From Ruminococcus sp. (lineage in GTDB: Bacteria; Bacillota; Clostridia; Oscillospirales; Ruminococcaceae): a DNA stretch of 47,377 nucleotides. This document shows positions 1 through 47,377 of the stretch, in pieces; position 1 is the first letter of the stretch, and each line of letters begins with the position of its first letter. A program made the position numbers and the translations under genes. The stretch is from NCBI RefSeq assembly GCF_017549005.1, contig NZ_JAFYYT010000014.1, positions 1-47,377 on the forward strand. The letters are read 5' to 3'. Below the pieces are notes generated by a model. It saw only the letters and a list, made by a program, of their open reading frames with translations. It did no database searches and was not told where the DNA came from.

Positions 1-140
1 GAGGTGATGTCAGGCAGGCTCGCTTTTTGCCGAGCAGTCAGCGGCAAGGTGTGGCTCTTGATCCGTGAAGGTGGCTCTCAAGGCGCGGCAACGTGGCTCT
101 GAGAGTCCGTGCAGATGGCTCTGAGGTGACGGCGTATACA
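1..140. mobile_element. Probable right end of an IS21-like insertion sequence
   Basis: Four imperfect repeats with the core GTGGCTCT start at 51, 71, 93 and 115, about 20-22 bp apart. Units 1 and 3 also share a TCCGTG core after the GGCTCT. Tandem ~20-bp transposase-binding repeats at the ends are typical of IS21-family (IstA/IstB) elements, where TGGCNCT-containing units next to one end are common. A short open frame runs from base 1 to a TGA at 100-102 and could be the tail of an IstB-like gene, but 33 residues are too few to identify it. The repeats stop just before the truncated coding frame at 125, as expected for an insertion junction. The family assignment is inference from the repeat pattern alone; the rest of the element lies outside the window. 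Confidence 0.5.
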
Positions 141-376
141 AATTGTACCGTAAAAGTGATGTCAGCAAACGTTTTACTTATTCAACAGCTCTTGTTGTTA
201 CGAAAAAGAGTGACAAGATTATAAGTGTTACACGACGAATTGAATGGGTTTATGGAGACGAAAAGATTAGTTCACTTTCTGATGAAAGAGAGTTTACGTT
301 TGTTCTTGAAAAAGATGAATGGAAACTAAGGAACATTTCATCCAGTGACGAAAAAAGGAATAAGATGCAAACATAA
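125..376 (+). pseudogene. 3' remnant of a truncated gene of unknown function
   Basis: The frame is open from 125, right after a TGA at 122-124 and right after the IS-like repeats, and ends at 376 with a strong terminator behind it. The only candidate start inside is a TTG at 143 without a Shine-Dalgarno sequence. The protein segment (about 78-84 residues) has no signal peptide. It alternates beta-strand-like stretches and ends in a FTFVLEKDEWKLRNI pattern, which resembles the last strands of NTF2-like or lipoprotein-type domains in Firmicutes; this is a weak resemblance. The most economical reading is that an insertion removed the 5' part and the promoter, leaving a non-functional tail. It could alternatively be a short expressed hypothetical from the TTG start. 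Confidence 0.5.
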
Positions 377-380
377 AATA

Positions 381-424
381 CTCCCCTTGAACTTAAAATG
401 TTCAAGGGGATATTTTCATTTTAT
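381..424 (+). terminator. Rho-independent terminator
   Basis: A perfect 10-bp stem, CCCCTTGAAC (383-392) with GTTCAAGGGG (400-409), has a 7-nt loop and is followed by a T-rich run. It ends the truncated gene. The A-rich 5' flank could also terminate the convergent phosphoesterase gene. Confidence 0.85.
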
Positions 425-466
425 GTAACAAATGCAGTGCTTATGCATAGAATATAGCAGGGGAGA

Positions 467-949
467 TCATACATCGACTATATTAAGTACAACGCCGGCA
501 GGGGAGATGTCGATATGTCCGAATGAGGGCTTGCTGCCGTCACGAGGTATAGAAGCGCTCCCGGGGTTTAAGAAATATATTCCGTTCTCATAGCTTTCGT
601 ACTTCATGTGAGTGTGCCCGAAAAGTACGATATCACAGTCGTTTGTCAGAGCAAGCTCTCTGAGCTTGTCGAGGGAGCTGCTCACGCCGTAAAGATGTCC
701 GTGGGTCGCAAGTATCTTATGCTCCATAACAGGCAGAACAAATACCTCCTGACTGAGACTGTCAAAATCGCAGTTTCCTGCCACATGGATTATCTTTGGA
801 GCGAGTTTCTGATGTGAGAGAATAAAATTATCAAGCTCGCGCTCACCGTCGCCGAGGTGGAATATCCAGTCTGCGTCTGTATTTCTTAAAATGACACTTT
901 CGAGAGCATAAGAATTGCCGTGTGTATCAGATAGTACAACGATACGCAA
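467..949 (-). CDS. YfcE/MJ0936-type metallophosphoesterase
   Basis: A single-domain calcineurin-like phosphodiesterase of 160 residues, the usual size for the YfcE family. The metal-binding motifs are all present: DTHG at residues 8-11, GD at 33-34, GNCD at 58-61, THGH at 82-85 and GHTH at 111-114. Family members hydrolyse phosphodiesters in the cytoplasm with Mn2+ or a similar metal; the natural substrate is generally unknown. I chose the TTG start at 949 because GGAGGG sits 7-8 bases upstream of it and the protein then begins MRIVVLSDTHG, like its relatives. An in-frame ATG at 964 overlaps that ribosome binding site and is less likely. It stands alone with its own promoter. Confidence 0.9.
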   Translation of the reverse strand: MRIVVLSDTHGNSYALESVILRNTDADWIFHLGDGERELDNFILSHQKLAPKIIHVAGNCDFDSLSQEVFVLPVMEHKILATHGHLYGVSSSLDKLRELALTNDCDIVLFGHTHMKYESYENGIYFLNPGSASIPRDGSKPSFGHIDISPAGVVLNIVDV

Positions 950-997
950 GTTTGATCCCTCCAAATTAAATGAAATACGAATTTTAACTACAAAAGT

Positions 998-1026
998 ATT
1001 ATAACATATTTCTTTGGAAAAAGCAA
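998..1026 (-). promoter_or_regulatory. Promoter for the metallophosphoesterase gene
   Basis: On the minus strand TTGCTT (1026-1021) and TATAAT (1003-998) are 17 bp apart, about 50 bp upstream of the TTG start. Confidence 0.6.
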
Positions 1027-1065
1027 TATATTATTATTGAATATATTATATTTAAGGAGCTAAAT

Positions 1066-1317
1066 ATGAATAATAATATTGATCCCAGAAAAATAGCGTC
1101 TCTTCTCAATGTTGTCAGCAAAAAGATAGGAGTTCCCTCCGAAAAGCTGAAAAAGGAACTTGAAGAAGGTAAATTCGACAGTGCTATCTCTGCTATGTCT
1201 CCGAGCGACGCTGCAAAGTTTCAACAGGCTGTTAACAATCCGCAGATTGTTGAAAAAATGATGAGCAGTCCGCAGGCAAAAGCCATATATGAGAAGCTTT
1301 CCGGCACGAAAAAATAA
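1066..1317 (+). CDS. Hypothetical protein, 83 aa
   Basis: A small soluble, lysine-rich protein predicted to be largely helical, with no cysteines, no signal peptide and no membrane segment. I do not recognise a domain. AAGGAG at 1054-1059 places the start at 1066. It opens a tight run of four small genes (1066-2254), the last of which is BofA-like. The second gene starts 12 bases after this stop, so co-transcription is likely. The segment with KKIGVPSEKLKKELEEGKFD and the later MSPSDAAKF pattern suggests a helical protein-protein interaction module; this is only a description of composition. Confidence 0.7.
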   Translation: MNNNIDPRKIASLLNVVSKKIGVPSEKLKKELEEGKFDSAISAMSPSDAAKFQQAVNNPQIVEKMMSSPQAKAIYEKLSGTKK

Positions 1318-1329
1318 ATCAGGCAGCCT

Positions 1330-1671
1330 ATGGACGATATAATGAACAAAATAGGCGATCTGCTGTCAGATGAGGAGAGCGTGAAACAGCTTTCGGAGCT
1401 TGCACAAATGCTGGTATCAGAGGATAACAGCTCCGAAACAAACAGTAATGGGGCAAATCTGCCCGATATCGACATTTCTTCTGTTATGAAGCTGACAAGT
1501 CTTATCGGAGAGGCTTCAAGACAGGATAAGAATACCGACCTGCTTCTCGCTCTTAGACCTCATCTCGGTGTGGAAAAGCAGAAGAGAGTCGATAAGGCCC
1601 TGAAGCTTCTGAAGCTTCTTGCAGTCTGGAACATGATAAAGGACAGCGGAATGCTGCAGGATCTTATCTGA
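1330..1671 (+). CDS. Hypothetical protein, 113 aa
   Basis: An acidic N-terminal half (DLLSDEESVKQLSELA and a serine/asparagine-rich linker around residues 35-50) is followed by a leucine-rich helical C-terminal half containing LLLALRPHLGVEKQKRVDKA. There is no membrane segment or signal. I recognise no functional family. The ribosome binding site is weak: instead of GGAGG, the octamer AGGCAGCC (1321-1328) lies directly before the ATG, and the same octamer precedes the next gene. It is the second gene of the four-gene group with the BofA-like protein. Confidence 0.7.
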   Translation: MDDIMNKIGDLLSDEESVKQLSELAQMLVSEDNSSETNSNGANLPDIDISSVMKLTSLIGEASRQDKNTDLLLALRPHLGVEKQKRVDKALKLLKLLAVWNMIKDSGMLQDLI

Positions 1672-1694
1672 TGAAAGGGGGATAGGCAGCCGCA

Positions 1695-1988
1695 ATGGTA
1701 ATGTATGGGTCAAAATATCCGAAAAAAGAGCATATGAACCTATATCACGGCATTCACAGAAAAGCTGCTGCCGATGTTCCGCCCTCATCAGATAAGAAAG
1801 AGCCTGTACATGAGGACTGCAACAATGAGCATTCTTCAAAAAGCAAGCTCTTCGACGATTTGATCGACGAGTTCTTTGACGGAAAGATAGACAATGACAA
1901 GCTTCTCATAGGCGCTCTGATGTATATGCTCATAAAGGAGGGCGCTGATATGAAGCTTATTATTGCTCTTGGATATATACTGATGTGA
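1695..1988 (+). CDS. Hypothetical protein, 97 aa
   Basis: The first ~50 residues are basic and disordered-looking (lysine, histidine and serine rich). Residues ~52-97 form two likely helices (LFDDLIDEFFDGKIDNDKLL, then a moderately hydrophobic stretch ending MKLIIALGYILM). A second ATG at 1701 is an alternative start. AAAGGGGG at 1674-1681 is rather distant, while the octamer AGGCAGCC at 1684-1691 repeats the one before the previous gene. No family recognised. The stop is 11 bases from the next start, so it belongs to the same transcript. Confidence 0.65.
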   Translation: MVMYGSKYPKKEHMNLYHGIHRKAAADVPPSSDKKEPVHEDCNNEHSSKSKLFDDLIDEFFDGKIDNDKLLIGALMYMLIKEGADMKLIIALGYILM

Positions 1989-1999
1989 GAGGTTGAGAA

Positions 2000-2254
2000 A
2001 TGGATTCGGGATATATTTTTAAAATAATATGCGGGATTGTGACTGTAATAATGATAATTTACTATTGCAGGCGCGATAAAAAGCTGTTTTCCTTTTTTGT
2101 TGGAGCTTTTACTGGCAGCGCAGCCCTTTTTATTGTAAACAAATATGGTTCAATCATAGGAATGAACATTCCTTTGAATCTTTTCAATATATCGGGAAGC
2201 GTAATTCTCGGAGCTCCATTCGTTTTATTTCTTGTAATCATGAATTTTTTGTAA
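2000..2254 (+). CDS. BofA-like membrane protein, 84 aa
   Basis: The length (84 aa) and pattern fit the BofA family, known from Bacillus subtilis as an inhibitor of pro-sigma-K processing during sporulation. An N-terminal hydrophobic helix (residues ~6-22) is followed by basic residues, a second hydrophobic segment (~30-47) and a final one. The NIPLNLFNISGSVILGAP stretch near residues 54-71 matches the family's characteristic glycine/proline-containing C-terminal part. BofA-like proteins are widespread in Clostridia, including strains not known to sporulate, so a sporulation role is not implied. It closes the four-gene group starting at 1066. The assignment is by pattern recognition and is moderately sure. 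Confidence 0.6.
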   Translation: MDSGYIFKIICGIVTVIMIIYYCRRDKKLFSFFVGAFTGSAALFIVNKYGSIIGMNIPLNLFNISGSVILGAPFVLFLVIMNFL

Positions 2255-2281
2255 AAACAACGGACAATTTCACAAAAACTA

Positions 2282-2310
2282 TTGAATTATTATTGCTATT
2301 ATGGTAAAAT
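2282..2310 (+). promoter_or_regulatory. Promoter of the pyrimidine-nucleoside phosphorylase gene
   Basis: TTGAAT (2282-2287) and an extended -10, TGGTAAAAT (2302-2310), are 17 bp apart. The predicted start of transcription is almost at the AGGAGGTGG ribosome binding site, giving a very short leader. Confidence 0.7.
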
Positions 2311-2330
2311 ATACACATAGGAGGTGGATC

Positions 2331-3605
2331 ATGAACATCATTGACATTATCAATAAAACAAAAAAGTCTCAGGAGCTGTCCGAAGAGGAGATCATATGGC
2401 TCGTAAACGGCTTTACCAAGGGAGATATCCCCGATTATCAGATGTCTGCATGGCTGATGGCAGTTTGTCTGAACGGTCTGACCGAAAAGGAAACATTTGC
2501 CCTTACTGCTGCTATGCGCGACAGCGGCGATACTCTGAAACTCAATATTCCCTTTACAGCGGACAAGCATAGTACAGGAGGCGTGGGCGATAAGACCTCT
2601 CTTATCATCGGACCTATCGTTGCAGCCTGCGGTGTATGCGTTGCAAAAATGTCGGGACGAGGACTCGGTCATACGGGCGGAACTATTGATAAGCTTGAAA
2701 GCATTGATGGTTTCAGGACTGATCTTTCTCTTGACGAGTTTGAAAGTATATTAAGAGAAACAGGTTTTTCCATAATATCACAGACAGGCGAGCTCTGCCC
2801 GGCGGATAAGAAGATGTACGCTTTGCGCAATGCTACGGGAACAGTTGACAGCATACCGCTGATATGTGCAAGCATAATGAGCAAAAAGCTGGCTACAAAT
2901 ACGGATTGTCTTGTTCTCGACGTTAAATACGGTTCGGGTGCTTTCATGAAGGATAGGAACGAAGCGGAAAAGCTTGCAAGGCTCATGGAAAAGGTAGGCA
3001 AGTCAGCAGGAAAGAAATGCAAAGCTGATGTTACGGATATGGATTCTCCTTTGGGAAGAAATATCGGCAATGCTCTTGAGGTCAAGGAAGCTGTTGAGGT
3101 ATTGCAGGGCAAGACAAAGGGCAGGCTGTACGATATTTGTATAGAGCTTGCTGCTGATATGCTCAGGCTGGCAGGGAAGGGGACCGACGGGGAGTGCAGA
3201 GCAATGGCTGAGGAAGCTGTTTCCTCGGGAAAAGCTCTTGATATTCTTCGTAAAACGATAAAACTCCACGGCGGTAACGAAAAAATATGTGATGATACGT
3301 CACTGTTGCCGCAGCCTCAGCTGAAATATGAGATCAGAGCCACAAAGGAAATGGAAATTCTCGGCTTCAACTGTGAAGAACTTGGTATGACATCTGTTCT
3401 GCTCGGCGCAGGCAGACTTAACAAGAACGACAAGATAGATATGAGTGCAGGTATCGTAATGAACTGCGAGATCGGAGATCATCTTAATGCAGACGATATA
3501 ATCATGACTCTTTATTCAACAGTTTGCAGTGATTTTTCCGACGCTGCGGTAAGAGCGCTCAATGCAGTAAAATTTAAAATAACCGAAAAGCCAAGCTATA
3601 CTTGA
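2331..3605 (+). CDS. pdp: Pyrimidine-nucleoside phosphorylase
   Basis: Phosphorolysis of uridine, thymidine and deoxyuridine to the free base and (deoxy)ribose-1-phosphate, for nucleoside salvage in the cytosol. At 424 residues it has the family's normal length (430-440). The signature motifs are KHSTGGVGDKTSL (residues ~80-92, phosphate and substrate binding) and SGRGLGHTGGTIDKLE (~110-125). The frame is open upstream to 2301, but the ATG at 2331 has a perfect AGGAGGTGG (2319-2327) and gives the standard N-terminus MNIIDIINKTKK. It is probably a single-gene unit: the next promoter overlaps its stop codon. It could also be called deoA-type thymidine phosphorylase; Firmicutes enzymes with this sequence pattern are normally of the broader pyrimidine-nucleoside type. 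Confidence 0.95.
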   Translation: MNIIDIINKTKKSQELSEEEIIWLVNGFTKGDIPDYQMSAWLMAVCLNGLTEKETFALTAAMRDSGDTLKLNIPFTADKHSTGGVGDKTSLIIGPIVAACGVCVAKMSGRGLGHTGGTIDKLESIDGFRTDLSLDEFESILRETGFSIISQTGELCPADKKMYALRNATGTVDSIPLICASIMSKKLATNTDCLVLDVKYGSGAFMKDRNEAEKLARLMEKVGKSAGKKCKADVTDMDSPLGRNIGNALEVKEAVEVLQGKTKGRLYDICIELAADMLRLAGKGTDGECRAMAEEAVSSGKALDILRKTIKLHGGNEKICDDTSLLPQPQLKYEIRATKEMEILGFNCEELGMTSVLLGAGRLNKNDKIDMSAGIVMNCEIGDHLNADDIIMTLYSTVCSDFSDAAVRALNAVKFKITEKPSYT

Positions 3606-3630
3606 CGAACGACTTTCAATGTGTTAAAAT
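3602..3630 (+). promoter_or_regulatory. Promoter of the zinc-ribbon gene
   Basis: TTGACG (3602-3607) and the extended -10 TGTTAAAAT (3622-3630) have 17-bp spacing. The -35 overlaps the pdp stop codon. Confidence 0.75.
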
Positions 3631-3662
3631 ATGTATATAAAATATAAAGGAGGTAACTCATT

Positions 3663-4163
3663 ATGGGTTTCGTTGATTCAGTTAAAGGTTTTGCCAGTAA
3701 AGTCGGAGGCTCCGTTGAGCGCGGTGCTAAGACTGTTTCCGCCAATTCAAAGAAATTAGTGGAGAAAACAAAGATCAAAAGTGAGATTTCCGGCATTGAA
3801 TCCAGTATAAACGCTGACTACATAGTGCTCGGCAAGGCAATGTACGAAAAGATATGCGATGATCCTGAAAGTGAGTTTGAAAATACAATTTCAGACATTA
3901 AGGAAAAGAATAAGAAGCTTGCAGAATTAAAAGCGGTTCTTATGTCGCTTGAGGACAAGATGTTCTGTACAAACTGCGGTGCTCAGATAAGCAAGGAGCA
4001 GTCTTTCTGCGACAAGTGCGGACAGAAGGTGCAGGTGGAAGAGACTGCATCAGAAGCTGACGAAGTTGCCGAGGTAGTTGAGAAAACTGCAGAGTCAGTT
4101 GCAGAAGCTGCGGAAACAGTGGTTGAGGCTACTGTTGATTCGGCTGATGTTGAGGAAAAGTAA
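3663..4163 (+). CDS. Zinc-ribbon protein with acidic tail
   Basis: A 166-residue protein in three parts. Residues ~1-95 are lysine-rich and helical, probably coiled coil (GFASKVGGSVERGAKTVS at the start). A zinc ribbon follows with CTNCGAQISKEQSFCDKCG at ~101-119, four cysteines as two CxxC pairs. The last ~40 residues are a low-complexity acidic tail of Ala/Val/Glu/Thr units (VAEVVEKTAESVAEAAETVV). There is no membrane segment. AAAGGAGG (3646-3653) sets the start. Proteins of this build are common in Clostridia and unassigned in function. It is monocistronic between a good promoter and a strong terminator. Confidence 0.8.
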   Translation: MGFVDSVKGFASKVGGSVERGAKTVSANSKKLVEKTKIKSEISGIESSINADYIVLGKAMYEKICDDPESEFENTISDIKEKNKKLAELKAVLMSLEDKMFCTNCGAQISKEQSFCDKCGQKVQVEETASEADEVAEVVEKTAESVAEAAETVVEATVDSADVEEK

Positions 4164-4172
4164 TAAAATCTT

Positions 4173-4206
4173 AAAGGCGCATATGTTTTATATGCGCCTT
4201 TGTTTA
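4173..4206 (+). terminator. Rho-independent terminator
   Basis: A 12-bp stem, AAAGGCGCATAT (4173-4184) with ATATGCGCCTTT (4190-4201), is followed by a short T-rich stretch after the zinc-ribbon gene. Confidence 0.85.
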
Positions 4207-4262
4207 TGCAATATGTTAAAAAAGTAATGACGTAATTTGGCTAATAAAACATAAAGAAAGTA

Positions 4263-4291
4263 TTTACTTTTTCGCTTTTTTGTGATAAAAT
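4263..4291 (+). promoter_or_regulatory. Promoter of the acyl-CoA ligase gene
   Basis: TTTACT (4263-4268) and the extended -10 TGATAAAAT (4283-4291) are 17 bp apart, about 80 bp before the chosen start. Confidence 0.7.
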
Positions 4292-4371
4292 AAAAATAGT
4301 TTATTGCTTTGCAGCTTTTTGGCTTTTAAATGGTAAAGTACAGAGCTGCTTTGGCAGAAAGGAAACGTATA

Positions 4372-6006
4372 ATGCCTATTACAGAATTACTTAAAAGAAA
4401 TGCAGAATTATATGGCAGCGACGTGGCGCTTGTTGAAATCAATCCAGAAATAACAGAAGTACGCCGCAGAACATGGAAGGAATATGAGCTTATAGAGCCA
4501 AATCCGGAGTGTCATTACAGACGTGAGATAACCTGGAAGGTCTTTGATGAAAAAGCTAACCGCTTTGCAAATATGCTTATCGAGCGCGGAGTACATAAGG
4601 GCGATAAGGTCGGAATACTTCTGATGAATTGTCTCGAATGGCTGCCTATATACTTTGGCATACTCAAAACGGGAGCTCTTGCAGTACCTCTCAATTACCG
4701 CTATACATCAGATGAGATAAAGTATTGTCTCGACCTTGCTGAAGTTGATATTCTTGTGTTCGGTCCTGAGTTTATAGGAAGAATCGAAGAAATAGCAGAT
4801 GAAATAAGCAAAAACAGGCTTCTTTTCTATGTCGGCGAGGGATGTCCCACTTTTGCGGAGCACTATGATAGTCTCGTTGCCAACTGTGCAAGCGCAGAGC
4901 CTGATGTTACTGTTAATGATAATGATAATGCGGCAATATACTTCTCATCGGGTACTACAGGCTTTCCGAAGGCTATCCTTCACGATCATACAAGCCTTAT
5001 GCACTCGGCAAAGGTGGAGCAGAATCATCATGGTCAGACCCGTGACGATATTTTCCTTTGTATCCCGCCTCTTTATCATACCGGTGCTAAAATGCACTGG
5101 TTCGGCAGCCTTTATTCGGGAAGCAAGGCAGTTCTTCTTAAAGGCGTTAAGCCTAAGTCTATAATCGAAACTGTTTCTGCTGAGGGCTGTACTATCGTAT
5201 GGCTTCTTGTACCGTGGGCACAGGATATTCTTGACGCTATAGACAGGGGAGAGATTGACCTTTCAAAATATGACCTTGATCAGTGGAGACTTATGCATAT
5301 AGGCGCTCAGCCTGTTCCTCCGTCGCTTATTGCTCGCTGGAAGAAGGTATTCCCTAAACATCAGTATGATACTAACTACGGCCTTAGTGAATCTATTGGT
5401 CCCGGCTGCGTTCATCTCGGAGTTGAGAATATCCATAAGGTAGGCGCCATCGGTAAAGCAGGATTTGGCTGGGAAGTCAAGATAGTTGACGAAAACGGCA
5501 ATACAGTCGAGCGTGGTCAGGTCGGCGAGCTTGCTGTAAAAGGTCCGGGCGTTATGAAGTGTTACTATCGCGACGAAAAAGCTACTGCCGAAACATTGAA
5601 AGACGGCTGGCTGTTTACGGGTGATATGGCGCAGGAAGACGAGGACGGCTTTATATACCTTGTTGACCGTAAAAAGGATGTTATCATCAGCGGCGGTGAA
5701 AATCTTTATCCTGTGCAGATCGAGGACTTCCTCAGAAGCCATCCTGCTATAAAGGACGTAGCGGTTATCGGACTTCCTGATAACCGCCTTGGTGAAATTG
5801 CAGCAGCAATCATCTCAATCAAGGAGGATCATACCTGTACAGAAGAAGATATAACCGCTTTCTGTCAGAAGCTTCCAAGATACAAGAGACCTCATAAGAT
5901 AATCTTTGCTGATGTACCGAGAAATCCTACAGGCAAGATTGAAAAGCCAAAGCTCAGGGCTATTTACTGCGGAGAAAGCCTTGTTGCAAAACAAATAAAG
6001 AATTAA
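4372..6006 (+). CDS. Class I adenylate-forming acyl-CoA ligase
   Basis: An ANL-superfamily enzyme of 544 residues that activates a carboxylic acid to an acyl-adenylate and then to the CoA thioester. Motifs in order: YFSSGTTGFPKA (residues ~188-199, phosphate loop), TNYGLSES (~331-338), WLFTGDMAQEDEDGFI (~418-433), DRKKDVIISGGENLYP (~438-453, hinge) and PRNPTGKIEKPK (~525-536, with the catalytic lysine). The ATG at 4372, preceded by AAAGGAAA, is preferred over the upstream in-frame ATG at 4330, which lacks a ribosome binding site. Substrate cannot be read from sequence; the overall pattern resembles medium- or long-chain fatty acid and related ligases. It is monocistronic. It is not acetyl-CoA synthetase (too short, different N-terminus). 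Confidence 0.88.
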   Translation: MPITELLKRNAELYGSDVALVEINPEITEVRRRTWKEYELIEPNPECHYRREITWKVFDEKANRFANMLIERGVHKGDKVGILLMNCLEWLPIYFGILKTGALAVPLNYRYTSDEIKYCLDLAEVDILVFGPEFIGRIEEIADEISKNRLLFYVGEGCPTFAEHYDSLVANCASAEPDVTVNDNDNAAIYFSSGTTGFPKAILHDHTSLMHSAKVEQNHHGQTRDDIFLCIPPLYHTGAKMHWFGSLYSGSKAVLLKGVKPKSIIETVSAEGCTIVWLLVPWAQDILDAIDRGEIDLSKYDLDQWRLMHIGAQPVPPSLIARWKKVFPKHQYDTNYGLSESIGPGCVHLGVENIHKVGAIGKAGFGWEVKIVDENGNTVERGQVGELAVKGPGVMKCYYRDEKATAETLKDGWLFTGDMAQEDEDGFIYLVDRKKDVIISGGENLYPVQIEDFLRSHPAIKDVAVIGLPDNRLGEIAAAIISIKEDHTCTEEDITAFCQKLPRYKRPHKIIFADVPRNPTGKIEKPKLRAIYCGESLVAKQIKN

Positions 6007-6012
6007 CTTCGT

Positions 6013-6044
6013 AAAGGAACAGCACCGCTGTTCCTTTATTTTAT
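6013..6044 (+). terminator. Rho-independent terminator
   Basis: An 11-bp perfect stem, AAAGGAACAGC (6013-6023) with GCTGTTCCTTT (6027-6037), a 3-nt loop and a T-rich tail follow the acyl-CoA ligase stop. Confidence 0.85.
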
Positions 6045-6071
6045 AACCATTTACTATTATTTATTGTTGTT

Positions 6072-6121
6072 TTCGCTACAATTCGACAAAACTCGTCATA
6101 TTTCGATGAAATACGCTATAT
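6072..6121 (+). promoter_or_regulatory. Phased array of five 0A-box-like decamers
   Basis: Five head-to-tail 10-bp units occupy this stretch: TTCGCTACAA, TTCGACAAAA, CTCGTCATAT, TTCGATGAAA and TACGCTATAT. The CG core repeats at exactly 10-bp intervals, once per helical turn. The second unit contains TTCGACA, a perfect match to the 0A box (TGTCGAA on the other strand, as known for Spo0A). The others match TTCGNCA at 6, 6, 5 and 5 of 7 positions. A further TTCGATA lies at 6129-6135. The array ends at the weak -35 region of the next gene, which itself encodes a Spo0A DNA-binding domain. Autoregulation or Spo0A control is inferred. Confidence 0.6.
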
Positions 6122-6138
6122 GAATTATTTCGATAATG

Positions 6139-6147
6139 TGTTATAAT
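6139..6147 (+). promoter_or_regulatory. Extended -10 promoter of the Spo0A-C-like gene
   Basis: TGTTATAAT is an extended -10. The hexamer 17 bp upstream (TATGAA, 6119-6124) is a poor -35, which fits a promoter that needs an activator bound at the adjacent decamer array. Confidence 0.65.
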
Positions 6148-6180
6148 TTGTCTGTAAGCATATTGAGAGGTGATTGATCA

Positions 6181-6546
6181 ATGAATGAATTAGCAACGAT
6201 TATAGTAAAACTCTTACTTAATTTTGGGATATCTCCAAATACCAAAGGGTATCATTATCTGCGTGACTGTATTTATATTTGCGTAACTACAAAAGAACCT
6301 ATCAACGCGCTTACAAAAATGCTTTATGCAAAAATGGCTGAAAACTACCATACTACAGAATGTTCTGTGGAAAGGGCGGTCAGACACGCAATAAAGTCTG
6401 GCTGGTACAGACATAATACAGAGCTTGCAGAAAAGATATTCGTAAATGTTCTTCAGGGCGTGACGGACATCCCGACGAACTCGGTTTTTATTTCTACGAT
6501 ATCTGAATGGATACGTGTTAACTATGCTGACCTTATCAAAAACTGA
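6181..6546 (+). CDS. Stand-alone Spo0A C-terminal DNA-binding domain protein
   Basis: The whole 121-residue protein aligns by eye with the sporulation-initiation-factor Spo0A C-terminal (effector) domain: GYHYLRDCIYICV (~20-32), ITKMLYA-like helix, then TTECSVERAVRHAIKSGW (~59-76), the recognition helix of Spo0A, and GVTDIPTNSVFISTISEW near the end, matching the conserved PTNSEFI stretch. The phosphoacceptor receiver domain of real Spo0A is absent, and no room for it exists upstream. GAGAGGTGA provides the ribosome binding site. It should bind DNA without control by aspartate phosphorylation. It is monocistronic, flanked by terminators. In many Clostridia such orphan domains exist beside full-length Spo0A; whether this genome has one is not visible. 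Confidence 0.88.
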   Translation: MNELATIIVKLLLNFGISPNTKGYHYLRDCIYICVTTKEPINALTKMLYAKMAENYHTTECSVERAVRHAIKSGWYRHNTELAEKIFVNVLQGVTDIPTNSVFISTISEWIRVNYADLIKN

Positions 6547-6569
6547 GCTTGGTATAAACTAATTCATGG

Positions 6570-6604
6570 AGCAGTATGTTTTAAACATACTGCTTTTTCT
6601 TTGT
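6570..6604 (+). terminator. Rho-independent terminator
   Basis: The nearly loop-free palindrome from AGCAGTATGTTT to AAACATACTGCT (6570-6593) is followed by a T run. Confidence 0.8.
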
Positions 6605-6626
6605 TATTTAAATAATGGGGATTATA

Positions 6627-6655
6627 TTGAAAATATTGCAGAGAAGTGATATAAT
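6627..6655 (+). promoter_or_regulatory. Promoter of the Nudix-recombinase operon
   Basis: TTGAAA (6627-6632) and TATAAT (6650-6655) are 17 bp apart. Transcription should start near 6662, so the whole inverted-repeat structure at 6676-6722 lies in the 5' untranslated region. Confidence 0.8.
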
Positions 6656-6675
6656 GATACTAATGAAATTTAACA

Positions 6676-6722
6676 CAAAGTTTCACCAAATCAAAGTTTG
6701 GTGAAACTTTGATTTGGTGAAA
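6676..6722 (+). promoter_or_regulatory. Bistable hairpin in a 5' leader
   Basis: Two perfect and mutually exclusive stem-loops share the same bases. Hairpin A pairs CAAAGTTTCACCAAA (6676-6690) with 6697-6711, a 15-bp stem with a 6-nt loop. Hairpin B pairs 6681-6699 with 6704-6722, a 19-bp stem with the loop GGTG. Hairpin B ends about 10 nt before the GGAGAG ribosome binding site of the Nudix gene. The same block also contains TTTGGTGAAA as a direct repeat (6697 and 6713), so it could instead be an operator for a dimeric repressor. Confidence 0.7.
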
Positions 6723-6749
6723 TAAAAGCATTGGAGAGTTGTACATATT

Positions 6750-7265
6750 ATGAGAGAGCTTTTCAGAATGGACCTGAAGGACTATGATATAAATTTAAAA
6801 AGATTCCGGCGTCCGTCGGTTCGCGGTATTATTATTAAGGATAATAAGGTCGCAATGGTCTACAGTCACAAATATGATTATTATAAGTTTCCGGGCGGCG
6901 GGATTGAATCAAATGAAGACATTATCACCGCACTCAAGCGTGAAGTTCTTGAAGAAACAGGCCTTACTGTAATCGACAGTACTGTTGAGGAATACGGATC
7001 GGTACTGCGTATTCAGAAAAGCCGTGTTGCTGAAAATGAGATATTTGAACAGGAAAATTTTTATTATCTCTGTCAGACTGAGGATTCGGCTATTTCACAG
7101 AAACTGGACGATTATGAACTTGATGAAGGCTTTGAACTGCAATATGTATATCCTGAACACGCTATTTTAGTCAATCGCACGCATTCTCATGATATCTATG
7201 ACCTTATACTTATTGAACGCGAATCAAAGGTTCTAGAATGTCTAATAAAGGAAAAGTTAATATGA
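6750..7265 (+). CDS. Nudix hydrolase
   Basis: A 171-residue Nudix-fold pyrophosphohydrolase. The Nudix box reads GGGIESNEDIITALKREV at residues ~49-66 and continues with LEETGL, carrying the full G-x5-E-x7-RE-U-x-EE-x-G-U pattern with the metal-binding glutamates. Such enzymes cleave nucleoside diphosphate derivatives (damaged NTPs, sugar nucleotides or similar); the substrate is not predictable here. GGAGAG at 6732-6737 sets the start. Its TGA overlaps the ATG of the tyrosine recombinase in an ATGA arrangement, suggesting translational coupling. The leader carries a striking bistable hairpin, so expression is probably controlled. Confidence 0.88.
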   Translation: MRELFRMDLKDYDINLKRFRRPSVRGIIIKDNKVAMVYSHKYDYYKFPGGGIESNEDIITALKREVLEETGLTVIDSTVEEYGSVLRIQKSRVAENEIFEQENFYYLCQTEDSAISQKLDDYELDEGFELQYVYPEHAILVNRTHSHDIYDLILIERESKVLECLIKEKLI

Positions 7266-8251
7266 ATAACTATAATAATGAGTCGAACCCTGAATTCCTG
7301 AATGATTATCTTGTTCACATGAAGATAGTAAAGCTTCTTGCAGAGCGTACTATTGAGGAGTATTACACCGATATAAGGCTTTTTCTTAAGTTTGTGTATG
7401 AAAACTTTCATAGCACCGGAAAACCACTTGAAGAGATAGATATCCGTGATATGTCTGTTTCTGAATTAAGAAATATAAGCATTTCTGATATTTATAATTT
7501 TATTTTTTACGCTTCTGACGAGCGCAGAAATAAAGACCGCGCAAGGTACAGAAAGATTTCATCTCTGAGAAGCTTTTTCAAATATCTTGAAAAAGTTGCT
7601 CATATTATTGATGAAAACCCTACAAAGGACCTTGATGTTCCCGTTCCAAAGGCTTCCCTGCCGAAATTCCTGTCTCTGAATGAGAGCCTGAGGCTCCTCA
7701 AAACTGCCGATAATGCCGATTCCAAACGCGATTACTGCATTATAACGCTTTTTCTTAACTGCGGTATGCGACTCAGTGAGCTTGTAGGAATAAATATCTC
7801 TGACCTTGATTTTTATGAAAATCGTCTTAAAGTTCTCGGAAAAAGAAGTAAGGAAAGAATGGTTTACCTTAATTCTGCCTGTGTGGACGCGCTTCAGAAG
7901 TATCTTGTGATAAGAAAAAACAATCCGAAAGCTACAAGTGAGCCTGCACTATTCATAAGTAATCAGAACAGACGTATTTCCAAGCGGCGTGTTCAGCAGA
8001 TAGTTGAGGATACGCTTACAAAGGCCGGACTTGACGGTAAAGGTATCACTACGCATAAGCTGCGTCATACGGCGGCTACGCTTATGTATCAGTACGGAGA
8101 TGCAGACGTGCTCACTCTGAAAGAGCTCCTCGGACACGCAAGTATTGCCACTACAGAGATATATACTCATCTTAACGACGAGAACGTCAGAAATGCTATT
8201 GAGAGCAATCCGCTTTCAAAAATCAAATCTGACGACAAGGGTTCGGAATAA
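7262..8251 (+). CDS. Tyrosine recombinase, XerC/XerD-like
   Basis: A 329-residue site-specific recombinase with a SAM-like N-terminal core-binding domain (~15-125) and a C-terminal catalytic domain. All catalytic residues are visible: R in NCGMRLSELVG (~170), K in VLGKRSKER (~194), H-x-x-R in THKLRHTAATL (~265/268), H in LLGHAS (~292) and the nucleophile Y in TTEIYTH (~301). It cuts and rejoins DNA, for chromosome dimer resolution or for integration of an element. AAAGGAAAAG upstream and the ATGA overlap with the Nudix gene support the start at 7262; an ATG at 7238 lies within the Nudix gene. No attachment site or dif-like site is evident nearby, and xerC or xerD cannot be told apart. Confidence 0.88.
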   Translation: MNNYNNESNPEFLNDYLVHMKIVKLLAERTIEEYYTDIRLFLKFVYENFHSTGKPLEEIDIRDMSVSELRNISISDIYNFIFYASDERRNKDRARYRKISSLRSFFKYLEKVAHIIDENPTKDLDVPVPKASLPKFLSLNESLRLLKTADNADSKRDYCIITLFLNCGMRLSELVGINISDLDFYENRLKVLGKRSKERMVYLNSACVDALQKYLVIRKNNPKATSEPALFISNQNRRISKRRVQQIVEDTLTKAGLDGKGITTHKLRHTAATLMYQYGDADVLTLKELLGHASIATTEIYTHLNDENVRNAIESNPLSKIKSDDKGSE

Positions 8252-8277
8252 TACTTTTATATTTTATAACTTTAGTG

Positions 8278-8306
8278 TTGCAAATTGCTGCTTTTTGTAG
8301 TATAAT
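8278..8306 (+). promoter_or_regulatory. Promoter of the asnB operon
   Basis: TTGCAA (8278-8283) and TATAAT (8301-8306) have 17-bp spacing, followed by a ~37-nt leader to the CGGAGGT ribosome binding site. Confidence 0.8.
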
Positions 8307-8350
8307 ATTTTGGGAGATCAATAGCTTAGGTAAATCGGAGGTCACATTAT

Positions 8351-10222
8351 ATGTGCGGAATCGTAGGTTTTACGAATAATATCAGCAATTCAGACGAAGT
8401 CCTCGGAAAAATGATGGACAGAATAAAGCACAGAGGTCCGGACGCATATGGAAAGTATATTGACGAAGATATAGCTCTCGGACACAGACGACTCAGTATC
8501 ATTGACGTAAGTTCAAGCGGAGATCAGCCTATATTCAACGAGGACGATTCGCTTGTCATCGTTTTTAACGGTGAGATCTACAATTATAAGACTATTCGTG
8601 AGACGCTTATTGAAAAAGGCCATAAATTCAGGACAAATACAGATACGGAGGTCCTTATACACGGCTATGAGGAGTTTGGCGAAAAGCTTCTGAATATGCT
8701 CAGAGGAATGTTTTCTTTTGTTATATGGGATAAAAACAAAAAGGAACTCTTCGGCGCCCGTGATTTCTTTGGCATAAAGCCAATGTATTATGCCAATATG
8801 AACGGTACTCTTATGTTCGGCTCGGAGATAAAAAGCTTCCTCGAGCATCCGAAATTCACTAAGGAACTCAATACTGCGGCTTTGGAGAACTATCTGACTT
8901 TTCAGTACTCCCCTGCCTCTGAAACGTTTTTTAAAAATGTTTACAAGCTCCCGCCTGCACATTATTTCAGATTCAGGGACGGTCATTTTGAGGCTAAACG
9001 CTACTGGGACGTTCATTTCAATGCCGATGACAAGCCGGGACTTGATGAATGGGTCAACAAGATATCCGATACCTTCCATGATTCGGTGGAAGCTCATAAG
9101 ATAGCTGATGTTGAAGTCGGCTCTTTCCTTTCCAGCGGCGTGGATTCAAGCTATGTTGCTGCAATTGCAGACGTTGACAAGACTTTTACAGTTGGATTCG
9201 GAAGTGACGAAAAATACAACGAGATAGGCTGGGCAAAGAATTTTTCAAAGTATATCGGCAAGGAGAACACCAGCAAGGTGATCTCCCCCGAGGAATACTG
9301 GAACAGCCTTTCCATGATACAGTACCATATGGACGAACCCCTTGCCGACCCGTCGGCAGTTGCACTGTATTTTGTGTGCAATATAGCTTCGGAAAAGCTT
9401 AAGGTCGTTCTTTCGGGTGAGGGCGCAGACGAGATATTCGGCGGATATAATGTTTACAGCGACCCGAATGGTACAGTCTATGACAGGCTCCCGAGGAGCA
9501 TAAAGCGCGGTATCGGAAAAATAGCTGCAAAGCTGCCGGCAAAGCGCGGAGTGAATTTCTTTGTGCGTAAGGGCAGAGATGTTGAGGAACGATTCATCGG
9601 AAACGCTTATATGTTTACTCCCGAGGAGAGAAAGTCGCTTCTTAAGATAGAAACTGACGCTCCGGACCCTACTGCTCTTACAAAGCCGTTTTACGACAAT
9701 GTGAAGAACAAAGACGATGTTACGAAAATGCAGTACCTCGATCTTCATATGTGGATGGCAGGAGACATTCTTCTTAAAGCAGATAAAATGAGTATGGCTA
9801 ATTCTCTTGAGTTAAGAGTCCCCTTCCTTGACAAGGAGGTAATGGCTCTGGCGGAGAGAATACCTACAAAGTACAGAGTTACTCACGATAAGAGCACAGC
9901 CGAGACTAAATATATCACCAAATATGCAATGAGACTTGCCGCTAAAAAGGATACTCCGAAGCAGACAGCCAAAACAGCTGCAAAAAAGAAACTCGGTTTC
10001 CCTGTTCCTATCAGGGTATGGCTCAGGGAAGAAAAGTACTACAGCCTTGTAAAGAGCTATTTTGAAAGCGATTGCTCGAAGCAGTTCTTCAATACCGCTC
10101 CCCTGCTCAAGCTTTTATACGATCATCGTGACGGAAAAGCTGACAACAGCAGAAAAATATGGACCGTATTCATATTCCTTGTATGGTATAAGGTCTATTT
10201 TGAAAATAACGGAAAATATTGA
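8351..10222 (+). CDS. asnB: Asparagine synthase (glutamine-hydrolysing)
   Basis: ATP-dependent amidation of aspartate to asparagine with glutamine as nitrogen donor. The 623-residue protein starts MCGIVGF, with Cys2 as the glutaminase nucleophile exposed after Met removal. The class II glutamine amidotransferase domain spans ~2-200 (RHRGPD-like HRGPDAYG near 29-36, and FNGEIYNY near 73-80). The synthetase domain begins near 230, with the pyrophosphate loop SSGVDSS at ~258-264 and LSGEGADEIFGGY at ~355-367. The C-terminus has the usual KKKLGFPVPIRVWL. CGGAGGT sets the start. It heads a likely operon with an HD-domain gene (15-bp gap) and pyrB, linking aspartate-consuming enzymes. Confidence 0.95.
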   Translation: MCGIVGFTNNISNSDEVLGKMMDRIKHRGPDAYGKYIDEDIALGHRRLSIIDVSSSGDQPIFNEDDSLVIVFNGEIYNYKTIRETLIEKGHKFRTNTDTEVLIHGYEEFGEKLLNMLRGMFSFVIWDKNKKELFGARDFFGIKPMYYANMNGTLMFGSEIKSFLEHPKFTKELNTAALENYLTFQYSPASETFFKNVYKLPPAHYFRFRDGHFEAKRYWDVHFNADDKPGLDEWVNKISDTFHDSVEAHKIADVEVGSFLSSGVDSSYVAAIADVDKTFTVGFGSDEKYNEIGWAKNFSKYIGKENTSKVISPEEYWNSLSMIQYHMDEPLADPSAVALYFVCNIASEKLKVVLSGEGADEIFGGYNVYSDPNGTVYDRLPRSIKRGIGKIAAKLPAKRGVNFFVRKGRDVEERFIGNAYMFTPEERKSLLKIETDAPDPTALTKPFYDNVKNKDDVTKMQYLDLHMWMAGDILLKADKMSMANSLELRVPFLDKEVMALAERIPTKYRVTHDKSTAETKYITKYAMRLAAKKDTPKQTAKTAAKKKLGFPVPIRVWLREEKYYSLVKSYFESDCSKQFFNTAPLLKLLYDHRDGKADNSRKIWTVFIFLVWYKVYFENNGKY

Positions 10223-10237
10223 TCGACAGGAGATTTT

Positions 10238-10906
10238 ATGGCAAGTATAGTTACTTATAAGTATATAAAACAGAATCCTGATATAATGGAATATATCAGA
10301 CGTGCGGATCAGGCGCTTGAAGCTCTCGGATATACGGAGCATTCATTCCCTCATGTTGAGAGAGTTGCACACACTTCGGCAATGATACTCGAGGGACTCG
10401 GATATGACGACAGAACAGTGGAGCTGGCAAGAATAGCTTCTATAATGCATGATATAGGCAATGTCATAAACAGAGTAGATCACGCTCAGAGCGGAGCTGT
10501 TATGGCTTTCAGACTTCTTGATTGTCTTAGTATGCCTGCAGACGAGATATGCTCTATCATTTCCGCTATCGGCAATCACGACGAGGGCACGGGACAGCCG
10601 CTTGACGCTATTTCGGCTGCTATGATAATCGGCGACAAGACCGACGTCCGCAGGAGCCGTGTGCGTAATACCGATCTTCTCACATTTGATATACACGACA
10701 GAGTAAACTATGCTGTGGAAAAGTCAAATGTAAGATTCAATGACGATAAATCATCTATTATTCTTGAGCTTCAGATAGATACGGAAATATCTTCTGTACT
10801 TGAGTATTTTGAAATATTCATGAAGCGTATGCTGCTTTGCAGAAGGGCTTCCGAGTATCTCGGCGTACAATTTGAAATGATAATCAACGGCAGCAAAATA
10901 CTGTAA
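10238..10906 (+). CDS. HD-domain phosphohydrolase
   Basis: A 222-residue single-domain HD protein. The metal ligands are visible in HVERVAHTSAMI (~39-50), the HD doublet in MHDIGN (~69-74), a histidine in NHDEGTG (~112-118) and a downstream D in IGDKTDVRRS (~129-138). HD proteins hydrolyse phosphomonoesters or diesters, often of nucleotides; the substrate here is unknown. The middle pattern (IISAIGNHDEG) is like the small HD proteins that Firmicutes annotation calls HDIG or phosphohydrolase. It is sandwiched between asnB and pyrB with 15- and 20-bp gaps, so nucleotide-related function would fit; that is inference. Confidence 0.85.
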   Translation: MASIVTYKYIKQNPDIMEYIRRADQALEALGYTEHSFPHVERVAHTSAMILEGLGYDDRTVELARIASIMHDIGNVINRVDHAQSGAVMAFRLLDCLSMPADEICSIISAIGNHDEGTGQPLDAISAAMIIGDKTDVRRSRVRNTDLLTFDIHDRVNYAVEKSNVRFNDDKSSIILELQIDTEISSVLEYFEIFMKRMLLCRRASEYLGVQFEMIINGSKIL

Positions 10907-10926
10907 AAACAACGGAGGTCAATAAT

Positions 10927-12009
10927 ATGTTTTCAGAATATCAGCACCTTATAGACTTGAATGATTATCCTGTTTCATGGTGGAAGAAAGTTGTGGAGCT
11001 GGGAGAAGAGATATACAAGTCGCCCGAACAGTTCTCTCATGCGTGCGACGGAAAGATAATGGCTACCCTTTTCTATGAGCCCTCAACAAGAACTCAGATG
11101 TCATTTCAGACAGCAATGATACGTCTTGGCGGTCAGATCATCGGATTTGACAATCCTGCAAATTCATCTGTAGCTAAGGGCGAGACCATAAAGGATACAA
11201 CAAAGATCGTAAGTAACTATGCGGATGTTCTTGTAATAAGACACCCCATCGCAGGTGCTGCAAAGGCTGCTTCGCTGACCTCGGACTGCTCTGTTATAAA
11301 TGCAGGCGACGGCGGTCATCTTCACCCTACACAGACTCTCACCGATCTCCTTACACTTAAAATAGAAAAGAAAACTCTTTCGGGACTTACCATAGGAATG
11401 TGCGGCGACCTTCTCAACGGAAGGACAGTTCATTCGCTCTGTAAAGCCCTCAGTATGTTCCCTGACAATAAATTTGTATTTATTTCCACAAATGAGCTTG
11501 GTATGCCTGCGTATATTAAGGATATCATCAAGGCAAACGGCAGTTGCTACAAGGAAGTCAATACTATCGAAGAGGCTATCGGAAGTCTTGACGTGCTTTA
11601 TATGACAAGAATACAGCAGGAGCGCTTTGCAAGTGAGGATGAGTATCTCGCTCAGAAGAATACATACGTACTTGACCGTAAAAAAATGCTGGGTGCAAGG
11701 AAGGATATGATAGTTATGCATCCCCTGCCCCGTGTTGACGAGATAACTGTGGACGTGGACGACGATGAGCGCGCGATGTATTTCAAGCAGGCTAAATACG
11801 GTATGTTCGTGAGAATGGCTCTTATTATGACTATATTGAAGGAGAAAAAATCGTCGGAAACGCTTAAAGGCAAGGTATTCAGCGGCGTTAAGTGTTCAAA
11901 TCCGAAATGTATTACAAATCACGAAACATATCTTCCAAAAAGCTTCCGTTCAAGCGGAGATGAAACTCTTCTTGAATGCGAGTATTGTGATGAAAGAAAA
12001 CTTATATAA
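10927..12009 (+). CDS. pyrB: Aspartate carbamoyltransferase with C-terminal PyrI-like zinc module
   Basis: The second step of pyrimidine synthesis: carbamoyl phosphate plus aspartate to carbamoyl-aspartate. Residues ~1-305 are a normal catalytic chain with FYEPSTRTQMSF (carbamoyl-phosphate loop, ~40-51), HPTQTLTDLLTL (~139-150) and HPLPRVDE (~265-272). The HPTQ-x-x-x-DLxT form indicates aspartate rather than ornithine as substrate. The protein continues to 360 residues, about 50 more than usual. The extra tail has C-x4-C (CSNPKC) and C-x2-C (CEYC), arranged as in the zinc domain of the regulatory chain PyrI. No separate pyrI is nearby. AACGGAGG precedes the ATG. It ends the asnB operon with a strong terminator. 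Confidence 0.93.
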   Translation: MFSEYQHLIDLNDYPVSWWKKVVELGEEIYKSPEQFSHACDGKIMATLFYEPSTRTQMSFQTAMIRLGGQIIGFDNPANSSVAKGETIKDTTKIVSNYADVLVIRHPIAGAAKAASLTSDCSVINAGDGGHLHPTQTLTDLLTLKIEKKTLSGLTIGMCGDLLNGRTVHSLCKALSMFPDNKFVFISTNELGMPAYIKDIIKANGSCYKEVNTIEEAIGSLDVLYMTRIQQERFASEDEYLAQKNTYVLDRKKMLGARKDMIVMHPLPRVDEITVDVDDDERAMYFKQAKYGMFVRMALIMTILKEKKSSETLKGKVFSGVKCSNPKCITNHETYLPKSFRSSGDETLLECEYCDERKLI

Positions 12010-12016
12010 TACCGGT

Positions 12017-12058
12017 TTTCCGTACAGTTTATTCTGTACGGAAATTTTTTTATTTTTT
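12017..12058 (+). terminator. Rho-independent terminator
   Basis: An 11-bp stem, TTTCCGTACAG (12017-12027) with CTGTACGGAAA (12034-12044), is followed by two T-runs. Confidence 0.9.
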
Positions 12059-12070
12059 TCGGAAAAGGTA

Positions 12071-12112
12071 TTGACAAATCTGTTAAATCTGTGTATACTG
12101 TATATATACAGT
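12071..12112 (+). promoter_or_regulatory. Promoter and palindromic operator of the GntR-ABC operon
   Basis: A consensus TTGACA (12071-12076) and TATACT (12094-12099) are 17 bp apart. The perfect 16-bp palindrome ACTGTATATATACAGT (12097-12112) overlaps the -10 and the transcription start. The position and symmetry suit repression by the GntR protein encoded just downstream. Confidence 0.8.
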
Positions 12113-12129
12113 GAGAAAGGAGAGCACAG

Positions 12130-12504
12130 ATGAATATCTTTATTGATAATCGCAGCGGTGCGCCGATATACGATCAGATCTACAATCAGATCAAGGATAT
12201 GATTATATGCGGAAGCTTAGCGGCCAATGAACCCCTGCCGTCTATAAGGACTCTTGCAAAGGATCTTCGCATAAGCGTTGTGACTACCAAAAGAGCCTAC
12301 GACGAGCTTGAACGTGAAGGGTATATTTACACTCTTCCTGCCAAGGGGTGTTTTGTTGCGGCACAGAATACTGAAATGCTGAAAGAACATAATCTCAAGC
12401 TTATTGAGGAGCATATGAATGAAATACGAAAGCTGGCTGCTTTATGTAAGCTTTCAAAAGAGGATATAATTGATATGTTCGATATAATTGATGAATTGGA
12501 GTGA
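12130..12504 (+). CDS. GntR-family regulator, YtrA type
   Basis: A short regulator of 124 residues with the winged helix-turn-helix of the GntR family (~10-75): IYDQIYNQIKDMII, then PLPSIRTLAKDLRISVVTTK and YDELEREGYIYTLPAKG. Only ~45 helical residues follow, the small dimerisation region of the YtrA subfamily, so no large ligand domain. YtrA-type genes commonly sit in front of ABC transporter genes and repress them; here the ATPase gene follows after 6 bp. The operator-like palindrome in its own promoter fits autoregulation. The start is supported by GAAAGGAGAG. The inducing signal is unknown; cell-envelope stress or antimicrobial peptides are usual for the family. Confidence 0.9.
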   Translation: MNIFIDNRSGAPIYDQIYNQIKDMIICGSLAANEPLPSIRTLAKDLRISVVTTKRAYDELEREGYIYTLPAKGCFVAAQNTEMLKEHNLKLIEEHMNEIRKLAALCKLSKEDIIDMFDIIDELE

Positions 12505-12510
12505 TTTTTT

Positions 12511-13344
12511 ATGAACGCTATTGAAATAACAAATCTTACAAAAAACTATAAGGGCTTTAAGCTGGACAATCTTTCCCTTACCCTTCCGAGCGGCTGTATC
12601 ATGGGTGTTATAGGAGAAAACGGAGCAGGCAAAAGTACGACTATACGTTCTATCCTTGGTATGGTGAAACCTGACGGCGGAGACATAAAAATAATGGGCA
12701 AAAAAATGAATGCCGACCTTAAAAACGATATAGGCGTCGTGCTTGACGAAGTCGGACTTCCGGCAATAGCAAACGTCAATGACGTAAATAAAATAATGAA
12801 GAAATTCTTTAAAAACTGGGACGAAAAGCAGTTTTACAGCTATATGGACAGGTTTTCGCTCCCAAGAGACAAGAAGTTTGGGGATTTTTCAAAGGGCATG
12901 AAAATGAAGCTTGGGATCGCTGTGGCTTTGTCCCACAAAGCAAAGCTTCTTATACTTGACGAGCCTACAAGCGGTCTTGATCCGCTCGTTAGAGATGAGA
13001 TAATAGACATTCTTAACGATTTTACACGAGATGACGATCATTCGATACTTATTTCGTCGCATATCGTAAGCGATCTTGAGAAGATATGCGATTATATTGC
13101 ATTTATCCACAACGGAAAGCTTATGCTCTGTGAGGAAAAAGACATACTTCTTGAGAAGTTCAGGTTTATCAATGTGACCGAACAGCAGCTTTCAGAGCTC
13201 GACCAGTCGGCAATAAGAGGAAAAAAGGTCGGTAAATTCGGAGTTGAAGCTATTGCTGAGGCTGAGAAGATCCCCTCGGGTTTCAGTTCCGTACCTGTCA
13301 CAATAGAAGATCTTTTTGTATTTATGGCTAAGGAGGAAAAATAA
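12511..13344 (+). CDS. ABC transporter ATP-binding protein
   Basis: A 277-residue ABC ATPase. Walker A is GENGAGKST (~35-43), the signature region is FSKGMKMKLGIAVAL (~127-141), a divergent LSGGQ as often seen in YtrB/EcsA-type exporters, and Walker B is LLILDEPTSGLDP (~148-160). The switch histidine lies in ILISSHIVSD (~182-191). The last ~70 residues are a non-conserved tail. It works with the permease encoded directly downstream (its ATG follows the stop without a gap) and is controlled by the upstream GntR protein. The substrate is unknown. Confidence 0.92.
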   Translation: MNAIEITNLTKNYKGFKLDNLSLTLPSGCIMGVIGENGAGKSTTIRSILGMVKPDGGDIKIMGKKMNADLKNDIGVVLDEVGLPAIANVNDVNKIMKKFFKNWDEKQFYSYMDRFSLPRDKKFGDFSKGMKMKLGIAVALSHKAKLLILDEPTSGLDPLVRDEIIDILNDFTRDDDHSILISSHIVSDLEKICDYIAFIHNGKLMLCEEKDILLEKFRFINVTEQQLSELDQSAIRGKKVGKFGVEAIAEAEKIPSGFSSVPVTIEDLFVFMAKEEK

Positions 13345-13980
13345 ATGAAAGGCTTGATTTTTAAGGAAATAATTACTACATTCAAGAATAATAAACTCTC
13401 TGTTCTAGTATTACCAGCTTTTGCACTTTTTGGTATTTTTAACCATCAAAATATGTTTCTTATGTTAGTTCCAGCTCTTTTAGCTATGCTTCCACTTGGT
13501 CAGATGACTCATGACGAGCTCTGCCATTGGGACAGATATGTACAGTGCTTGCCTGTGGACAAAAAGAAAATTGTTTCTTCAAAGTATGCTATGGTCCTTA
13601 TTTTATCAATGATTTCAACAATTATAATCGGTACTGTAATGGGAATAATGAATTACAGAAATCATGGTAGTATAAATGAAGTAATATTCATGATGATATG
13701 TTCAATGATGATTGGATTATCTGTTCCCTGTATTTCAATTCCAATAAATCTTAAATATGGTACCGCAAAAGGTAGGATTATTTATATGATAATAGTTGGT
13801 ATTATTTGTGGAACACTGCCTGCTGTGTTGCTTTCCGATTCTGGTAAGTTAAGCGATAAAATGGTTAAGTTATTCAGTAATACGGCTGTATTCAGCGGAG
13901 TTGCTTTTATAGTATTAGCTGCAATGCTGCTCATATCGTGGGTGATATCCATAAAAATATATGAAACAAAAGAAGTGTGA
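13345..13980 (+). CDS. ABC-2 type transporter permease
   Basis: A 211-residue integral membrane protein with six likely membrane segments: two near residues 17-52 (AFALFGIF and the leucine-rich stretch after it), one at ~90-108, one at ~115-135, one at ~145-165 and one at ~183-205. A conserved-looking cytoplasmic LPVDKKKIVSSKY follows the first pair, a pattern common in small ABC-2 permeases of the YtrC/YtrD kind. It begins at the base after the ATPase stop, so the two are coupled; GGAGGAAAAA inside the ATPase end is the ribosome binding site. The gene is visibly more AT-rich than its neighbours. Substrate unknown. Confidence 0.85.
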   Translation: MKGLIFKEIITTFKNNKLSVLVLPAFALFGIFNHQNMFLMLVPALLAMLPLGQMTHDELCHWDRYVQCLPVDKKKIVSSKYAMVLILSMISTIIIGTVMGIMNYRNHGSINEVIFMMICSMMIGLSVPCISIPINLKYGTAKGRIIYMIIVGIICGTLPAVLLSDSGKLSDKMVKLFSNTAVFSGVAFIVLAAMLLISWVISIKIYETKEV

Positions 13981-13988
13981 ATATAAAG

Positions 13989-14019
13989 AAAAGCGATAGA
14001 CTTACTGTCTATCGCTTTT
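13989..14019. terminator. Bidirectional terminator
   Basis: A 13-bp stem, AAAAGCGATAGAC (13989-14001) with GTCTATCGCTTTT (14007-14019), sits between convergent genes. The A/T flanks can serve both directions. Confidence 0.85.
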
Positions 14020-14020
14020 G

Positions 14021-15094
14021 TCATGTTGTAGCGTAAAGATTTGTTTCCCATGCGGGAATGTACAACTGATGTCTTATATACAGCTTATAAGACGGGTTGA
14101 GCTTCTTTATAAGAAGCGGAAGCTCGAATATATCTTCGTTTCTGTGATAGAGCGACACCATGAGCTTAGGCGCGTAATGTGCTATGGTAAGGGCTGCCCC
14201 CCATATAGCCTCGCGCTCAAAGCCTTCAACGTCCATTTTTATAATGGTAGCAGGCTTCTTTGAGAGAACGCTGTCGACTGAAAGTGCGCCTATCATATTA
14301 TCCGACTCAGCTGTGATAGCTGACTGGCGTCCTGCCTTTGCGGCAAACGGGAGCTCTCCGTCTACACACCATGCTGCCGAATTAAAGGCATAAACATGGG
14401 ACATTCTGTCGATGAATTTTGCAAGCTTCTTGAAATTCTTCTTATCAGGCTCAAGCGCGTAAATGGAAACATAGCTTCCGTGTGTGAATTCAAGCAGTTC
14501 CTTGATAGTATCGCCGTTATATGCTCCGAGATCTACGTATACCTCGTTCATTGTGGGCTTTATTATTTTTTTGTAGATATCAGCCTTTGTTGTAGTTACT
14601 GCGGAAAGGTACTCTATCTTGCCGCTTATCTTGAAGTTTATAATATTTGCATATACCTTGCGTGAATAATCATCGGCAAGGCTGTCATAGACCTGTTGTA
14701 TCTTATCCGCATTTTCCATGCAGTACTCATAAGTGAACAATCCCCTGCCAACTACAGGAACATCGGGTACATAGAGAGTGTGCTTTGAGGCGATCTCCAC
14801 GACTTTATCGACTATCTCCTGGTATCCTGCGGCAAATGCAAGCACAACTACGAAATCGTCTACAGCTTCTTCAATCTCTGAAAGCTTATGTACTCTGTAT
14901 CCCTCGAAGGAATGTCCGCGGACAAAGTCGTCACTGGCAAATATACCTGCTACAGTTATATGCTTCTCACGGAAAACGGACATTATTTTCAGTGCGCCGT
15001 CTCCCATTCCGTAGATAAATATCGGACGTTCTTCGGCTTTAAGCCTGTCCCAGCTGGATTCTTTTTCTGTAATAAACGATAGCATTTCTTCCAA
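14021..15094 (-). CDS. FkbM-family methyltransferase with N-terminal Rossmann-like domain
   Basis: A 357-residue protein. Residues ~20-110 look like a nucleotide-binding domain (PIFIYGMGDGALKIMSVF, followed by a DDF motif and a DDFVVVLAF strand) of the kind found in sugar-acyltransferase or PglD-like proteins. The C-terminal part is an FkbM methyltransferase: YVDLGAYNGDTIKEL (~188-202, SAM-binding loop), YALEPDKKNFKKL and IIKMDVEGFEREAI (~296-309). FkbM enzymes O-methylate glycans or other small molecules. The start near 15094 has AGGTGATTGG upstream. It lies 12 bp after the PH-like gene on the same strand, so the pair may be co-transcribed. Target unknown. Confidence 0.85.
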   Translation of the reverse strand: MEEMLSFITEKESSWDRLKAEERPIFIYGMGDGALKIMSVFREKHITVAGIFASDDFVRGHSFEGYRVHKLSEIEEAVDDFVVVLAFAAGYQEIVDKVVEIASKHTLYVPDVPVVGRGLFTYEYCMENADKIQQVYDSLADDYSRKVYANIINFKISGKIEYLSAVTTTKADIYKKIIKPTMNEVYVDLGAYNGDTIKELLEFTHGSYVSIYALEPDKKNFKKLAKFIDRMSHVYAFNSAAWCVDGELPFAAKAGRQSAITAESDNMIGALSVDSVLSKKPATIIKMDVEGFEREAIWGAALTIAHYAPKLMVSLYHRNEDIFELPLLIKKLNPSYKLYIRHQLYIPAWETNLYATT

Positions 15095-15106
15095 TCACCT
15101 CTGAAA

Positions 15107-15529
15107 TCAAAAATCTCCGTCACTGTCGTGCATATCGTCGTAATCGTCGAAGTGATCGTGACCTGAATGGAATCCCATCATATCCCTTCCTCTTATGCCG
15201 TATCTGTCGCGCATTATATTCAGGTATTTGTCTATGAGCTCAGAGACCTTTCTTACATTCTTTACGCAGTGTACTTCCTTTGACGGAGTATCTGCGTCGC
15301 GGCTGTATATGATTATCGTTCCGCAGTTGAAAAGACGCTGAAAAAACGGATATTTGACTTTTTTATCTGTGATCTTGTAAAGATCTATCTCATCCTCGTC
15401 GATACTGAGAAAACCTGTACGTGTTATGAATTTCGTTTCCGTAAGATAATAACGTGTAAAAGTAAGAGGCAGTCCGAAAATTGAACGTTTTTTGTCTGTC
15501 CATACATATTCAAAAGCATTTTTTTTCAT
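15107..15529 (-). CDS. PH-like domain protein, 140 aa
   Basis: A small soluble protein whose first ~100 residues resemble the bacterial PH-like (DUF304-type) fold: FEYVWTDKKRSIFGLPL, then TRYYLTETKFITRTGFLS, a short DEIDLYKITDKK and TIIIYSRDADTPSKE. This is the classic strand order with an arginine-threonine 'RTG' turn and a 'DEIDLY' strand. A histidine/aspartate-rich tail (HSGHDHFDDYDDMHD) ends the protein and might bind metal. There is no membrane segment, although many relatives have two. The ATG at 15529 is chosen because GGAGG lies 8 bases upstream; a TTG at 15544 would overlap that site. Function unknown. Confidence 0.75.
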   Translation of the reverse strand: MKKNAFEYVWTDKKRSIFGLPLTFTRYYLTETKFITRTGFLSIDEDEIDLYKITDKKVKYPFFQRLFNCGTIIIYSRDADTPSKEVHCVKNVRKVSELIDKYLNIMRDRYGIRGRDMMGFHSGHDHFDDYDDMHDSDGDF

Positions 15530-15707
15530 GGTTTGATCCTCCAATCCGTTAATCCGTCAGAACTCGCTACATATATTTTAACACATTACAACGGAATAGT
15601 CAACTATATTCTTTAATAAAACGATATATACAGACTTTGATAACGGTGCTGCGACAACTTCCATTCACATAAGCGCAAGAAAAATTCGCAAAAAATGAAA
15701 AAAAGGC

Positions 15708-15736
15708 TTTACAAATTTATTATTATATGGTATAAT
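15708..15736 (+). promoter_or_regulatory. Promoter of rpsO
   Basis: TTTACA (15708-15713) and TATAAT (15731-15736) are 17 bp apart. The remaining ~170 bp up to the PH-like gene (15545-15707) hold no coding frame or repeat that I can support. Confidence 0.8.
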
Positions 15737-15753
15737 ATTATCACCGTGTACTT

Positions 15754-15785
15754 GGTCCGGGGCATGACCTCGATTTTCACCCCCC
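15754..15785 (+). promoter_or_regulatory. rpsO leader: Candidate pseudoknot leader of rpsO
   Basis: Within the 80-nt leader, GGTC (15754-15757) can pair with GACC (15766-15769). The GGGG in that loop (15759-15762) can pair with the C run at 15780-15785. This gives an H-type pseudoknot between the promoter and the ribosome binding site. Autoregulation of rpsO by S15 binding to a structured leader is well established in several bacteria, with different structures in each lineage. That this one binds S15 is inferred. Confidence 0.5.
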
Positions 15786-15823
15786 ACTGAGTTGACGGAA
15801 TATTTTATCAAGAGGTGCTTCAA

Positions 15824-16090
15824 ATGTTATTGAAGGATGAAAAGACAGCCGTTATCGAGGCTAACAGAACACACGAAAACGATACAGGTTCACCTGAGGT
15901 TCAGATCGCTATTCTTACAAGAAGAATCAACGACCTTACAGAACACCTCAAGAGCCACAAGAACGATCACCACTCAAGAAGAGGTCTTCTTAAGATGGTT
16001 GGTCACAGACGTAACCTTCTTGCATATCTCAAGAAGAAGGATATCAACAGATACCGTGCTATCGTAGAAAAGCTCGGTCTCCGTAAGTAA
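15824..16090 (+). CDS. rpsO: Ribosomal protein S15
   Basis: A primary 16S rRNA-binding protein of the 30S platform. The 88-residue length matches the family (89). Diagnostic stretches are [17 protein letters not shown] (~21-37), [16 protein letters not shown] (~44-59) and [16 protein letters not shown] (~61-76). The ATG at 15824 follows AGAGGTG (15811-15817) and gives MLLKDEKT; an in-frame TTG at 15815 overlaps that site and is rejected. It precedes pnp, the common bacterial order rpsO-pnp, which suggests co-transcription. Confidence 0.97.
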
Positions 16091-16100
16091 TCTTGTTTAT

Positions 16101-16133
16101 AAAGGCAGTGGGGTTCTGTACCCTTCTGCCTTT
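16101..16133 (+). promoter_or_regulatory. RNA hairpin after rpsO without a T-tract
   Basis: AAAGGCAG (16101-16108) pairs with CTGCCTTT (16126-16133), and an inner GGG/CCC extends the stem. No T-run follows, so it may be an mRNA-end stabiliser or weak terminator rather than a full stop. Confidence 0.55.
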
Positions 16134-16154
16134 ACGTCTATCAGAGTGCAGGGA

Positions 16155-16212
16155 TTAGAAGTCAGAGGCAAGAGCCGGAACGTTTTTTCAGGCTTTTACC
16201 TCTAACTTCTAA
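16155..16212 (+). promoter_or_regulatory. Long hairpin in the pnp leader
   Basis: TTAGAAGTCAGAGG (16155-16168) pairs with 16199-16212 at 13 of 14 positions. An inner AAGAGCC/GGCTTTT stem (16170-16176 with 16191-16197, one G-T pair) extends it. A long double-stranded leader cut by RNase III and then acted on by PNPase is the known autoregulation device of pnp in Escherichia coli; the same use here is inferred. Confidence 0.55.
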
Positions 16213-16256
16213 AGGCTCTCCTCTGAAATATTATCATAAAATTGGAGGCAAATCAG

Positions 16257-18380
16257 ATGTTTGAAAACTACAGAACTTTTGAAACAACGTATGCAGGCAG
16301 ACCGCTCATCGTTGAAACCGGCAAGACCTGCGGACTTTCCAACGGTTCATGCTGGGTAAGATACGGCGAGACAGTTGTAATGGCAAACGTAACAGCAAGT
16401 GCAAAGCCAAGAGAGGGCGTTGACTTCTTCCCTCTTTCGGTTGATTATGAGGAAAGACTTTACTCAGTAGGCAGGATCCCCGGCTCGTTCACAAAGCGTG
16501 AGGGCAAGCCTTCCGAAAAGGCTATCCTTACTTCACGCTGTGTCGACAGACCTATCCGTCCTCTCTTCCCGAAGGACATGAGAAATGATGTTTCTGTTGT
16601 AATGACAGTTCTTGCTGTAGAGCCTGATAATTCACCTGAAATCGCAGGTATGATAGCTACTTCAATCGCTATCTCTATTTCTGATATCCCGTGGAACGGA
16701 CCTATCGCAGGTATCAATGTAGGTCTTGTTGACGGCGAGATCGTTCTCAATCCTACTCTTGAGCAGAGAGCCAAGACTGACCTTAACCTTACAGTTGCAG
16801 GTACTGCTGAAAAGATCGTTATGATAGAAGCTGGAGCTAACGAAGTTCCCGAGGATACAATGCTTGACGCTATCCTTACAGGTCACGAAGAGATCAAGAA
16901 GATGGTAGCATTCATCAATGATATCCGCGCTCAGATCGGTAAGCCCAAGTTTGAATTTGAGTCAATGGAAGTTGACCACGATATGTTTGACGCTATCGAA
17001 GCATTTGCTTCCGACCGCGTAAAGGTAGCTCTCGATACAAACGACAAGAACGTTCGTGATGAGAGACTTGCTCCCATCATAGATGATATCCATGCTAACT
17101 TCGATGAGAAGTATCCAGAGCAGATACCTATGATCGACGAGTGTATCTATAAGCTCCAGAAGAAGATCGTTCGCGCATGGCTGTATGAAGGAAAGCGTGT
17201 TGACGGCCGTGGAATCGACGAGATCCGTCCTCTTGCTGCTGAAGTTGGCGTTCTCCCCCGTGTTCACGGTTCAGGTCTCTTTACAAGAGGTCAGACACAG
17301 GTACTCACAGTATGCACACTTGGTCCTGTAAGCGACTGTCAGAAGATAGACGGTCTTGACGAAGAGGATTCCAAGAGATATATGCACCAGTACAACTTCC
17401 CGAGCTATTCTGTCGGCGAAACAAAGCCAAGCAGAGGTCCCGGACGTCGTGAGATCGGTCACGGTGCTCTTGCAGAAAGAGCTCTTGCTCCTGTTATCCC
17501 CTCTGTTGAGGACTTCCCGTATGCTCTCAGACTTGTTTCCGAGGTGCTTTCTTCAAACGGTTCTACGTCACAGGGCTCTATCTGCGGTTCGACACTTGCG
17601 CTTATGGACGCAGGCGTTCCGATAAAGGCACCTGTTGCAGGTATTTCATGCGGACTTATCACACTTCCCGACAGTGATGACTTCATGACTATGGTAGATA
17701 TCCAGGGTCTTGAGGACTTCTTCGGCGATATGGACTTCAAGGTCGGCGGTACTCACAAGGGTATCACAGCTATACAGGTAGATATCAAGGTTGACGGACT
17801 TACTCCTGCTATCATCAAGCAGGCATTTGAGAAAACAAGAAAGGCTCGTATCTACATCCTTGATGAGATAATGCTCAAGGCTATTCCTGAGAGCAGACCT
17901 ACAGTCAATAAGTATGCTCCCAAGATGCTCCAGACAAAGATACCTGTTGACAAGATACGCGAGGTTATCGGTCAGGGCGGTAAGGTCATCCAGAAGATAT
18001 CTGCTGACTGTGATGTTAAGATCGATATCAGTGACGACGGAAATGTATTTATCAGCGGTGTTGACGGAGATAACGCAAACAAGGCTCTCCAGATAATCAA
18101 TACTATCGCTAACGATCCTGAGGTCGGCGCTATCTACAAGGGCAAGGTCGTAAGAATAATGGACTTCGGCGCATTTGTTGAGATAGCTCCCGGTAAGGAT
18201 GGACTTGTTCATATCTCCAAGCTGGACAAGCAGAGAGTTGAAAAGGTTGAGGATGTTGTTTCTATCGGTGACGAGATCGTTGTAAAGGTTACAGAGATCG
18301 ACCGCCAGGGCAGGATCAATCTTTCTCGCAAGGACGCTCTTGCTGAGATCGAGGCTAAAAAGTCAGGTTCAAACAATTAA
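16257..18380 (+). CDS. pnp: Polynucleotide phosphorylase
   Basis: 3'-5' phosphorolytic exoribonuclease of RNA decay, 707 residues as usual. The order is RNase PH domain 1 (~10-145), an all-helical linker, RNase PH domain 2 (~310-540, with GRGxDEIRPL-like DGRGIDEIRPLAAEVG and GSxLFTRGQTQ), then a KH domain (~550-615; VIGQGGKVIQKI) and an S1 domain (~620-690; GAIYKGKVVRIMDFGAFVEI). The ATG at 16257 has GGAGG at 16244-16248; the in-frame TTG at 16242 overlaps that site. Two hairpins between rpsO and pnp probably regulate it. Complete and intact. Confidence 0.97.
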   Translation: MFENYRTFETTYAGRPLIVETGKTCGLSNGSCWVRYGETVVMANVTASAKPREGVDFFPLSVDYEERLYSVGRIPGSFTKREGKPSEKAILTSRCVDRPIRPLFPKDMRNDVSVVMTVLAVEPDNSPEIAGMIATSIAISISDIPWNGPIAGINVGLVDGEIVLNPTLEQRAKTDLNLTVAGTAEKIVMIEAGANEVPEDTMLDAILTGHEEIKKMVAFINDIRAQIGKPKFEFESMEVDHDMFDAIEAFASDRVKVALDTNDKNVRDERLAPIIDDIHANFDEKYPEQIPMIDECIYKLQKKIVRAWLYEGKRVDGRGIDEIRPLAAEVGVLPRVHGSGLFTRGQTQVLTVCTLGPVSDCQKIDGLDEEDSKRYMHQYNFPSYSVGETKPSRGPGRREIGHGALAERALAPVIPSVEDFPYALRLVSEVLSSNGSTSQGSICGSTLALMDAGVPIKAPVAGISCGLITLPDSDDFMTMVDIQGLEDFFGDMDFKVGGTHKGITAIQVDIKVDGLTPAIIKQAFEKTRKARIYILDEIMLKAIPESRPTVNKYAPKMLQTKIPVDKIREVIGQGGKVIQKISADCDVKIDISDDGNVFISGVDGDNANKALQIINTIANDPEVGAIYKGKVVRIMDFGAFVEIAPGKDGLVHISKLDKQRVEKVEDVVSIGDEIVVKVTEIDRQGRINLSRKDALAEIEAKKSGSNN

Positions 18381-18385
18381 AAATT

Positions 18386-18409
18386 CAGGGCAGCCTTTCG
18401 GCTGCCCTG
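18386..18409 (+). terminator. Hairpin terminator after pnp
   Basis: A 10-bp perfect stem, CAGGGCAGCC with GGCTGCCCTG and loop TTTC, lies 5 bp after the pnp stop. The T-tract is weak. Confidence 0.6.
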
Positions 18410-18422
18410 TCGTGTTATTACA

Positions 18423-18455
18423 GTAAAAAGCAGACTCAAGAAGTCTGCTTTTTAC
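18423..18455. terminator. Bidirectional terminator
   Basis: A 14-bp stem, GTAAAAAGCAGACT (18423-18436) with AGTCTGCTTTTTAC (18442-18455), lies between the convergent pnp and nrdG. Its own A/T ends provide T-runs in both directions. Confidence 0.8.
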
Positions 18456-18461
18456 ACTTAT

Positions 18462-18962
18462 TTATGGATCAGCTTCGACTGCTCTGCCTTCTTCAAGGCT
18501 TTTTTGACAGTCGATATAGCGCTGATTTGAGCTTCCGCGAAACTTTATTTCCCAATCCTTCTGTTCAAGGATGAACGGTCCGTCAATAAGAATATCAGTT
18601 ACACCAAGCAGCTCGTTCCAGTTATTCTGGTCACGGGAATCGAAAAGCTTTTCAAACGTATAGCCCGTATACGTTACGATATTAAGACCAAGCTTTTTTA
18701 TCTCTTTTCCAAGAGAAGCAAGTGCTCCCGCCTGACAGAAAGGCTCTCCCCCGCTGAATGTCACGCCGTCCAGAAGAGGGTTCCCTTTTATCTTTTCAAG
18801 CAGCTCGTCGGTACTGACAATAGTTCCGCCGCTGAAATCATGAGTTTGCGGATTGTGACATCCTCTGCAATTATGAGGACATCCCTGTACAAATACTGTA
18901 AATCTTATTCCCGGGCCGTCAACGATAGAATCATTGACGGTTCCGGCAATTCTGAGTTCCAT
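18462..18962 (-). CDS. nrdG: Anaerobic ribonucleotide reductase activating protein
   Basis: The radical-SAM activase that installs the glycyl radical on NrdD. The 166-residue protein carries the iron-sulfur motif CPHNCRGCHN (C-x3-C-x2-C) near residues 29-38, and GVTFSGGEPFCQ (~69-80), the SAM-binding GGE motif. AAGGTGAT precedes the ATG. It begins 9 bases after the nrdD stop and is clearly the second gene of nrdDG. Length and motifs are normal. Confidence 0.95.
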   Translation of the reverse strand: MELRIAGTVNDSIVDGPGIRFTVFVQGCPHNCRGCHNPQTHDFSGGTIVSTDELLEKIKGNPLLDGVTFSGGEPFCQAGALASLGKEIKKLGLNIVTYTGYTFEKLFDSRDQNNWNELLGVTDILIDGPFILEQKDWEIKFRGSSNQRYIDCQKSLEEGRAVEADP

Positions 18963-18971
18963 TATATCACC

Positions 18972-21290
18972 TTATACATCATGCTTTACACGGTCGTGTT
19001 CTTCCGCGCGTTTGCCGTTGTTGAAGCGGTCAAGAGTTCCTACAAGGTATCCTGTGATACGTCTAATCCTGTCAAAGGCAACATTGTCTGAATGTTCCTT
19101 TCTGCCGCAGCATGGACAGGTCTCACCGATGATACCGGTATATCCGCAGCATGGATCGCGGTCTACAGGATGATTTATAGCTCCGTAGCCGATGCCTGAT
19201 TCCTTCATGCAGCGAACTATCTTTTCAAAAGCGCTGAGATTTTCAAGCGGATCGCCGTCAAGCTCGATATAGCTGATGTGACCTGCATTGGTAAGCTCAT
19301 GGTAGGGAGCTTCTATTTTTATCTTCTCGAAAGCACTGATAGGATAATATACAGGCACGTGGAAAGAGTTTGTATAGTAGTCTCTGTCGGTAACGCCTTC
19401 GATAATGCCGTATTTCTTAGCGTCCATACGTACAAAACGTCCAGAAAGTCCCTCAGCAGGGGTTGCGAGGAGTGAGAAGTTGAGACCTGTACGCTTTGAC
19501 TCTTCGTCAAGTCTCTTCCTCATGGAGGATACTATCTCCAATCCGAGCTCACGTGCTTCTTCGCTTTCACCGTGATGTGCTCCGATAAGAGCTTTAAGAG
19601 TTTCGGCAAGTCCGATAAAACCAACGGAAAGTGTACCGTGTTTGAGTACCTCTCCTACTGTATCGTCGGGACCGAGTTTGTCGGAATCAATCCATATTCC
19701 CTGTCCCATAAGGAAAGGATAGTTCCTTACCCTTTTCTGAGATTGGATCTTGAAGCGGTGCATGAGCTGATCTATAACGAGTTCCATTTTTTCCTCGAGC
19801 ATATCGAAGAAAAGTCCTACGTTGTGGTCAGCCTTTATTGCAAGTCTCGGAAGATTTATAGATGTAAAGCTGAGGTTTCCTCTTCCTGTGACAATTTCCC
19901 TCGAAGGATCAAAATTGTTTCCGATAACACGTGTACGACATCCCATGTAAGCTATCTCGGTATCGGGATTGCCCTCCTTGTAGTACTGGAGGTTGTAAGG
20001 TGCGTCGATAAACGAGAAATTCGGGAAAAGTCTCTTTGCAGATACTCTGCAGGCAAGCTTGAAAAGGTCATAGTTGGGATCGGTGGGGTTATAGTTTATA
20101 CCCTCTTTGATCTTGAAGATGTGTATCGGGAATATAGGCGTCTCGCCGTTGCCGAGGCCTGCTTCCTGTGCAAGAAGAACGTTCTTTATTACCATTCTTC
20201 CCTCGGGAGTTATATCTGTACCGTAATTTATCGAACTGAACGGAGTTTGTGCGCCTGCACGGCTGTTCATGGTGTTAAGGTTGTGGATAAGCGCTTCCAT
20301 AGCCTGATAAGTAGCTCTGTCTGTTTCTTTTTCAGCGTTTCTTGTGGCGAAAGCCTGAATTTTCTCAGCAGTTTCCTTATCGGTGTACTTGAGCAGCAGT
20401 TCCAGTTCCTTTTCCTTGTAGCCGTTATCGTTTGCAAGAACAGGCTGGAGCCCGTATTTTTCGGTAAGTTCTTTCTTTATCTCGTCAACAGCCTCGAATT
20501 CGTTTTCAACGCCGCCTAAAAGTGACAATGCTCTTGCGATATTCTGTCTGTATCTTGCGGCATAGGTCTTTTTAACACCGTCAGCCATAGCATAGTCAAA
20601 TGTAGGGATACTCTGACCACCGTGCTGATCGTTCTGATTGGACTGGATAGCGATACAGGCAAGAGCCGAATAGCTTGCGATATCGTTTGGCTCTCTCAGG
20701 AAGCCGTGTCCTGTTGAAAAGCCGTTTGTAAACAGCTTTTTCAGGTCGATCTGTGTACAGGTAGTCGTCAGTGTGTAGAAATCAAGGTCGTGTATATGTA
20801 TATCGCCCTCACGGTGAGCTTTTGCGTGTGCAGGCTCAAGGACGTACATTTCATAGTATTCCTTGGCAGATACCGAGCCGTACTTGAGCATTGTGCCCAT
20901 AGCGGTATCGCCGTCGATGTTGGCGTTTTCACGCTTTATGTCACTGTCTTTTGCAGGACTGAAGGTAAGCTCATTCAGGACGCACATCAGATTGGTTTTC
21001 ATCTCACGTGAGCGTGTGCGCTCGTAACGATAGAGAATATAAGCCTTTGCTGTTTTAGCGTGACCTTTTTCAATGAGAACTTTTTCTACAAGATCCTGTA
21101 TCTCTTCAACAGTTGGAGTTTTTCCGGGGTTTTGTTCCTCGTAGAGTCGGCATACCTCAACGGCAGAATCCATAGCCGTGTTGAAATCCGTGCCGCCTCT
21201 TGCTTGTGCAGCTTTAAATATAGCATTTGCGATCTTTTCTATATTAAAAGGAACTTTTCGTCCGTCTCTTTTAATAATGTGTATTATCAT
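18972..21290 (-). CDS. nrdD: Anaerobic (class III) ribonucleoside-triphosphate reductase
   Basis: Reduces ribonucleoside triphosphates to deoxy forms under anoxic conditions. The 772 residues comprise an N-terminal ATP-cone (~1-95, allosteric), the ten-stranded barrel with the catalytic cysteines, a zinc site (DPCCGYTGIIGETCPCCGR, ~706-724, two C-x2-C-type pairs) and the C-terminal glycyl-radical segment RITGYLVGTLDRFNNGKRAE (~739-758), where the glycine of TGYLVG is the family's radical-bearing region. GGAGG sits 11 bases before the start. A NrdR-type box lies just upstream of that site. NrdG follows. The motif set is that of anaerobic RNR in Clostridia. Confidence 0.96.
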   Translation of the reverse strand: MIIHIIKRDGRKVPFNIEKIANAIFKAAQARGGTDFNTAMDSAVEVCRLYEEQNPGKTPTVEEIQDLVEKVLIEKGHAKTAKAYILYRYERTRSREMKTNLMCVLNELTFSPAKDSDIKRENANIDGDTAMGTMLKYGSVSAKEYYEMYVLEPAHAKAHREGDIHIHDLDFYTLTTTCTQIDLKKLFTNGFSTGHGFLREPNDIASYSALACIAIQSNQNDQHGGQSIPTFDYAMADGVKKTYAARYRQNIARALSLLGGVENEFEAVDEIKKELTEKYGLQPVLANDNGYKEKELELLLKYTDKETAEKIQAFATRNAEKETDRATYQAMEALIHNLNTMNSRAGAQTPFSSINYGTDITPEGRMVIKNVLLAQEAGLGNGETPIFPIHIFKIKEGINYNPTDPNYDLFKLACRVSAKRLFPNFSFIDAPYNLQYYKEGNPDTEIAYMGCRTRVIGNNFDPSREIVTGRGNLSFTSINLPRLAIKADHNVGLFFDMLEEKMELVIDQLMHRFKIQSQKRVRNYPFLMGQGIWIDSDKLGPDDTVGEVLKHGTLSVGFIGLAETLKALIGAHHGESEEARELGLEIVSSMRKRLDEESKRTGLNFSLLATPAEGLSGRFVRMDAKKYGIIEGVTDRDYYTNSFHVPVYYPISAFEKIKIEAPYHELTNAGHISYIELDGDPLENLSAFEKIVRCMKESGIGYGAINHPVDRDPCCGYTGIIGETCPCCGRKEHSDNVAFDRIRRITGYLVGTLDRFNNGKRAEEHDRVKHDV

Positions 21291-21309
21291 TTCTATACCA
21301 TACCTCCAA

Positions 21310-21325
21310 ACACAATATATAGTGT
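21310..21325 (-). promoter_or_regulatory. NrdR box of nrdDG
   Basis: ACACAATATATAGTGT matches the established NrdR consensus (acaCwATATaTwGtgt) almost perfectly. It lies between the transcription start (near 21343) and the ribosome binding site (21302-21306), so bound NrdR would block elongation or initiation. NrdR itself is not in the window. Confidence 0.75.
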
Positions 21326-21349
21326 CTGTCTTTCTAATGCTCTTCTAAT

Positions 21350-21378
21350 ATTATATATAATTATATTTGATATGTCAA
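21350..21378 (-). promoter_or_regulatory. Promoter of nrdDG
   Basis: On the minus strand TTGACA (21378-21373) and TATAAT (21355-21350) are both perfect, with a 17-bp spacer. Confidence 0.85.
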
Positions 21379-21505
21379 TGTAGCATATGTACAATAGAAG
21401 AGCTTAAATCATAAGAATAATTGTGATAAATATGCATAAATTATTTATAAAACGTGCTTTTGGCGATATTCGGGCGTTTAAAAGACGTCTACTAAATGTA
21501 AAAGC

Positions 21506-21529
21506 TCCAACACTATATATAGTGTTGGA
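21506..21529. promoter_or_regulatory. 24-bp perfect palindrome: terminator and second NrdR-like box
   Basis: A perfect palindrome with half-site TCCAACACTATA. Its core ACACTATATATAGTGT is a textbook NrdR box. It also lies 9 bp after the stop of the SGNH-like gene, and on the minus strand GCTTTT follows it, so it can act as that gene's transcription terminator. It is ~200 bp from the box at 21310-21325, much further than the ~30 bp usual for paired NrdR boxes. Confidence 0.6.
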
Positions 21530-21537
21530 ACTGGAAA

Positions 21538-22386
21538 TTATACTGTGTGACAAAGTATGTATTCGGTGATCTTTTTGAATGCTTTTTCTGTAAGAGCACC
21601 TGTTTCGGAGTTGATATATTCTTCCGATATCGTACCGTCAACGCTCTTCAGAGCGGTATTAGTGTCAAGGCAATATACGCCTGTCATATTCGCAATTGTA
21701 AGAAGCTTTGTATTGTATTCGTTTATTAGGCTGTTGTTAACCTTCTCATTGCTTTCGAGAACAGGCGGGAGCTGTAATATATAGATGTCGGCAGATGTGA
21801 GATATCCCCTGACATTTTTTACAAACTCAGTATAATTCGATACCATATCGTCGACTTCCGACGTGCCGATGTCGCTTCCGAGCATTATATAGATATTTTC
21901 CGGCTTTTTTGCCTGGAGTATCTCATAAGCGGTCTTGTTTCCGTAGGAAGTATCTATTGTAACTGTATTGCAGCTTGCTGCGTTAAGGGTATCGTTTCCG
22001 ATAACATCTTTGAGATCTGTATATTTGTCGATACCGAGAAGTGAGGAATCTGTTACAAGGCAGCAGGAATCAAGATAGGATTTGTCTTTTGCCTGAGACT
22101 GCTGTATCGGATTGGCAAGCTTATTCTGCGGCTTTTCATCCTGATTTTCGCTGCTTTCGGCTGCGATACTTTCGTCCGGAGCTTTATCGGAGCTCTCTTC
22201 GACAACGACCTTGTCAAATTCTTCATCCCAGAAGTTCTGGTTCATGTTTGCAGCTACCATATATATTATGAAGCAGCCCAGAAATGAGAGCATGAATATA
22301 AAGATAAGTCCCCATATACTGAATCTTAACTTAGGTCTGCCTCTTTTTTTATCTGAAATCCTTGTAATGCTTTTCTTTTTTGCCAT
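21538..22386 (-). CDS. SGNH/GDSL-hydrolase-like membrane-anchored protein
   Basis: A 282-residue protein with a basic N-terminus (MAKKKSITRISDKKRGRPKL), one membrane helix at ~26-46, an acidic Ser/Glu/Gln linker (~55-105) and an extracellular domain from ~105. That domain resembles SGNH esterases of the Firmicutes cell surface: CCLVTDSSLLGI at the place of block I, YIMLGSDIGTSEV at block III and YILQLPPV further on. The canonical GDS serine appears replaced by TDS and the GxND by GSDI, so activity is uncertain. The ATG at 22386 follows GGGAGAAA; the upstream in-frame ATG at 22452 lacks a site. Standing alone, it may act on cell-wall polymers. Confidence 0.65.
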   Translation of the reverse strand: MAKKKSITRISDKKRGRPKLRFSIWGLIFIFMLSFLGCFIIYMVAANMNQNFWDEEFDKVVVEESSDKAPDESIAAESSENQDEKPQNKLANPIQQSQAKDKSYLDSCCLVTDSSLLGIDKYTDLKDVIGNDTLNAASCNTVTIDTSYGNKTAYEILQAKKPENIYIMLGSDIGTSEVDDMVSNYTEFVKNVRGYLTSADIYILQLPPVLESNEKVNNSLINEYNTKLLTIANMTGVYCLDTNTALKSVDGTISEEYINSETGALTEKAFKKITEYILCHTV

Positions 22387-22456
22387 ATTTTCTCCCGACT
22401 CATGAAGAGCTGCCGAATTACGGTGAACGGCATACCGAAATGTGTCATACATGAAT

Positions 22457-22485
22457 ATTATACCCCATTTTGACTATATTTGCAA
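22457..22485 (-). promoter_or_regulatory. Promoter of the SGNH-like gene
   Basis: On the minus strand TTGCAA (22485-22480) and TATAAT (22462-22457) are 17 bp apart. Confidence 0.75.
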
Positions 22486-22519
22486 TAGATTTCTGCTATT
22501 TTTTTATTTCGATATGGAC

Positions 22520-22548
22520 TTGAATTTCATGGAAAAAAGGTCTATAAT
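22520..22548 (+). promoter_or_regulatory. Promoter of the zinc-ribbon/pyrE pair
   Basis: TTGAAT (22520-22525) and TATAAT (22543-22548) are 17 bp apart. A second TATAAT at 22554-22559 has no matching -35. Confidence 0.75.
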
Positions 22549-22579
22549 ATTACTATAATCGCTTTAGGAGGGATGAAAT

Positions 22580-22930
22580 GTGTTCCACTGCGGCAAACCT
22601 ATGATAAAAGGCGTTTTCAAGATCGAACAGCGGGGTATCCCGTCAAGGCATTCGACTCTCGTTTATCCCGTGTCCACGTTCTTTGAGAATGATACTATGA
22701 TATGCGAGGTACCGACGGATAAGACACTGGGATATTACTGCGCTGAATGCGGTATGCTCATAGGAGTTTTTCCTGTTACCCACCCTACAGGCTTTGTCGG
22801 GGAGTTCAATAAGGATATCGACGAGAGCATAGACATTCTTCCTAAGAAGATATGCAGTGAATGCGGCTCGGAGATCGACGTGGACTATCCGAGATGCCCT
22901 TTCTGCGGTCATATATTTGAAGCGATATGA
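22580..22930 (+). CDS. Small protein with two zinc-ribbon-like segments
   Basis: A 116-residue protein starting at GTG 22580, with AGGAGG at 22566-22571. The N-terminal FHCGKPMIKGVF and the central YYCAECGMLIGVF form one cysteine set, and the C-terminal CSECGSEIDVDYPRCPFCGH (~94-113) is a complete four-cysteine ribbon. Between them is a beta-rich stretch. The first part resembles a widespread Firmicutes domain of unknown function in which CxxCG(K)xM is followed by a strand and later by CxxCG. An ATG at 22578 is in another frame and short. It precedes pyrE by 48 bp, possibly in one transcript. Function not known. Confidence 0.75.
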   Translation: MFHCGKPMIKGVFKIEQRGIPSRHSTLVYPVSTFFENDTMICEVPTDKTLGYYCAECGMLIGVFPVTHPTGFVGEFNKDIDESIDILPKKICSECGSEIDVDYPRCPFCGHIFEAI

Positions 22931-22978
22931 TATCAATGCCTGCACTGCAGGAAATTTACATAATGGAGGTCATTATTT

Positions 22979-23632
22979 ATGAATTACAAGGAAAGCTTTA
23001 TTAAATTCATGGTGGACTGCGGTGTTCTTACCTTTGGTGAGTTTACACTCAAAAGCGGCAGAAAGGCTCCGTATTTTATAAACTGCGGAAACTACAAGAC
23101 AGGCGCTCAGCTTGCGAAGCTCGGCGAGTATTATGCTGAGTGCATAAAAGCTAATGATATCCCCGTAGATACTCTTTTCGGACCTGCTTATAAGGGTATC
23201 CCGCTGGCTGTGTCTGCTGCTGTGGCTCTCAGCAATAGGTTCGGCATAGACGCTGCATACTGTTTTGACAGAAAGGAAGCAAAGGATCATGGTGAGGGCG
23301 GTATGTTTGTCGGAAAGGAACTCAGGGACGGCGAAAATGTCGTTATCATCGATGATGTTATGACATCCGGAAAGGCTCTACGTGAATCTATGCCTAAGCT
23401 TATGACTGCTGCTGACGTTAACGTTACAGGTATGGTCATCACAGTTGACCGTATGGAAAAAGGCACAGGTGAGCTTTCTGCTGTTCAGGAAGTCAAGCGT
23501 GATTTCGGTGTTATTGTTTATCCAATTGTTACAATGGAAGATATCATCAGTGCTATAAAGAATGATATCGTTCCCGGCAAGGAATACCTTGATAAGATGC
23601 TTGAATACAGAGCACAGTACGGTGTTAACTGA
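22979..23632 (+). CDS. pyrE: Orotate phosphoribosyltransferase
   Basis: Joins orotate and PRPP to form OMP, the fifth step of pyrimidine synthesis. 217 residues. FGEFTLKSGRKAPYF (~20-34) is the substrate-proximal motif of the family, FGPAYKGIPLA (~67-77) follows, and VVIIDDVMTSGKALRE (~121-136) is the PRPP-binding loop. ATGGAGGT precedes the start. Other pyrimidine genes (pyrB, pdp) lie in the window but in separate units. It ends at a strong bidirectional terminator. Confidence 0.96.
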   Translation: MNYKESFIKFMVDCGVLTFGEFTLKSGRKAPYFINCGNYKTGAQLAKLGEYYAECIKANDIPVDTLFGPAYKGIPLAVSAAVALSNRFGIDAAYCFDRKEAKDHGEGGMFVGKELRDGENVVIIDDVMTSGKALRESMPKLMTAADVNVTGMVITVDRMEKGTGELSAVQEVKRDFGVIVYPIVTMEDIISAIKNDIVPGKEYLDKMLEYRAQYGVN

Positions 23633-23652
23633 GTTCGGTACATAAAACGAAG

Positions 23653-23692
23653 AAAGCCCTAAAACAGTTGAATCCAACTGTTTTAGGGCTTT
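23653..23692. terminator. Bidirectional terminator, 18-bp stem
   Basis: AAAGCCCTAAAACAGTTG (23653-23670) pairs perfectly with 23675-23692 across a 4-nt loop, between convergent pyrE and the exporter gene. T-runs follow on both strands. Confidence 0.9.
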
Positions 23693-23711
23693 GATTTTTA
23701 CGCTTTTGTGT

Positions 23712-24923
23712 TTATTTGAAAAGTATTATCAGGAACTGTTCAACAAGAACTACGGAAATAAGTGCTACAGGGTATGTTGCTGCATAAGCAGAAGCAACAT
23801 TTTCAGTGCCTGCTGTGCTTATAAGCGTTCCGAGAGCGGGTGTTGAAGTCATACCGCCTGTAATAGAGCCGAGATTGTTAAGAAGGCTGAGTTTGAGTAC
23901 ATATTTTGCGAAAAGATAGCCGATTACCATAGGTAGAATTGTGAGAATTATTCCATATATAAAGTATACGGCGTCAAAATACTGTACAAACTTTGCTCCG
24001 CCAGAAACACCTGCACCAATAAGGAAGAACATGAGTCCGAGTTCGCGGAATACCTTGAGGGTGGAGTCTTTGGGAGTTACGGAAAACTTGCCGAAATGTC
24101 CGAAGTGACCGAATATAAGCGAAACAAGTAGACAGCCGCCTGTTGTTGAAAGTGAAAAATTCCCGAATTTGAATGAACCGATGATAATACCGAAAAATGC
24201 TGCAAGAGCAAACGGCATTATTCCGAAGCTGTCCATTTCTATAAGCTTTGCCGCTTTTTTTTCTTTTCCGTCGCTCTTTGATGCAGGAATAAGGAGGGCT
24301 CTCTCTTTTTCCATATTAGCTTTTGAGAGCTTCGGGATTATCTGAACAAAAAGTACAACACCTATAACTCCGAATATGTACGCGATAGCATATCCGACTG
24401 AAACTATGCTCTGGAGATGATCTGTTCCCACAGCGTCCTTTGCTGCCGAGAAACCGGGGGTACTTGTAAGAGCTCCCGAGAGTATGCCGGAAAGCATTGC
24501 GGTGAATTCCTCACTTGTAAGGTCTGTGAAGTTTCTGCCTATAAGTACGCAGCCTGCACAGACAAGTCCTGCGCTGAAAATAATGATAACAGCAAGAAGA
24601 ACGTAGGATTTGAAATTTTTTTTGAAATTTCCGAAGAAATTGGGGCCTGCAATAAAACCTACTGCCGTAACGAACAGTATAAGACCGAGGTTATCCACTA
24701 TTTTCAGAGCGGATCCAACGAAATCGGTATTTATCTCGCTTGAAAGCTGCTTGTAGAAGATACAGCCGTATAAAAGCGAGATAATGAATACGCCTGCAGT
24801 ACCGAGAGATATACCCTTTATGGTAATTCTTCCGAGTACGTATCCGAGGGCTGCAATCGCAATTACGGAGATCATAAGGAATGAAACACCATGAATTGAA
24901 AGTATTCCATTAAATAATTCCAT
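23712..24923 (-). CDS. AAE-family (AspT/YidE/SucE-like) transporter without RCK domains
   Basis: A 403-residue membrane protein made of two homologous halves, each with about five helices. The duplicated family motif is visible in both: GALTSTPGFSAAK (~149-161) and GGMTSTPALG (~357-366). Classical members (AspT, YidE, YbjL) have two TrkA-C/RCK domains between the halves and are ~550 residues; here only a short charged linker (~205-225) remains. The family includes aspartate:alanine exchangers and the succinate exporter SucE of Corynebacterium. Position directly downstream of the fumarate reductase operon, same strand, makes dicarboxylate (succinate) export the best guess. The ribosome binding site is weak (AAGTGAT). 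Confidence 0.75.
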   Translation of the reverse strand: MELFNGILSIHGVSFLMISVIAIAALGYVLGRITIKGISLGTAGVFIISLLYGCIFYKQLSSEINTDFVGSALKIVDNLGLILFVTAVGFIAGPNFFGNFKKNFKSYVLLAVIIIFSAGLVCAGCVLIGRNFTDLTSEEFTAMLSGILSGALTSTPGFSAAKDAVGTDHLQSIVSVGYAIAYIFGVIGVVLFVQIIPKLSKANMEKERALLIPASKSDGKEKKAAKLIEMDSFGIMPFALAAFFGIIIGSFKFGNFSLSTTGGCLLVSLIFGHFGHFGKFSVTPKDSTLKVFRELGLMFFLIGAGVSGGAKFVQYFDAVYFIYGIILTILPMVIGYLFAKYVLKLSLLNNLGSITGGMTSTPALGTLISTAGTENVASAYAATYPVALISVVLVEQFLIILFK

Positions 24924-24962
24924 TTTTTATCACTTGACTTTCTTGTATAATAACATTTTTAT

Positions 24963-24984
24963 GGGACGCTTTTTACGGCGTCCC
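24963..24984 (-). promoter_or_regulatory. Hairpin between fumarate reductase and exporter genes
   Basis: GGGACGC (24963-24969) pairs with GCGTCCC (24978-24984). In the direction of transcription (minus) an A-rich rather than T-rich run follows, so this is not a clear terminator; it could be a processing or stability element that lowers expression of the last gene. Confidence 0.5.
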
Positions 24985-24990
24985 TTGTAT

Positions 24991-26592
24991 TTATTTCTTT
25001 CTTGCATAGTGCGGAAGGAGCATAGGTGAAGCTATTCCGCTTGCGGCACCTGCCGCTTCGAGTTCCTTGTTGAAATTCTCGATATGAGCAAGTGTGAGCT
25101 TTTCAGGAGAAGCTGTTTCCTTAGCCTTTGCAGCTGCATATATTCCTGCGTTTCTGCCGAATACGATAACATCGAGGAGCGAGTTGCCCATGAGTCGGTT
25201 TCTGCCGTGTATACCGCCTGCTACCTCGCCTGCAGCATAGAGGTTCTCAACGCCTGTAGCGCAGTCGTCGGATATCTCAAGACCGCCGTTCTGATAGTGG
25301 AGTGTGGGGTATACGAGGATAGGCTCCTTGCGGATATCAATGCCGTATTTGCCAAACATTCTCATCATGGCAGGGATACGCTTTTCGATAGTTCCTTCAC
25401 CGTTCTTGTACTCTATCATAGGCGTATCAAGCCATACAGCCTTTCCGAGCGAGGTCTCGATGCCCTTGTTACGCTCTGTGCATTCGCGTATTATGGAAGC
25501 TGCTGTAACATCACGGGTCTCAAGTGGGTGCATGAAGACGTCACCGTCGATATTTACGAGCTTTGCGCCGAGTGAACGCACCTTTTCGGTAACGAGAGCT
25601 CCGAATATCTGCTCGGGATAGCCTGTGCCTGTAGGGTGATACTGCAAGGTGTCAGCATAGAGAAGCTTTGCGCCTACTCTGTAGCCGAGAATGAGTCCGT
25701 CGGCAGTTGCACCGTAATGGTTTGAGGTCGGGAAGCCCTGATAGTGAAGTCGACCTGCACCGCCTGTTGCGATGATAACTGTTTTTGCCTTTGCAACAAG
25801 GAGCTCCTTTGTTTCCATGTTCATGAGAACAGCACCTGCTGCCCTGCCGTTTTCGTCAAGGATTATTTCGATTGCAGCTGTGAAATCAACTACCGGGATA
25901 CCTCTGTTGATGACTTCGTCGCGGAGAGTCCTCATTATCTCAGCGCCTGAGTAGTCCTTTGCTGCGTGCATTCTCTTGCGTGAAGTTCCGCCGCCGTGAG
26001 TTGTTACCATAGTTCCGTCGGGTTCCTTGTCGAACTCAACGCCAAGCTTATTGAGCCACTGTATAGCCTCGGGAGCTTTTGTTACAAGTTTTTTTACAAG
26101 CTCGGGCTTTGCTGCGAAATGTCCTCCGCCGAAAGCGTCGAGGAAATGTATGGCAGGAGAATCATTGGGTTTGTCGGCAGCCTGGATACCGCCCTCAGCC
26201 ATCATTGTATTTGCGTCGCCGATACGGAGCTTTGTTACGATCATTGCCTTTACGCCTACCTCGTCTGCCTCTATTGCAGCAGAAGCACCTGCGCCGCCTC
26301 CTCCGATTATAAGTACGTCTGTCTCGTAATCGGGTGCAGTAAGGTCTACGTCGTCAGCGCTGATACGGCTCTTTCCCTGGAGAAGCTCTGCAAGCTGAGT
26401 AGGGACTTTGTCTCCTTTATTAACGCCTGCGGAGAGAACAGTAAATTCTTCCTGCTTATAGTCGGGGTGAAAATGTGCAAGAAGCTCGTCCTTTTCCTCT
26501 GCCGTCATTCTTCTCGGTTCAAGAGCGGCATTATCGGCTCTTTTTTCGGCAACTATCTTTGCAAGTTCATTGAGTTTTTCTATCTTATACAT
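24991..26592 (-). CDS. Fumarate reductase/succinate dehydrogenase flavoprotein subunit (TfrA-like)
   Basis: A 533-residue soluble FAD subunit, likely catalysing fumarate reduction to succinate. The dinucleotide fold is TDVLIIGGGGAGASAAIEA (~90-108). The covalent-FAD/substrate region HGGGTSRKRMH lies at ~195-205, the substrate-binding QYHPTGTGYPEQ at ~317-328, and HYQNGGLEI (~433-441) carries the active-site histidine and glycines; an arginine in GIDIRKEP and RNRLMGNSLLD (~466-476) complete the site. About 85 N-terminal residues precede the FAD domain, longer than in most homologues. AGGGGAG supplies the ribosome binding site. It is followed in the operon by the AAE transporter and preceded by its iron-sulfur partner; no membrane anchor genes are present. 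Confidence 0.9.
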   Translation of the reverse strand: MYKIEKLNELAKIVAEKRADNAALEPRRMTAEEKDELLAHFHPDYKQEEFTVLSAGVNKGDKVPTQLAELLQGKSRISADDVDLTAPDYETDVLIIGGGGAGASAAIEADEVGVKAMIVTKLRIGDANTMMAEGGIQAADKPNDSPAIHFLDAFGGGHFAAKPELVKKLVTKAPEAIQWLNKLGVEFDKEPDGTMVTTHGGGTSRKRMHAAKDYSGAEIMRTLRDEVINRGIPVVDFTAAIEIILDENGRAAGAVLMNMETKELLVAKAKTVIIATGGAGRLHYQGFPTSNHYGATADGLILGYRVGAKLLYADTLQYHPTGTGYPEQIFGALVTEKVRSLGAKLVNIDGDVFMHPLETRDVTAASIIRECTERNKGIETSLGKAVWLDTPMIEYKNGEGTIEKRIPAMMRMFGKYGIDIRKEPILVYPTLHYQNGGLEISDDCATGVENLYAAGEVAGGIHGRNRLMGNSLLDVIVFGRNAGIYAAAKAKETASPEKLTLAHIENFNKELEAAGAASGIASPMLLPHYARKK

Positions 26593-26604
26593 ATTCTCCC
26601 CTCC

Positions 26605-27288
26605 TTACTTCTCGATCTCGCGATGGTTGTACATATCTTTTATCTCGTCGATGTTGTTAACAGCCTTTGTCATGAGCTCTTCGATCTGCTTGTCAAAGAT
26701 ACCTTCGTTAACTTCGTTTACACGGTCGGAAAGATGACCACATTCGGGTTCTATGTATTTACCGTTGAGACGTCTTGCAAGCATAGCTACCTGTGGGTGG
26801 GAAATGCCTGCTGGACATCGTGATGAACATACTCCGCACATTACGCAGTCAAAGCTCTCCTCGGCACATTTCGCGTATTCGCCTCTCTGTGCATATGCGA
26901 TATACTGCATAACGTTGAGCTCCTGGGTACAGGCCTTTGTACAGGCGTTGCAGCCTATACAGCTGTATATCTCGGGATAAAGCTGCATCATTATCTGCTG
27001 ATCGGGCTTTATATCTTCGATATTGTATACCCTTTTTTCAAGTGGGAAGAAAGGAAGAGTTGCTATGTACATACCCTCCTGTATCTCAGTCTGACAGGCA
27101 AGACAGCCGTGAAGCTCTATCTCTCCTTTTATTCTGTATATCGTAGCGCAGGCACCGCAGAAACCGTTGCGGCAGCCGCAGCCTCTGACAAGCTCATAGC
27201 CTGCATATTCCATAGCAGTCATTATTGTAAGACCTGCCGGCACCTGATATTTCTTGCCGAACAGGTAAACATTCAACATATTTTCCAT
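26605..27288 (-). CDS. Fumarate reductase iron-sulfur subunit (TfrB N-terminal-like)
   Basis: A 227-residue FrdB/SdhB-type subunit. The N-terminal ferredoxin fold binds [2Fe-2S] through CGCRNGFCGAC (~36-46) and CLACQ (~58-62). Two 4Fe-4S motifs follow: CIGCNACTKACTQELN (~112-127) and CVMCGVCSSRCPAG (~147-160). The methanogen thiol:fumarate reductase TfrB continues into an HdrB-like cysteine-rich domain; this protein stops before it, and that domain is instead encoded as separate hdrB at the head of the operon. AGGAGAAA places the ATG at 27288. It passes electrons to the flavoprotein encoded 12 bp downstream. Confidence 0.9.
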   Translation of the reverse strand: MENMLNVYLFGKKYQVPAGLTIMTAMEYAGYELVRGCGCRNGFCGACATIYRIKGEIELHGCLACQTEIQEGMYIATLPFFPLEKRVYNIEDIKPDQQIMMQLYPEIYSCIGCNACTKACTQELNVMQYIAYAQRGEYAKCAEESFDCVMCGVCSSRCPAGISHPQVAMLARRLNGKYIEPECGHLSDRVNEVNEGIFDKQIEELMTKAVNNIDEIKDMYNHREIEK

Positions 27289-27303
27289 GCAAGTTTCTCC
27301 TTT

Positions 27304-28131
27304 TTAATATTCATCAGGCAGTTCGCCAAGCTGATCGAAACGGAAAACAGGACCGTCTTTGCATACGTATTTATTACCGATATTGCAGCGTCCGCACTTA
27401 CCTACTCCGCATTTCATGCGAAGTTCCATGGTAGTATAGACCTGAGTCTCCTTGAAGCCGAGCTCTTTAAGTCCTGCAAGGGTGAATTTTATCATTATCG
27501 GCGGTCCACAGATGAGGACTGTCTTGTTTATGGAAGGATCGAGCTCCTTGACATAGTTGGGAACAAATCCTACATGACCGTCCCAGCCCTCCTGAGGATT
27601 ATCAATAGTTAGATTGACTTCGATACCGTCGTCGTTCATCCATTCGTCTATTATCTCCTGATAATCCACGAGGTCGTCCTTTGAACGCGAACCGTAGATC
27701 ACCTGTACGTCGCCGTAGTTGGAGCGGTTATCGCGGACATAGTTTATTACCGAGCGAAGCGGTGCAAGTCCGATTCCTCCAGCGATGAAGAGGAGATCCT
27801 TGCCTTTGAGTTCTGTTTCAACTGGGAAAGCGTTGCCGTAAGGTCCGCGTATAGTTATCTGCTGACCTACGTCCATAGCGTGGAGCCATGTTGTGAGACA
27901 GCCGCATTTTTTTATGCTGAATTCCATGAACTCCCTGTTTGTAGGCGAGGAGGTTATGGAAAACATAGCCTCACCCACTCCCGGTATGGACAGCATTGCA
28001 CACTGTCCTGGCATATGCTCGAAAACCTTGCCGCCCTCGGGCGAAACTACCCTGAAAGTCTTGACATCAGGAGTATCCTGCCTTATATCGGTAACTACTC
28101 CGATGTAAGGTATCAATGTATCATTATTCAT
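27304..28131 (-). CDS. flxA: FlxA-like FAD/NAD(P)H-binding electron-transfer subunit
   Basis: A 275-residue ferredoxin-NADP reductase-type protein of the family that includes sulfhydrogenase gamma, AsrB and PyrK. The FAD part has FSITSSPTNREFMEFSIK (~54-71), the pyridine-nucleotide part has FIAGGIGLAPLRSVI (~115-129) and ICGPPIMIKF (~217-226), and the C-terminus binds [2Fe-2S] through MKCGVGKCGRCNIGNKYVCK (~248-267). It should take electrons from NADH (or NADPH). The ATG at 28131 overlaps the previous stop as TAATG and has GGAGGTAAAG; the longer open frame to 28197 is inside the previous gene. In Desulfovibrio, FlxABCD feeds NADH electrons to HdrABC; the gene order here matches. Confidence 0.85.
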   Translation of the reverse strand: MNNDTLIPYIGVVTDIRQDTPDVKTFRVVSPEGGKVFEHMPGQCAMLSIPGVGEAMFSITSSPTNREFMEFSIKKCGCLTTWLHAMDVGQQITIRGPYGNAFPVETELKGKDLLFIAGGIGLAPLRSVINYVRDNRSNYGDVQVIYGSRSKDDLVDYQEIIDEWMNDDGIEVNLTIDNPQEGWDGHVGFVPNYVKELDPSINKTVLICGPPIMIKFTLAGLKELGFKETQVYTTMELRMKCGVGKCGRCNIGNKYVCKDGPVFRFDQLGELPDEY

Positions 28132-29150
28132 TACTTTACCTCCAGCGCTTTCATTACCTTGACGATATTCATGGATATGGGACATTTTGCAAGACATCTT
28201 CCGCAGCCTACACAGCCGAATTCGCCGTTATTGTTTGCAGGGAAATACACCAGCTTGTGCATGAATCTCTGACGGAAGCGTTCAAGCTGAGTAAGTCTTG
28301 GGTTTCCATGTGCCATTTTGGTGAAATCAGAGTACATACATGAGTCCCAGCAGCGGAAACGTTTTATGCCGTGGCCTGTATTGAAGTCCTTTATGTCATA
28401 GCACTGACAGGTTGGGCAGACAAAGGTACAGGTGCCGCAGCCGAGACAGCTCTCTGAAAGCTCGCCCCACTTGTCGGAGTTAAAGTACTCATTGAGCTTG
28501 TCTCCGCCGAAATTATCGGTAGTAAGTTTCGCAAGAGGAAGCTTTTTAAGTATCTCTCTTGTTTTTGCACGAACTTCTTCAAGTTTGGAAGTATCGCCAT
28601 CTTTAAGGAGAGAAGCAATGGAATCAATGAACTGCTGTCCTTTTTCATTGTGTGCTTCTATGAACAGGCTCTCGCCGTCGCTGTAGCAGGCGGCGTCACC
28701 CTCGGGAGCAGCTGCATCTATGCCGAATGTACCGCAGAAGCAGGTCTCGGCAGGGCGTGTACACGCCATAGCAACAACAGTTCCGTGGTCGCGGCGGTTC
28801 TTGTAGTAGCTGTCCACAGGTTCTGCAAGGAAAACCTTGTCAAGTATGGTGAAGCTTCTTGCGTCGCAGGCGCGGACTCCGAATATGACAAAATCCTCCG
28901 ATTCCTCGCGGACATCAATTACTTCGATATTTTTACCGTCCATTTTGAAGTCCACAAGATTTTCGGTCTGCGGAAAGAAGAAGTCTTTTGCGCTTCTGAC
29001 TGTGTTGAGAGCGCTGCTGAGCTTCATGCCGCTTTCGTATTTTCTGTATTCGGCAGCTCCGTCCTCTCGGTCGGTGGGGATATAGAGAGTTTTTGTAGCT
29101 GAAATGGCTTCAAAAAGCTTATCCAGCTTATCAAGCGATATTTTCAGCAT
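28131..29150 (-). CDS. flxB: FlxB-like [4Fe-4S] dicluster protein
   Basis: A 339-residue iron-sulfur protein of the sulfhydrogenase-beta/AsrA kind. The N-terminal ~200 residues have family motifs VIFGVRACDARSFTILDKVF (~88-107) and CFCGTFG (~137-143). The C-terminus has two 4Fe-4S sets: CLGCGTCTFVCPTCQCYD (~237-254) and CVGCGRCLAKCPIS (~314-327), plus CWDSCMYSDF between them. It probably conducts electrons between the FlxA flavoprotein and the Hdr part. Its stop overlaps the FlxA start (TAATG), and its own start overlaps the FlxC stop in the same way, signs of strict co-expression. No signal peptide; cytosolic. Confidence 0.82.
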   Translation of the reverse strand: MLKISLDKLDKLFEAISATKTLYIPTDREDGAAEYRKYESGMKLSSALNTVRSAKDFFFPQTENLVDFKMDGKNIEVIDVREESEDFVIFGVRACDARSFTILDKVFLAEPVDSYYKNRRDHGTVVAMACTRPAETCFCGTFGIDAAAPEGDAACYSDGESLFIEAHNEKGQQFIDSIASLLKDGDTSKLEEVRAKTREILKKLPLAKLTTDNFGGDKLNEYFNSDKWGELSESCLGCGTCTFVCPTCQCYDIKDFNTGHGIKRFRCWDSCMYSDFTKMAHGNPRLTQLERFRQRFMHKLVYFPANNNGEFGCVGCGRCLAKCPISMNIVKVMKALEVK

Positions 29151-30121
29151 TATTCAACTCCCCTTTCGTGAACGATGTTTGCTTCGCAGTCGTTCTGTTT
29201 GTATTCATTGAGGGGAGCGCGTGATACTGCGTCCTCTCCTGCCTGGTATTCGCCGTAAAATGCGTTTATATCCTTTATGAATTTGCGGTTGAGCAGATGT
29301 AGCGGTATATTCTGAGGGCATACTCTCGAACATTCGCCGCAGTCGGTACACCTTCCCGCAACGTGGAAGGCACGGATAATATGGAACATATTCTCTTCAA
29401 AGCTGTCGGCAGGAGCCTTGTTCTCAATGCCTGAATCCGGATTGTCGAATACGCACTTTTCACAGGTGCAGGCAGGACAGACGTTGCGGCAGGCATTGCA
29501 GCGTATGCACTTTGAGAGCTGCTCTCTCCAGAAATCGTAACGCTCCTGAGCAGTCATATTTTCCAGCTTTTCCACCATGTCGAAGCGGTTTGAGTCGAGG
29601 ACATCGCCCTCTTCTCCCATGAGCTCGTCGTATATAACGTGCTTTTTGCTTTTGCATGAAGCGCATTTGTCAAGGACAGCTTCGTAGAACGGCATGGACT
29701 CCTCGCCGTAGACTGTCTCTATTTTCAGAGTGTAATTTTCGTTTTTGACGCTGAGTATTCCCGTAATTCCCTTTGCTTTTATCTTCTCGGCGTCGAGCTT
29801 CGGACCGCCTGGGATACCTACGATATATACGTTTTCGCGAACGACTCTGTGCTCTTTTACGAGCTGATTGAAGCTGTATGTGTCGCAGGGCTTGAGGAAG
29901 GCAAGAACCTTACCATCCTTTCTGCTCTCTTTTACAAGATATTTAGAAACATTTGCAGCTGTAAAATCATCGTATACAAAGCTCTCATCGAGTTCCTCTG
30001 CGCTTGTGAATACAGCAGGGGTGATATCGTAAGCGAACTCTCCCCTCTTCCAGCCGATGACGCGATCAACGACGCCGTCAGCCAAAAGCTGTTTTGCTTT
30101 ATTTATCATTGCTTCCTGCAT
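29150..30121 (-). CDS. flxC: FlxC-like iron-sulfur protein
   Basis: A 323-residue protein distantly like FlxB and FrhB-type subunits. The N-terminal half has VLAFLKPCDTYSFNQLVKEH (~73-92) and a CASCKSKK cluster motif (~153-160). The C-terminal half has a ferredoxin-like pair CIRCNACRNVCPACTCEKC (~210-228) and CTDCGECSRVCPQNI (~260-274). GGAGGATCTAAG precedes the ATG at 30121, which lies inside the flxD end (16-bp overlap). It is assigned FlxC from its place between flxD and flxB and its cluster motifs. The two FlxB/FlxC paralogues likely form the electron conduit from NADH to HdrA. Confidence 0.78.
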   Translation of the reverse strand: MQEAMINKAKQLLADGVVDRVIGWKRGEFAYDITPAVFTSAEELDESFVYDDFTAANVSKYLVKESRKDGKVLAFLKPCDTYSFNQLVKEHRVVRENVYIVGIPGGPKLDAEKIKAKGITGILSVKNENYTLKIETVYGEESMPFYEAVLDKCASCKSKKHVIYDELMGEEGDVLDSNRFDMVEKLENMTAQERYDFWREQLSKCIRCNACRNVCPACTCEKCVFDNPDSGIENKAPADSFEENMFHIIRAFHVAGRCTDCGECSRVCPQNIPLHLLNRKFIKDINAFYGEYQAGEDAVSRAPLNEYKQNDCEANIVHERGVE

Positions 30122-30552
30122 CTTAGATCCTCCAATCTGCGGTTGGGACCGAGTTTTTTGACAGCTTCCGTAAACTCGTTCATGGTCGCTGCGAACTTAG
30201 CTCCCTCAGCTGCCGATACCCATTCTACCCTTGTTCTGTCGCGCTCTATACCAAGGAAATCCAGCATACTGAAAAGCAGGGTCATTCTTCTTCTTGTGAA
30301 GTAGTTACCCGAGGTATAGTGACAGTCTCCAGGGTGGCAGCCGCAGAGGATAACTCCGTCAGCGCCGCGCTGGAAAGCTCGGAGTATGAACATAGGGTTT
30401 ACTCTGCATGAGCAGGGAACTCTGATTATCTTTATATTATCGGGATAGTTCAGCCTGTTTGTACCTGCGAGGTCGGCGCCGGCATAAGAGCACCAGTTAC
30501 AGCAGAATGCAACGATTAGAGGCTGAAACTCTTTGTTTTCATTTACTTGCAT
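30106..30552 (-). CDS. flxD: FlxD/MvhD-like electron-transfer subunit
   Basis: A 148-residue MvhD-type protein, the adaptor that delivers electrons to HdrA in methanogen and bacterial Hdr complexes. The cysteine set is FCCNWCSYAGAD (~14-25), VPCSCRVNPMFIL (~44-56) and CGCHPGDCHY (~70-79), which hold a [2Fe-2S] cluster in MvhD. It overlaps hdrA by 10 bp and flxC by 16 bp. GGAGGTGG within the hdrA end supports the start at 30552. Adjacent hdrA makes the assignment secure. Confidence 0.88.
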   Translation of the reverse strand: MQVNENKEFQPLIVAFCCNWCSYAGADLAGTNRLNYPDNIKIIRVPCSCRVNPMFILRAFQRGADGVILCGCHPGDCHYTSGNYFTRRRMTLLFSMLDFLGIERDRTRVEWVSAAEGAKFAATMNEFTEAVKKLGPNRRLEDLRCRKQ

Positions 30553-32534
30553 ATTGCGTCCACCTCCGCTATGATCTGGCTGTTGGAAAATCCGTTAAGG
30601 TCCATTGCTCCCGAAGGACAGGCTACCGTACAAGCGCCGCAGCCCTGACATACAGCAGGGTTAACGCTTGCGACACGGCGTACAGCAATGGTCCTGTCAG
30701 GCATTTTGAACTCCTTGTCTATGTATGTGATAGCGCCGTAAGGACAAACCTTTTCACATGATGAGCAGCCATTGCACATAAGCTCGTCCGAATGAGCAAC
30801 ACATGGATTGCAGGTAATGCTGTTCTTTACGAGAAGAACGATCGCCTTGGCAGCTGCCGCACTTGCCTGTGCGACGGTTTCGGGGATATCCTTTGGTCCC
30901 TGACAAGCTCCCGAGAGGAAGATTCCTGCGGTTGCGCTCTCAACAGGGCGGAGCTTCGGATGAGCCTCTGTGAAGAAGTCGTTGGTATCCATCTGTGTAG
31001 TGAGCATGGTCGCAAGAGGACGGGCTGTCTTGTCGGGCTCGATAGCTGCTGCAAGAACTACCATATCTGCGTCAATATGGAGCTGTTCGTTTGCAAGAAG
31101 ATCGGAAGCCTGAACATCAATCTTTCCGTCCGAGCGAGGAGTTACTTTTCCGACCATTCCCTTTATGTAGTGAACATTGTACTGCTCAACTGCACGGCGG
31201 TAGAACTCGTCGAAGTTCTTGCCGGGAGTACGGACATCTATATAGAATACGTAGACCTCGGTATCAGGGTACTTCTCGCGGATTAGCATAGCGTGCTTGG
31301 CTGTATACATACAGCATATCTTCGAGCAATAGGGCTTGCCCTTGCTGTCGTCACATCTTGAGCCAACGCACTGTACGAAAACTATCTTGTGCGGGTGGGT
31401 CTTGTCAGAAGGACGGAGAAGAGTTCCGCCGTTTGGTCCGGCAGCATTCATCAGTCTTTCAAGCTCCAGCGATGTTACAACGTCGGGGCACTGATTATAT
31501 GCAAATTCGTCGTATTTGTCGAGCTTTATGGGCTCAAATCCCGTAGCTACGACGATAGCACCGTATTGCTGCTCTATTAACCTGTCCTCCTGCTTATAGT
31601 CGATAGCGCCTGCTGAGCAGACTTTTGAGCATACTCCGCATTTGCCTGTTTTCATCATCATGCAGTTGTTCGGGTCGATAGTAGCTACCTTCGGAACAGC
31701 CTGGGCAAACGGGATATATATTGCTGATCTGTTGTCGAATCCCATATTGAACTCGTTGGGGACTTTCTTCATGGGACATTTTTCGGTGCATAATCCGCAG
31801 CCTGTACACTTTGTCTCGTCAACGAAACGTGCCTTTTTCTTTATTGTTACCGTGAAGTTGCCAACAAATCCTTTTACATCGGCTACCTCACTATATGAAT
31901 GGATTGTTATGTGCTCGTTCTGCGAAGCTTCAACCATTTTCGGAGTGAGGATACAAGCGGCGCAGTCAAGCGTCGGGAAGGTCTTGTCGATCTGAGCCAT
32001 TTTACCGCCGATCGTGGGCTTCTTTTCTACTATATCAACATCGAAGCCAGCCTCTGCGATATCAAGAGCGGTCTGTATACCTGCGATACCGCCGCCTATA
32101 ACGAGAGCTCTCTTTACAACGGGGCTCTCCCCTGCTGTGAGCGGAGCATTGAGGTGGACTTTGGCAACAGCAGCTTTTCCGAGAATTATAGCCTTTTCCG
32201 TAGCACTTGCAATATCCTTGTGTATCCATGAACACTGTTCGCGGATATTTGCTATCTCAACAAGGTATGGATTGAGGCCTGCGGAAGCTGCAGCATTTCT
32301 GAATGTATTTTCGTGCATTCTCGGGGAACATGAACATACCACAACTCCTGTAAGCTTATGCTCCTTGATAGCGTTCTTTACAAGGTTCTGACCTGATTCG
32401 GAACACATATACTGGTAATCCTGAGAGACTATGACTCCCGGTTCCCTGCCGAGGGCTTCTGCAACTGCTTTTACATCGACTGTTGCAGCGATATTTGTTC
32501 CGCAGTGACAGACAAATACACCTATTCTCTGCAT
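30543..32534 (-). CDS. hdrA: HdrA-like bifurcating flavoprotein
   Basis: A 663-residue homologue of heterodisulfide reductase subunit A, the FAD protein at which electron bifurcation takes place in methanogens. The N-terminal iron-sulfur part starts IGVFVCHCGTNIA (~4-16) with CSCSPRMHE (~67-75). The thioredoxin-reductase-like domain has ALVIGGGIAGIQTALDIA (~148-165), then KMAQIDKTFPTLDCAACIL (~181-199), the region of an Hdr-specific cluster. A 4Fe-4S motif CTGCGLCTEKC lies at ~240-250, and two more, CNGCSSCEKVCPYG and CQGCGACTVACPSG, at the C-terminus (~586-640), where ferredoxin is expected to be reduced. AAGGGGGA precedes the start. It lies in the order hdrC-hdrA-flxD. Confidence 0.92.
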   Translation of the reverse strand: MQRIGVFVCHCGTNIAATVDVKAVAEALGREPGVIVSQDYQYMCSESGQNLVKNAIKEHKLTGVVVCSCSPRMHENTFRNAAASAGLNPYLVEIANIREQCSWIHKDIASATEKAIILGKAAVAKVHLNAPLTAGESPVVKRALVIGGGIAGIQTALDIAEAGFDVDIVEKKPTIGGKMAQIDKTFPTLDCAACILTPKMVEASQNEHITIHSYSEVADVKGFVGNFTVTIKKKARFVDETKCTGCGLCTEKCPMKKVPNEFNMGFDNRSAIYIPFAQAVPKVATIDPNNCMMMKTGKCGVCSKVCSAGAIDYKQEDRLIEQQYGAIVVATGFEPIKLDKYDEFAYNQCPDVVTSLELERLMNAAGPNGGTLLRPSDKTHPHKIVFVQCVGSRCDDSKGKPYCSKICCMYTAKHAMLIREKYPDTEVYVFYIDVRTPGKNFDEFYRRAVEQYNVHYIKGMVGKVTPRSDGKIDVQASDLLANEQLHIDADMVVLAAAIEPDKTARPLATMLTTQMDTNDFFTEAHPKLRPVESATAGIFLSGACQGPKDIPETVAQASAAAAKAIVLLVKNSITCNPCVAHSDELMCNGCSSCEKVCPYGAITYIDKEFKMPDRTIAVRRVASVNPAVCQGCGACTVACPSGAMDLNGFSNSQIIAEVDAICK

Positions 32535-32547
32535 TTTACTGTCCCCC

Positions 32548-32931
32548 TTACTTTATGTATTTCCTGAATGCTGTGACTATTGCCTGCTGAGGCATATCGT
32601 CGTCAAGCATTCCGGGTATCTGATTCGGGTTTATATGGTTATTTCCCTGCTGACGGATTGCTGCAAGGCGTACTGCTTCAACTACCTTTGCAGGCTCTAC
32701 GTTTCGCGGACACCTGTCAACACAGGCAAAACAGGTCAGGCATTTGTATATGGACTTTGAGTTCATGAGAGTCTCGATATCTCCGCGCTCCACCATATAT
32801 ACGAACTGGTGGGGATGATATTCCATTTCGTCGTAGGACGGGCAGGTTCCCGAACATTTTCCGCAGCGCATACATTTCAGTACATTAACGCCGCTTGAAC
32901 GGAGCACCTGTTCCTTGAGGTTCTTATTCAT
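32548..32931 (-). CDS. hdrC: HdrC-like [4Fe-4S] subunit
   Basis: A 127-residue iron-sulfur protein with two 4Fe-4S sets: CMRCGKCSGTCPSYDEMEY (~20-38) and CLTCFACVDRCPRNVEPAK (~65-83). HdrC relays electrons from HdrA to HdrB. I place the start at ATG 32931, which is 6 bases from the GGGGG at 32938-32942; the alternative ATG at 32937 directly abuts that site. It overlaps the end of hdrB by 8 bp. Size and motifs are typical. Confidence 0.92.
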   Translation of the reverse strand: MNKNLKEQVLRSSGVNVLKCMRCGKCSGTCPSYDEMEYHPHQFVYMVERGDIETLMNSKSIYKCLTCFACVDRCPRNVEPAKVVEAVRLAAIRQQGNNHINPNQIPGMLDDDMPQQAIVTAFRKYIK

Positions 32932-33721
32932 TGTCATCCCCCTTTACTCCGAGAGCTTCTGCGAGTATTTCCGTGAAATAGTAAACAGGAAGTGCGGAAC
33001 CGCCGTTCTTTCTGAGATTGTACATACACAGCGGACAGGCTGTGATCACCATTTCAGCTCCCTGATCCTCTGCCGACTTCATTACACTATTACTCCTTTT
33101 CTGAGCCTGAGCCTTGTCCTCAAGGGCAATATAGCCGCCGCAGCACTCGTTCCTCTGAGCGTAGATAACAGGAGTACCGCCGAGAGCACGTATGAAGTCT
33201 TCGATGATAGTCGGGTTTTCAGGATCGTCCATTGCGAGGGCTTTTGAAGGTCTCAGCAGCAGACAGCCGTAATAAGCAGCAATTTTTTTACCTGTGAGCG
33301 GATTTACCACTTTCTTTGCAAGCTCGTCAAAACCTATAACATCTCTGAGCATTTCAAGGTAATGGTATACCGTGGCTTCGCCGCAGTAGGGCTCGTCAAG
33401 TCCGAGGTAGCTGTTCACCTTTGAAGCCATTTCATCATCGTGTGATATATCGTAATTTGTCTGCTTTATAACGTTATGACAGGCGGAACAGACGGTGATG
33501 AGCGGTCTGCCCGCAGTTTTGGCAGCGTTTAAAGTCCTTACTGCCGAAAGCTTTGTTGCAATCTCGTCCTTTGCGGTCGTATAAGCTCCGCCGCAGCACT
33601 GCCAGTCGGCAGGCTCTTCAAGGCCGATACCGAGAGCTTTTGCGGAAGCTCGGGCGTAAACGTCGAGAGTTTTTGCTTTAGTTCTCAGCGTACAGCCCGG
33701 GTAATAAGTAAAAGTTTCCAT
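32924..33721 (-). CDS. hdrB: HdrB-like CCG-domain subunit
   Basis: A 265-residue protein with two complete CCG modules, the non-cubane [4Fe-4S] sites of heterodisulfide reductase: YYPGC, then WQCCGGAY and VCSACHNV in the first half, and YYGCLLLR, then NECCGGYI and ACPLCMYNL in the second. All expected cysteines are present, so the catalytic chemistry should be intact. In methanogens the substrate is CoM-S-S-CoB; a Ruminococcus-like host has neither thiol, so the acceptor must be another disulfide or a protein such as the fumarate reductase encoded in the same operon. AAAGGAAAA supports the ATG at 33721 over the GTG at 33727. It sits between fumC and hdrC. Confidence 0.9.
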   Translation of the reverse strand: METFTYYPGCTLRTKAKTLDVYARASAKALGIGLEEPADWQCCGGAYTTAKDEIATKLSAVRTLNAAKTAGRPLITVCSACHNVIKQTNYDISHDDEMASKVNSYLGLDEPYCGEATVYHYLEMLRDVIGFDELAKKVVNPLTGKKIAAYYGCLLLRPSKALAMDDPENPTIIEDFIRALGGTPVIYAQRNECCGGYIALEDKAQAQKRSNSVMKSAEDQGAEMVITACPLCMYNLRKNGGSALPVYYFTEILAEALGVKGDDNE

Positions 33722-33745
33722 ACGCACTTTTCCTTTCGTTTTATA

Positions 33746-35122
33746 TCAGACCATTTCTTCCGGGTGGAATACTTCGTCAAATTTTTCGGCTGTGAGGAAT
33801 CCGAGCTCCACACAGGCTTCTTTAAGGGAAATATTGTCCTTAAAGGCTTTCTTGGCAGTCTTTGCGGCATTTTCGTAGCCGATATATGGGTTGAGAGCGG
33901 TTACGAGCATGAGGGAATTATGAAGATTATTGTGCATTTTCTCTTTGTTTGCTCTTATTCCCACTGCACAGTTCCTGTTGAATGATGTTATTGACTCAGC
34001 GAGAAGTCTTGCCGACTGCAGGAAGTTGTAAGCGCATACGGGCATGAATACGTTGAGCTCAAAATTTCCCTGTGATGCAGCCATTCCTACAGTTACGTCA
34101 TTGCCCATGACCTGTACCGCCACCATTGTTACCTGTTCGCACTGTGTTGGATTTACTTTTCCGGGCATTATAGAAGAGCCGGGTTCATTCTCGGGAATGA
34201 ATATCTCCCCGAGACCGTCGCGTGGTCCCGAAGCAAGCCATCTTACGTCGTTGGCGATCTTCATCATATCGGCAGCAAGCGCCTTTAATGCTCCGTGAGC
34301 AAAAACTATTTCGTCCTTAGAAGTGAGAGAGTGGAATTTGTTCGGCGATGAACGGAAGTCCTTACCGGTGAGCTTTCCTACGTTTTCGGCAGCTTTTTCA
34401 GCGAATCCCTTTGGTGCGTTCAGACCTGTGCCGACAGCTGTGCCGCCGAGTGCGAGCTCCTTGAGCTCCTCACAGGCTGCAAGAATCATCTTTTTGTCTT
34501 TTTCGAGCGAAGCTCTCCAGCCGCTTATTTCCTGTGAGAATTTTATTGGAGTTGCGTCCTGCAGATGTGTGCGTCCGCTTTTTACGATACCCTCGTTCTC
34601 AGATTCAAGACGGATAAAGGTTTTTATAAGATCCTTAACGGCAGGTACGACCCTGTCCTCAAGAGCGAGAACGGCTGATATATGCATTGCCGTTGGAAAA
34701 GTATCGTTGGAGGACTGGCTCATATTGATATCATCGTTCGGGTGGAGAAGAGCTTTTCCTGCGATTTCGTTTCCACGGTTGGCGATGACCTCGTTGGTAT
34801 TCATATTCGACTGTGTACCGCTTCCCGTCTGCCATACAACAAGCGGGAAATGCTCATTGAGAGAGCCGCTTATGACCTCGTCGCAGACTTTCATGATGAT
34901 ATCGCACTTTTCTTTGGTCATTTTCTCCGGCTTGATCTCATGATTTGCCATAGCGGCAGCCTTTTTCAGAATACCGAGAGCATGAGTTATCTCGCGGGGC
35001 ATTGTTTCTATACCAACGCCTATAAGGAAATTTTCATGGCTTCTCTCGGTTTGTGCGCCCCAGTACTTGTCTTTGGGCACTCTTACCTCTCCCATTGAAT
35101 CATGTTCGATACGGTAATCCAT
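33746..35122 (-). CDS. fumC: Fumarase, class II
   Basis: Reversible hydration of fumarate to malate; in this operon it probably runs toward fumarate, supplying the reductase. 458 residues. The signature SSIMPGKVNPTQCEQ lies at ~316-330, and the substrate sites TGSGTQSNMN (~97-106), SSNDTFPTAMH (~138-148) and GRTHLQDATP (~184-193) are all present. The first ATG in the frame (35158) has no ribosome binding site; ATG 35122 follows GGGAGTGG and gives the usual start MDYRIEHDSMGEV. It is the first gene of the long minus-strand operon that continues into hdrB (24-bp gap). An oxygen-stable class II enzyme. Confidence 0.95.
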   Translation of the reverse strand: MDYRIEHDSMGEVRVPKDKYWGAQTERSHENFLIGVGIETMPREITHALGILKKAAAMANHEIKPEKMTKEKCDIIMKVCDEVISGSLNEHFPLVVWQTGSGTQSNMNTNEVIANRGNEIAGKALLHPNDDINMSQSSNDTFPTAMHISAVLALEDRVVPAVKDLIKTFIRLESENEGIVKSGRTHLQDATPIKFSQEISGWRASLEKDKKMILAACEELKELALGGTAVGTGLNAPKGFAEKAAENVGKLTGKDFRSSPNKFHSLTSKDEIVFAHGALKALAADMMKIANDVRWLASGPRDGLGEIFIPENEPGSSIMPGKVNPTQCEQVTMVAVQVMGNDVTVGMAASQGNFELNVFMPVCAYNFLQSARLLAESITSFNRNCAVGIRANKEKMHNNLHNSLMLVTALNPYIGYENAAKTAKKAFKDNISLKEACVELGFLTAEKFDEVFHPEEMV

Positions 35123-35264
35123 TTTAATATCCACTCCCAGACAGATTTGTCGGAGCAAGTGTACATATCGACACTTTCTCCCTTATTTCAAACGTATACA
35201 TTATAAGTATAACAGTATCTTGCGATTATTTCAAATTCAGTTTAAGAATATTGCTATTCAGATA

Positions 35265-35282
35265 TTGATATCTAATTAACAA
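35265..35282. promoter_or_regulatory. Rex-operator-like site upstream of the fumC-hdr-flx-frd operon
   Basis: TTGATATCTAATTAACAA matches the Rex consensus TTGTTAA-N4-TTAACAA at 12 of 14 defined positions, with a perfect right half. It lies upstream of the fumC operon start region and downstream of rex itself. Rex releases DNA when NADH/NAD+ rises, which would induce an NADH-consuming operon. Confidence 0.55.
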
Positions 35283-35606
35283 TTCTTTTTTAATTAAAAA
35301 CTTAATAATATTTTTATATGATATATTGTTTTATATATCAGCTTTTGAAAATGAGTGCATAAATGGTAAATCAATATAATTTTTGGCATTATTCTTCCTG
35401 TTACAGGCTTCGCTGAATGTTTGCCACGAGTAGTATATAATCATACCAAACAAGTAGTTTTATGATATGTGCAATAAATCACGGTAATATTTTTATGCAA
35501 GCCATATAATTGCTGTGAGAGCACAGGAATACATCTATTCCAAATAATATATAATCATGCTGAGGGCTTGATATTTTTTTCACACTGAAGTATATTTATC
35601 GGCAGT

Positions 35607-35638
35607 AAAAAACGGAGCTTCACAAGAAACTCCGTTTT
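35607..35638 (-). terminator. Terminator of the rex-containing operon
   Basis: On the minus strand AAAACGGAG and CTCCGTTTT form a 9-bp stem with a ~12-nt loop and a T-run, 7 bp after the rex stop. Confidence 0.85.
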
Positions 35639-35644
35639 GTATCG

Positions 35645-36286
35645 TTACTTATTGTTTTCAAGATTGTTCAGACCGTAGGATAGCGTTGTAAGGCTGTCTC
35701 CGAGGTGAACGTTCTCAACAGCCACGCCTTTGTGTAAGACCTTGAGGTCGTAGTGCGTGAAGTTCCAGAAAGCTTTGATGCCACACCCGATAAGTGTATC
35801 CACAAGCTTTTCGGCAGATGACATTGGAACGCAGAGTATAGCGGCGACAGGCTTGTTTTCTGCACAGAATGTTCCTACCTCTTCAATGCTTCTGACCTGC
35901 AGTCCGCCGAGATCCTTGCCGATTATATCAGGATTTACATCAAATGCACCTATGAGGTCGAATCCCTTGTTGTGGAAATCTATATGGGTCGCTATAGCTT
36001 TTCCCAGATTTCCTGCACCGAGAAGGATCATCGGAGTAAGAGTATCAAGTCCGAGTATCTTTCCTATCTCGAAGCGGAGGTCGGTTACGTTATAACCGTA
36101 GCCCTGCTGGCCGAACTCACCGAAGCAGTTGAAATCCTGACGTATCTGTGAAGCTGTAAGCCCCATTTTTTCCGAAAGTTCGCGTGACGAAATGCGTATG
36201 TAGCCATTGTGTTCAAGCTCGCCGAGAAAGCGATAATATCGCGGGAGCCTTCTTATTACTGAATTGGATATTGAGCTCTTTGACAT
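35645..36286 (-). CDS. rex: Redox-sensing transcriptional repressor Rex
   Basis: A 213-residue homodimeric sensor of the NADH/NAD+ ratio. The N-terminal winged helix includes RRLPRYYRFLGELEHNGY (~12-29) and MGLTASQIRQDFNCFGEFG (~41-59), the DNA-binding helices. The C-terminal Rossmann fold has LLGAGNLGKAIATH (~88-101) and ends with the domain-swapped helix. AGGCATATC with GAGAAGG lies upstream of the start. It is the last gene of an acn-X-icd-rex run (21 bp after icd). Its likely target is the operator beyond its own terminator, in front of fumC. Complete. Confidence 0.96.
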   Translation of the reverse strand: MSKSSISNSVIRRLPRYYRFLGELEHNGYIRISSRELSEKMGLTASQIRQDFNCFGEFGQQGYGYNVTDLRFEIGKILGLDTLTPMILLGAGNLGKAIATHIDFHNKGFDLIGAFDVNPDIIGKDLGGLQVRSIEEVGTFCAENKPVAAILCVPMSSAEKLVDTLIGCGIKAFWNFTHYDLKVLHKGVAVENVHLGDSLTTLSYGLNNLENNK

Positions 36287-36307
36287 TACGATATGCCTTC
36301 TCTCTTA

Positions 36308-37519
36308 TTACATTAATTTGTCGAGTCTGATCTTTATTTCGTCAAGGAATGTTTTTGAATCTACCTTGCGCTTATTATCGAGCTTGGAGATAAGGTAGAG
36401 GTCGCCTGTCATGATACCGTCCTCAATAGTCTGGATAGTTGCCTTTTCAAGCTTGTCGGCAAAGTCGCAGAGTTCCTGTGTGCCGTCAAGCTCTCCCCTC
36501 TTGCGGAGGGCTCCGCTCCATGCGAAGATGGTAGCAACAGAGTTTGTTGAGGTCTCCTCACCCTTGAGGTATTTGTAGTAGTGGCGCTGTACTGTTCCGT
36601 GAGCTGCTTCATACTCATAGATACCGTCGGGAGACACGAGTACAGAGGTCATCATAGCGAGACTTCCATAAGCGGTTGACACCATGTCTGACATAACATC
36701 ACCGTCATAGTTCTTGCAAGCCCATATGTAGCCTCCGTTTGAACGGATAACTCTTGCTACTGCGTCGTCTATTAGAGTGTAGAAATACTCTATGCCTGCG
36801 GCTTCGTACTTTTCCTTGTATTCTTTATCGAATATCTCCTGGAAGATGTCCTTGAAGCGGTGGTCGTACTTCTTTGAGATGGTATCCTTTGAAGCAAACC
36901 ATACGTCCTGTTTGAGGTCGAGACCGTAGTTGAGACAAGCTCTTGCGAAGCCTGCAATAGAAGCGTCAAGGTTGTGAAGTCCCTGGATAATACCGTCACA
37001 TTTTGTAAAATCGTGGATAAGCTCGCGTGTTTCGTTGCCGTTTTCGTCTGTTACAACGAGTTCAGCCTTGCTGCCCTTGCTTACGCGCATTTCTGTGTTC
37101 TTGTAAACATCGCCGTATGCATGACGGGCAATGGTTATCGGCTTTGTCCATGTGGGGATATAAGGCTCGATGCCCTTTACTATGATAGGAGTACGGAAAA
37201 CGGTTCCGTCAAGGGCTGCACGGATAGTGCCGTTTGGAGACTTCCACATCTGGGTGAGGTTGTACTCGGGCATTCTTGCAGCGTTCGGAGTGATCGTAGC
37301 GCACTTTACAGCTACGCCGTACTTCTTTGTAGCTTCTGCTGAATCTATGGTCACCTGATCCTTGGTCTCTTCTCTGTGCTTGAGACCGAGGTCGTAGTAT
37401 TCAGTGTTGAGCTCTACATATGGTTCAAGGAGAGTTTCCTTTATCCACTGCCAGAGGATCCTTGTCATCTCGTCGCCGTCCATTTCAACGAGCGGCGTTT
37501 TCATGGTGATTTTTGCCAT
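36308..37519 (-). CDS. icd: NADP-dependent isocitrate dehydrogenase
   Basis: Oxidative decarboxylation of isocitrate to 2-oxoglutarate, giving NADPH and the carbon skeleton for glutamate. 403 residues, beginning [18 protein letters not shown], the N-terminus of the eukaryote-like homodimeric NADP-IDH subfamily. Typical stretches include [14 protein letters not shown] (~73-86), [20 protein letters not shown] (~93-112), [20 protein letters not shown] (~268-287) and [17 protein letters not shown] (~304-320). GGAGGTATGAACC sets the ATG at 37519; the frame open to 37684 lies partly inside the upstream gene. It lies in one operon with aconitase. No citrate synthase is seen in the window. Confidence 0.95.
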
Positions 37520-37547
37520 TGGTTCATACCTCCGTAAATAAAGTTCA

Positions 37548-37930
37548 TTAAGCCTCTGAGCGGCTGAGTAATTCGATAAGTGCCAGTGCTCCGCAGAAAA
37601 GGAGCATGAGTATGACGTTTCTGACAACAGCGGGCGCAAATGATATCTTGTCGAAAGATACGCTTTTATATGTTCCCACAGCAAGGGCGCACAGTCCGCC
37701 TATAACTAAATAGGCCGCGCCGTGAAGACCTATCATTCTTGTCAGAGCAAGTCCTACGATAAAGCCTATAAACTGCGGAAGAAGAGCGACAAGCCAGCCG
37801 CCGAGATACTCCCCTGCGCGCTGACGGGGATTGAGAGGGATAATCCCCTCTCCCTTCTGTCTGCCTTTGTCCTTCGATTGCTGTCATTTACGTCTGTTAC
37901 GATATCATTGAATATTTCTTTTATATCCAT
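37548..37930 (-). pseudogene. Frameshifted small membrane-protein gene
   Basis: An ATG at 37930 with AAGGAAC upstream begins MDIKEIFNDIVTDVNDSNRR, which reads on only to a TAG. The frame that ends at 37548 encodes the natural continuation: NPRQRAGEYLGGWLVALLPQ, then FIGFIVGLALTRMIGLHGAA and two further hydrophobic helices ending [10 protein letters not shown]. The two frames must be joined by a -1 shift (or one missing base) in the purine-rich stretch around 37834-37870. Together they would give a ~125-residue protein with about three to four membrane helices, function unknown. It sits between acn and icd with short gaps. It could be a true pseudogene, a sequencing error in a G-run, or a separately started shorter protein (ATG 37736, 62 aa). 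Confidence 0.65.
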
Positions 37931-37954
37931 AGTTCCTTGCAATAAATGCGGTCA

Positions 37955-39892
37955 TTATTTCATTGATTCTCTTGTGAAGTCAAGAAGTCCGCCTGCGAGC
38001 ATGATATCCTTTGTACGTCCTGAAAGCTCACAGAGAACCGGTATCTCCTTGCCGTTTGTCTTGTTGATGACTGTAAGTTCGCTTTTTCCTGCCTCAACAG
38101 CTTTTCTTACGTCTGCAAGTACGAGCTGGTCGCCCTGCGAGATACTGTCGTAATCAGCTTCGTTGACGAATGTGAGCGGAAGGATACCTGCGTTTATGAG
38201 GTTTGCACGGTGGATACGTGCGAATGACTTTACAAGAACAGCCTTTACGCCGAGGTAAAGAGGTGCAAGTGCTGCGTGCTCACGCGATGAGCCCTGTCCG
38301 TAGTTTGAACCGCCTACGATTATACTTTTGCCGAGGGCCTTTGCTCTCTCGGGGAAACTTTCGTCGCATACAGCGAAGCAGTGCTGTGATATCTTCGGGA
38401 TATTTGAACGGAGAGGAAGTATCTTGGCACCTGCAGGCATGATGTGGTCTGTAGTGATATTGTCGCCTACCTTCAGTGAAACCGGAGCGTCGATGGTCTC
38501 GAGGAGCGGAGCTGTCTCGGGATAGGGCTTGATATTTGGTCCGCGGAGTATCTCTACGCTGTCCATTTCCTCAACGGGTGCAGGCGGTACTACCATATTG
38601 TCGTTGATAACGAACTCGTCAGGGAGCTTGAACTCAGGCATATCGCCCAGCTCTCTCGGGTCGGTGAGATAGCCTGTAAGAGCGGAAACTGCTGCCATTT
38701 CAGGCGATACGAGGTATATCTGTCCGTCCTTTGTGCCGGAGCGGCCTTCAAAGTTTCTGTTGAAGGTACGGAGCGAGATTCCCTTTGAGTTAGGAGACTG
38801 TCCCATACCGATGCAGGGGCCGCAAGCGCTTTCGAGTATTCTTGCACCTGCGTCGATGAGTATTGAAAGTGCGCCGTTCTGTGCAAGCATATTGAGAACC
38901 TGTTTTGAACCGGGAGCAATAGCAAGTGATACGTCGGGATTTACAGTCTTGCCTTTGAGTATATGAGCTACCTTGAGCATATCAAGGAGAGATGAGTTTG
39001 TGCATGAACCGATACATACCTGGTCAATCTTGAGTCTGCCGATCTCCTCAACGCTCTTTACGTTGTCGGGAGAATGAGGACAGGCAGCAAGCGGAACGAG
39101 CTTGCTCAGGTCGATAGTGAGCTCTTCGTCGTATACAGCGTCGGGGTCAGCAGCAAGAGGAGTCCATACTTCTTCACGCTTCTGTGCCTTGAGGAACTGC
39201 TTTGTGATCTCGTCAGACGGGAAAATAGATGTAGTAGCGCCAAGCTCTGCGCCCATGTTTGTGATAGTTGCTCTTTCTGGAACAGAAAGGGTCTTTACGC
39301 CCTCGCCGCAGTATTCGATGACCTTTCCTACGCCGCCCTTTACGGAGAGTCTTCTGAGAACTTCAAGGATAACGTCCTTTGCAGCTACCCATGGCTGTAG
39401 CTTTCCTGTGAGCTCTACCTTAACTACCTTAGGACAGGTGATGTAATAAGCGCCGCCGCCCATTGCAACTGCAACGTCGAGACCGCCTGCGCCGATAGCA
39501 ATCATACCGATACCGCCGCCTGTGGGGGTATGGCTGTCAGAACCGATGAGTGTCTTTCCCGGGATACCGAAGCGCTCGAGATGTACCTGGTGGCAGATAC
39601 CGTTGCCGGGACGTGAGAAGTAAATGCCGTGCTTCTTGGCTACACTGCCGATGAATCTGTGGTCGTCGGCGTTCTCAAAGCCGCTCTGGAGAGTGTTATG
39701 ATCTATGTAAGCGACGGAACGCTCCGTTTTTACACGGGGAACGCCCATTGCCTCAAATTCAAGATATGCCATTGTACCTGTTGCGTCCTGAGTGAGAGTC
39801 TGGTCGATACGGATACCGATCTCCTGACCCTTGACATACTCGCCGTCAACAAGGTGTGCTTTAAGGATCTTTTCAGTTAAAGTTGAACCCAT
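37955..39892 (-). CDS. acn: Aconitate hydratase
   Basis: Isomerises citrate to isocitrate through cis-aconitate with a [4Fe-4S] cluster. 645 residues, the shorter form found in Clostridia. The three cluster ligands are in CIGSCTNSS (~292-300) and ESACGPCIGMGQSP (~352-365). The substrate-binding DSHTPTGGGIGMIAIGAGG (~118-136) and GGSNYGQGSSREHAAL (~539-554, swivel domain) are present. AAAGGAATGATC precedes the ATG. It starts the acn-X-icd-rex operon. The N-terminal order (domains 1-3, linker, domain 4) is the normal one. Confidence 0.95.
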   Translation of the reverse strand: MGSTLTEKILKAHLVDGEYVKGQEIGIRIDQTLTQDATGTMAYLEFEAMGVPRVKTERSVAYIDHNTLQSGFENADDHRFIGSVAKKHGIYFSRPGNGICHQVHLERFGIPGKTLIGSDSHTPTGGGIGMIAIGAGGLDVAVAMGGGAYYITCPKVVKVELTGKLQPWVAAKDVILEVLRRLSVKGGVGKVIEYCGEGVKTLSVPERATITNMGAELGATTSIFPSDEITKQFLKAQKREEVWTPLAADPDAVYDEELTIDLSKLVPLAACPHSPDNVKSVEEIGRLKIDQVCIGSCTNSSLLDMLKVAHILKGKTVNPDVSLAIAPGSKQVLNMLAQNGALSILIDAGARILESACGPCIGMGQSPNSKGISLRTFNRNFEGRSGTKDGQIYLVSPEMAAVSALTGYLTDPRELGDMPEFKLPDEFVINDNMVVPPAPVEEMDSVEILRGPNIKPYPETAPLLETIDAPVSLKVGDNITTDHIMPAGAKILPLRSNIPKISQHCFAVCDESFPERAKALGKSIIVGGSNYGQGSSREHAALAPLYLGVKAVLVKSFARIHRANLINAGILPLTFVNEADYDSISQGDQLVLADVRKAVEAGKSELTVINKTNGKEIPVLCELSGRTKDIMLAGGLLDFTRESMK

Positions 39893-39930
39893 TGAAGATC
39901 ATTCCTTTCAAAATATAAAAATACATTATA

Positions 39931-39959
39931 ATTTTACAACATTTCTGTCAGTTTGTCAA
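39931..39959 (-). promoter_or_regulatory. Promoter of the aconitase operon
   Basis: On the minus strand TTGACA (39959-39954) and TAAAAT (39936-39931) are 17 bp apart. Confidence 0.7.
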
Positions 39960-40009
39960 GAATTAAACAAAGTATTTTTTATATGTAAATTTTATGCTTT
40001 TATAATGAA

Positions 40010-40041
40010 AACTCCCGAAACCGCAAATGCTTTCGGGAGTT
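40010..40041 (-). terminator. Terminator of the DinB-like gene
   Basis: AACTCCCGAAA (40010-40020) pairs with TTTCGGGAGTT (40031-40041). On the minus strand the stem is followed by TTTTCATTATAAAAG. Confidence 0.8.
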
Positions 40042-40046
40042 AAGGC

Positions 40047-40703
40047 TTATTTGTATAGTTTATCTCTGATACGCAGGCTTGCTTCTGTGTGCATTATCCA
40101 GTGGCGTGAAAATGGCATTTGTATAAGTCCGCGGATATCCTTTCCGCACCAGTAATCCACGAGCCAGGCTGCGCTTTCGTCTCGGCTGACCACGTTCATT
40201 GCAATGAGCTGCTCTCTTCGTTCGGGTTGCACCCTGCTTTTCAGCATATCAAAAGGAAGAGCTCTCAGTATAGCCTCGGTGCTGCTCCTGACCTCGGAGA
40301 TATATGCGTAAAGTTCGTCGATGTCGAGTTTTGCCGAAAAGTCTGCTATCTCCCCTTTCACAAGCTCATTTCCCGTAGTTATTATGGGAGAGCCTGTGCG
40401 CTCCTTGTAGTTCCCTGCGAAGAATACCTGTTCATCGCCGTTTATGAGTGTGTGAGCGACTATGTCCTCTATGCGGAAGATATGCCATATCGAGTAGGCT
40501 ATGCTTTTTGAGTGATAGCCGTCGGCGTTCATGCAGGGCATAGCATTGAAGTCTTCACGTTTCAGTTCATTTCTGAATGAGTTCAGTACCTCTGTGAGCA
40601 TTCCTCTAAGCGTGAACAGAGATTCAAGACCTTTTTTATATGTTTCGGCTTTTTTCAGCTGTGACTGCACAGCTTTGTTAAGTTCGGACCATTCTTTGTT
40701 CAT
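40047..40703 (-). CDS. DinB-superfamily protein
   Basis: A 218-residue predicted four-helix-bundle protein of the DinB/YfiT group. The likely metal-binding histidines are in AYSIWHIFRIEDI (~69-81) and in the C-terminal SRHWIMHTEAS (~199-209), the expected spacing of the H-x3-H type site in helix 4. DinB-like proteins include metal-dependent thiol S-transferases (bacillithiol, mycothiol), but most are uncharacterised. AAGGTGAAATC sets the start at 40703. The gene lies 24 bp after the ABC exporter pair on the same strand and may share its transcript. Confidence 0.75.
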   Translation of the reverse strand: MNKEWSELNKAVQSQLKKAETYKKGLESLFTLRGMLTEVLNSFRNELKREDFNAMPCMNADGYHSKSIAYSIWHIFRIEDIVAHTLINGDEQVFFAGNYKERTGSPIITTGNELVKGEIADFSAKLDIDELYAYISEVRSSTEAILRALPFDMLKSRVQPERREQLIAMNVVSRDESAAWLVDYWCGKDIRGLIQMPFSRHWIMHTEASLRIRDKLYK

Positions 40704-40727
40704 GATTTCACCTTTATTTCCTTGAAA

Positions 40728-42467
40728 TCACGAAGCAAACTGGCTGTTGTAGAGCTCGGAGTAGAAGCCGCCCTTTTCCATTAGCTCTTCGTGACTTCCC
40801 TGTTCTATGATATTTCCCTGTTTCATTACGAGTATTACGTCTGAATTCTTTATCGTCGAGAGTCTGTGTGCTATGATAAAGCTCGTCCTGCCTTCCATAA
40901 GTTTTATGAAGGCCTTCTGTATGCGCTGTTCGGTTCTCAGGTCGATAGAGCTGGTGGCTTCGTCAAGTATGAGGACTGGTGGCGATATCAGCATTATCCT
41001 TGCGATACATATGAGCTGTTTCTGTCCCTGTGAAAGTCCGCAGTCCTCGCTTATGACGGTATCGTAGCCATTTTGCAGCCTTTTTATAAAGCCGTGGGCG
41101 TACACCGCCTTTGCCGCTTCGATTATCTGCTCCCTTGTTGCATCGGGAGCTCCGTAAGCTATGTTTTCGGCTACAGTTCCTGTAAATACCCATGTTTCCT
41201 GCAATACCATGCCAAACTTGCTCCGCAGGCTCTCACGGGTGATGTCATAGATATTTTTGCCTGATAATTCGATACTTCCACTGTTTATGCCGTAGAATCG
41301 CAGCAGAAGATTTATTATTGTGGATTTTCCGCAGCCTGTGGGTCCTACTATGGCTATGCGCTGACCTGTTCTGACGTCAAGGTTGAAGTCCTGGATTAGC
41401 TTTACCTCAGGATTATAGGAGAAGAACACGTTTTTGAATCTCAGACTGCCGTCGCATTCGGAAAGCGCCTCCTTATGGGAGTCGTCCGATATCTCCTCCT
41501 CGTCAAGGACAGTGAACACTCGCTGTGCAGAGGCAACAGCGTTCTGGAGCTCAGCAATGACGCCCGATATTTCGTTGAAGGGTTTGGTGTACTGATTTGA
41601 ATAAGCGAGAAAGCTTGAAAGCTTTCCGACTGTCATAGTACCCAAAAAAGGAAAGCGCCTGATAACGCCGAGAGCTCCCAGCAGACCTACAGCCGCGTAA
41701 ATGACACCATTTACAAAACGGGTCGTTGGATTGGTCATGGAACTGAAAAACGTAGCCTTTGCACCTATCTTTCCGTATTCTCGGTTGACTTTGCCGAATC
41801 TCTCCTCAGCCCTGTCTCCGTAGACGAAAGCCTTGACTATTTTCTGATTGCCTGCCATTTCCTCCGCAAGGCTCACCATGTCGCCGCGGAGCTTTGACTG
41901 TTTCATGTATGAATCGTGAGAAGCCTTTGTTATCCTTGAAGCCGCTATAAAGGAAAGAGGTGTCAGGAGCACGACTACCACAGCTATTTTCACGTTTATC
42001 GTCATCATGAATATAAGTGTTCCGATTATGGTTATAACTCCGCTGAAAAGCTGGGCAAAGCCCTGGAGAAGTCCGTCTGAGATGATCTCTATGTCATTTA
42101 TGACGCGGCTGGTGAGCTCGCCTTTTGTGCGTCCGTCTATGTATCTCAGGGGAACTCTCTGAAGCTTGTTGAATATGTCGGCTCTCAGGTCGCGGACTGT
42201 GAGGAACGCAAGCTTGTTTGTACAGAGGGTCATGAGCCACTGGAAAAGAGTGCTGGCTATGACAATTGAAGCAAGAAAAACAATTATCCTCGTGAGTCTT
42301 GTGAAGTCAACGTTTCCCTTTCCCACGCAGCAGTCCACGGCTTCACCTATGAATACGGGCACTGCAAGGGAGAGAGATATGCCTGCAAGGGCAAAAAATA
42401 TTGTGAGAATAAAGTATTTCAGATAGGGGCGGGCGTAGGCTATTACTCTTTTAAGAACTTTAAGCAT
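40728..42467 (-). CDS. Heterodimeric ABC exporter, catalytic-glutamate subunit
   Basis: A 579-residue half-transporter with a six-helix membrane domain (~15-310) and a nucleotide-binding domain (~335-575). Walker A is GPTGCGKST (~369-377), the signature is LSQGQKQL (degenerate second glycine), and Walker B is VLILDEATSSID with the catalytic glutamate. Its partner has the reverse defects, so the two form a heterodimer with one active ATP site, as in LmrCD/TM287-288-type multidrug exporters. The ATG at 42467 overlaps the partner's end by 8 bp and has AAGGAGGGAAA; the frame open to 42545 lies inside the partner. The substrate (drug, peptide or lipid) is unknown. Confidence 0.92.
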   Translation of the reverse strand: MLKVLKRVIAYARPYLKYFILTIFFALAGISLSLAVPVFIGEAVDCCVGKGNVDFTRLTRIIVFLASIVIASTLFQWLMTLCTNKLAFLTVRDLRADIFNKLQRVPLRYIDGRTKGELTSRVINDIEIISDGLLQGFAQLFSGVITIIGTLIFMMTINVKIAVVVVLLTPLSFIAASRITKASHDSYMKQSKLRGDMVSLAEEMAGNQKIVKAFVYGDRAEERFGKVNREYGKIGAKATFFSSMTNPTTRFVNGVIYAAVGLLGALGVIRRFPFLGTMTVGKLSSFLAYSNQYTKPFNEISGVIAELQNAVASAQRVFTVLDEEEISDDSHKEALSECDGSLRFKNVFFSYNPEVKLIQDFNLDVRTGQRIAIVGPTGCGKSTIINLLLRFYGINSGSIELSGKNIYDITRESLRSKFGMVLQETWVFTGTVAENIAYGAPDATREQIIEAAKAVYAHGFIKRLQNGYDTVISEDCGLSQGQKQLICIARIMLISPPVLILDEATSSIDLRTEQRIQKAFIKLMEGRTSFIIAHRLSTIKNSDVILVMKQGNIIEQGSHEELMEKGGFYSELYNSQFAS

Positions 42468-44193
42468 TGGCTTTTCCCTCCTTCTGAGACATCTGCGAGC
42501 GGTAGATCTCGCTGTAGACCTGACAGCTTCCGATAAGCTCGTCATGCTTTCCTATGCCTACGGCTTCACCGTCGTCCATTACTATTATTTTGTCAGCGTC
42601 CTTGAGAGAGGTCGTCCTCTGTGACACCATGATGACGGTAGTGTCCGGGAGCGCCTCACGGAGAGCCTTTCTGAATGAAAGGTCTGTCTTGTAATCAAGT
42701 GCGCTGGTGGAATCGTCAAGTATGACGATATCTGGCTTGCCCACAAGTGCTCTTGCAATGGAGATTCGCTGCTTCTGACCGCCGGAAAGGTTCTTTCCTC
42801 CCTGGGATATGACAGTGTCGAGACCATCCGGAGACTGGCTTACGAAATCCCATGCCTGTGCGGTCTTCAATGCGGAAATTATCTCCTCGTCGGTGGCATC
42901 CGCCTTACGCCATTTCATGTTGTCACGTACAGTTCCTGTGAAAAGCACGGCTTTTTGAGGAACTATTCCTATCCTTCTGCGAAGCTCGTCATGTGATATC
43001 GTTGTTACATCCCTGCCAAAAACCGAGACAGTACCCTCGGTCGCTCTGTAGAAGCACGGAATAAGGTTCGCCAGCGTGGTCTTTCCGCAGCCTGTACCGC
43101 CTATGATACCAAGCATCTCTCCCCTGCCCACTGTGAAGCTGATATCTTTTACGGAAGAATCTCCGGAGGCTTCGTATGCAAAGGAAACGTCACTGAACTC
43201 TATGATATTGCTGCTTTCTTCATTTATATCCGAGATATTGCCGTCCTCTTCGGGGAGAAGTGCGAAAACCTCGCTTATGCGGTTTGCAGAGGCAAAAGCC
43301 TTTGTGAATATGACAATGAGGTTGGCAAGTACAACAAGTGCAAGGAGTATCTGCGTCATGTAGTTGGTGAACGCTGTAAGCTCGCCCTGAGTAAGTCTGC
43401 CGATGTTTATTCTTTTGCCGCCGAACCATATCACTGCAACGATGCCTAAGTTCATCACCATGAACGCAATAGGATTGAGTATAGCTGATATCTTGCCGAC
43501 TGCTATCGACTGGGCTGAAATGTCGTCAACTGCCTCCATGAATTCCTGTATTTCCTCGTTCTGACGTGAGAAAGCGCGTATTACCCTTGCGCCCTCGAGG
43601 CTTTCGCGTGTGAGCATGGACGCGCGGTCAAGGCTCTGCTGGGTCTTTTTATACATAGGTATGGTCTTCCGCATTATGAGGAAGATGACCAGTGAGATGA
43701 GCGGAGCTACCACAAAGAAAACTGCCGAGAGCTTAACATCTATTGAAACTGCCATAACTGCCGCTCCTATAACAAGAAACGGAGCTCTTACAGCAAGCCT
43801 TATGAACATATTCACGCCGTTCTGCACAGTATTCGTGTCGTTTGTAAGGCGGTTCACAAGAGAGGATGTGCCTATCCTGTCTATGCTGCTGTAGGAAAGA
43901 GAGTTGATATGTCTGTAAAGCGCCGTTCTAAGCTCAGTACCGAAACCGTAGGCGCATTTTGCCGCAAGGAACTGGCAGGAAAGCGCGAAGCAAAGTCCGC
44001 ACACACCCAGTACCACTATAAGAGCGCTCATTTTCAGTACATAGGCCGTATCATTGTTTGCAATGCCCTTGTCGATTATCTTAGCCATTACAATGGGAAC
44101 AATAAGCTCAAATATTGCTTCGAGTAGCTTGAAAAACGGACCAAGTAACAGTTCTCTTCTGTAGCCTTTCAGAAATTTAAGAAGTTTTGCCAT
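42460..44193 (-). CDS. Heterodimeric ABC exporter, degenerate-site subunit
   Basis: A 577-residue half-transporter with six membrane helices (~15-310) and an ATPase domain. Walker A is GGTGCGKTT (~367-375) and the signature LSGGQKQR is perfect, but Walker B reads VILDDSTSALD, with aspartate in place of the catalytic glutamate. This is the known signature of the subunit that contributes the non-hydrolysing site in heterodimeric exporters. The ATG at 44193 follows AGGTGAGG; the ATG at 44208 is less well placed. It is the first gene of the pair. Confidence 0.92.
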   Translation of the reverse strand: MAKLLKFLKGYRRELLLGPFFKLLEAIFELIVPIVMAKIIDKGIANNDTAYVLKMSALIVVLGVCGLCFALSCQFLAAKCAYGFGTELRTALYRHINSLSYSSIDRIGTSSLVNRLTNDTNTVQNGVNMFIRLAVRAPFLVIGAAVMAVSIDVKLSAVFFVVAPLISLVIFLIMRKTIPMYKKTQQSLDRASMLTRESLEGARVIRAFSRQNEEIQEFMEAVDDISAQSIAVGKISAILNPIAFMVMNLGIVAVIWFGGKRINIGRLTQGELTAFTNYMTQILLALVVLANLIVIFTKAFASANRISEVFALLPEEDGNISDINEESSNIIEFSDVSFAYEASGDSSVKDISFTVGRGEMLGIIGGTGCGKTTLANLIPCFYRATEGTVSVFGRDVTTISHDELRRRIGIVPQKAVLFTGTVRDNMKWRKADATDEEIISALKTAQAWDFVSQSPDGLDTVISQGGKNLSGGQKQRISIARALVGKPDIVILDDSTSALDYKTDLSFRKALREALPDTTVIMVSQRTTSLKDADKIIVMDDGEAVGIGKHDELIGSCQVYSEIYRSQMSQKEGKANA

Positions 44194-44226
44194 TGAATGT
44201 GACCTCACCTGTTGTTAAATATATTA

Positions 44227-44254
44227 GCGACACTGCCCTTTCGGGAAGTGCCGC
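44227..44254 (-). terminator. Hairpin after the UDP-sugar pyrophosphorylase gene
   Basis: A 12-bp stem with two mismatches and a 4-nt loop (44227-44238 with 44243-44254). The downstream minus-strand sequence is AT-rich, without a clean T-run. It may be a weak terminator or allow read-through into the ABC genes. Confidence 0.5.
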
Positions 44255-44260
44255 TTAACA

Positions 44261-45490
44261 TCATATTTTTACGCCGTTTGCTTTGAGAAGTTCTCTTGCC
44301 GATTCTACGGAATCCACGCCTGTTGCGTTCTTTACGGGAGCAAATTCCTTTTCACGGACTACTTCATATGCAAGGCAGCTGTCCTGCATATGTACCATAT
44401 CAAGAACAAGGGTCTCGAACTTGTATCCGTTGGGCGATGTGGGAATAACAAGATCGCCGTTTTCATTCATGTAGGGGATCTTCTTGTCAACGATATGCAC
44501 AGGAAGCTTTCTGTCGCATATTTCTTCGAGTTTTGCAACATTGAAGAGATAATTGAGGATTACTCCGTACTTGTAGGCGAGTTCGCCTTTTTCGTTGAGG
44601 AGAGTTATCATTTCCCTGGTCATTTCGTAGTATTCAACTATGGAAGGCTTTCCGTCCTCAAGGCAGAGGACGCCCACTTTTTCTTCGGGAGCAGCCTTGC
44701 TTACTACCTTGCTGCCCGACTGGAGCCCGGACTTTATAACAGCTCCGATGAAACTTGGATCGGCGATACGCTGGAGCACGTTGTCAACTGCGAAAACATT
44801 TATCCATTCAACACCTCTGTTTCTGATATCGTCAAGAAGTCCTGCCCTGACGAGAGATGAGAACCAGCCGCCGTTGCCATTGGGCGAAAGGGATATCCTC
44901 GATCTGCTTTCCATTAGTATCTTGCCGTCAAAGTCCACCGAGGGAGCCATATCCTGTATGAAGAAACGGATATATTCCGGATCATATCCGAAATAGTTCT
45001 TTTCTTTCAGGAAATCAACAGTATCCTTGTTGTTTTTCTCACTTGTCATGATATAGAGAGGGATCCATGCGCCGGTAAGCTTAACAACGTACATAAGATT
45101 ATTGATGAGACACTGGAAAATGTAAAGTTCCTGTTCAACGCCTATGCTGAACATTCCCTTCGGCTTGTCAAATCCGAGCCTTGTTCCCTGTCCGCCTGCA
45201 AGAAGCACTGCGGCTGCCTTGCCTGCTCTTATGGCCTCGATACCGATCTCTTTGTACTCACTGCTGTTTGCGGCGATATCGTCTATAGTGACAGCGCCGA
45301 GAGGCTCAAAAACGCCGCGCTTGTTGTTATTTGCCTTATCGTCAAGATTTGAGAGGACGGAAAAATCCGTTATCTCTATCTGTCCAAGCAGCTCGTTCTT
45401 TTCTTCCTCGCTGAGTTCGTCAAAGTACTTCATAATGTGTTCCTGCCCATATTCGGTAACGATGCTCAATGCCTTTTCACGATCTATCAT
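44261..45490 (-). CDS. UDPGP-type UTP-sugar-1-phosphate uridylyltransferase
   Basis: A 409-residue nucleotidyltransferase of the UDPGP family (human AGX1 and UGP2 type). VLLAGGQGTRLGFDKPKGMF at ~96-115 is the nucleotide-binding signature, GNGGWFSSLV (~215-224) and NVFAVDNVLQRIADP (~239-253) are substrate and metal sites. It makes UDP-glucose or UDP-N-acetylglucosamine from UTP and the sugar phosphate, for envelope or capsule precursors; which sugar is not certain. The ATG at 45490 has GGAGGAG directly upstream. The frame open to 45661 covers its promoter and is rejected. It may be co-transcribed with the ABC exporter downstream. Confidence 0.88.
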   Translation of the reverse strand: MIDREKALSIVTEYGQEHIMKYFDELSEEEKNELLGQIEITDFSVLSNLDDKANNNKRGVFEPLGAVTIDDIAANSSEYKEIGIEAIRAGKAAAVLLAGGQGTRLGFDKPKGMFSIGVEQELYIFQCLINNLMYVVKLTGAWIPLYIMTSEKNNKDTVDFLKEKNYFGYDPEYIRFFIQDMAPSVDFDGKILMESRSRISLSPNGNGGWFSSLVRAGLLDDIRNRGVEWINVFAVDNVLQRIADPSFIGAVIKSGLQSGSKVVSKAAPEEKVGVLCLEDGKPSIVEYYEMTREMITLLNEKGELAYKYGVILNYLFNVAKLEEICDRKLPVHIVDKKIPYMNENGDLVIPTSPNGYKFETLVLDMVHMQDSCLAYEVVREKEFAPVKNATGVDSVESARELLKANGVKI

Positions 45491-45536
45491 AAACTCCTCC
45501 TTATCAACGGCATTGCTGCCGTTTATTTGTTTATAC

Positions 45537-45565
45537 ATTATAACATAATAAGGCAAATAAGTCAA
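45537..45565 (-). promoter_or_regulatory. Promoter of the UDP-sugar pyrophosphorylase gene
   Basis: On the minus strand TTGACT (45565-45560) and TATAAT (45542-45537) are 17 bp apart. Confidence 0.8.
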
Positions 45566-45620
45566 TGTACAAAGCGCTGAATATTTCATATGAGCGAGTA
45601 ACATATCATTATCTGAATCC

Positions 45621-45665
45621 AAAAGAAAAACGCCTGAATATTGGTATAGACCTTTATTCAAGCGT
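45621..45665 (-). terminator. Terminator behind the tRNA-Leu remnant
   Basis: On the minus strand ACGCTTGAATA (45665-45655) pairs with TATTCAGGCGT (45640-45630), one G-T pair, and a T-run follows. It lies 12 bp beyond the tRNA 3' end, where a tRNA gene terminator is expected. Confidence 0.75.
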
Positions 45666-45677
45666 TAGACTTACAAG

Positions 45678-45730
45678 TGCGGATAACAGGACTTGAACCT
45701 GCATGTCCTTGCGAACATATGGACCTGAGG
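45678..45730 (-). other. 3' half of a tRNA-Leu(CAG) gene: probable attachment-site scar
   Basis: On the minus strand the segment reads as the 3' part of a leucine tRNA: anticodon loop CTCAGGT (45729-45723, anticodon CAG), a long variable arm with stem TGTTC-GCAA-GGACA, T-arm GCAGG-TTCAAGT-CCTGT (45702-45686), acceptor strand TATCCGC (45685-45679) and discriminator A. The 5' half (acceptor GCGGATA, D-arm, 5' anticodon stem) is missing; the bases before the loop do not pair with the 3' anticodon stem. A break exactly at the anticodon loop is typical of att sites of tyrosine integrases that target tRNA genes. CCA is not encoded. Confidence 0.7.
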
Positions 45731-46045
45731 GTTATGTCATGATAGTGAAATTCAAATGTTGATCTAAAAAAAGAGTTTTCAATGTCTAACTGATGTTTAC
45801 ATTTGGTAAAATCTCTATTTTTATCAACACAGAATTTAATTTGTTTACAAAAAAACAATGAATTAGCTTGAAAAATATATTATAATACTACATATGGAGT
45901 TTATATAATTATATATTATTTTTTTATTTTTAGGGGGGAGAGGTGAGTGTTATGTGAATGCCTATATAACATACTCTATGGGATAAATGGTTCCTGCGGA
46001 GTGCCCTTTATAAATTATGAAAAAATGATCAAGGAGGAATGAGTT
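45731..46045. other. AT-rich leader region right of the tRNA scar
   Basis: No coding frame is supported here. A TATAAT at 45881-45886 may be the -10 for the secreted protein, but no -35 fits at 16-18 bp. That would give a leader of ~155 nt with a purine run (45932-45941) and a small GGG...CCC fold near 45979-46010. I do not recognise a riboswitch class. Confidence 0.5.
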
Positions 46046-47377
46046 GTGAAAAAACATAAGGGCTGGAAGAAAACGATTGCTTTTGTTATGGCATTAACTC
46101 TTGTAGCGGGTAGCTTGCCCGCAAACGTGGGAGGCTTTTTGACAGGAAGTACGGGCATTGTTGCTAATGCGGAGGCAGAAATAATTGACAGCGGCAATTT
46201 CGGAGGTGTAAAATGGACTCTTGACAACGAAGGTCTGCTTTATATTACTGGTTCAGGTTCAATTCCTGACAGGGCATTTTGTGGCAATGATTGGGGAAAT
46301 GCAAGTAAAGTAAAGAGAGTAGTCTTTGCTGAGGATTGTGCTATTTCTTCGATTGGAAACTCGGCTTTTGTTTCTTATGTTGAACGTTCGCAGATGACAT
46401 ATTTTGAAATTAATTCAACAGTTCCAATTAGTCTTTCAGAGGAATTCATTTTTTGTTATTATGATAACGATCCAATTGTTGATATAATAATTACTGCCCC
46501 TGAGATATCAAACCCACTTTATAATCCGATTTATGTGGATACCAAATTAAAATTAATTTTTAACGTAAAAAAACCTGTTGCTTTTTCAGAGGGTGTATTT
46601 TCAGATGCTTATTTACGTGATGATTCTATTGTAGCAATTCCATCAGGTTCATATATATACGAAAGCGGTCACTGGCATTTTGACGATGAATCTATTCAGG
46701 AACAATACAATAACGATCCTGATAACTTCTTCTGGTGGCTGAGGGAGGATCCTGAGTCCTTTGAGGAATTTTACGGGTGTAATCCGAATGACTTGGTAGA
46801 AGGGCAGAACTATCGCTTTGTAGACGAAAGAAAGGAAGTTATCACATTTGCTAACAGGGGCAGCTTATTTGGTGAATACTCGGACGGAATACTTGCAATT
46901 TCTGTGAATGCTAAAGATCCTACTTGTATGGCTGAGGGAAATACAGAATATTACAGCGGAAGCAACGGTGAAGCCTATTTAATTGAGGGGAAAGAATTCA
47001 ATTTGACTCCAAAGGAGGCTGTGACAATTCCTGCAACAGGTCATACCTACAAAGCTCCGAAATGGACATGGGAAGAGAGCGAGTTCGATGACAGCTACAT
47101 CGCAAGTGCAAATTTCACCTGCGAAAAGGACGATGATGTTCAGACTATCGAAGCAGAAGTAACTTCTGAAACCATAGCTCCAACCTATACTGCTGACGGA
47201 AAGACTATCTACACTGCTAAGGCAACTTTTGAGGGTGTAGAATACACCGACACAAAGGAAATCTCTATTGCTAAGCTGCCTCTAACTCATCATGAAGCAG
47301 TTGCACCTTCCTGCACCGTAGATGGTTCAATCGAATATTGGTATGATGAAGCTAATAAAAAGTACTTCACAGATAAC
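46046..47377 (+). CDS. Large secreted surface-type protein (partial, runs off the window)
   Basis: The first 444 residues are visible, with no stop. A classic signal peptide covers ~1-45: basic MKKHKGWKKTIA, a hydrophobic core and ANAEA cleavage region. Next comes a stretch like BspA-type leucine-rich repeats (IDSGNFGGVKWTLDNEG, LYITGSGSIPDRAF, ISSIGNSAF). From ~330 on there are repeats common in ruminococcal exported proteins: IPATGHTYKAPKWTWEE, then a FTCEKDDD turn, TIEAEVTSETIAPTYT and ATFEGVEYTDTKEI. The GTG start at 46046 has AAGGAGGAATG upstream; with the adjacent TTG at 46044 in another frame. Cell-surface adhesion or substrate binding is a guess. It lies on the element side of the tRNA scar. 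Confidence 0.85.
   Translation, partial: MKKHKGWKKTIAFVMALTLVAGSLPANVGGFLTGSTGIVANAEAEIIDSGNFGGVKWTLDNEGLLYITGSGSIPDRAFCGNDWGNASKVKRVVFAEDCAISSIGNSAFVSYVERSQMTYFEINSTVPISLSEEFIFCYYDNDPIVDIIITAPEISNPLYNPIYVDTKLKLIFNVKKPVAFSEGVFSDAYLRDDSIVAIPSGSYIYESGHWHFDDESIQEQYNNDPDNFFWWLREDPESFEEFYGCNPNDLVEGQNYRFVDERKEVITFANRGSLFGEYSDGILAISVNAKDPTCMAEGNTEYYSGSNGEAYLIEGKEFNLTPKEAVTIPATGHTYKAPKWTWEESEFDDSYIASANFTCEKDDDVQTIEAEVTSETIAPTYTADGKTIYTAKATFEGVEYTDTKEISIAKLPLTHHEAVAPSCTVDGSIEYWYDEANKKYFTDN

What the first reader, a model, noticed from the sequence alone, without database searches (positions are those of the whole stretch)
24991..35122. Candidate electron-bifurcating NADH:ferredoxin/fumarate reductase (FumC-HdrBCA-FlxDCBA-FrdBA) operon
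Ten consecutive minus-strand genes with overlaps or very short gaps encode fumarase, HdrB, HdrC, HdrA, four Flx-like proteins, and the two soluble fumarate reductase subunits. HdrABC-FlxABCD in Desulfovibrio is known to link NADH to ferredoxin and a disulfide, and HdrA is a flavin bifurcation site in methanogens. Here the only acceptor in the operon is fumarate reductase, and no membrane anchor is encoded. I infer a soluble complex that uses the favourable NADH-to-fumarate reaction to drive ferredoxin reduction. That would give succinate-forming ruminococci energy conservation without a membrane fumarate reductase. I am not aware of a described FlxABCD-HdrABC-fumarate reductase complex, but I could not search.
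Basis: partly seen in the sequence, partly recalled or inferred. Interest (0 to 1): 0.92.

Follow-up and report, generated by a model that had tools for sequence, protein, structure and literature searches.

The report
Hdr-Flx-linked soluble fumarate reductase operon
A ruminococcus carries a compact operon that probably lets it make succinate from fumarate with NADH while also charging ferredoxin, a way to save energy without a membrane fumarate reductase; the idea has been proposed before for a relative but not proven.

Summary
Confirmed: ten minus-strand genes, no gap over 18 nt, encode FumC-HdrB-HdrC-HdrA-FlxD-FlxC-FlxB-FlxA-FrdB-FrdA. The nine genes HdrB to FrdA keep this order in 78 of 78 non-duplicate loci with enough upstream sequence, R. 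flavefaciens FD-1 included. FrdA keeps the active-site residues of fumarate reductase, but Asn replaces the covalent-FAD His (145 of 145); FrdB has two [4Fe-4S] motifs and no [3Fe-4S] site (138 of 138). The genome shows no Sdh_cyt anchor and no MenD over cut-off; RnfC and an [FeFe]-hydrogenase are present. In more distant relatives FrdAB lies with Hdr in three separate tree branches, with three Hdr-Flx gene orders, and elsewhere beside cytochromes or malic enzyme.

I add the modular FrdAB family, the altered cofactor sites and a likely HdrB-FrdB route.

The parts
33746..35122 (-). FumC, class II fumarate hydratase (malate to fumarate)
   Evidence: TIGR00979 702.8 bits, over the 664.75 cut-off
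32924..33727 (-). HdrB-like subunit with two CCG motifs (C12,44,45,80,83 and C155,195,196,231,234)
   Evidence: PF02754; nine of the ten Cys in 94 of 94 and C12 in 93 of 94 (one gap) aligned Frd-linked HdrBs
32548..32937 (-). HdrC-like subunit, two [4Fe-4S] motifs
   Evidence: TIGR03290 69 bits, cut-off 160 not reached; 8 Cys kept in 93 of 93
30543..32534 (-). HdrA, full-length flavin-bifurcation subunit
   Evidence: 705 bits to solved HdrA 5odc over residues 3-660, K409 of 5odc aligned with K413; K413 kept in 97 of 97
30106..30552 (-). FlxD / MvhD / FlpD, linker between Flx and HdrA
   Evidence: PF02662 188 bits; the only FlpD match in the genome
29150..30121 (-). FlxC, iron-sulfur protein
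   Evidence: Fer4_8/Fer4_9 domains; named by its place in the conserved cluster
28131..29150 (-). FlxB, iron-sulfur protein related to sulfhydrogenase beta / AsrA
27304..28131 (-). FlxA, FAD/NAD(P)H-binding electron-input subunit (the ORF can also start at 28197)
   Evidence: PF00175, PF00970, PF10418
26605..27288 (-). FrdB, [2Fe-2S] plus two [4Fe-4S] motifs, no [3Fe-4S] site
24991..26592 (-). FrdA, flavoprotein with fumarate reductase active-site residues, Asn in place of the covalent-FAD His
   Evidence: PF00890; H319,T335,E336,R360,H432,R466 align with H233,T245,E246,R288,H356,R391 of E. coli FrdA, N128 with H45
23712..24923 (-). AspT/YidE/YbjL-type antiporter, candidate C4-dicarboxylate (succinate) exporter
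   Evidence: TIGR01625 150.6 bits; next recognised gene after FrdA in 71 of 89 loci tested
35206..35282 (-). putative control region: promoter-like site 35234-35206 and Rex-operator-like site 35265-35282
   Evidence: suggestive only (promoter-like sites are no more frequent than in shuffles)
35645..36286 (-). Rex redox-sensing repressor, next gene upstream (possible regulator, not part of the complex)
   Evidence: NF003990 276.9 bits, over the 233 cut-off

Best explanation
The operon encodes a cytoplasmic, quinone-independent NADH:ferredoxin/fumarate oxidoreductase. NADH is oxidised at FlxA; electrons pass through FlxB/FlxC and FlxD to the FAD of HdrA, where pairs are split. One branch goes through HdrA's ferredoxin-like clusters to ferredoxin. 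The other goes HdrC - HdrB - FrdB - FrdA and reduces fumarate, supplied by FumC, to succinate, which the antiporter may export. Expected sum: 2 NADH + Fd(ox) + fumarate -> 2 NAD+ + Fd(red) + succinate. From NAD -320 mV and fumarate +33 mV the high-potential half releases about 68 kJ/mol, more than the roughly 19-35 kJ/mol needed for ferredoxin. Reduced ferredoxin would feed Rnf or the [FeFe]-hydrogenase. Shown here: genes, order, cofactor ligands of HdrA, HdrB, HdrC, FrdA and FrdB, conservation, no Sdh_cyt anchor in the assembly. Inferred: the physical complex, the HdrB-to-FrdB hand-over, bifurcation, direction, export.
For: Ten genes, no gap over 18 nt; nine-gene order kept in 78 of 78 non-duplicate loci, without inserted genes. 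FrdAB sits with Hdr in three separate branches of the FrdA tree, and three Hdr-Flx gene orders occur (3 changes of the label, 0% of 200 bootstrap trees with one Hdr group). In three loci FrdAB adjoins HdrB and HdrC with no HdrA in the stretch held (L120, L121, L126), which points to HdrBC-FrdB as the contact. The TfrB model matches FrdB, HdrC and HdrB in three successive parts (profile 19-92, 131-220, 415-465; E 4e-9 to 1e-7, so weak; FlxC also hits the middle part). The dicluster domain of the FrdB model matches HdrC best, with CODH/ACS and RnfC close behind. HdrA keeps K413 in 97 of 97 and most cluster cysteines. Genome: one FlpD, no Sdh_cyt, MenD below cut-off, RnfC and [FeFe]-hydrogenase over cut-off. 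FrdA genomes carry FlpD in 35 of 39 against 121 of 359 others. Published transcriptome: about 4-fold induction of the similar operon at low CO2, not significant for every subunit (passages).
Against: No biochemistry: neither complex formation nor fumarate-dependent ferredoxin reduction is shown here or in text I saw. Among the 40 distant FrdA, 18 have no Hdr in the stretch held (7 none of the genes looked for except fumarase-free neighbours, 6 fumarase/malic enzyme, 5 membrane partners), so FrdAB does not need adjacent Hdr. HdrB keeps the cysteines of both CCG motifs, so disulfide reduction is not excluded. In HdrA, C67 is Ala or Gly in 15 of 97. FlxB and FlxC ligands were not checked. The active-site residues counted in FrdA are shared by the wider SdhA/FrdA/NadB family (recalled), so they do not prove the substrate. 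The assembly is 94% complete, so an anchor could be missing. The futalosine menaquinone route and FrdC/FrdD families were not searched. The FlpD co-occurrence test is not corrected for phylogeny.
Confidence: 0.67

Rival explanations
1. Two-step thiol route: Flx-Hdr bifurcates to ferredoxin and to a disulfide carrier at HdrB, and FrdAB separately oxidises the thiol, like the thiol:fumarate reductase of methanogens, without a stable Hdr-Frd complex.
For: HdrB keeps the cysteines of both CCG motifs; FrdA's best NCBIfam model is TfrA, 345.6 bits; Hdr/flox of Desulfovibrio is proposed to use a disulfide such as DsrC (passages).
Against: No thiol carrier gene was recognised among the ten genes. FrdB lacks the HdrB-like part of TfrB (227 aa against a 488-position profile). 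FrdA is far below the TfrA cut-off of 718 bits.
Confidence: 0.15
2. FrdAB works on its own with another donor (reduced ferredoxin, flavodoxin or a NADH dehydrogenase) and shares the operon with Flx-Hdr only for regulation.
For: FrdAB of the same family occurs beside fumarase/malic enzyme, a cytochrome b561-ferredoxin protein or FMN/NapC-type proteins without Hdr in the stretch held. A Blautia luti study models a NADH-dependent fumarate reductase encoded by frdAB with no mention of Hdr or Flx (passages); whether that FrdAB is of this family was not tested.
Against: 78 of 78 strict order conservation and three Hdr-Flx-Frd gene orders. All six genomes with the fumarase/malic enzyme arrangement carry FlpD on another contig, so Hdr may serve them too.
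Confidence: 0.13
3. The complex runs in reverse: succinate oxidation together with reduced ferredoxin yields NADH (confurcation).
For: Some relatives place FrdAB with SucC-like genes, malic enzyme or MmgE/PrpD, which suggests oxidative use there.
Against: The covalent-FAD His is Asn in 145 of 145; in E. coli FrdA, loss of that His spares fumarate reduction but abolishes succinate oxidation (recalled, Blaut et al. 1989). The window operon opens with fumarase and is followed by an exporter-like gene.
Confidence: 0.05

Closest known systems
'Succinate operon' of Pseudoclostridium thermosuccinogenes (PMC7282089; cites Koendjbiharie and van Kranenburg 2019 preprint)
   Same: Fumarate hydratase, seven-gene Flx-Hdr complex, two-gene fumarate reductase and a putative succinate transporter in consecutive locus tags; the same proposed function (passages).
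   Different: Another genus, and thermophilic. I could not read the preprint and did not compare sequences, so subunit order and identity are untested.
HdrABC-FlxABCD (Hdr/flox) of Desulfovibrio
   Same: The same seven Hdr and Flx subunits; NADH input and ferredoxin output proposed.
   Different: There the acceptor is proposed to be a disulfide such as DsrC, and the operon as given (Dde_1207:Dde_1213) spans seven tags, which leaves no room for Frd (passages).
Thiol:fumarate reductase TfrAB of methanogens (biology recalled)
   Same: FrdA's best NCBIfam model is TfrA; FrdB, HdrC and HdrB weakly match successive parts of TfrB.
   Different: FrdB is not fused to an HdrB domain; scores lie far below the equivalog cut-offs; electrons would come from NADH, not CoM/CoB thiols.
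Quinol:fumarate reductase FrdABCD (E. coli K-12)
   Same: FrdA catalytic residues, 34% identity (143 of 426 aligned positions); the [2Fe-2S] cysteines and the first 4Fe-4S motif of FrdB.
   Different: No FrdC/FrdD in the operon, no covalent-FAD His, no [3Fe-4S] site.
MetFV-HdrABC-MvhD of Moorella (recalled)
   Same: Hdr complex docked on a dedicated soluble reductase.
   Different: The acceptor is methylene-tetrahydrofolate, not fumarate. Not compared here.

Membership tests
HdrABC-FlxABCD NADH dehydrogenase/heterodisulfide reductase | Seven genes hdrBCA and flxDCBA clustered | tested here: met
HdrABC-FlxABCD NADH dehydrogenase/heterodisulfide reductase | Full-length HdrA with bifurcation FAD site and ferredoxin-like cluster domain | tested here: met
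   Aligned over 3-660 with 5odc_A; K413 97/97; the eight C-terminal cluster cysteines 97/97 except C597 96/97
HdrABC-FlxABCD NADH dehydrogenase/heterodisulfide reductase | NADH-dependent bifurcating ferredoxin reduction | not testable with these tools
   needs an enzyme assay
P. thermosuccinogenes-type succinate operon | fumarase + Flx-Hdr (7) + fumarate reductase (2) + transporter in one run | tested here: met
   gene content of the window against the operon description (passages)
P. thermosuccinogenes-type succinate operon | Orthologous sequence and the same subunit order | not tested
   that genome was not fetched; the preprint is not held
Quinol:fumarate reductase | Membrane anchor gene (FrdC/FrdD or SdhC) with frdAB | tested here: not met
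   none in the operon; PF01127 absent from the assembly (94% complete; PF02300/PF02313 not searched)
Quinol:fumarate reductase | [3Fe-4S] cluster in FrdB | tested here: not met
   the V208 position is Cys in 138/138
Quinol:fumarate reductase | Covalent FAD His | tested here: not met
   Asn in 145/145
Quinol:fumarate reductase | Menaquinone synthesis | tested here: inconclusive
   MenD only below cut-off (66.8 vs 244.2 bits); futalosine route not searched
Thiol:fumarate reductase TfrAB | TfrA above curated cut-off | tested here: not met
   345.6 vs 718 bits
Thiol:fumarate reductase TfrAB | TfrB fused to HdrB-like domain | tested here: not met
   FrdB is 227 aa; HdrB is a separate gene
L-aspartate oxidase NadB | NadB equivalog score | tested here: not met
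   272.2 vs 452.75 bits; a second homologue, 36% identical, lies at G000:C14 and was not scored against NadB

The most novel reading that the evidence does not exclude
FrdAB is a stand-alone, quinone-free fumarate reductase module (a split TfrAB) of Bacillota that plugs into exchangeable electron inputs: Hdr-Flx (three gene orders), HdrBC alone, HdrABC plus a giant HdrA-like flavoprotein with FlxD, a cytochrome b561-ferredoxin protein, FMN/NapC-type proteins, or fumarase/malic enzyme sets. Coupling to Hdr-Flx would then define a widespread class of electron-bifurcating fumarate reductases in gut and other anaerobes, with HdrB handing electrons directly to FrdB.
Probability: 0.45. Interest if true: 0.8.

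Novelty: new member of a known kind. Interest (0 to 1): 0.55.

Why it matters
How succinate-forming clostridia and ruminococci without a membrane fumarate reductase gain energy from fumarate reduction is poorly explained. If this complex bifurcates, each succinate would also yield reduced ferredoxin for Rnf or H2, which changes ATP and hydrogen budgets for rumen and gut fibre degraders. It would also give a bacterial Hdr-Flx complex a definite acceptor, fumarate, where acceptors have so far been proposed rather than shown.

Tried and rejected
Rejected: canonical membrane fumarate reductase (no anchor gene, no 3Fe-4S site, no covalent-FAD His); L-aspartate oxidase; methanogen-type TfrAB (below cut-offs, FrdB not fused); chance neighbourhood (78 of 78 order).

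Selection and rows dropped: the 80 named loci are the best 80 of 560 confirmed relatives, found with peptide patterns one of which (GDANTMM) contains the Asn at the FAD-His position, so they are biased to close kin and to that Asn; the 68 unique FrdA found by whole-protein or profile searches (28 close, 40 distant) also all have Asn. From I fetched 20 places with flanks. I fetched 27 of 39 non-window places and 13 of the 15 (the other two were already held). FrdA under 480 aa, FrdB under 200 aa and identical proteins were dropped before residue counts (151 to 145, 148 to 138). The 54-row tree leaves out L115, L123, L134, L138 (long or lone FrdA); with them and an E. coli outgroup the Hdr label needs 4 changes instead of 3. 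Type I rows over 84% identical, and type I rows with cut-off contexts, were thinned before both trees. Three FrdA loci have no FrdB nearby (L115, L134, L138).

Literature: PMC7282089, PMC5861303, PMC12773636, PMC9044749, PMC9888536, PMC13014828, PMC4215793 and PMC10542786 were seen as find passages only; other titles only in search listings. None that I saw reports biochemical proof. Most subscription journals and preprints are not in that library.
Full report
Observation. The minus strand from 35122 to 24991 encodes FumC, HdrB, HdrC, HdrA, FlxD, FlxC, FlxB, FlxA, FrdB and FrdA (families). Neighbouring genes overlap by up to 16 nt or are at most 18 nt apart; an AspT/YidE-type antiporter follows after 67 nt. 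Upstream on the same strand lie Rex, NADP-isocitrate dehydrogenase and aconitase. A promoter-like site (35234-35206) and a Rex-operator-like site (35265-35282, 2 mismatches to a recalled consensus) precede FumC. This is suggestive only.

Conservation of the operon. I examined 100 loci with close FrdA homologues: 20 unnamed relatives and 80 named genome contigs (the best 80 of 560 confirmed). 81 have at least 7.3 kb upstream of FrdA, and in all 81 the matches run HdrB-HdrC-HdrA-FlxD-FlxC-FlxB-FlxA-FrdB-FrdA; they span 8.66-9.30 kb with no space over 251 nt between neighbouring matches. After merging three pairs of identical FrdA genes it is 78 of 78. FumC precedes it in 73 of 76, and the antiporter is the next recognised gene downstream in 71 of 89. 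One locus is R. flavefaciens FD-1 (L041); the other records are titled as MAGs, uncultured or Candidatus. Among 59 same-genus genomes, 51 have a FrdA match at E below 1e-120 (counted from the listing).

Parts. HdrA aligns end to end with the solved methanogen subunit 5odc_A, with K409 of 5odc at K413; that this lysine lies at the bifurcating FAD is recalled. K413 is kept in 97 of 97, and most cluster cysteines are invariant or nearly so: the eight of the C-terminal ferredoxin-like domain are 97 of 97 except C597 (96); C67 near the N-terminus is replaced in 15 of 97. This is what a ferredoxin-reducing branch needs. HdrB keeps the cysteines of both CCG motifs and HdrC its eight. FlxB and FlxC ligands were not examined. 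FrdA aligns with E. coli K-12 FrdA at 143 identical of 426 positions. H233, T245, E246, R288, H356 and R391 correspond to H319, T335, E336, R360, H432 and R466, while the covalent-FAD His45 corresponds to Asn128. H319, E336, R360, H432, R466 and Asn128 are invariant in 145 of 145 unique family members; T335 is Thr in 143 of the 144 other than the window, Ser in one. One search pattern for the named loci contained Asn128, but the 68 members found by whole-protein or profile search all have it too. FrdB has four [2Fe-2S] and eight [4Fe-4S] cysteines in 138 of 138; Val208 of E. coli FrdB, at the [3Fe-4S] site, aligns with Cys151. The enzyme thus lacks the cluster that faces the quinone in membrane fumarate reductases. 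That loss of the FAD His spares fumarate reduction but not succinate oxidation in E. coli is recalled literature.

A modular FrdAB family. A1, an alignment of 12 FrdA, found the family at E <= 1e-100 in 39 of 398 genomes drawn from the phylum and in 13 of 154 of one class (two of these 13 are among the 39). I fetched 40 distant loci and some extensions. Contexts of 145 unique FrdA: Hdr-Flx 83, probably Hdr-Flx but cut off 29, Hdr-Flx in another order 3, HdrABC with another input 5, HdrBC only 3, class I fumarase with malic enzyme 6, cytochrome b561-ferredoxin protein 3, FMN/Fer4 protein 2 (one with NapC/c7-type cytochromes), none 7, cut off 4. Of the 40 distant ones, 22 have Hdr or Flx nearby and 18 do not. 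Labels rest on Pfam scans of representatives and BLAST for the rest. Hdr-Flx occurs in three orders: HdrB-C-A-FlxDCBA-FrdBA (window type), HdrC-B-A-FlxDCBA-FrdBA (L117, L136 and similar) and FrdBA-HdrB-C-A-FlxDCBA (L122/L154, L128/L155, L150/L156). On a 54-row tree the Hdr label needs 3 changes, and in 0% of 200 bootstrap trees is it one group. With four further long or lone rows and an E. coli outgroup it needs 4. Either the link was made repeatedly, or it is old and was lost repeatedly; the tree cannot tell.

Genome setting. The window's assembly (94% complete, 2% contamination) has one FlpD match, the window's, no Sdh_cyt anchor, MenD only far below cut-off, RnfC over cut-off and one [FeFe]-hydrogenase over cut-off. 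Across the phylum sample FlpD is present in 35 of 39 genomes with this FrdA against 121 of 359 without (Fisher p 7e-12, not corrected for descent; 14 of 16 families). All six genomes with the fumarase/malic enzyme arrangement also carry FlpD on another contig.

Function. The best reading is a soluble NADH:ferredoxin/fumarate oxidoreductase. The driving force from NADH (-320 mV) to fumarate (+33 mV; both values in PMC5861303, passages) is about 68 kJ per mol. Reducing ferredoxin at -420 to -500 mV (recalled) costs 19-35 kJ. Ferredoxin could be reoxidised by Rnf for ion pumping, or by hydrogenase. Complex formation, bifurcation and direction are not shown.

Prior art. Passages of PMC7282089 describe a 'succinate operon' in P. 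thermosuccinogenes: fumarate hydratase, a Flx-Hdr bifurcation complex over seven locus tags, fumarate reductase over two, and a possible succinate transporter. It is induced about 4-fold at low CO2, not significantly for all subunits. [quoted passage not shown] Searches for related work showed no biochemical test in what I saw. The central idea is therefore already known. The ruminococcal operon is a further, very well conserved member; the cofactor changes, the split-TfrB likeness and the modular contexts I did not see described, but the preprint could not be read.

Verdict. Interest 0.55; the modular reading would deserve 0.8 if true.

Noticed in passing
window 10927-12009: Aspartate carbamoyltransferase fused to the C-terminal metal-binding domain of the PyrI regulatory chain (PF02748), a PyrB-PyrI fusion.
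   Followed up: no
window 35645-39892: Rex, NADP-isocitrate dehydrogenase and aconitase lie directly upstream on the same strand; a Rex-like site also lies at 39953-39970, upstream of aconitase.
   Followed up: partly
other genomes of the phylum sample: Many listed FlpD/MvhD genes carry one in-frame TGA, perhaps selenocysteine; the window's FlxD does not.
   Followed up: no
L147:7416-10628, L140:7615-12354, L119:7398-11867: Giant HdrA-like ORFs (1070-1579 aa), found to carry Pyr_redox_2 and several ferredoxin domains in L147, between HdrABC and FrdAB, with FlxD: perhaps another electron input to the same fumarate reductase.
   Followed up: partly
L115, L134, L138: FrdA paralogues without a nearby FrdB, in genomes that carry a second FrdA place.
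   Followed up: no
L081 and L107: MAG contigs labelled Treponema and Bacteroidaceae carry the clostridial operon at 75-79% FrdA identity; misbinning or transfer.
   Followed up: no
window 44261-45661: UDPGP-family uridylyltransferase-like protein without an NCBIfam match at E <= 0.001.
   Followed up: no
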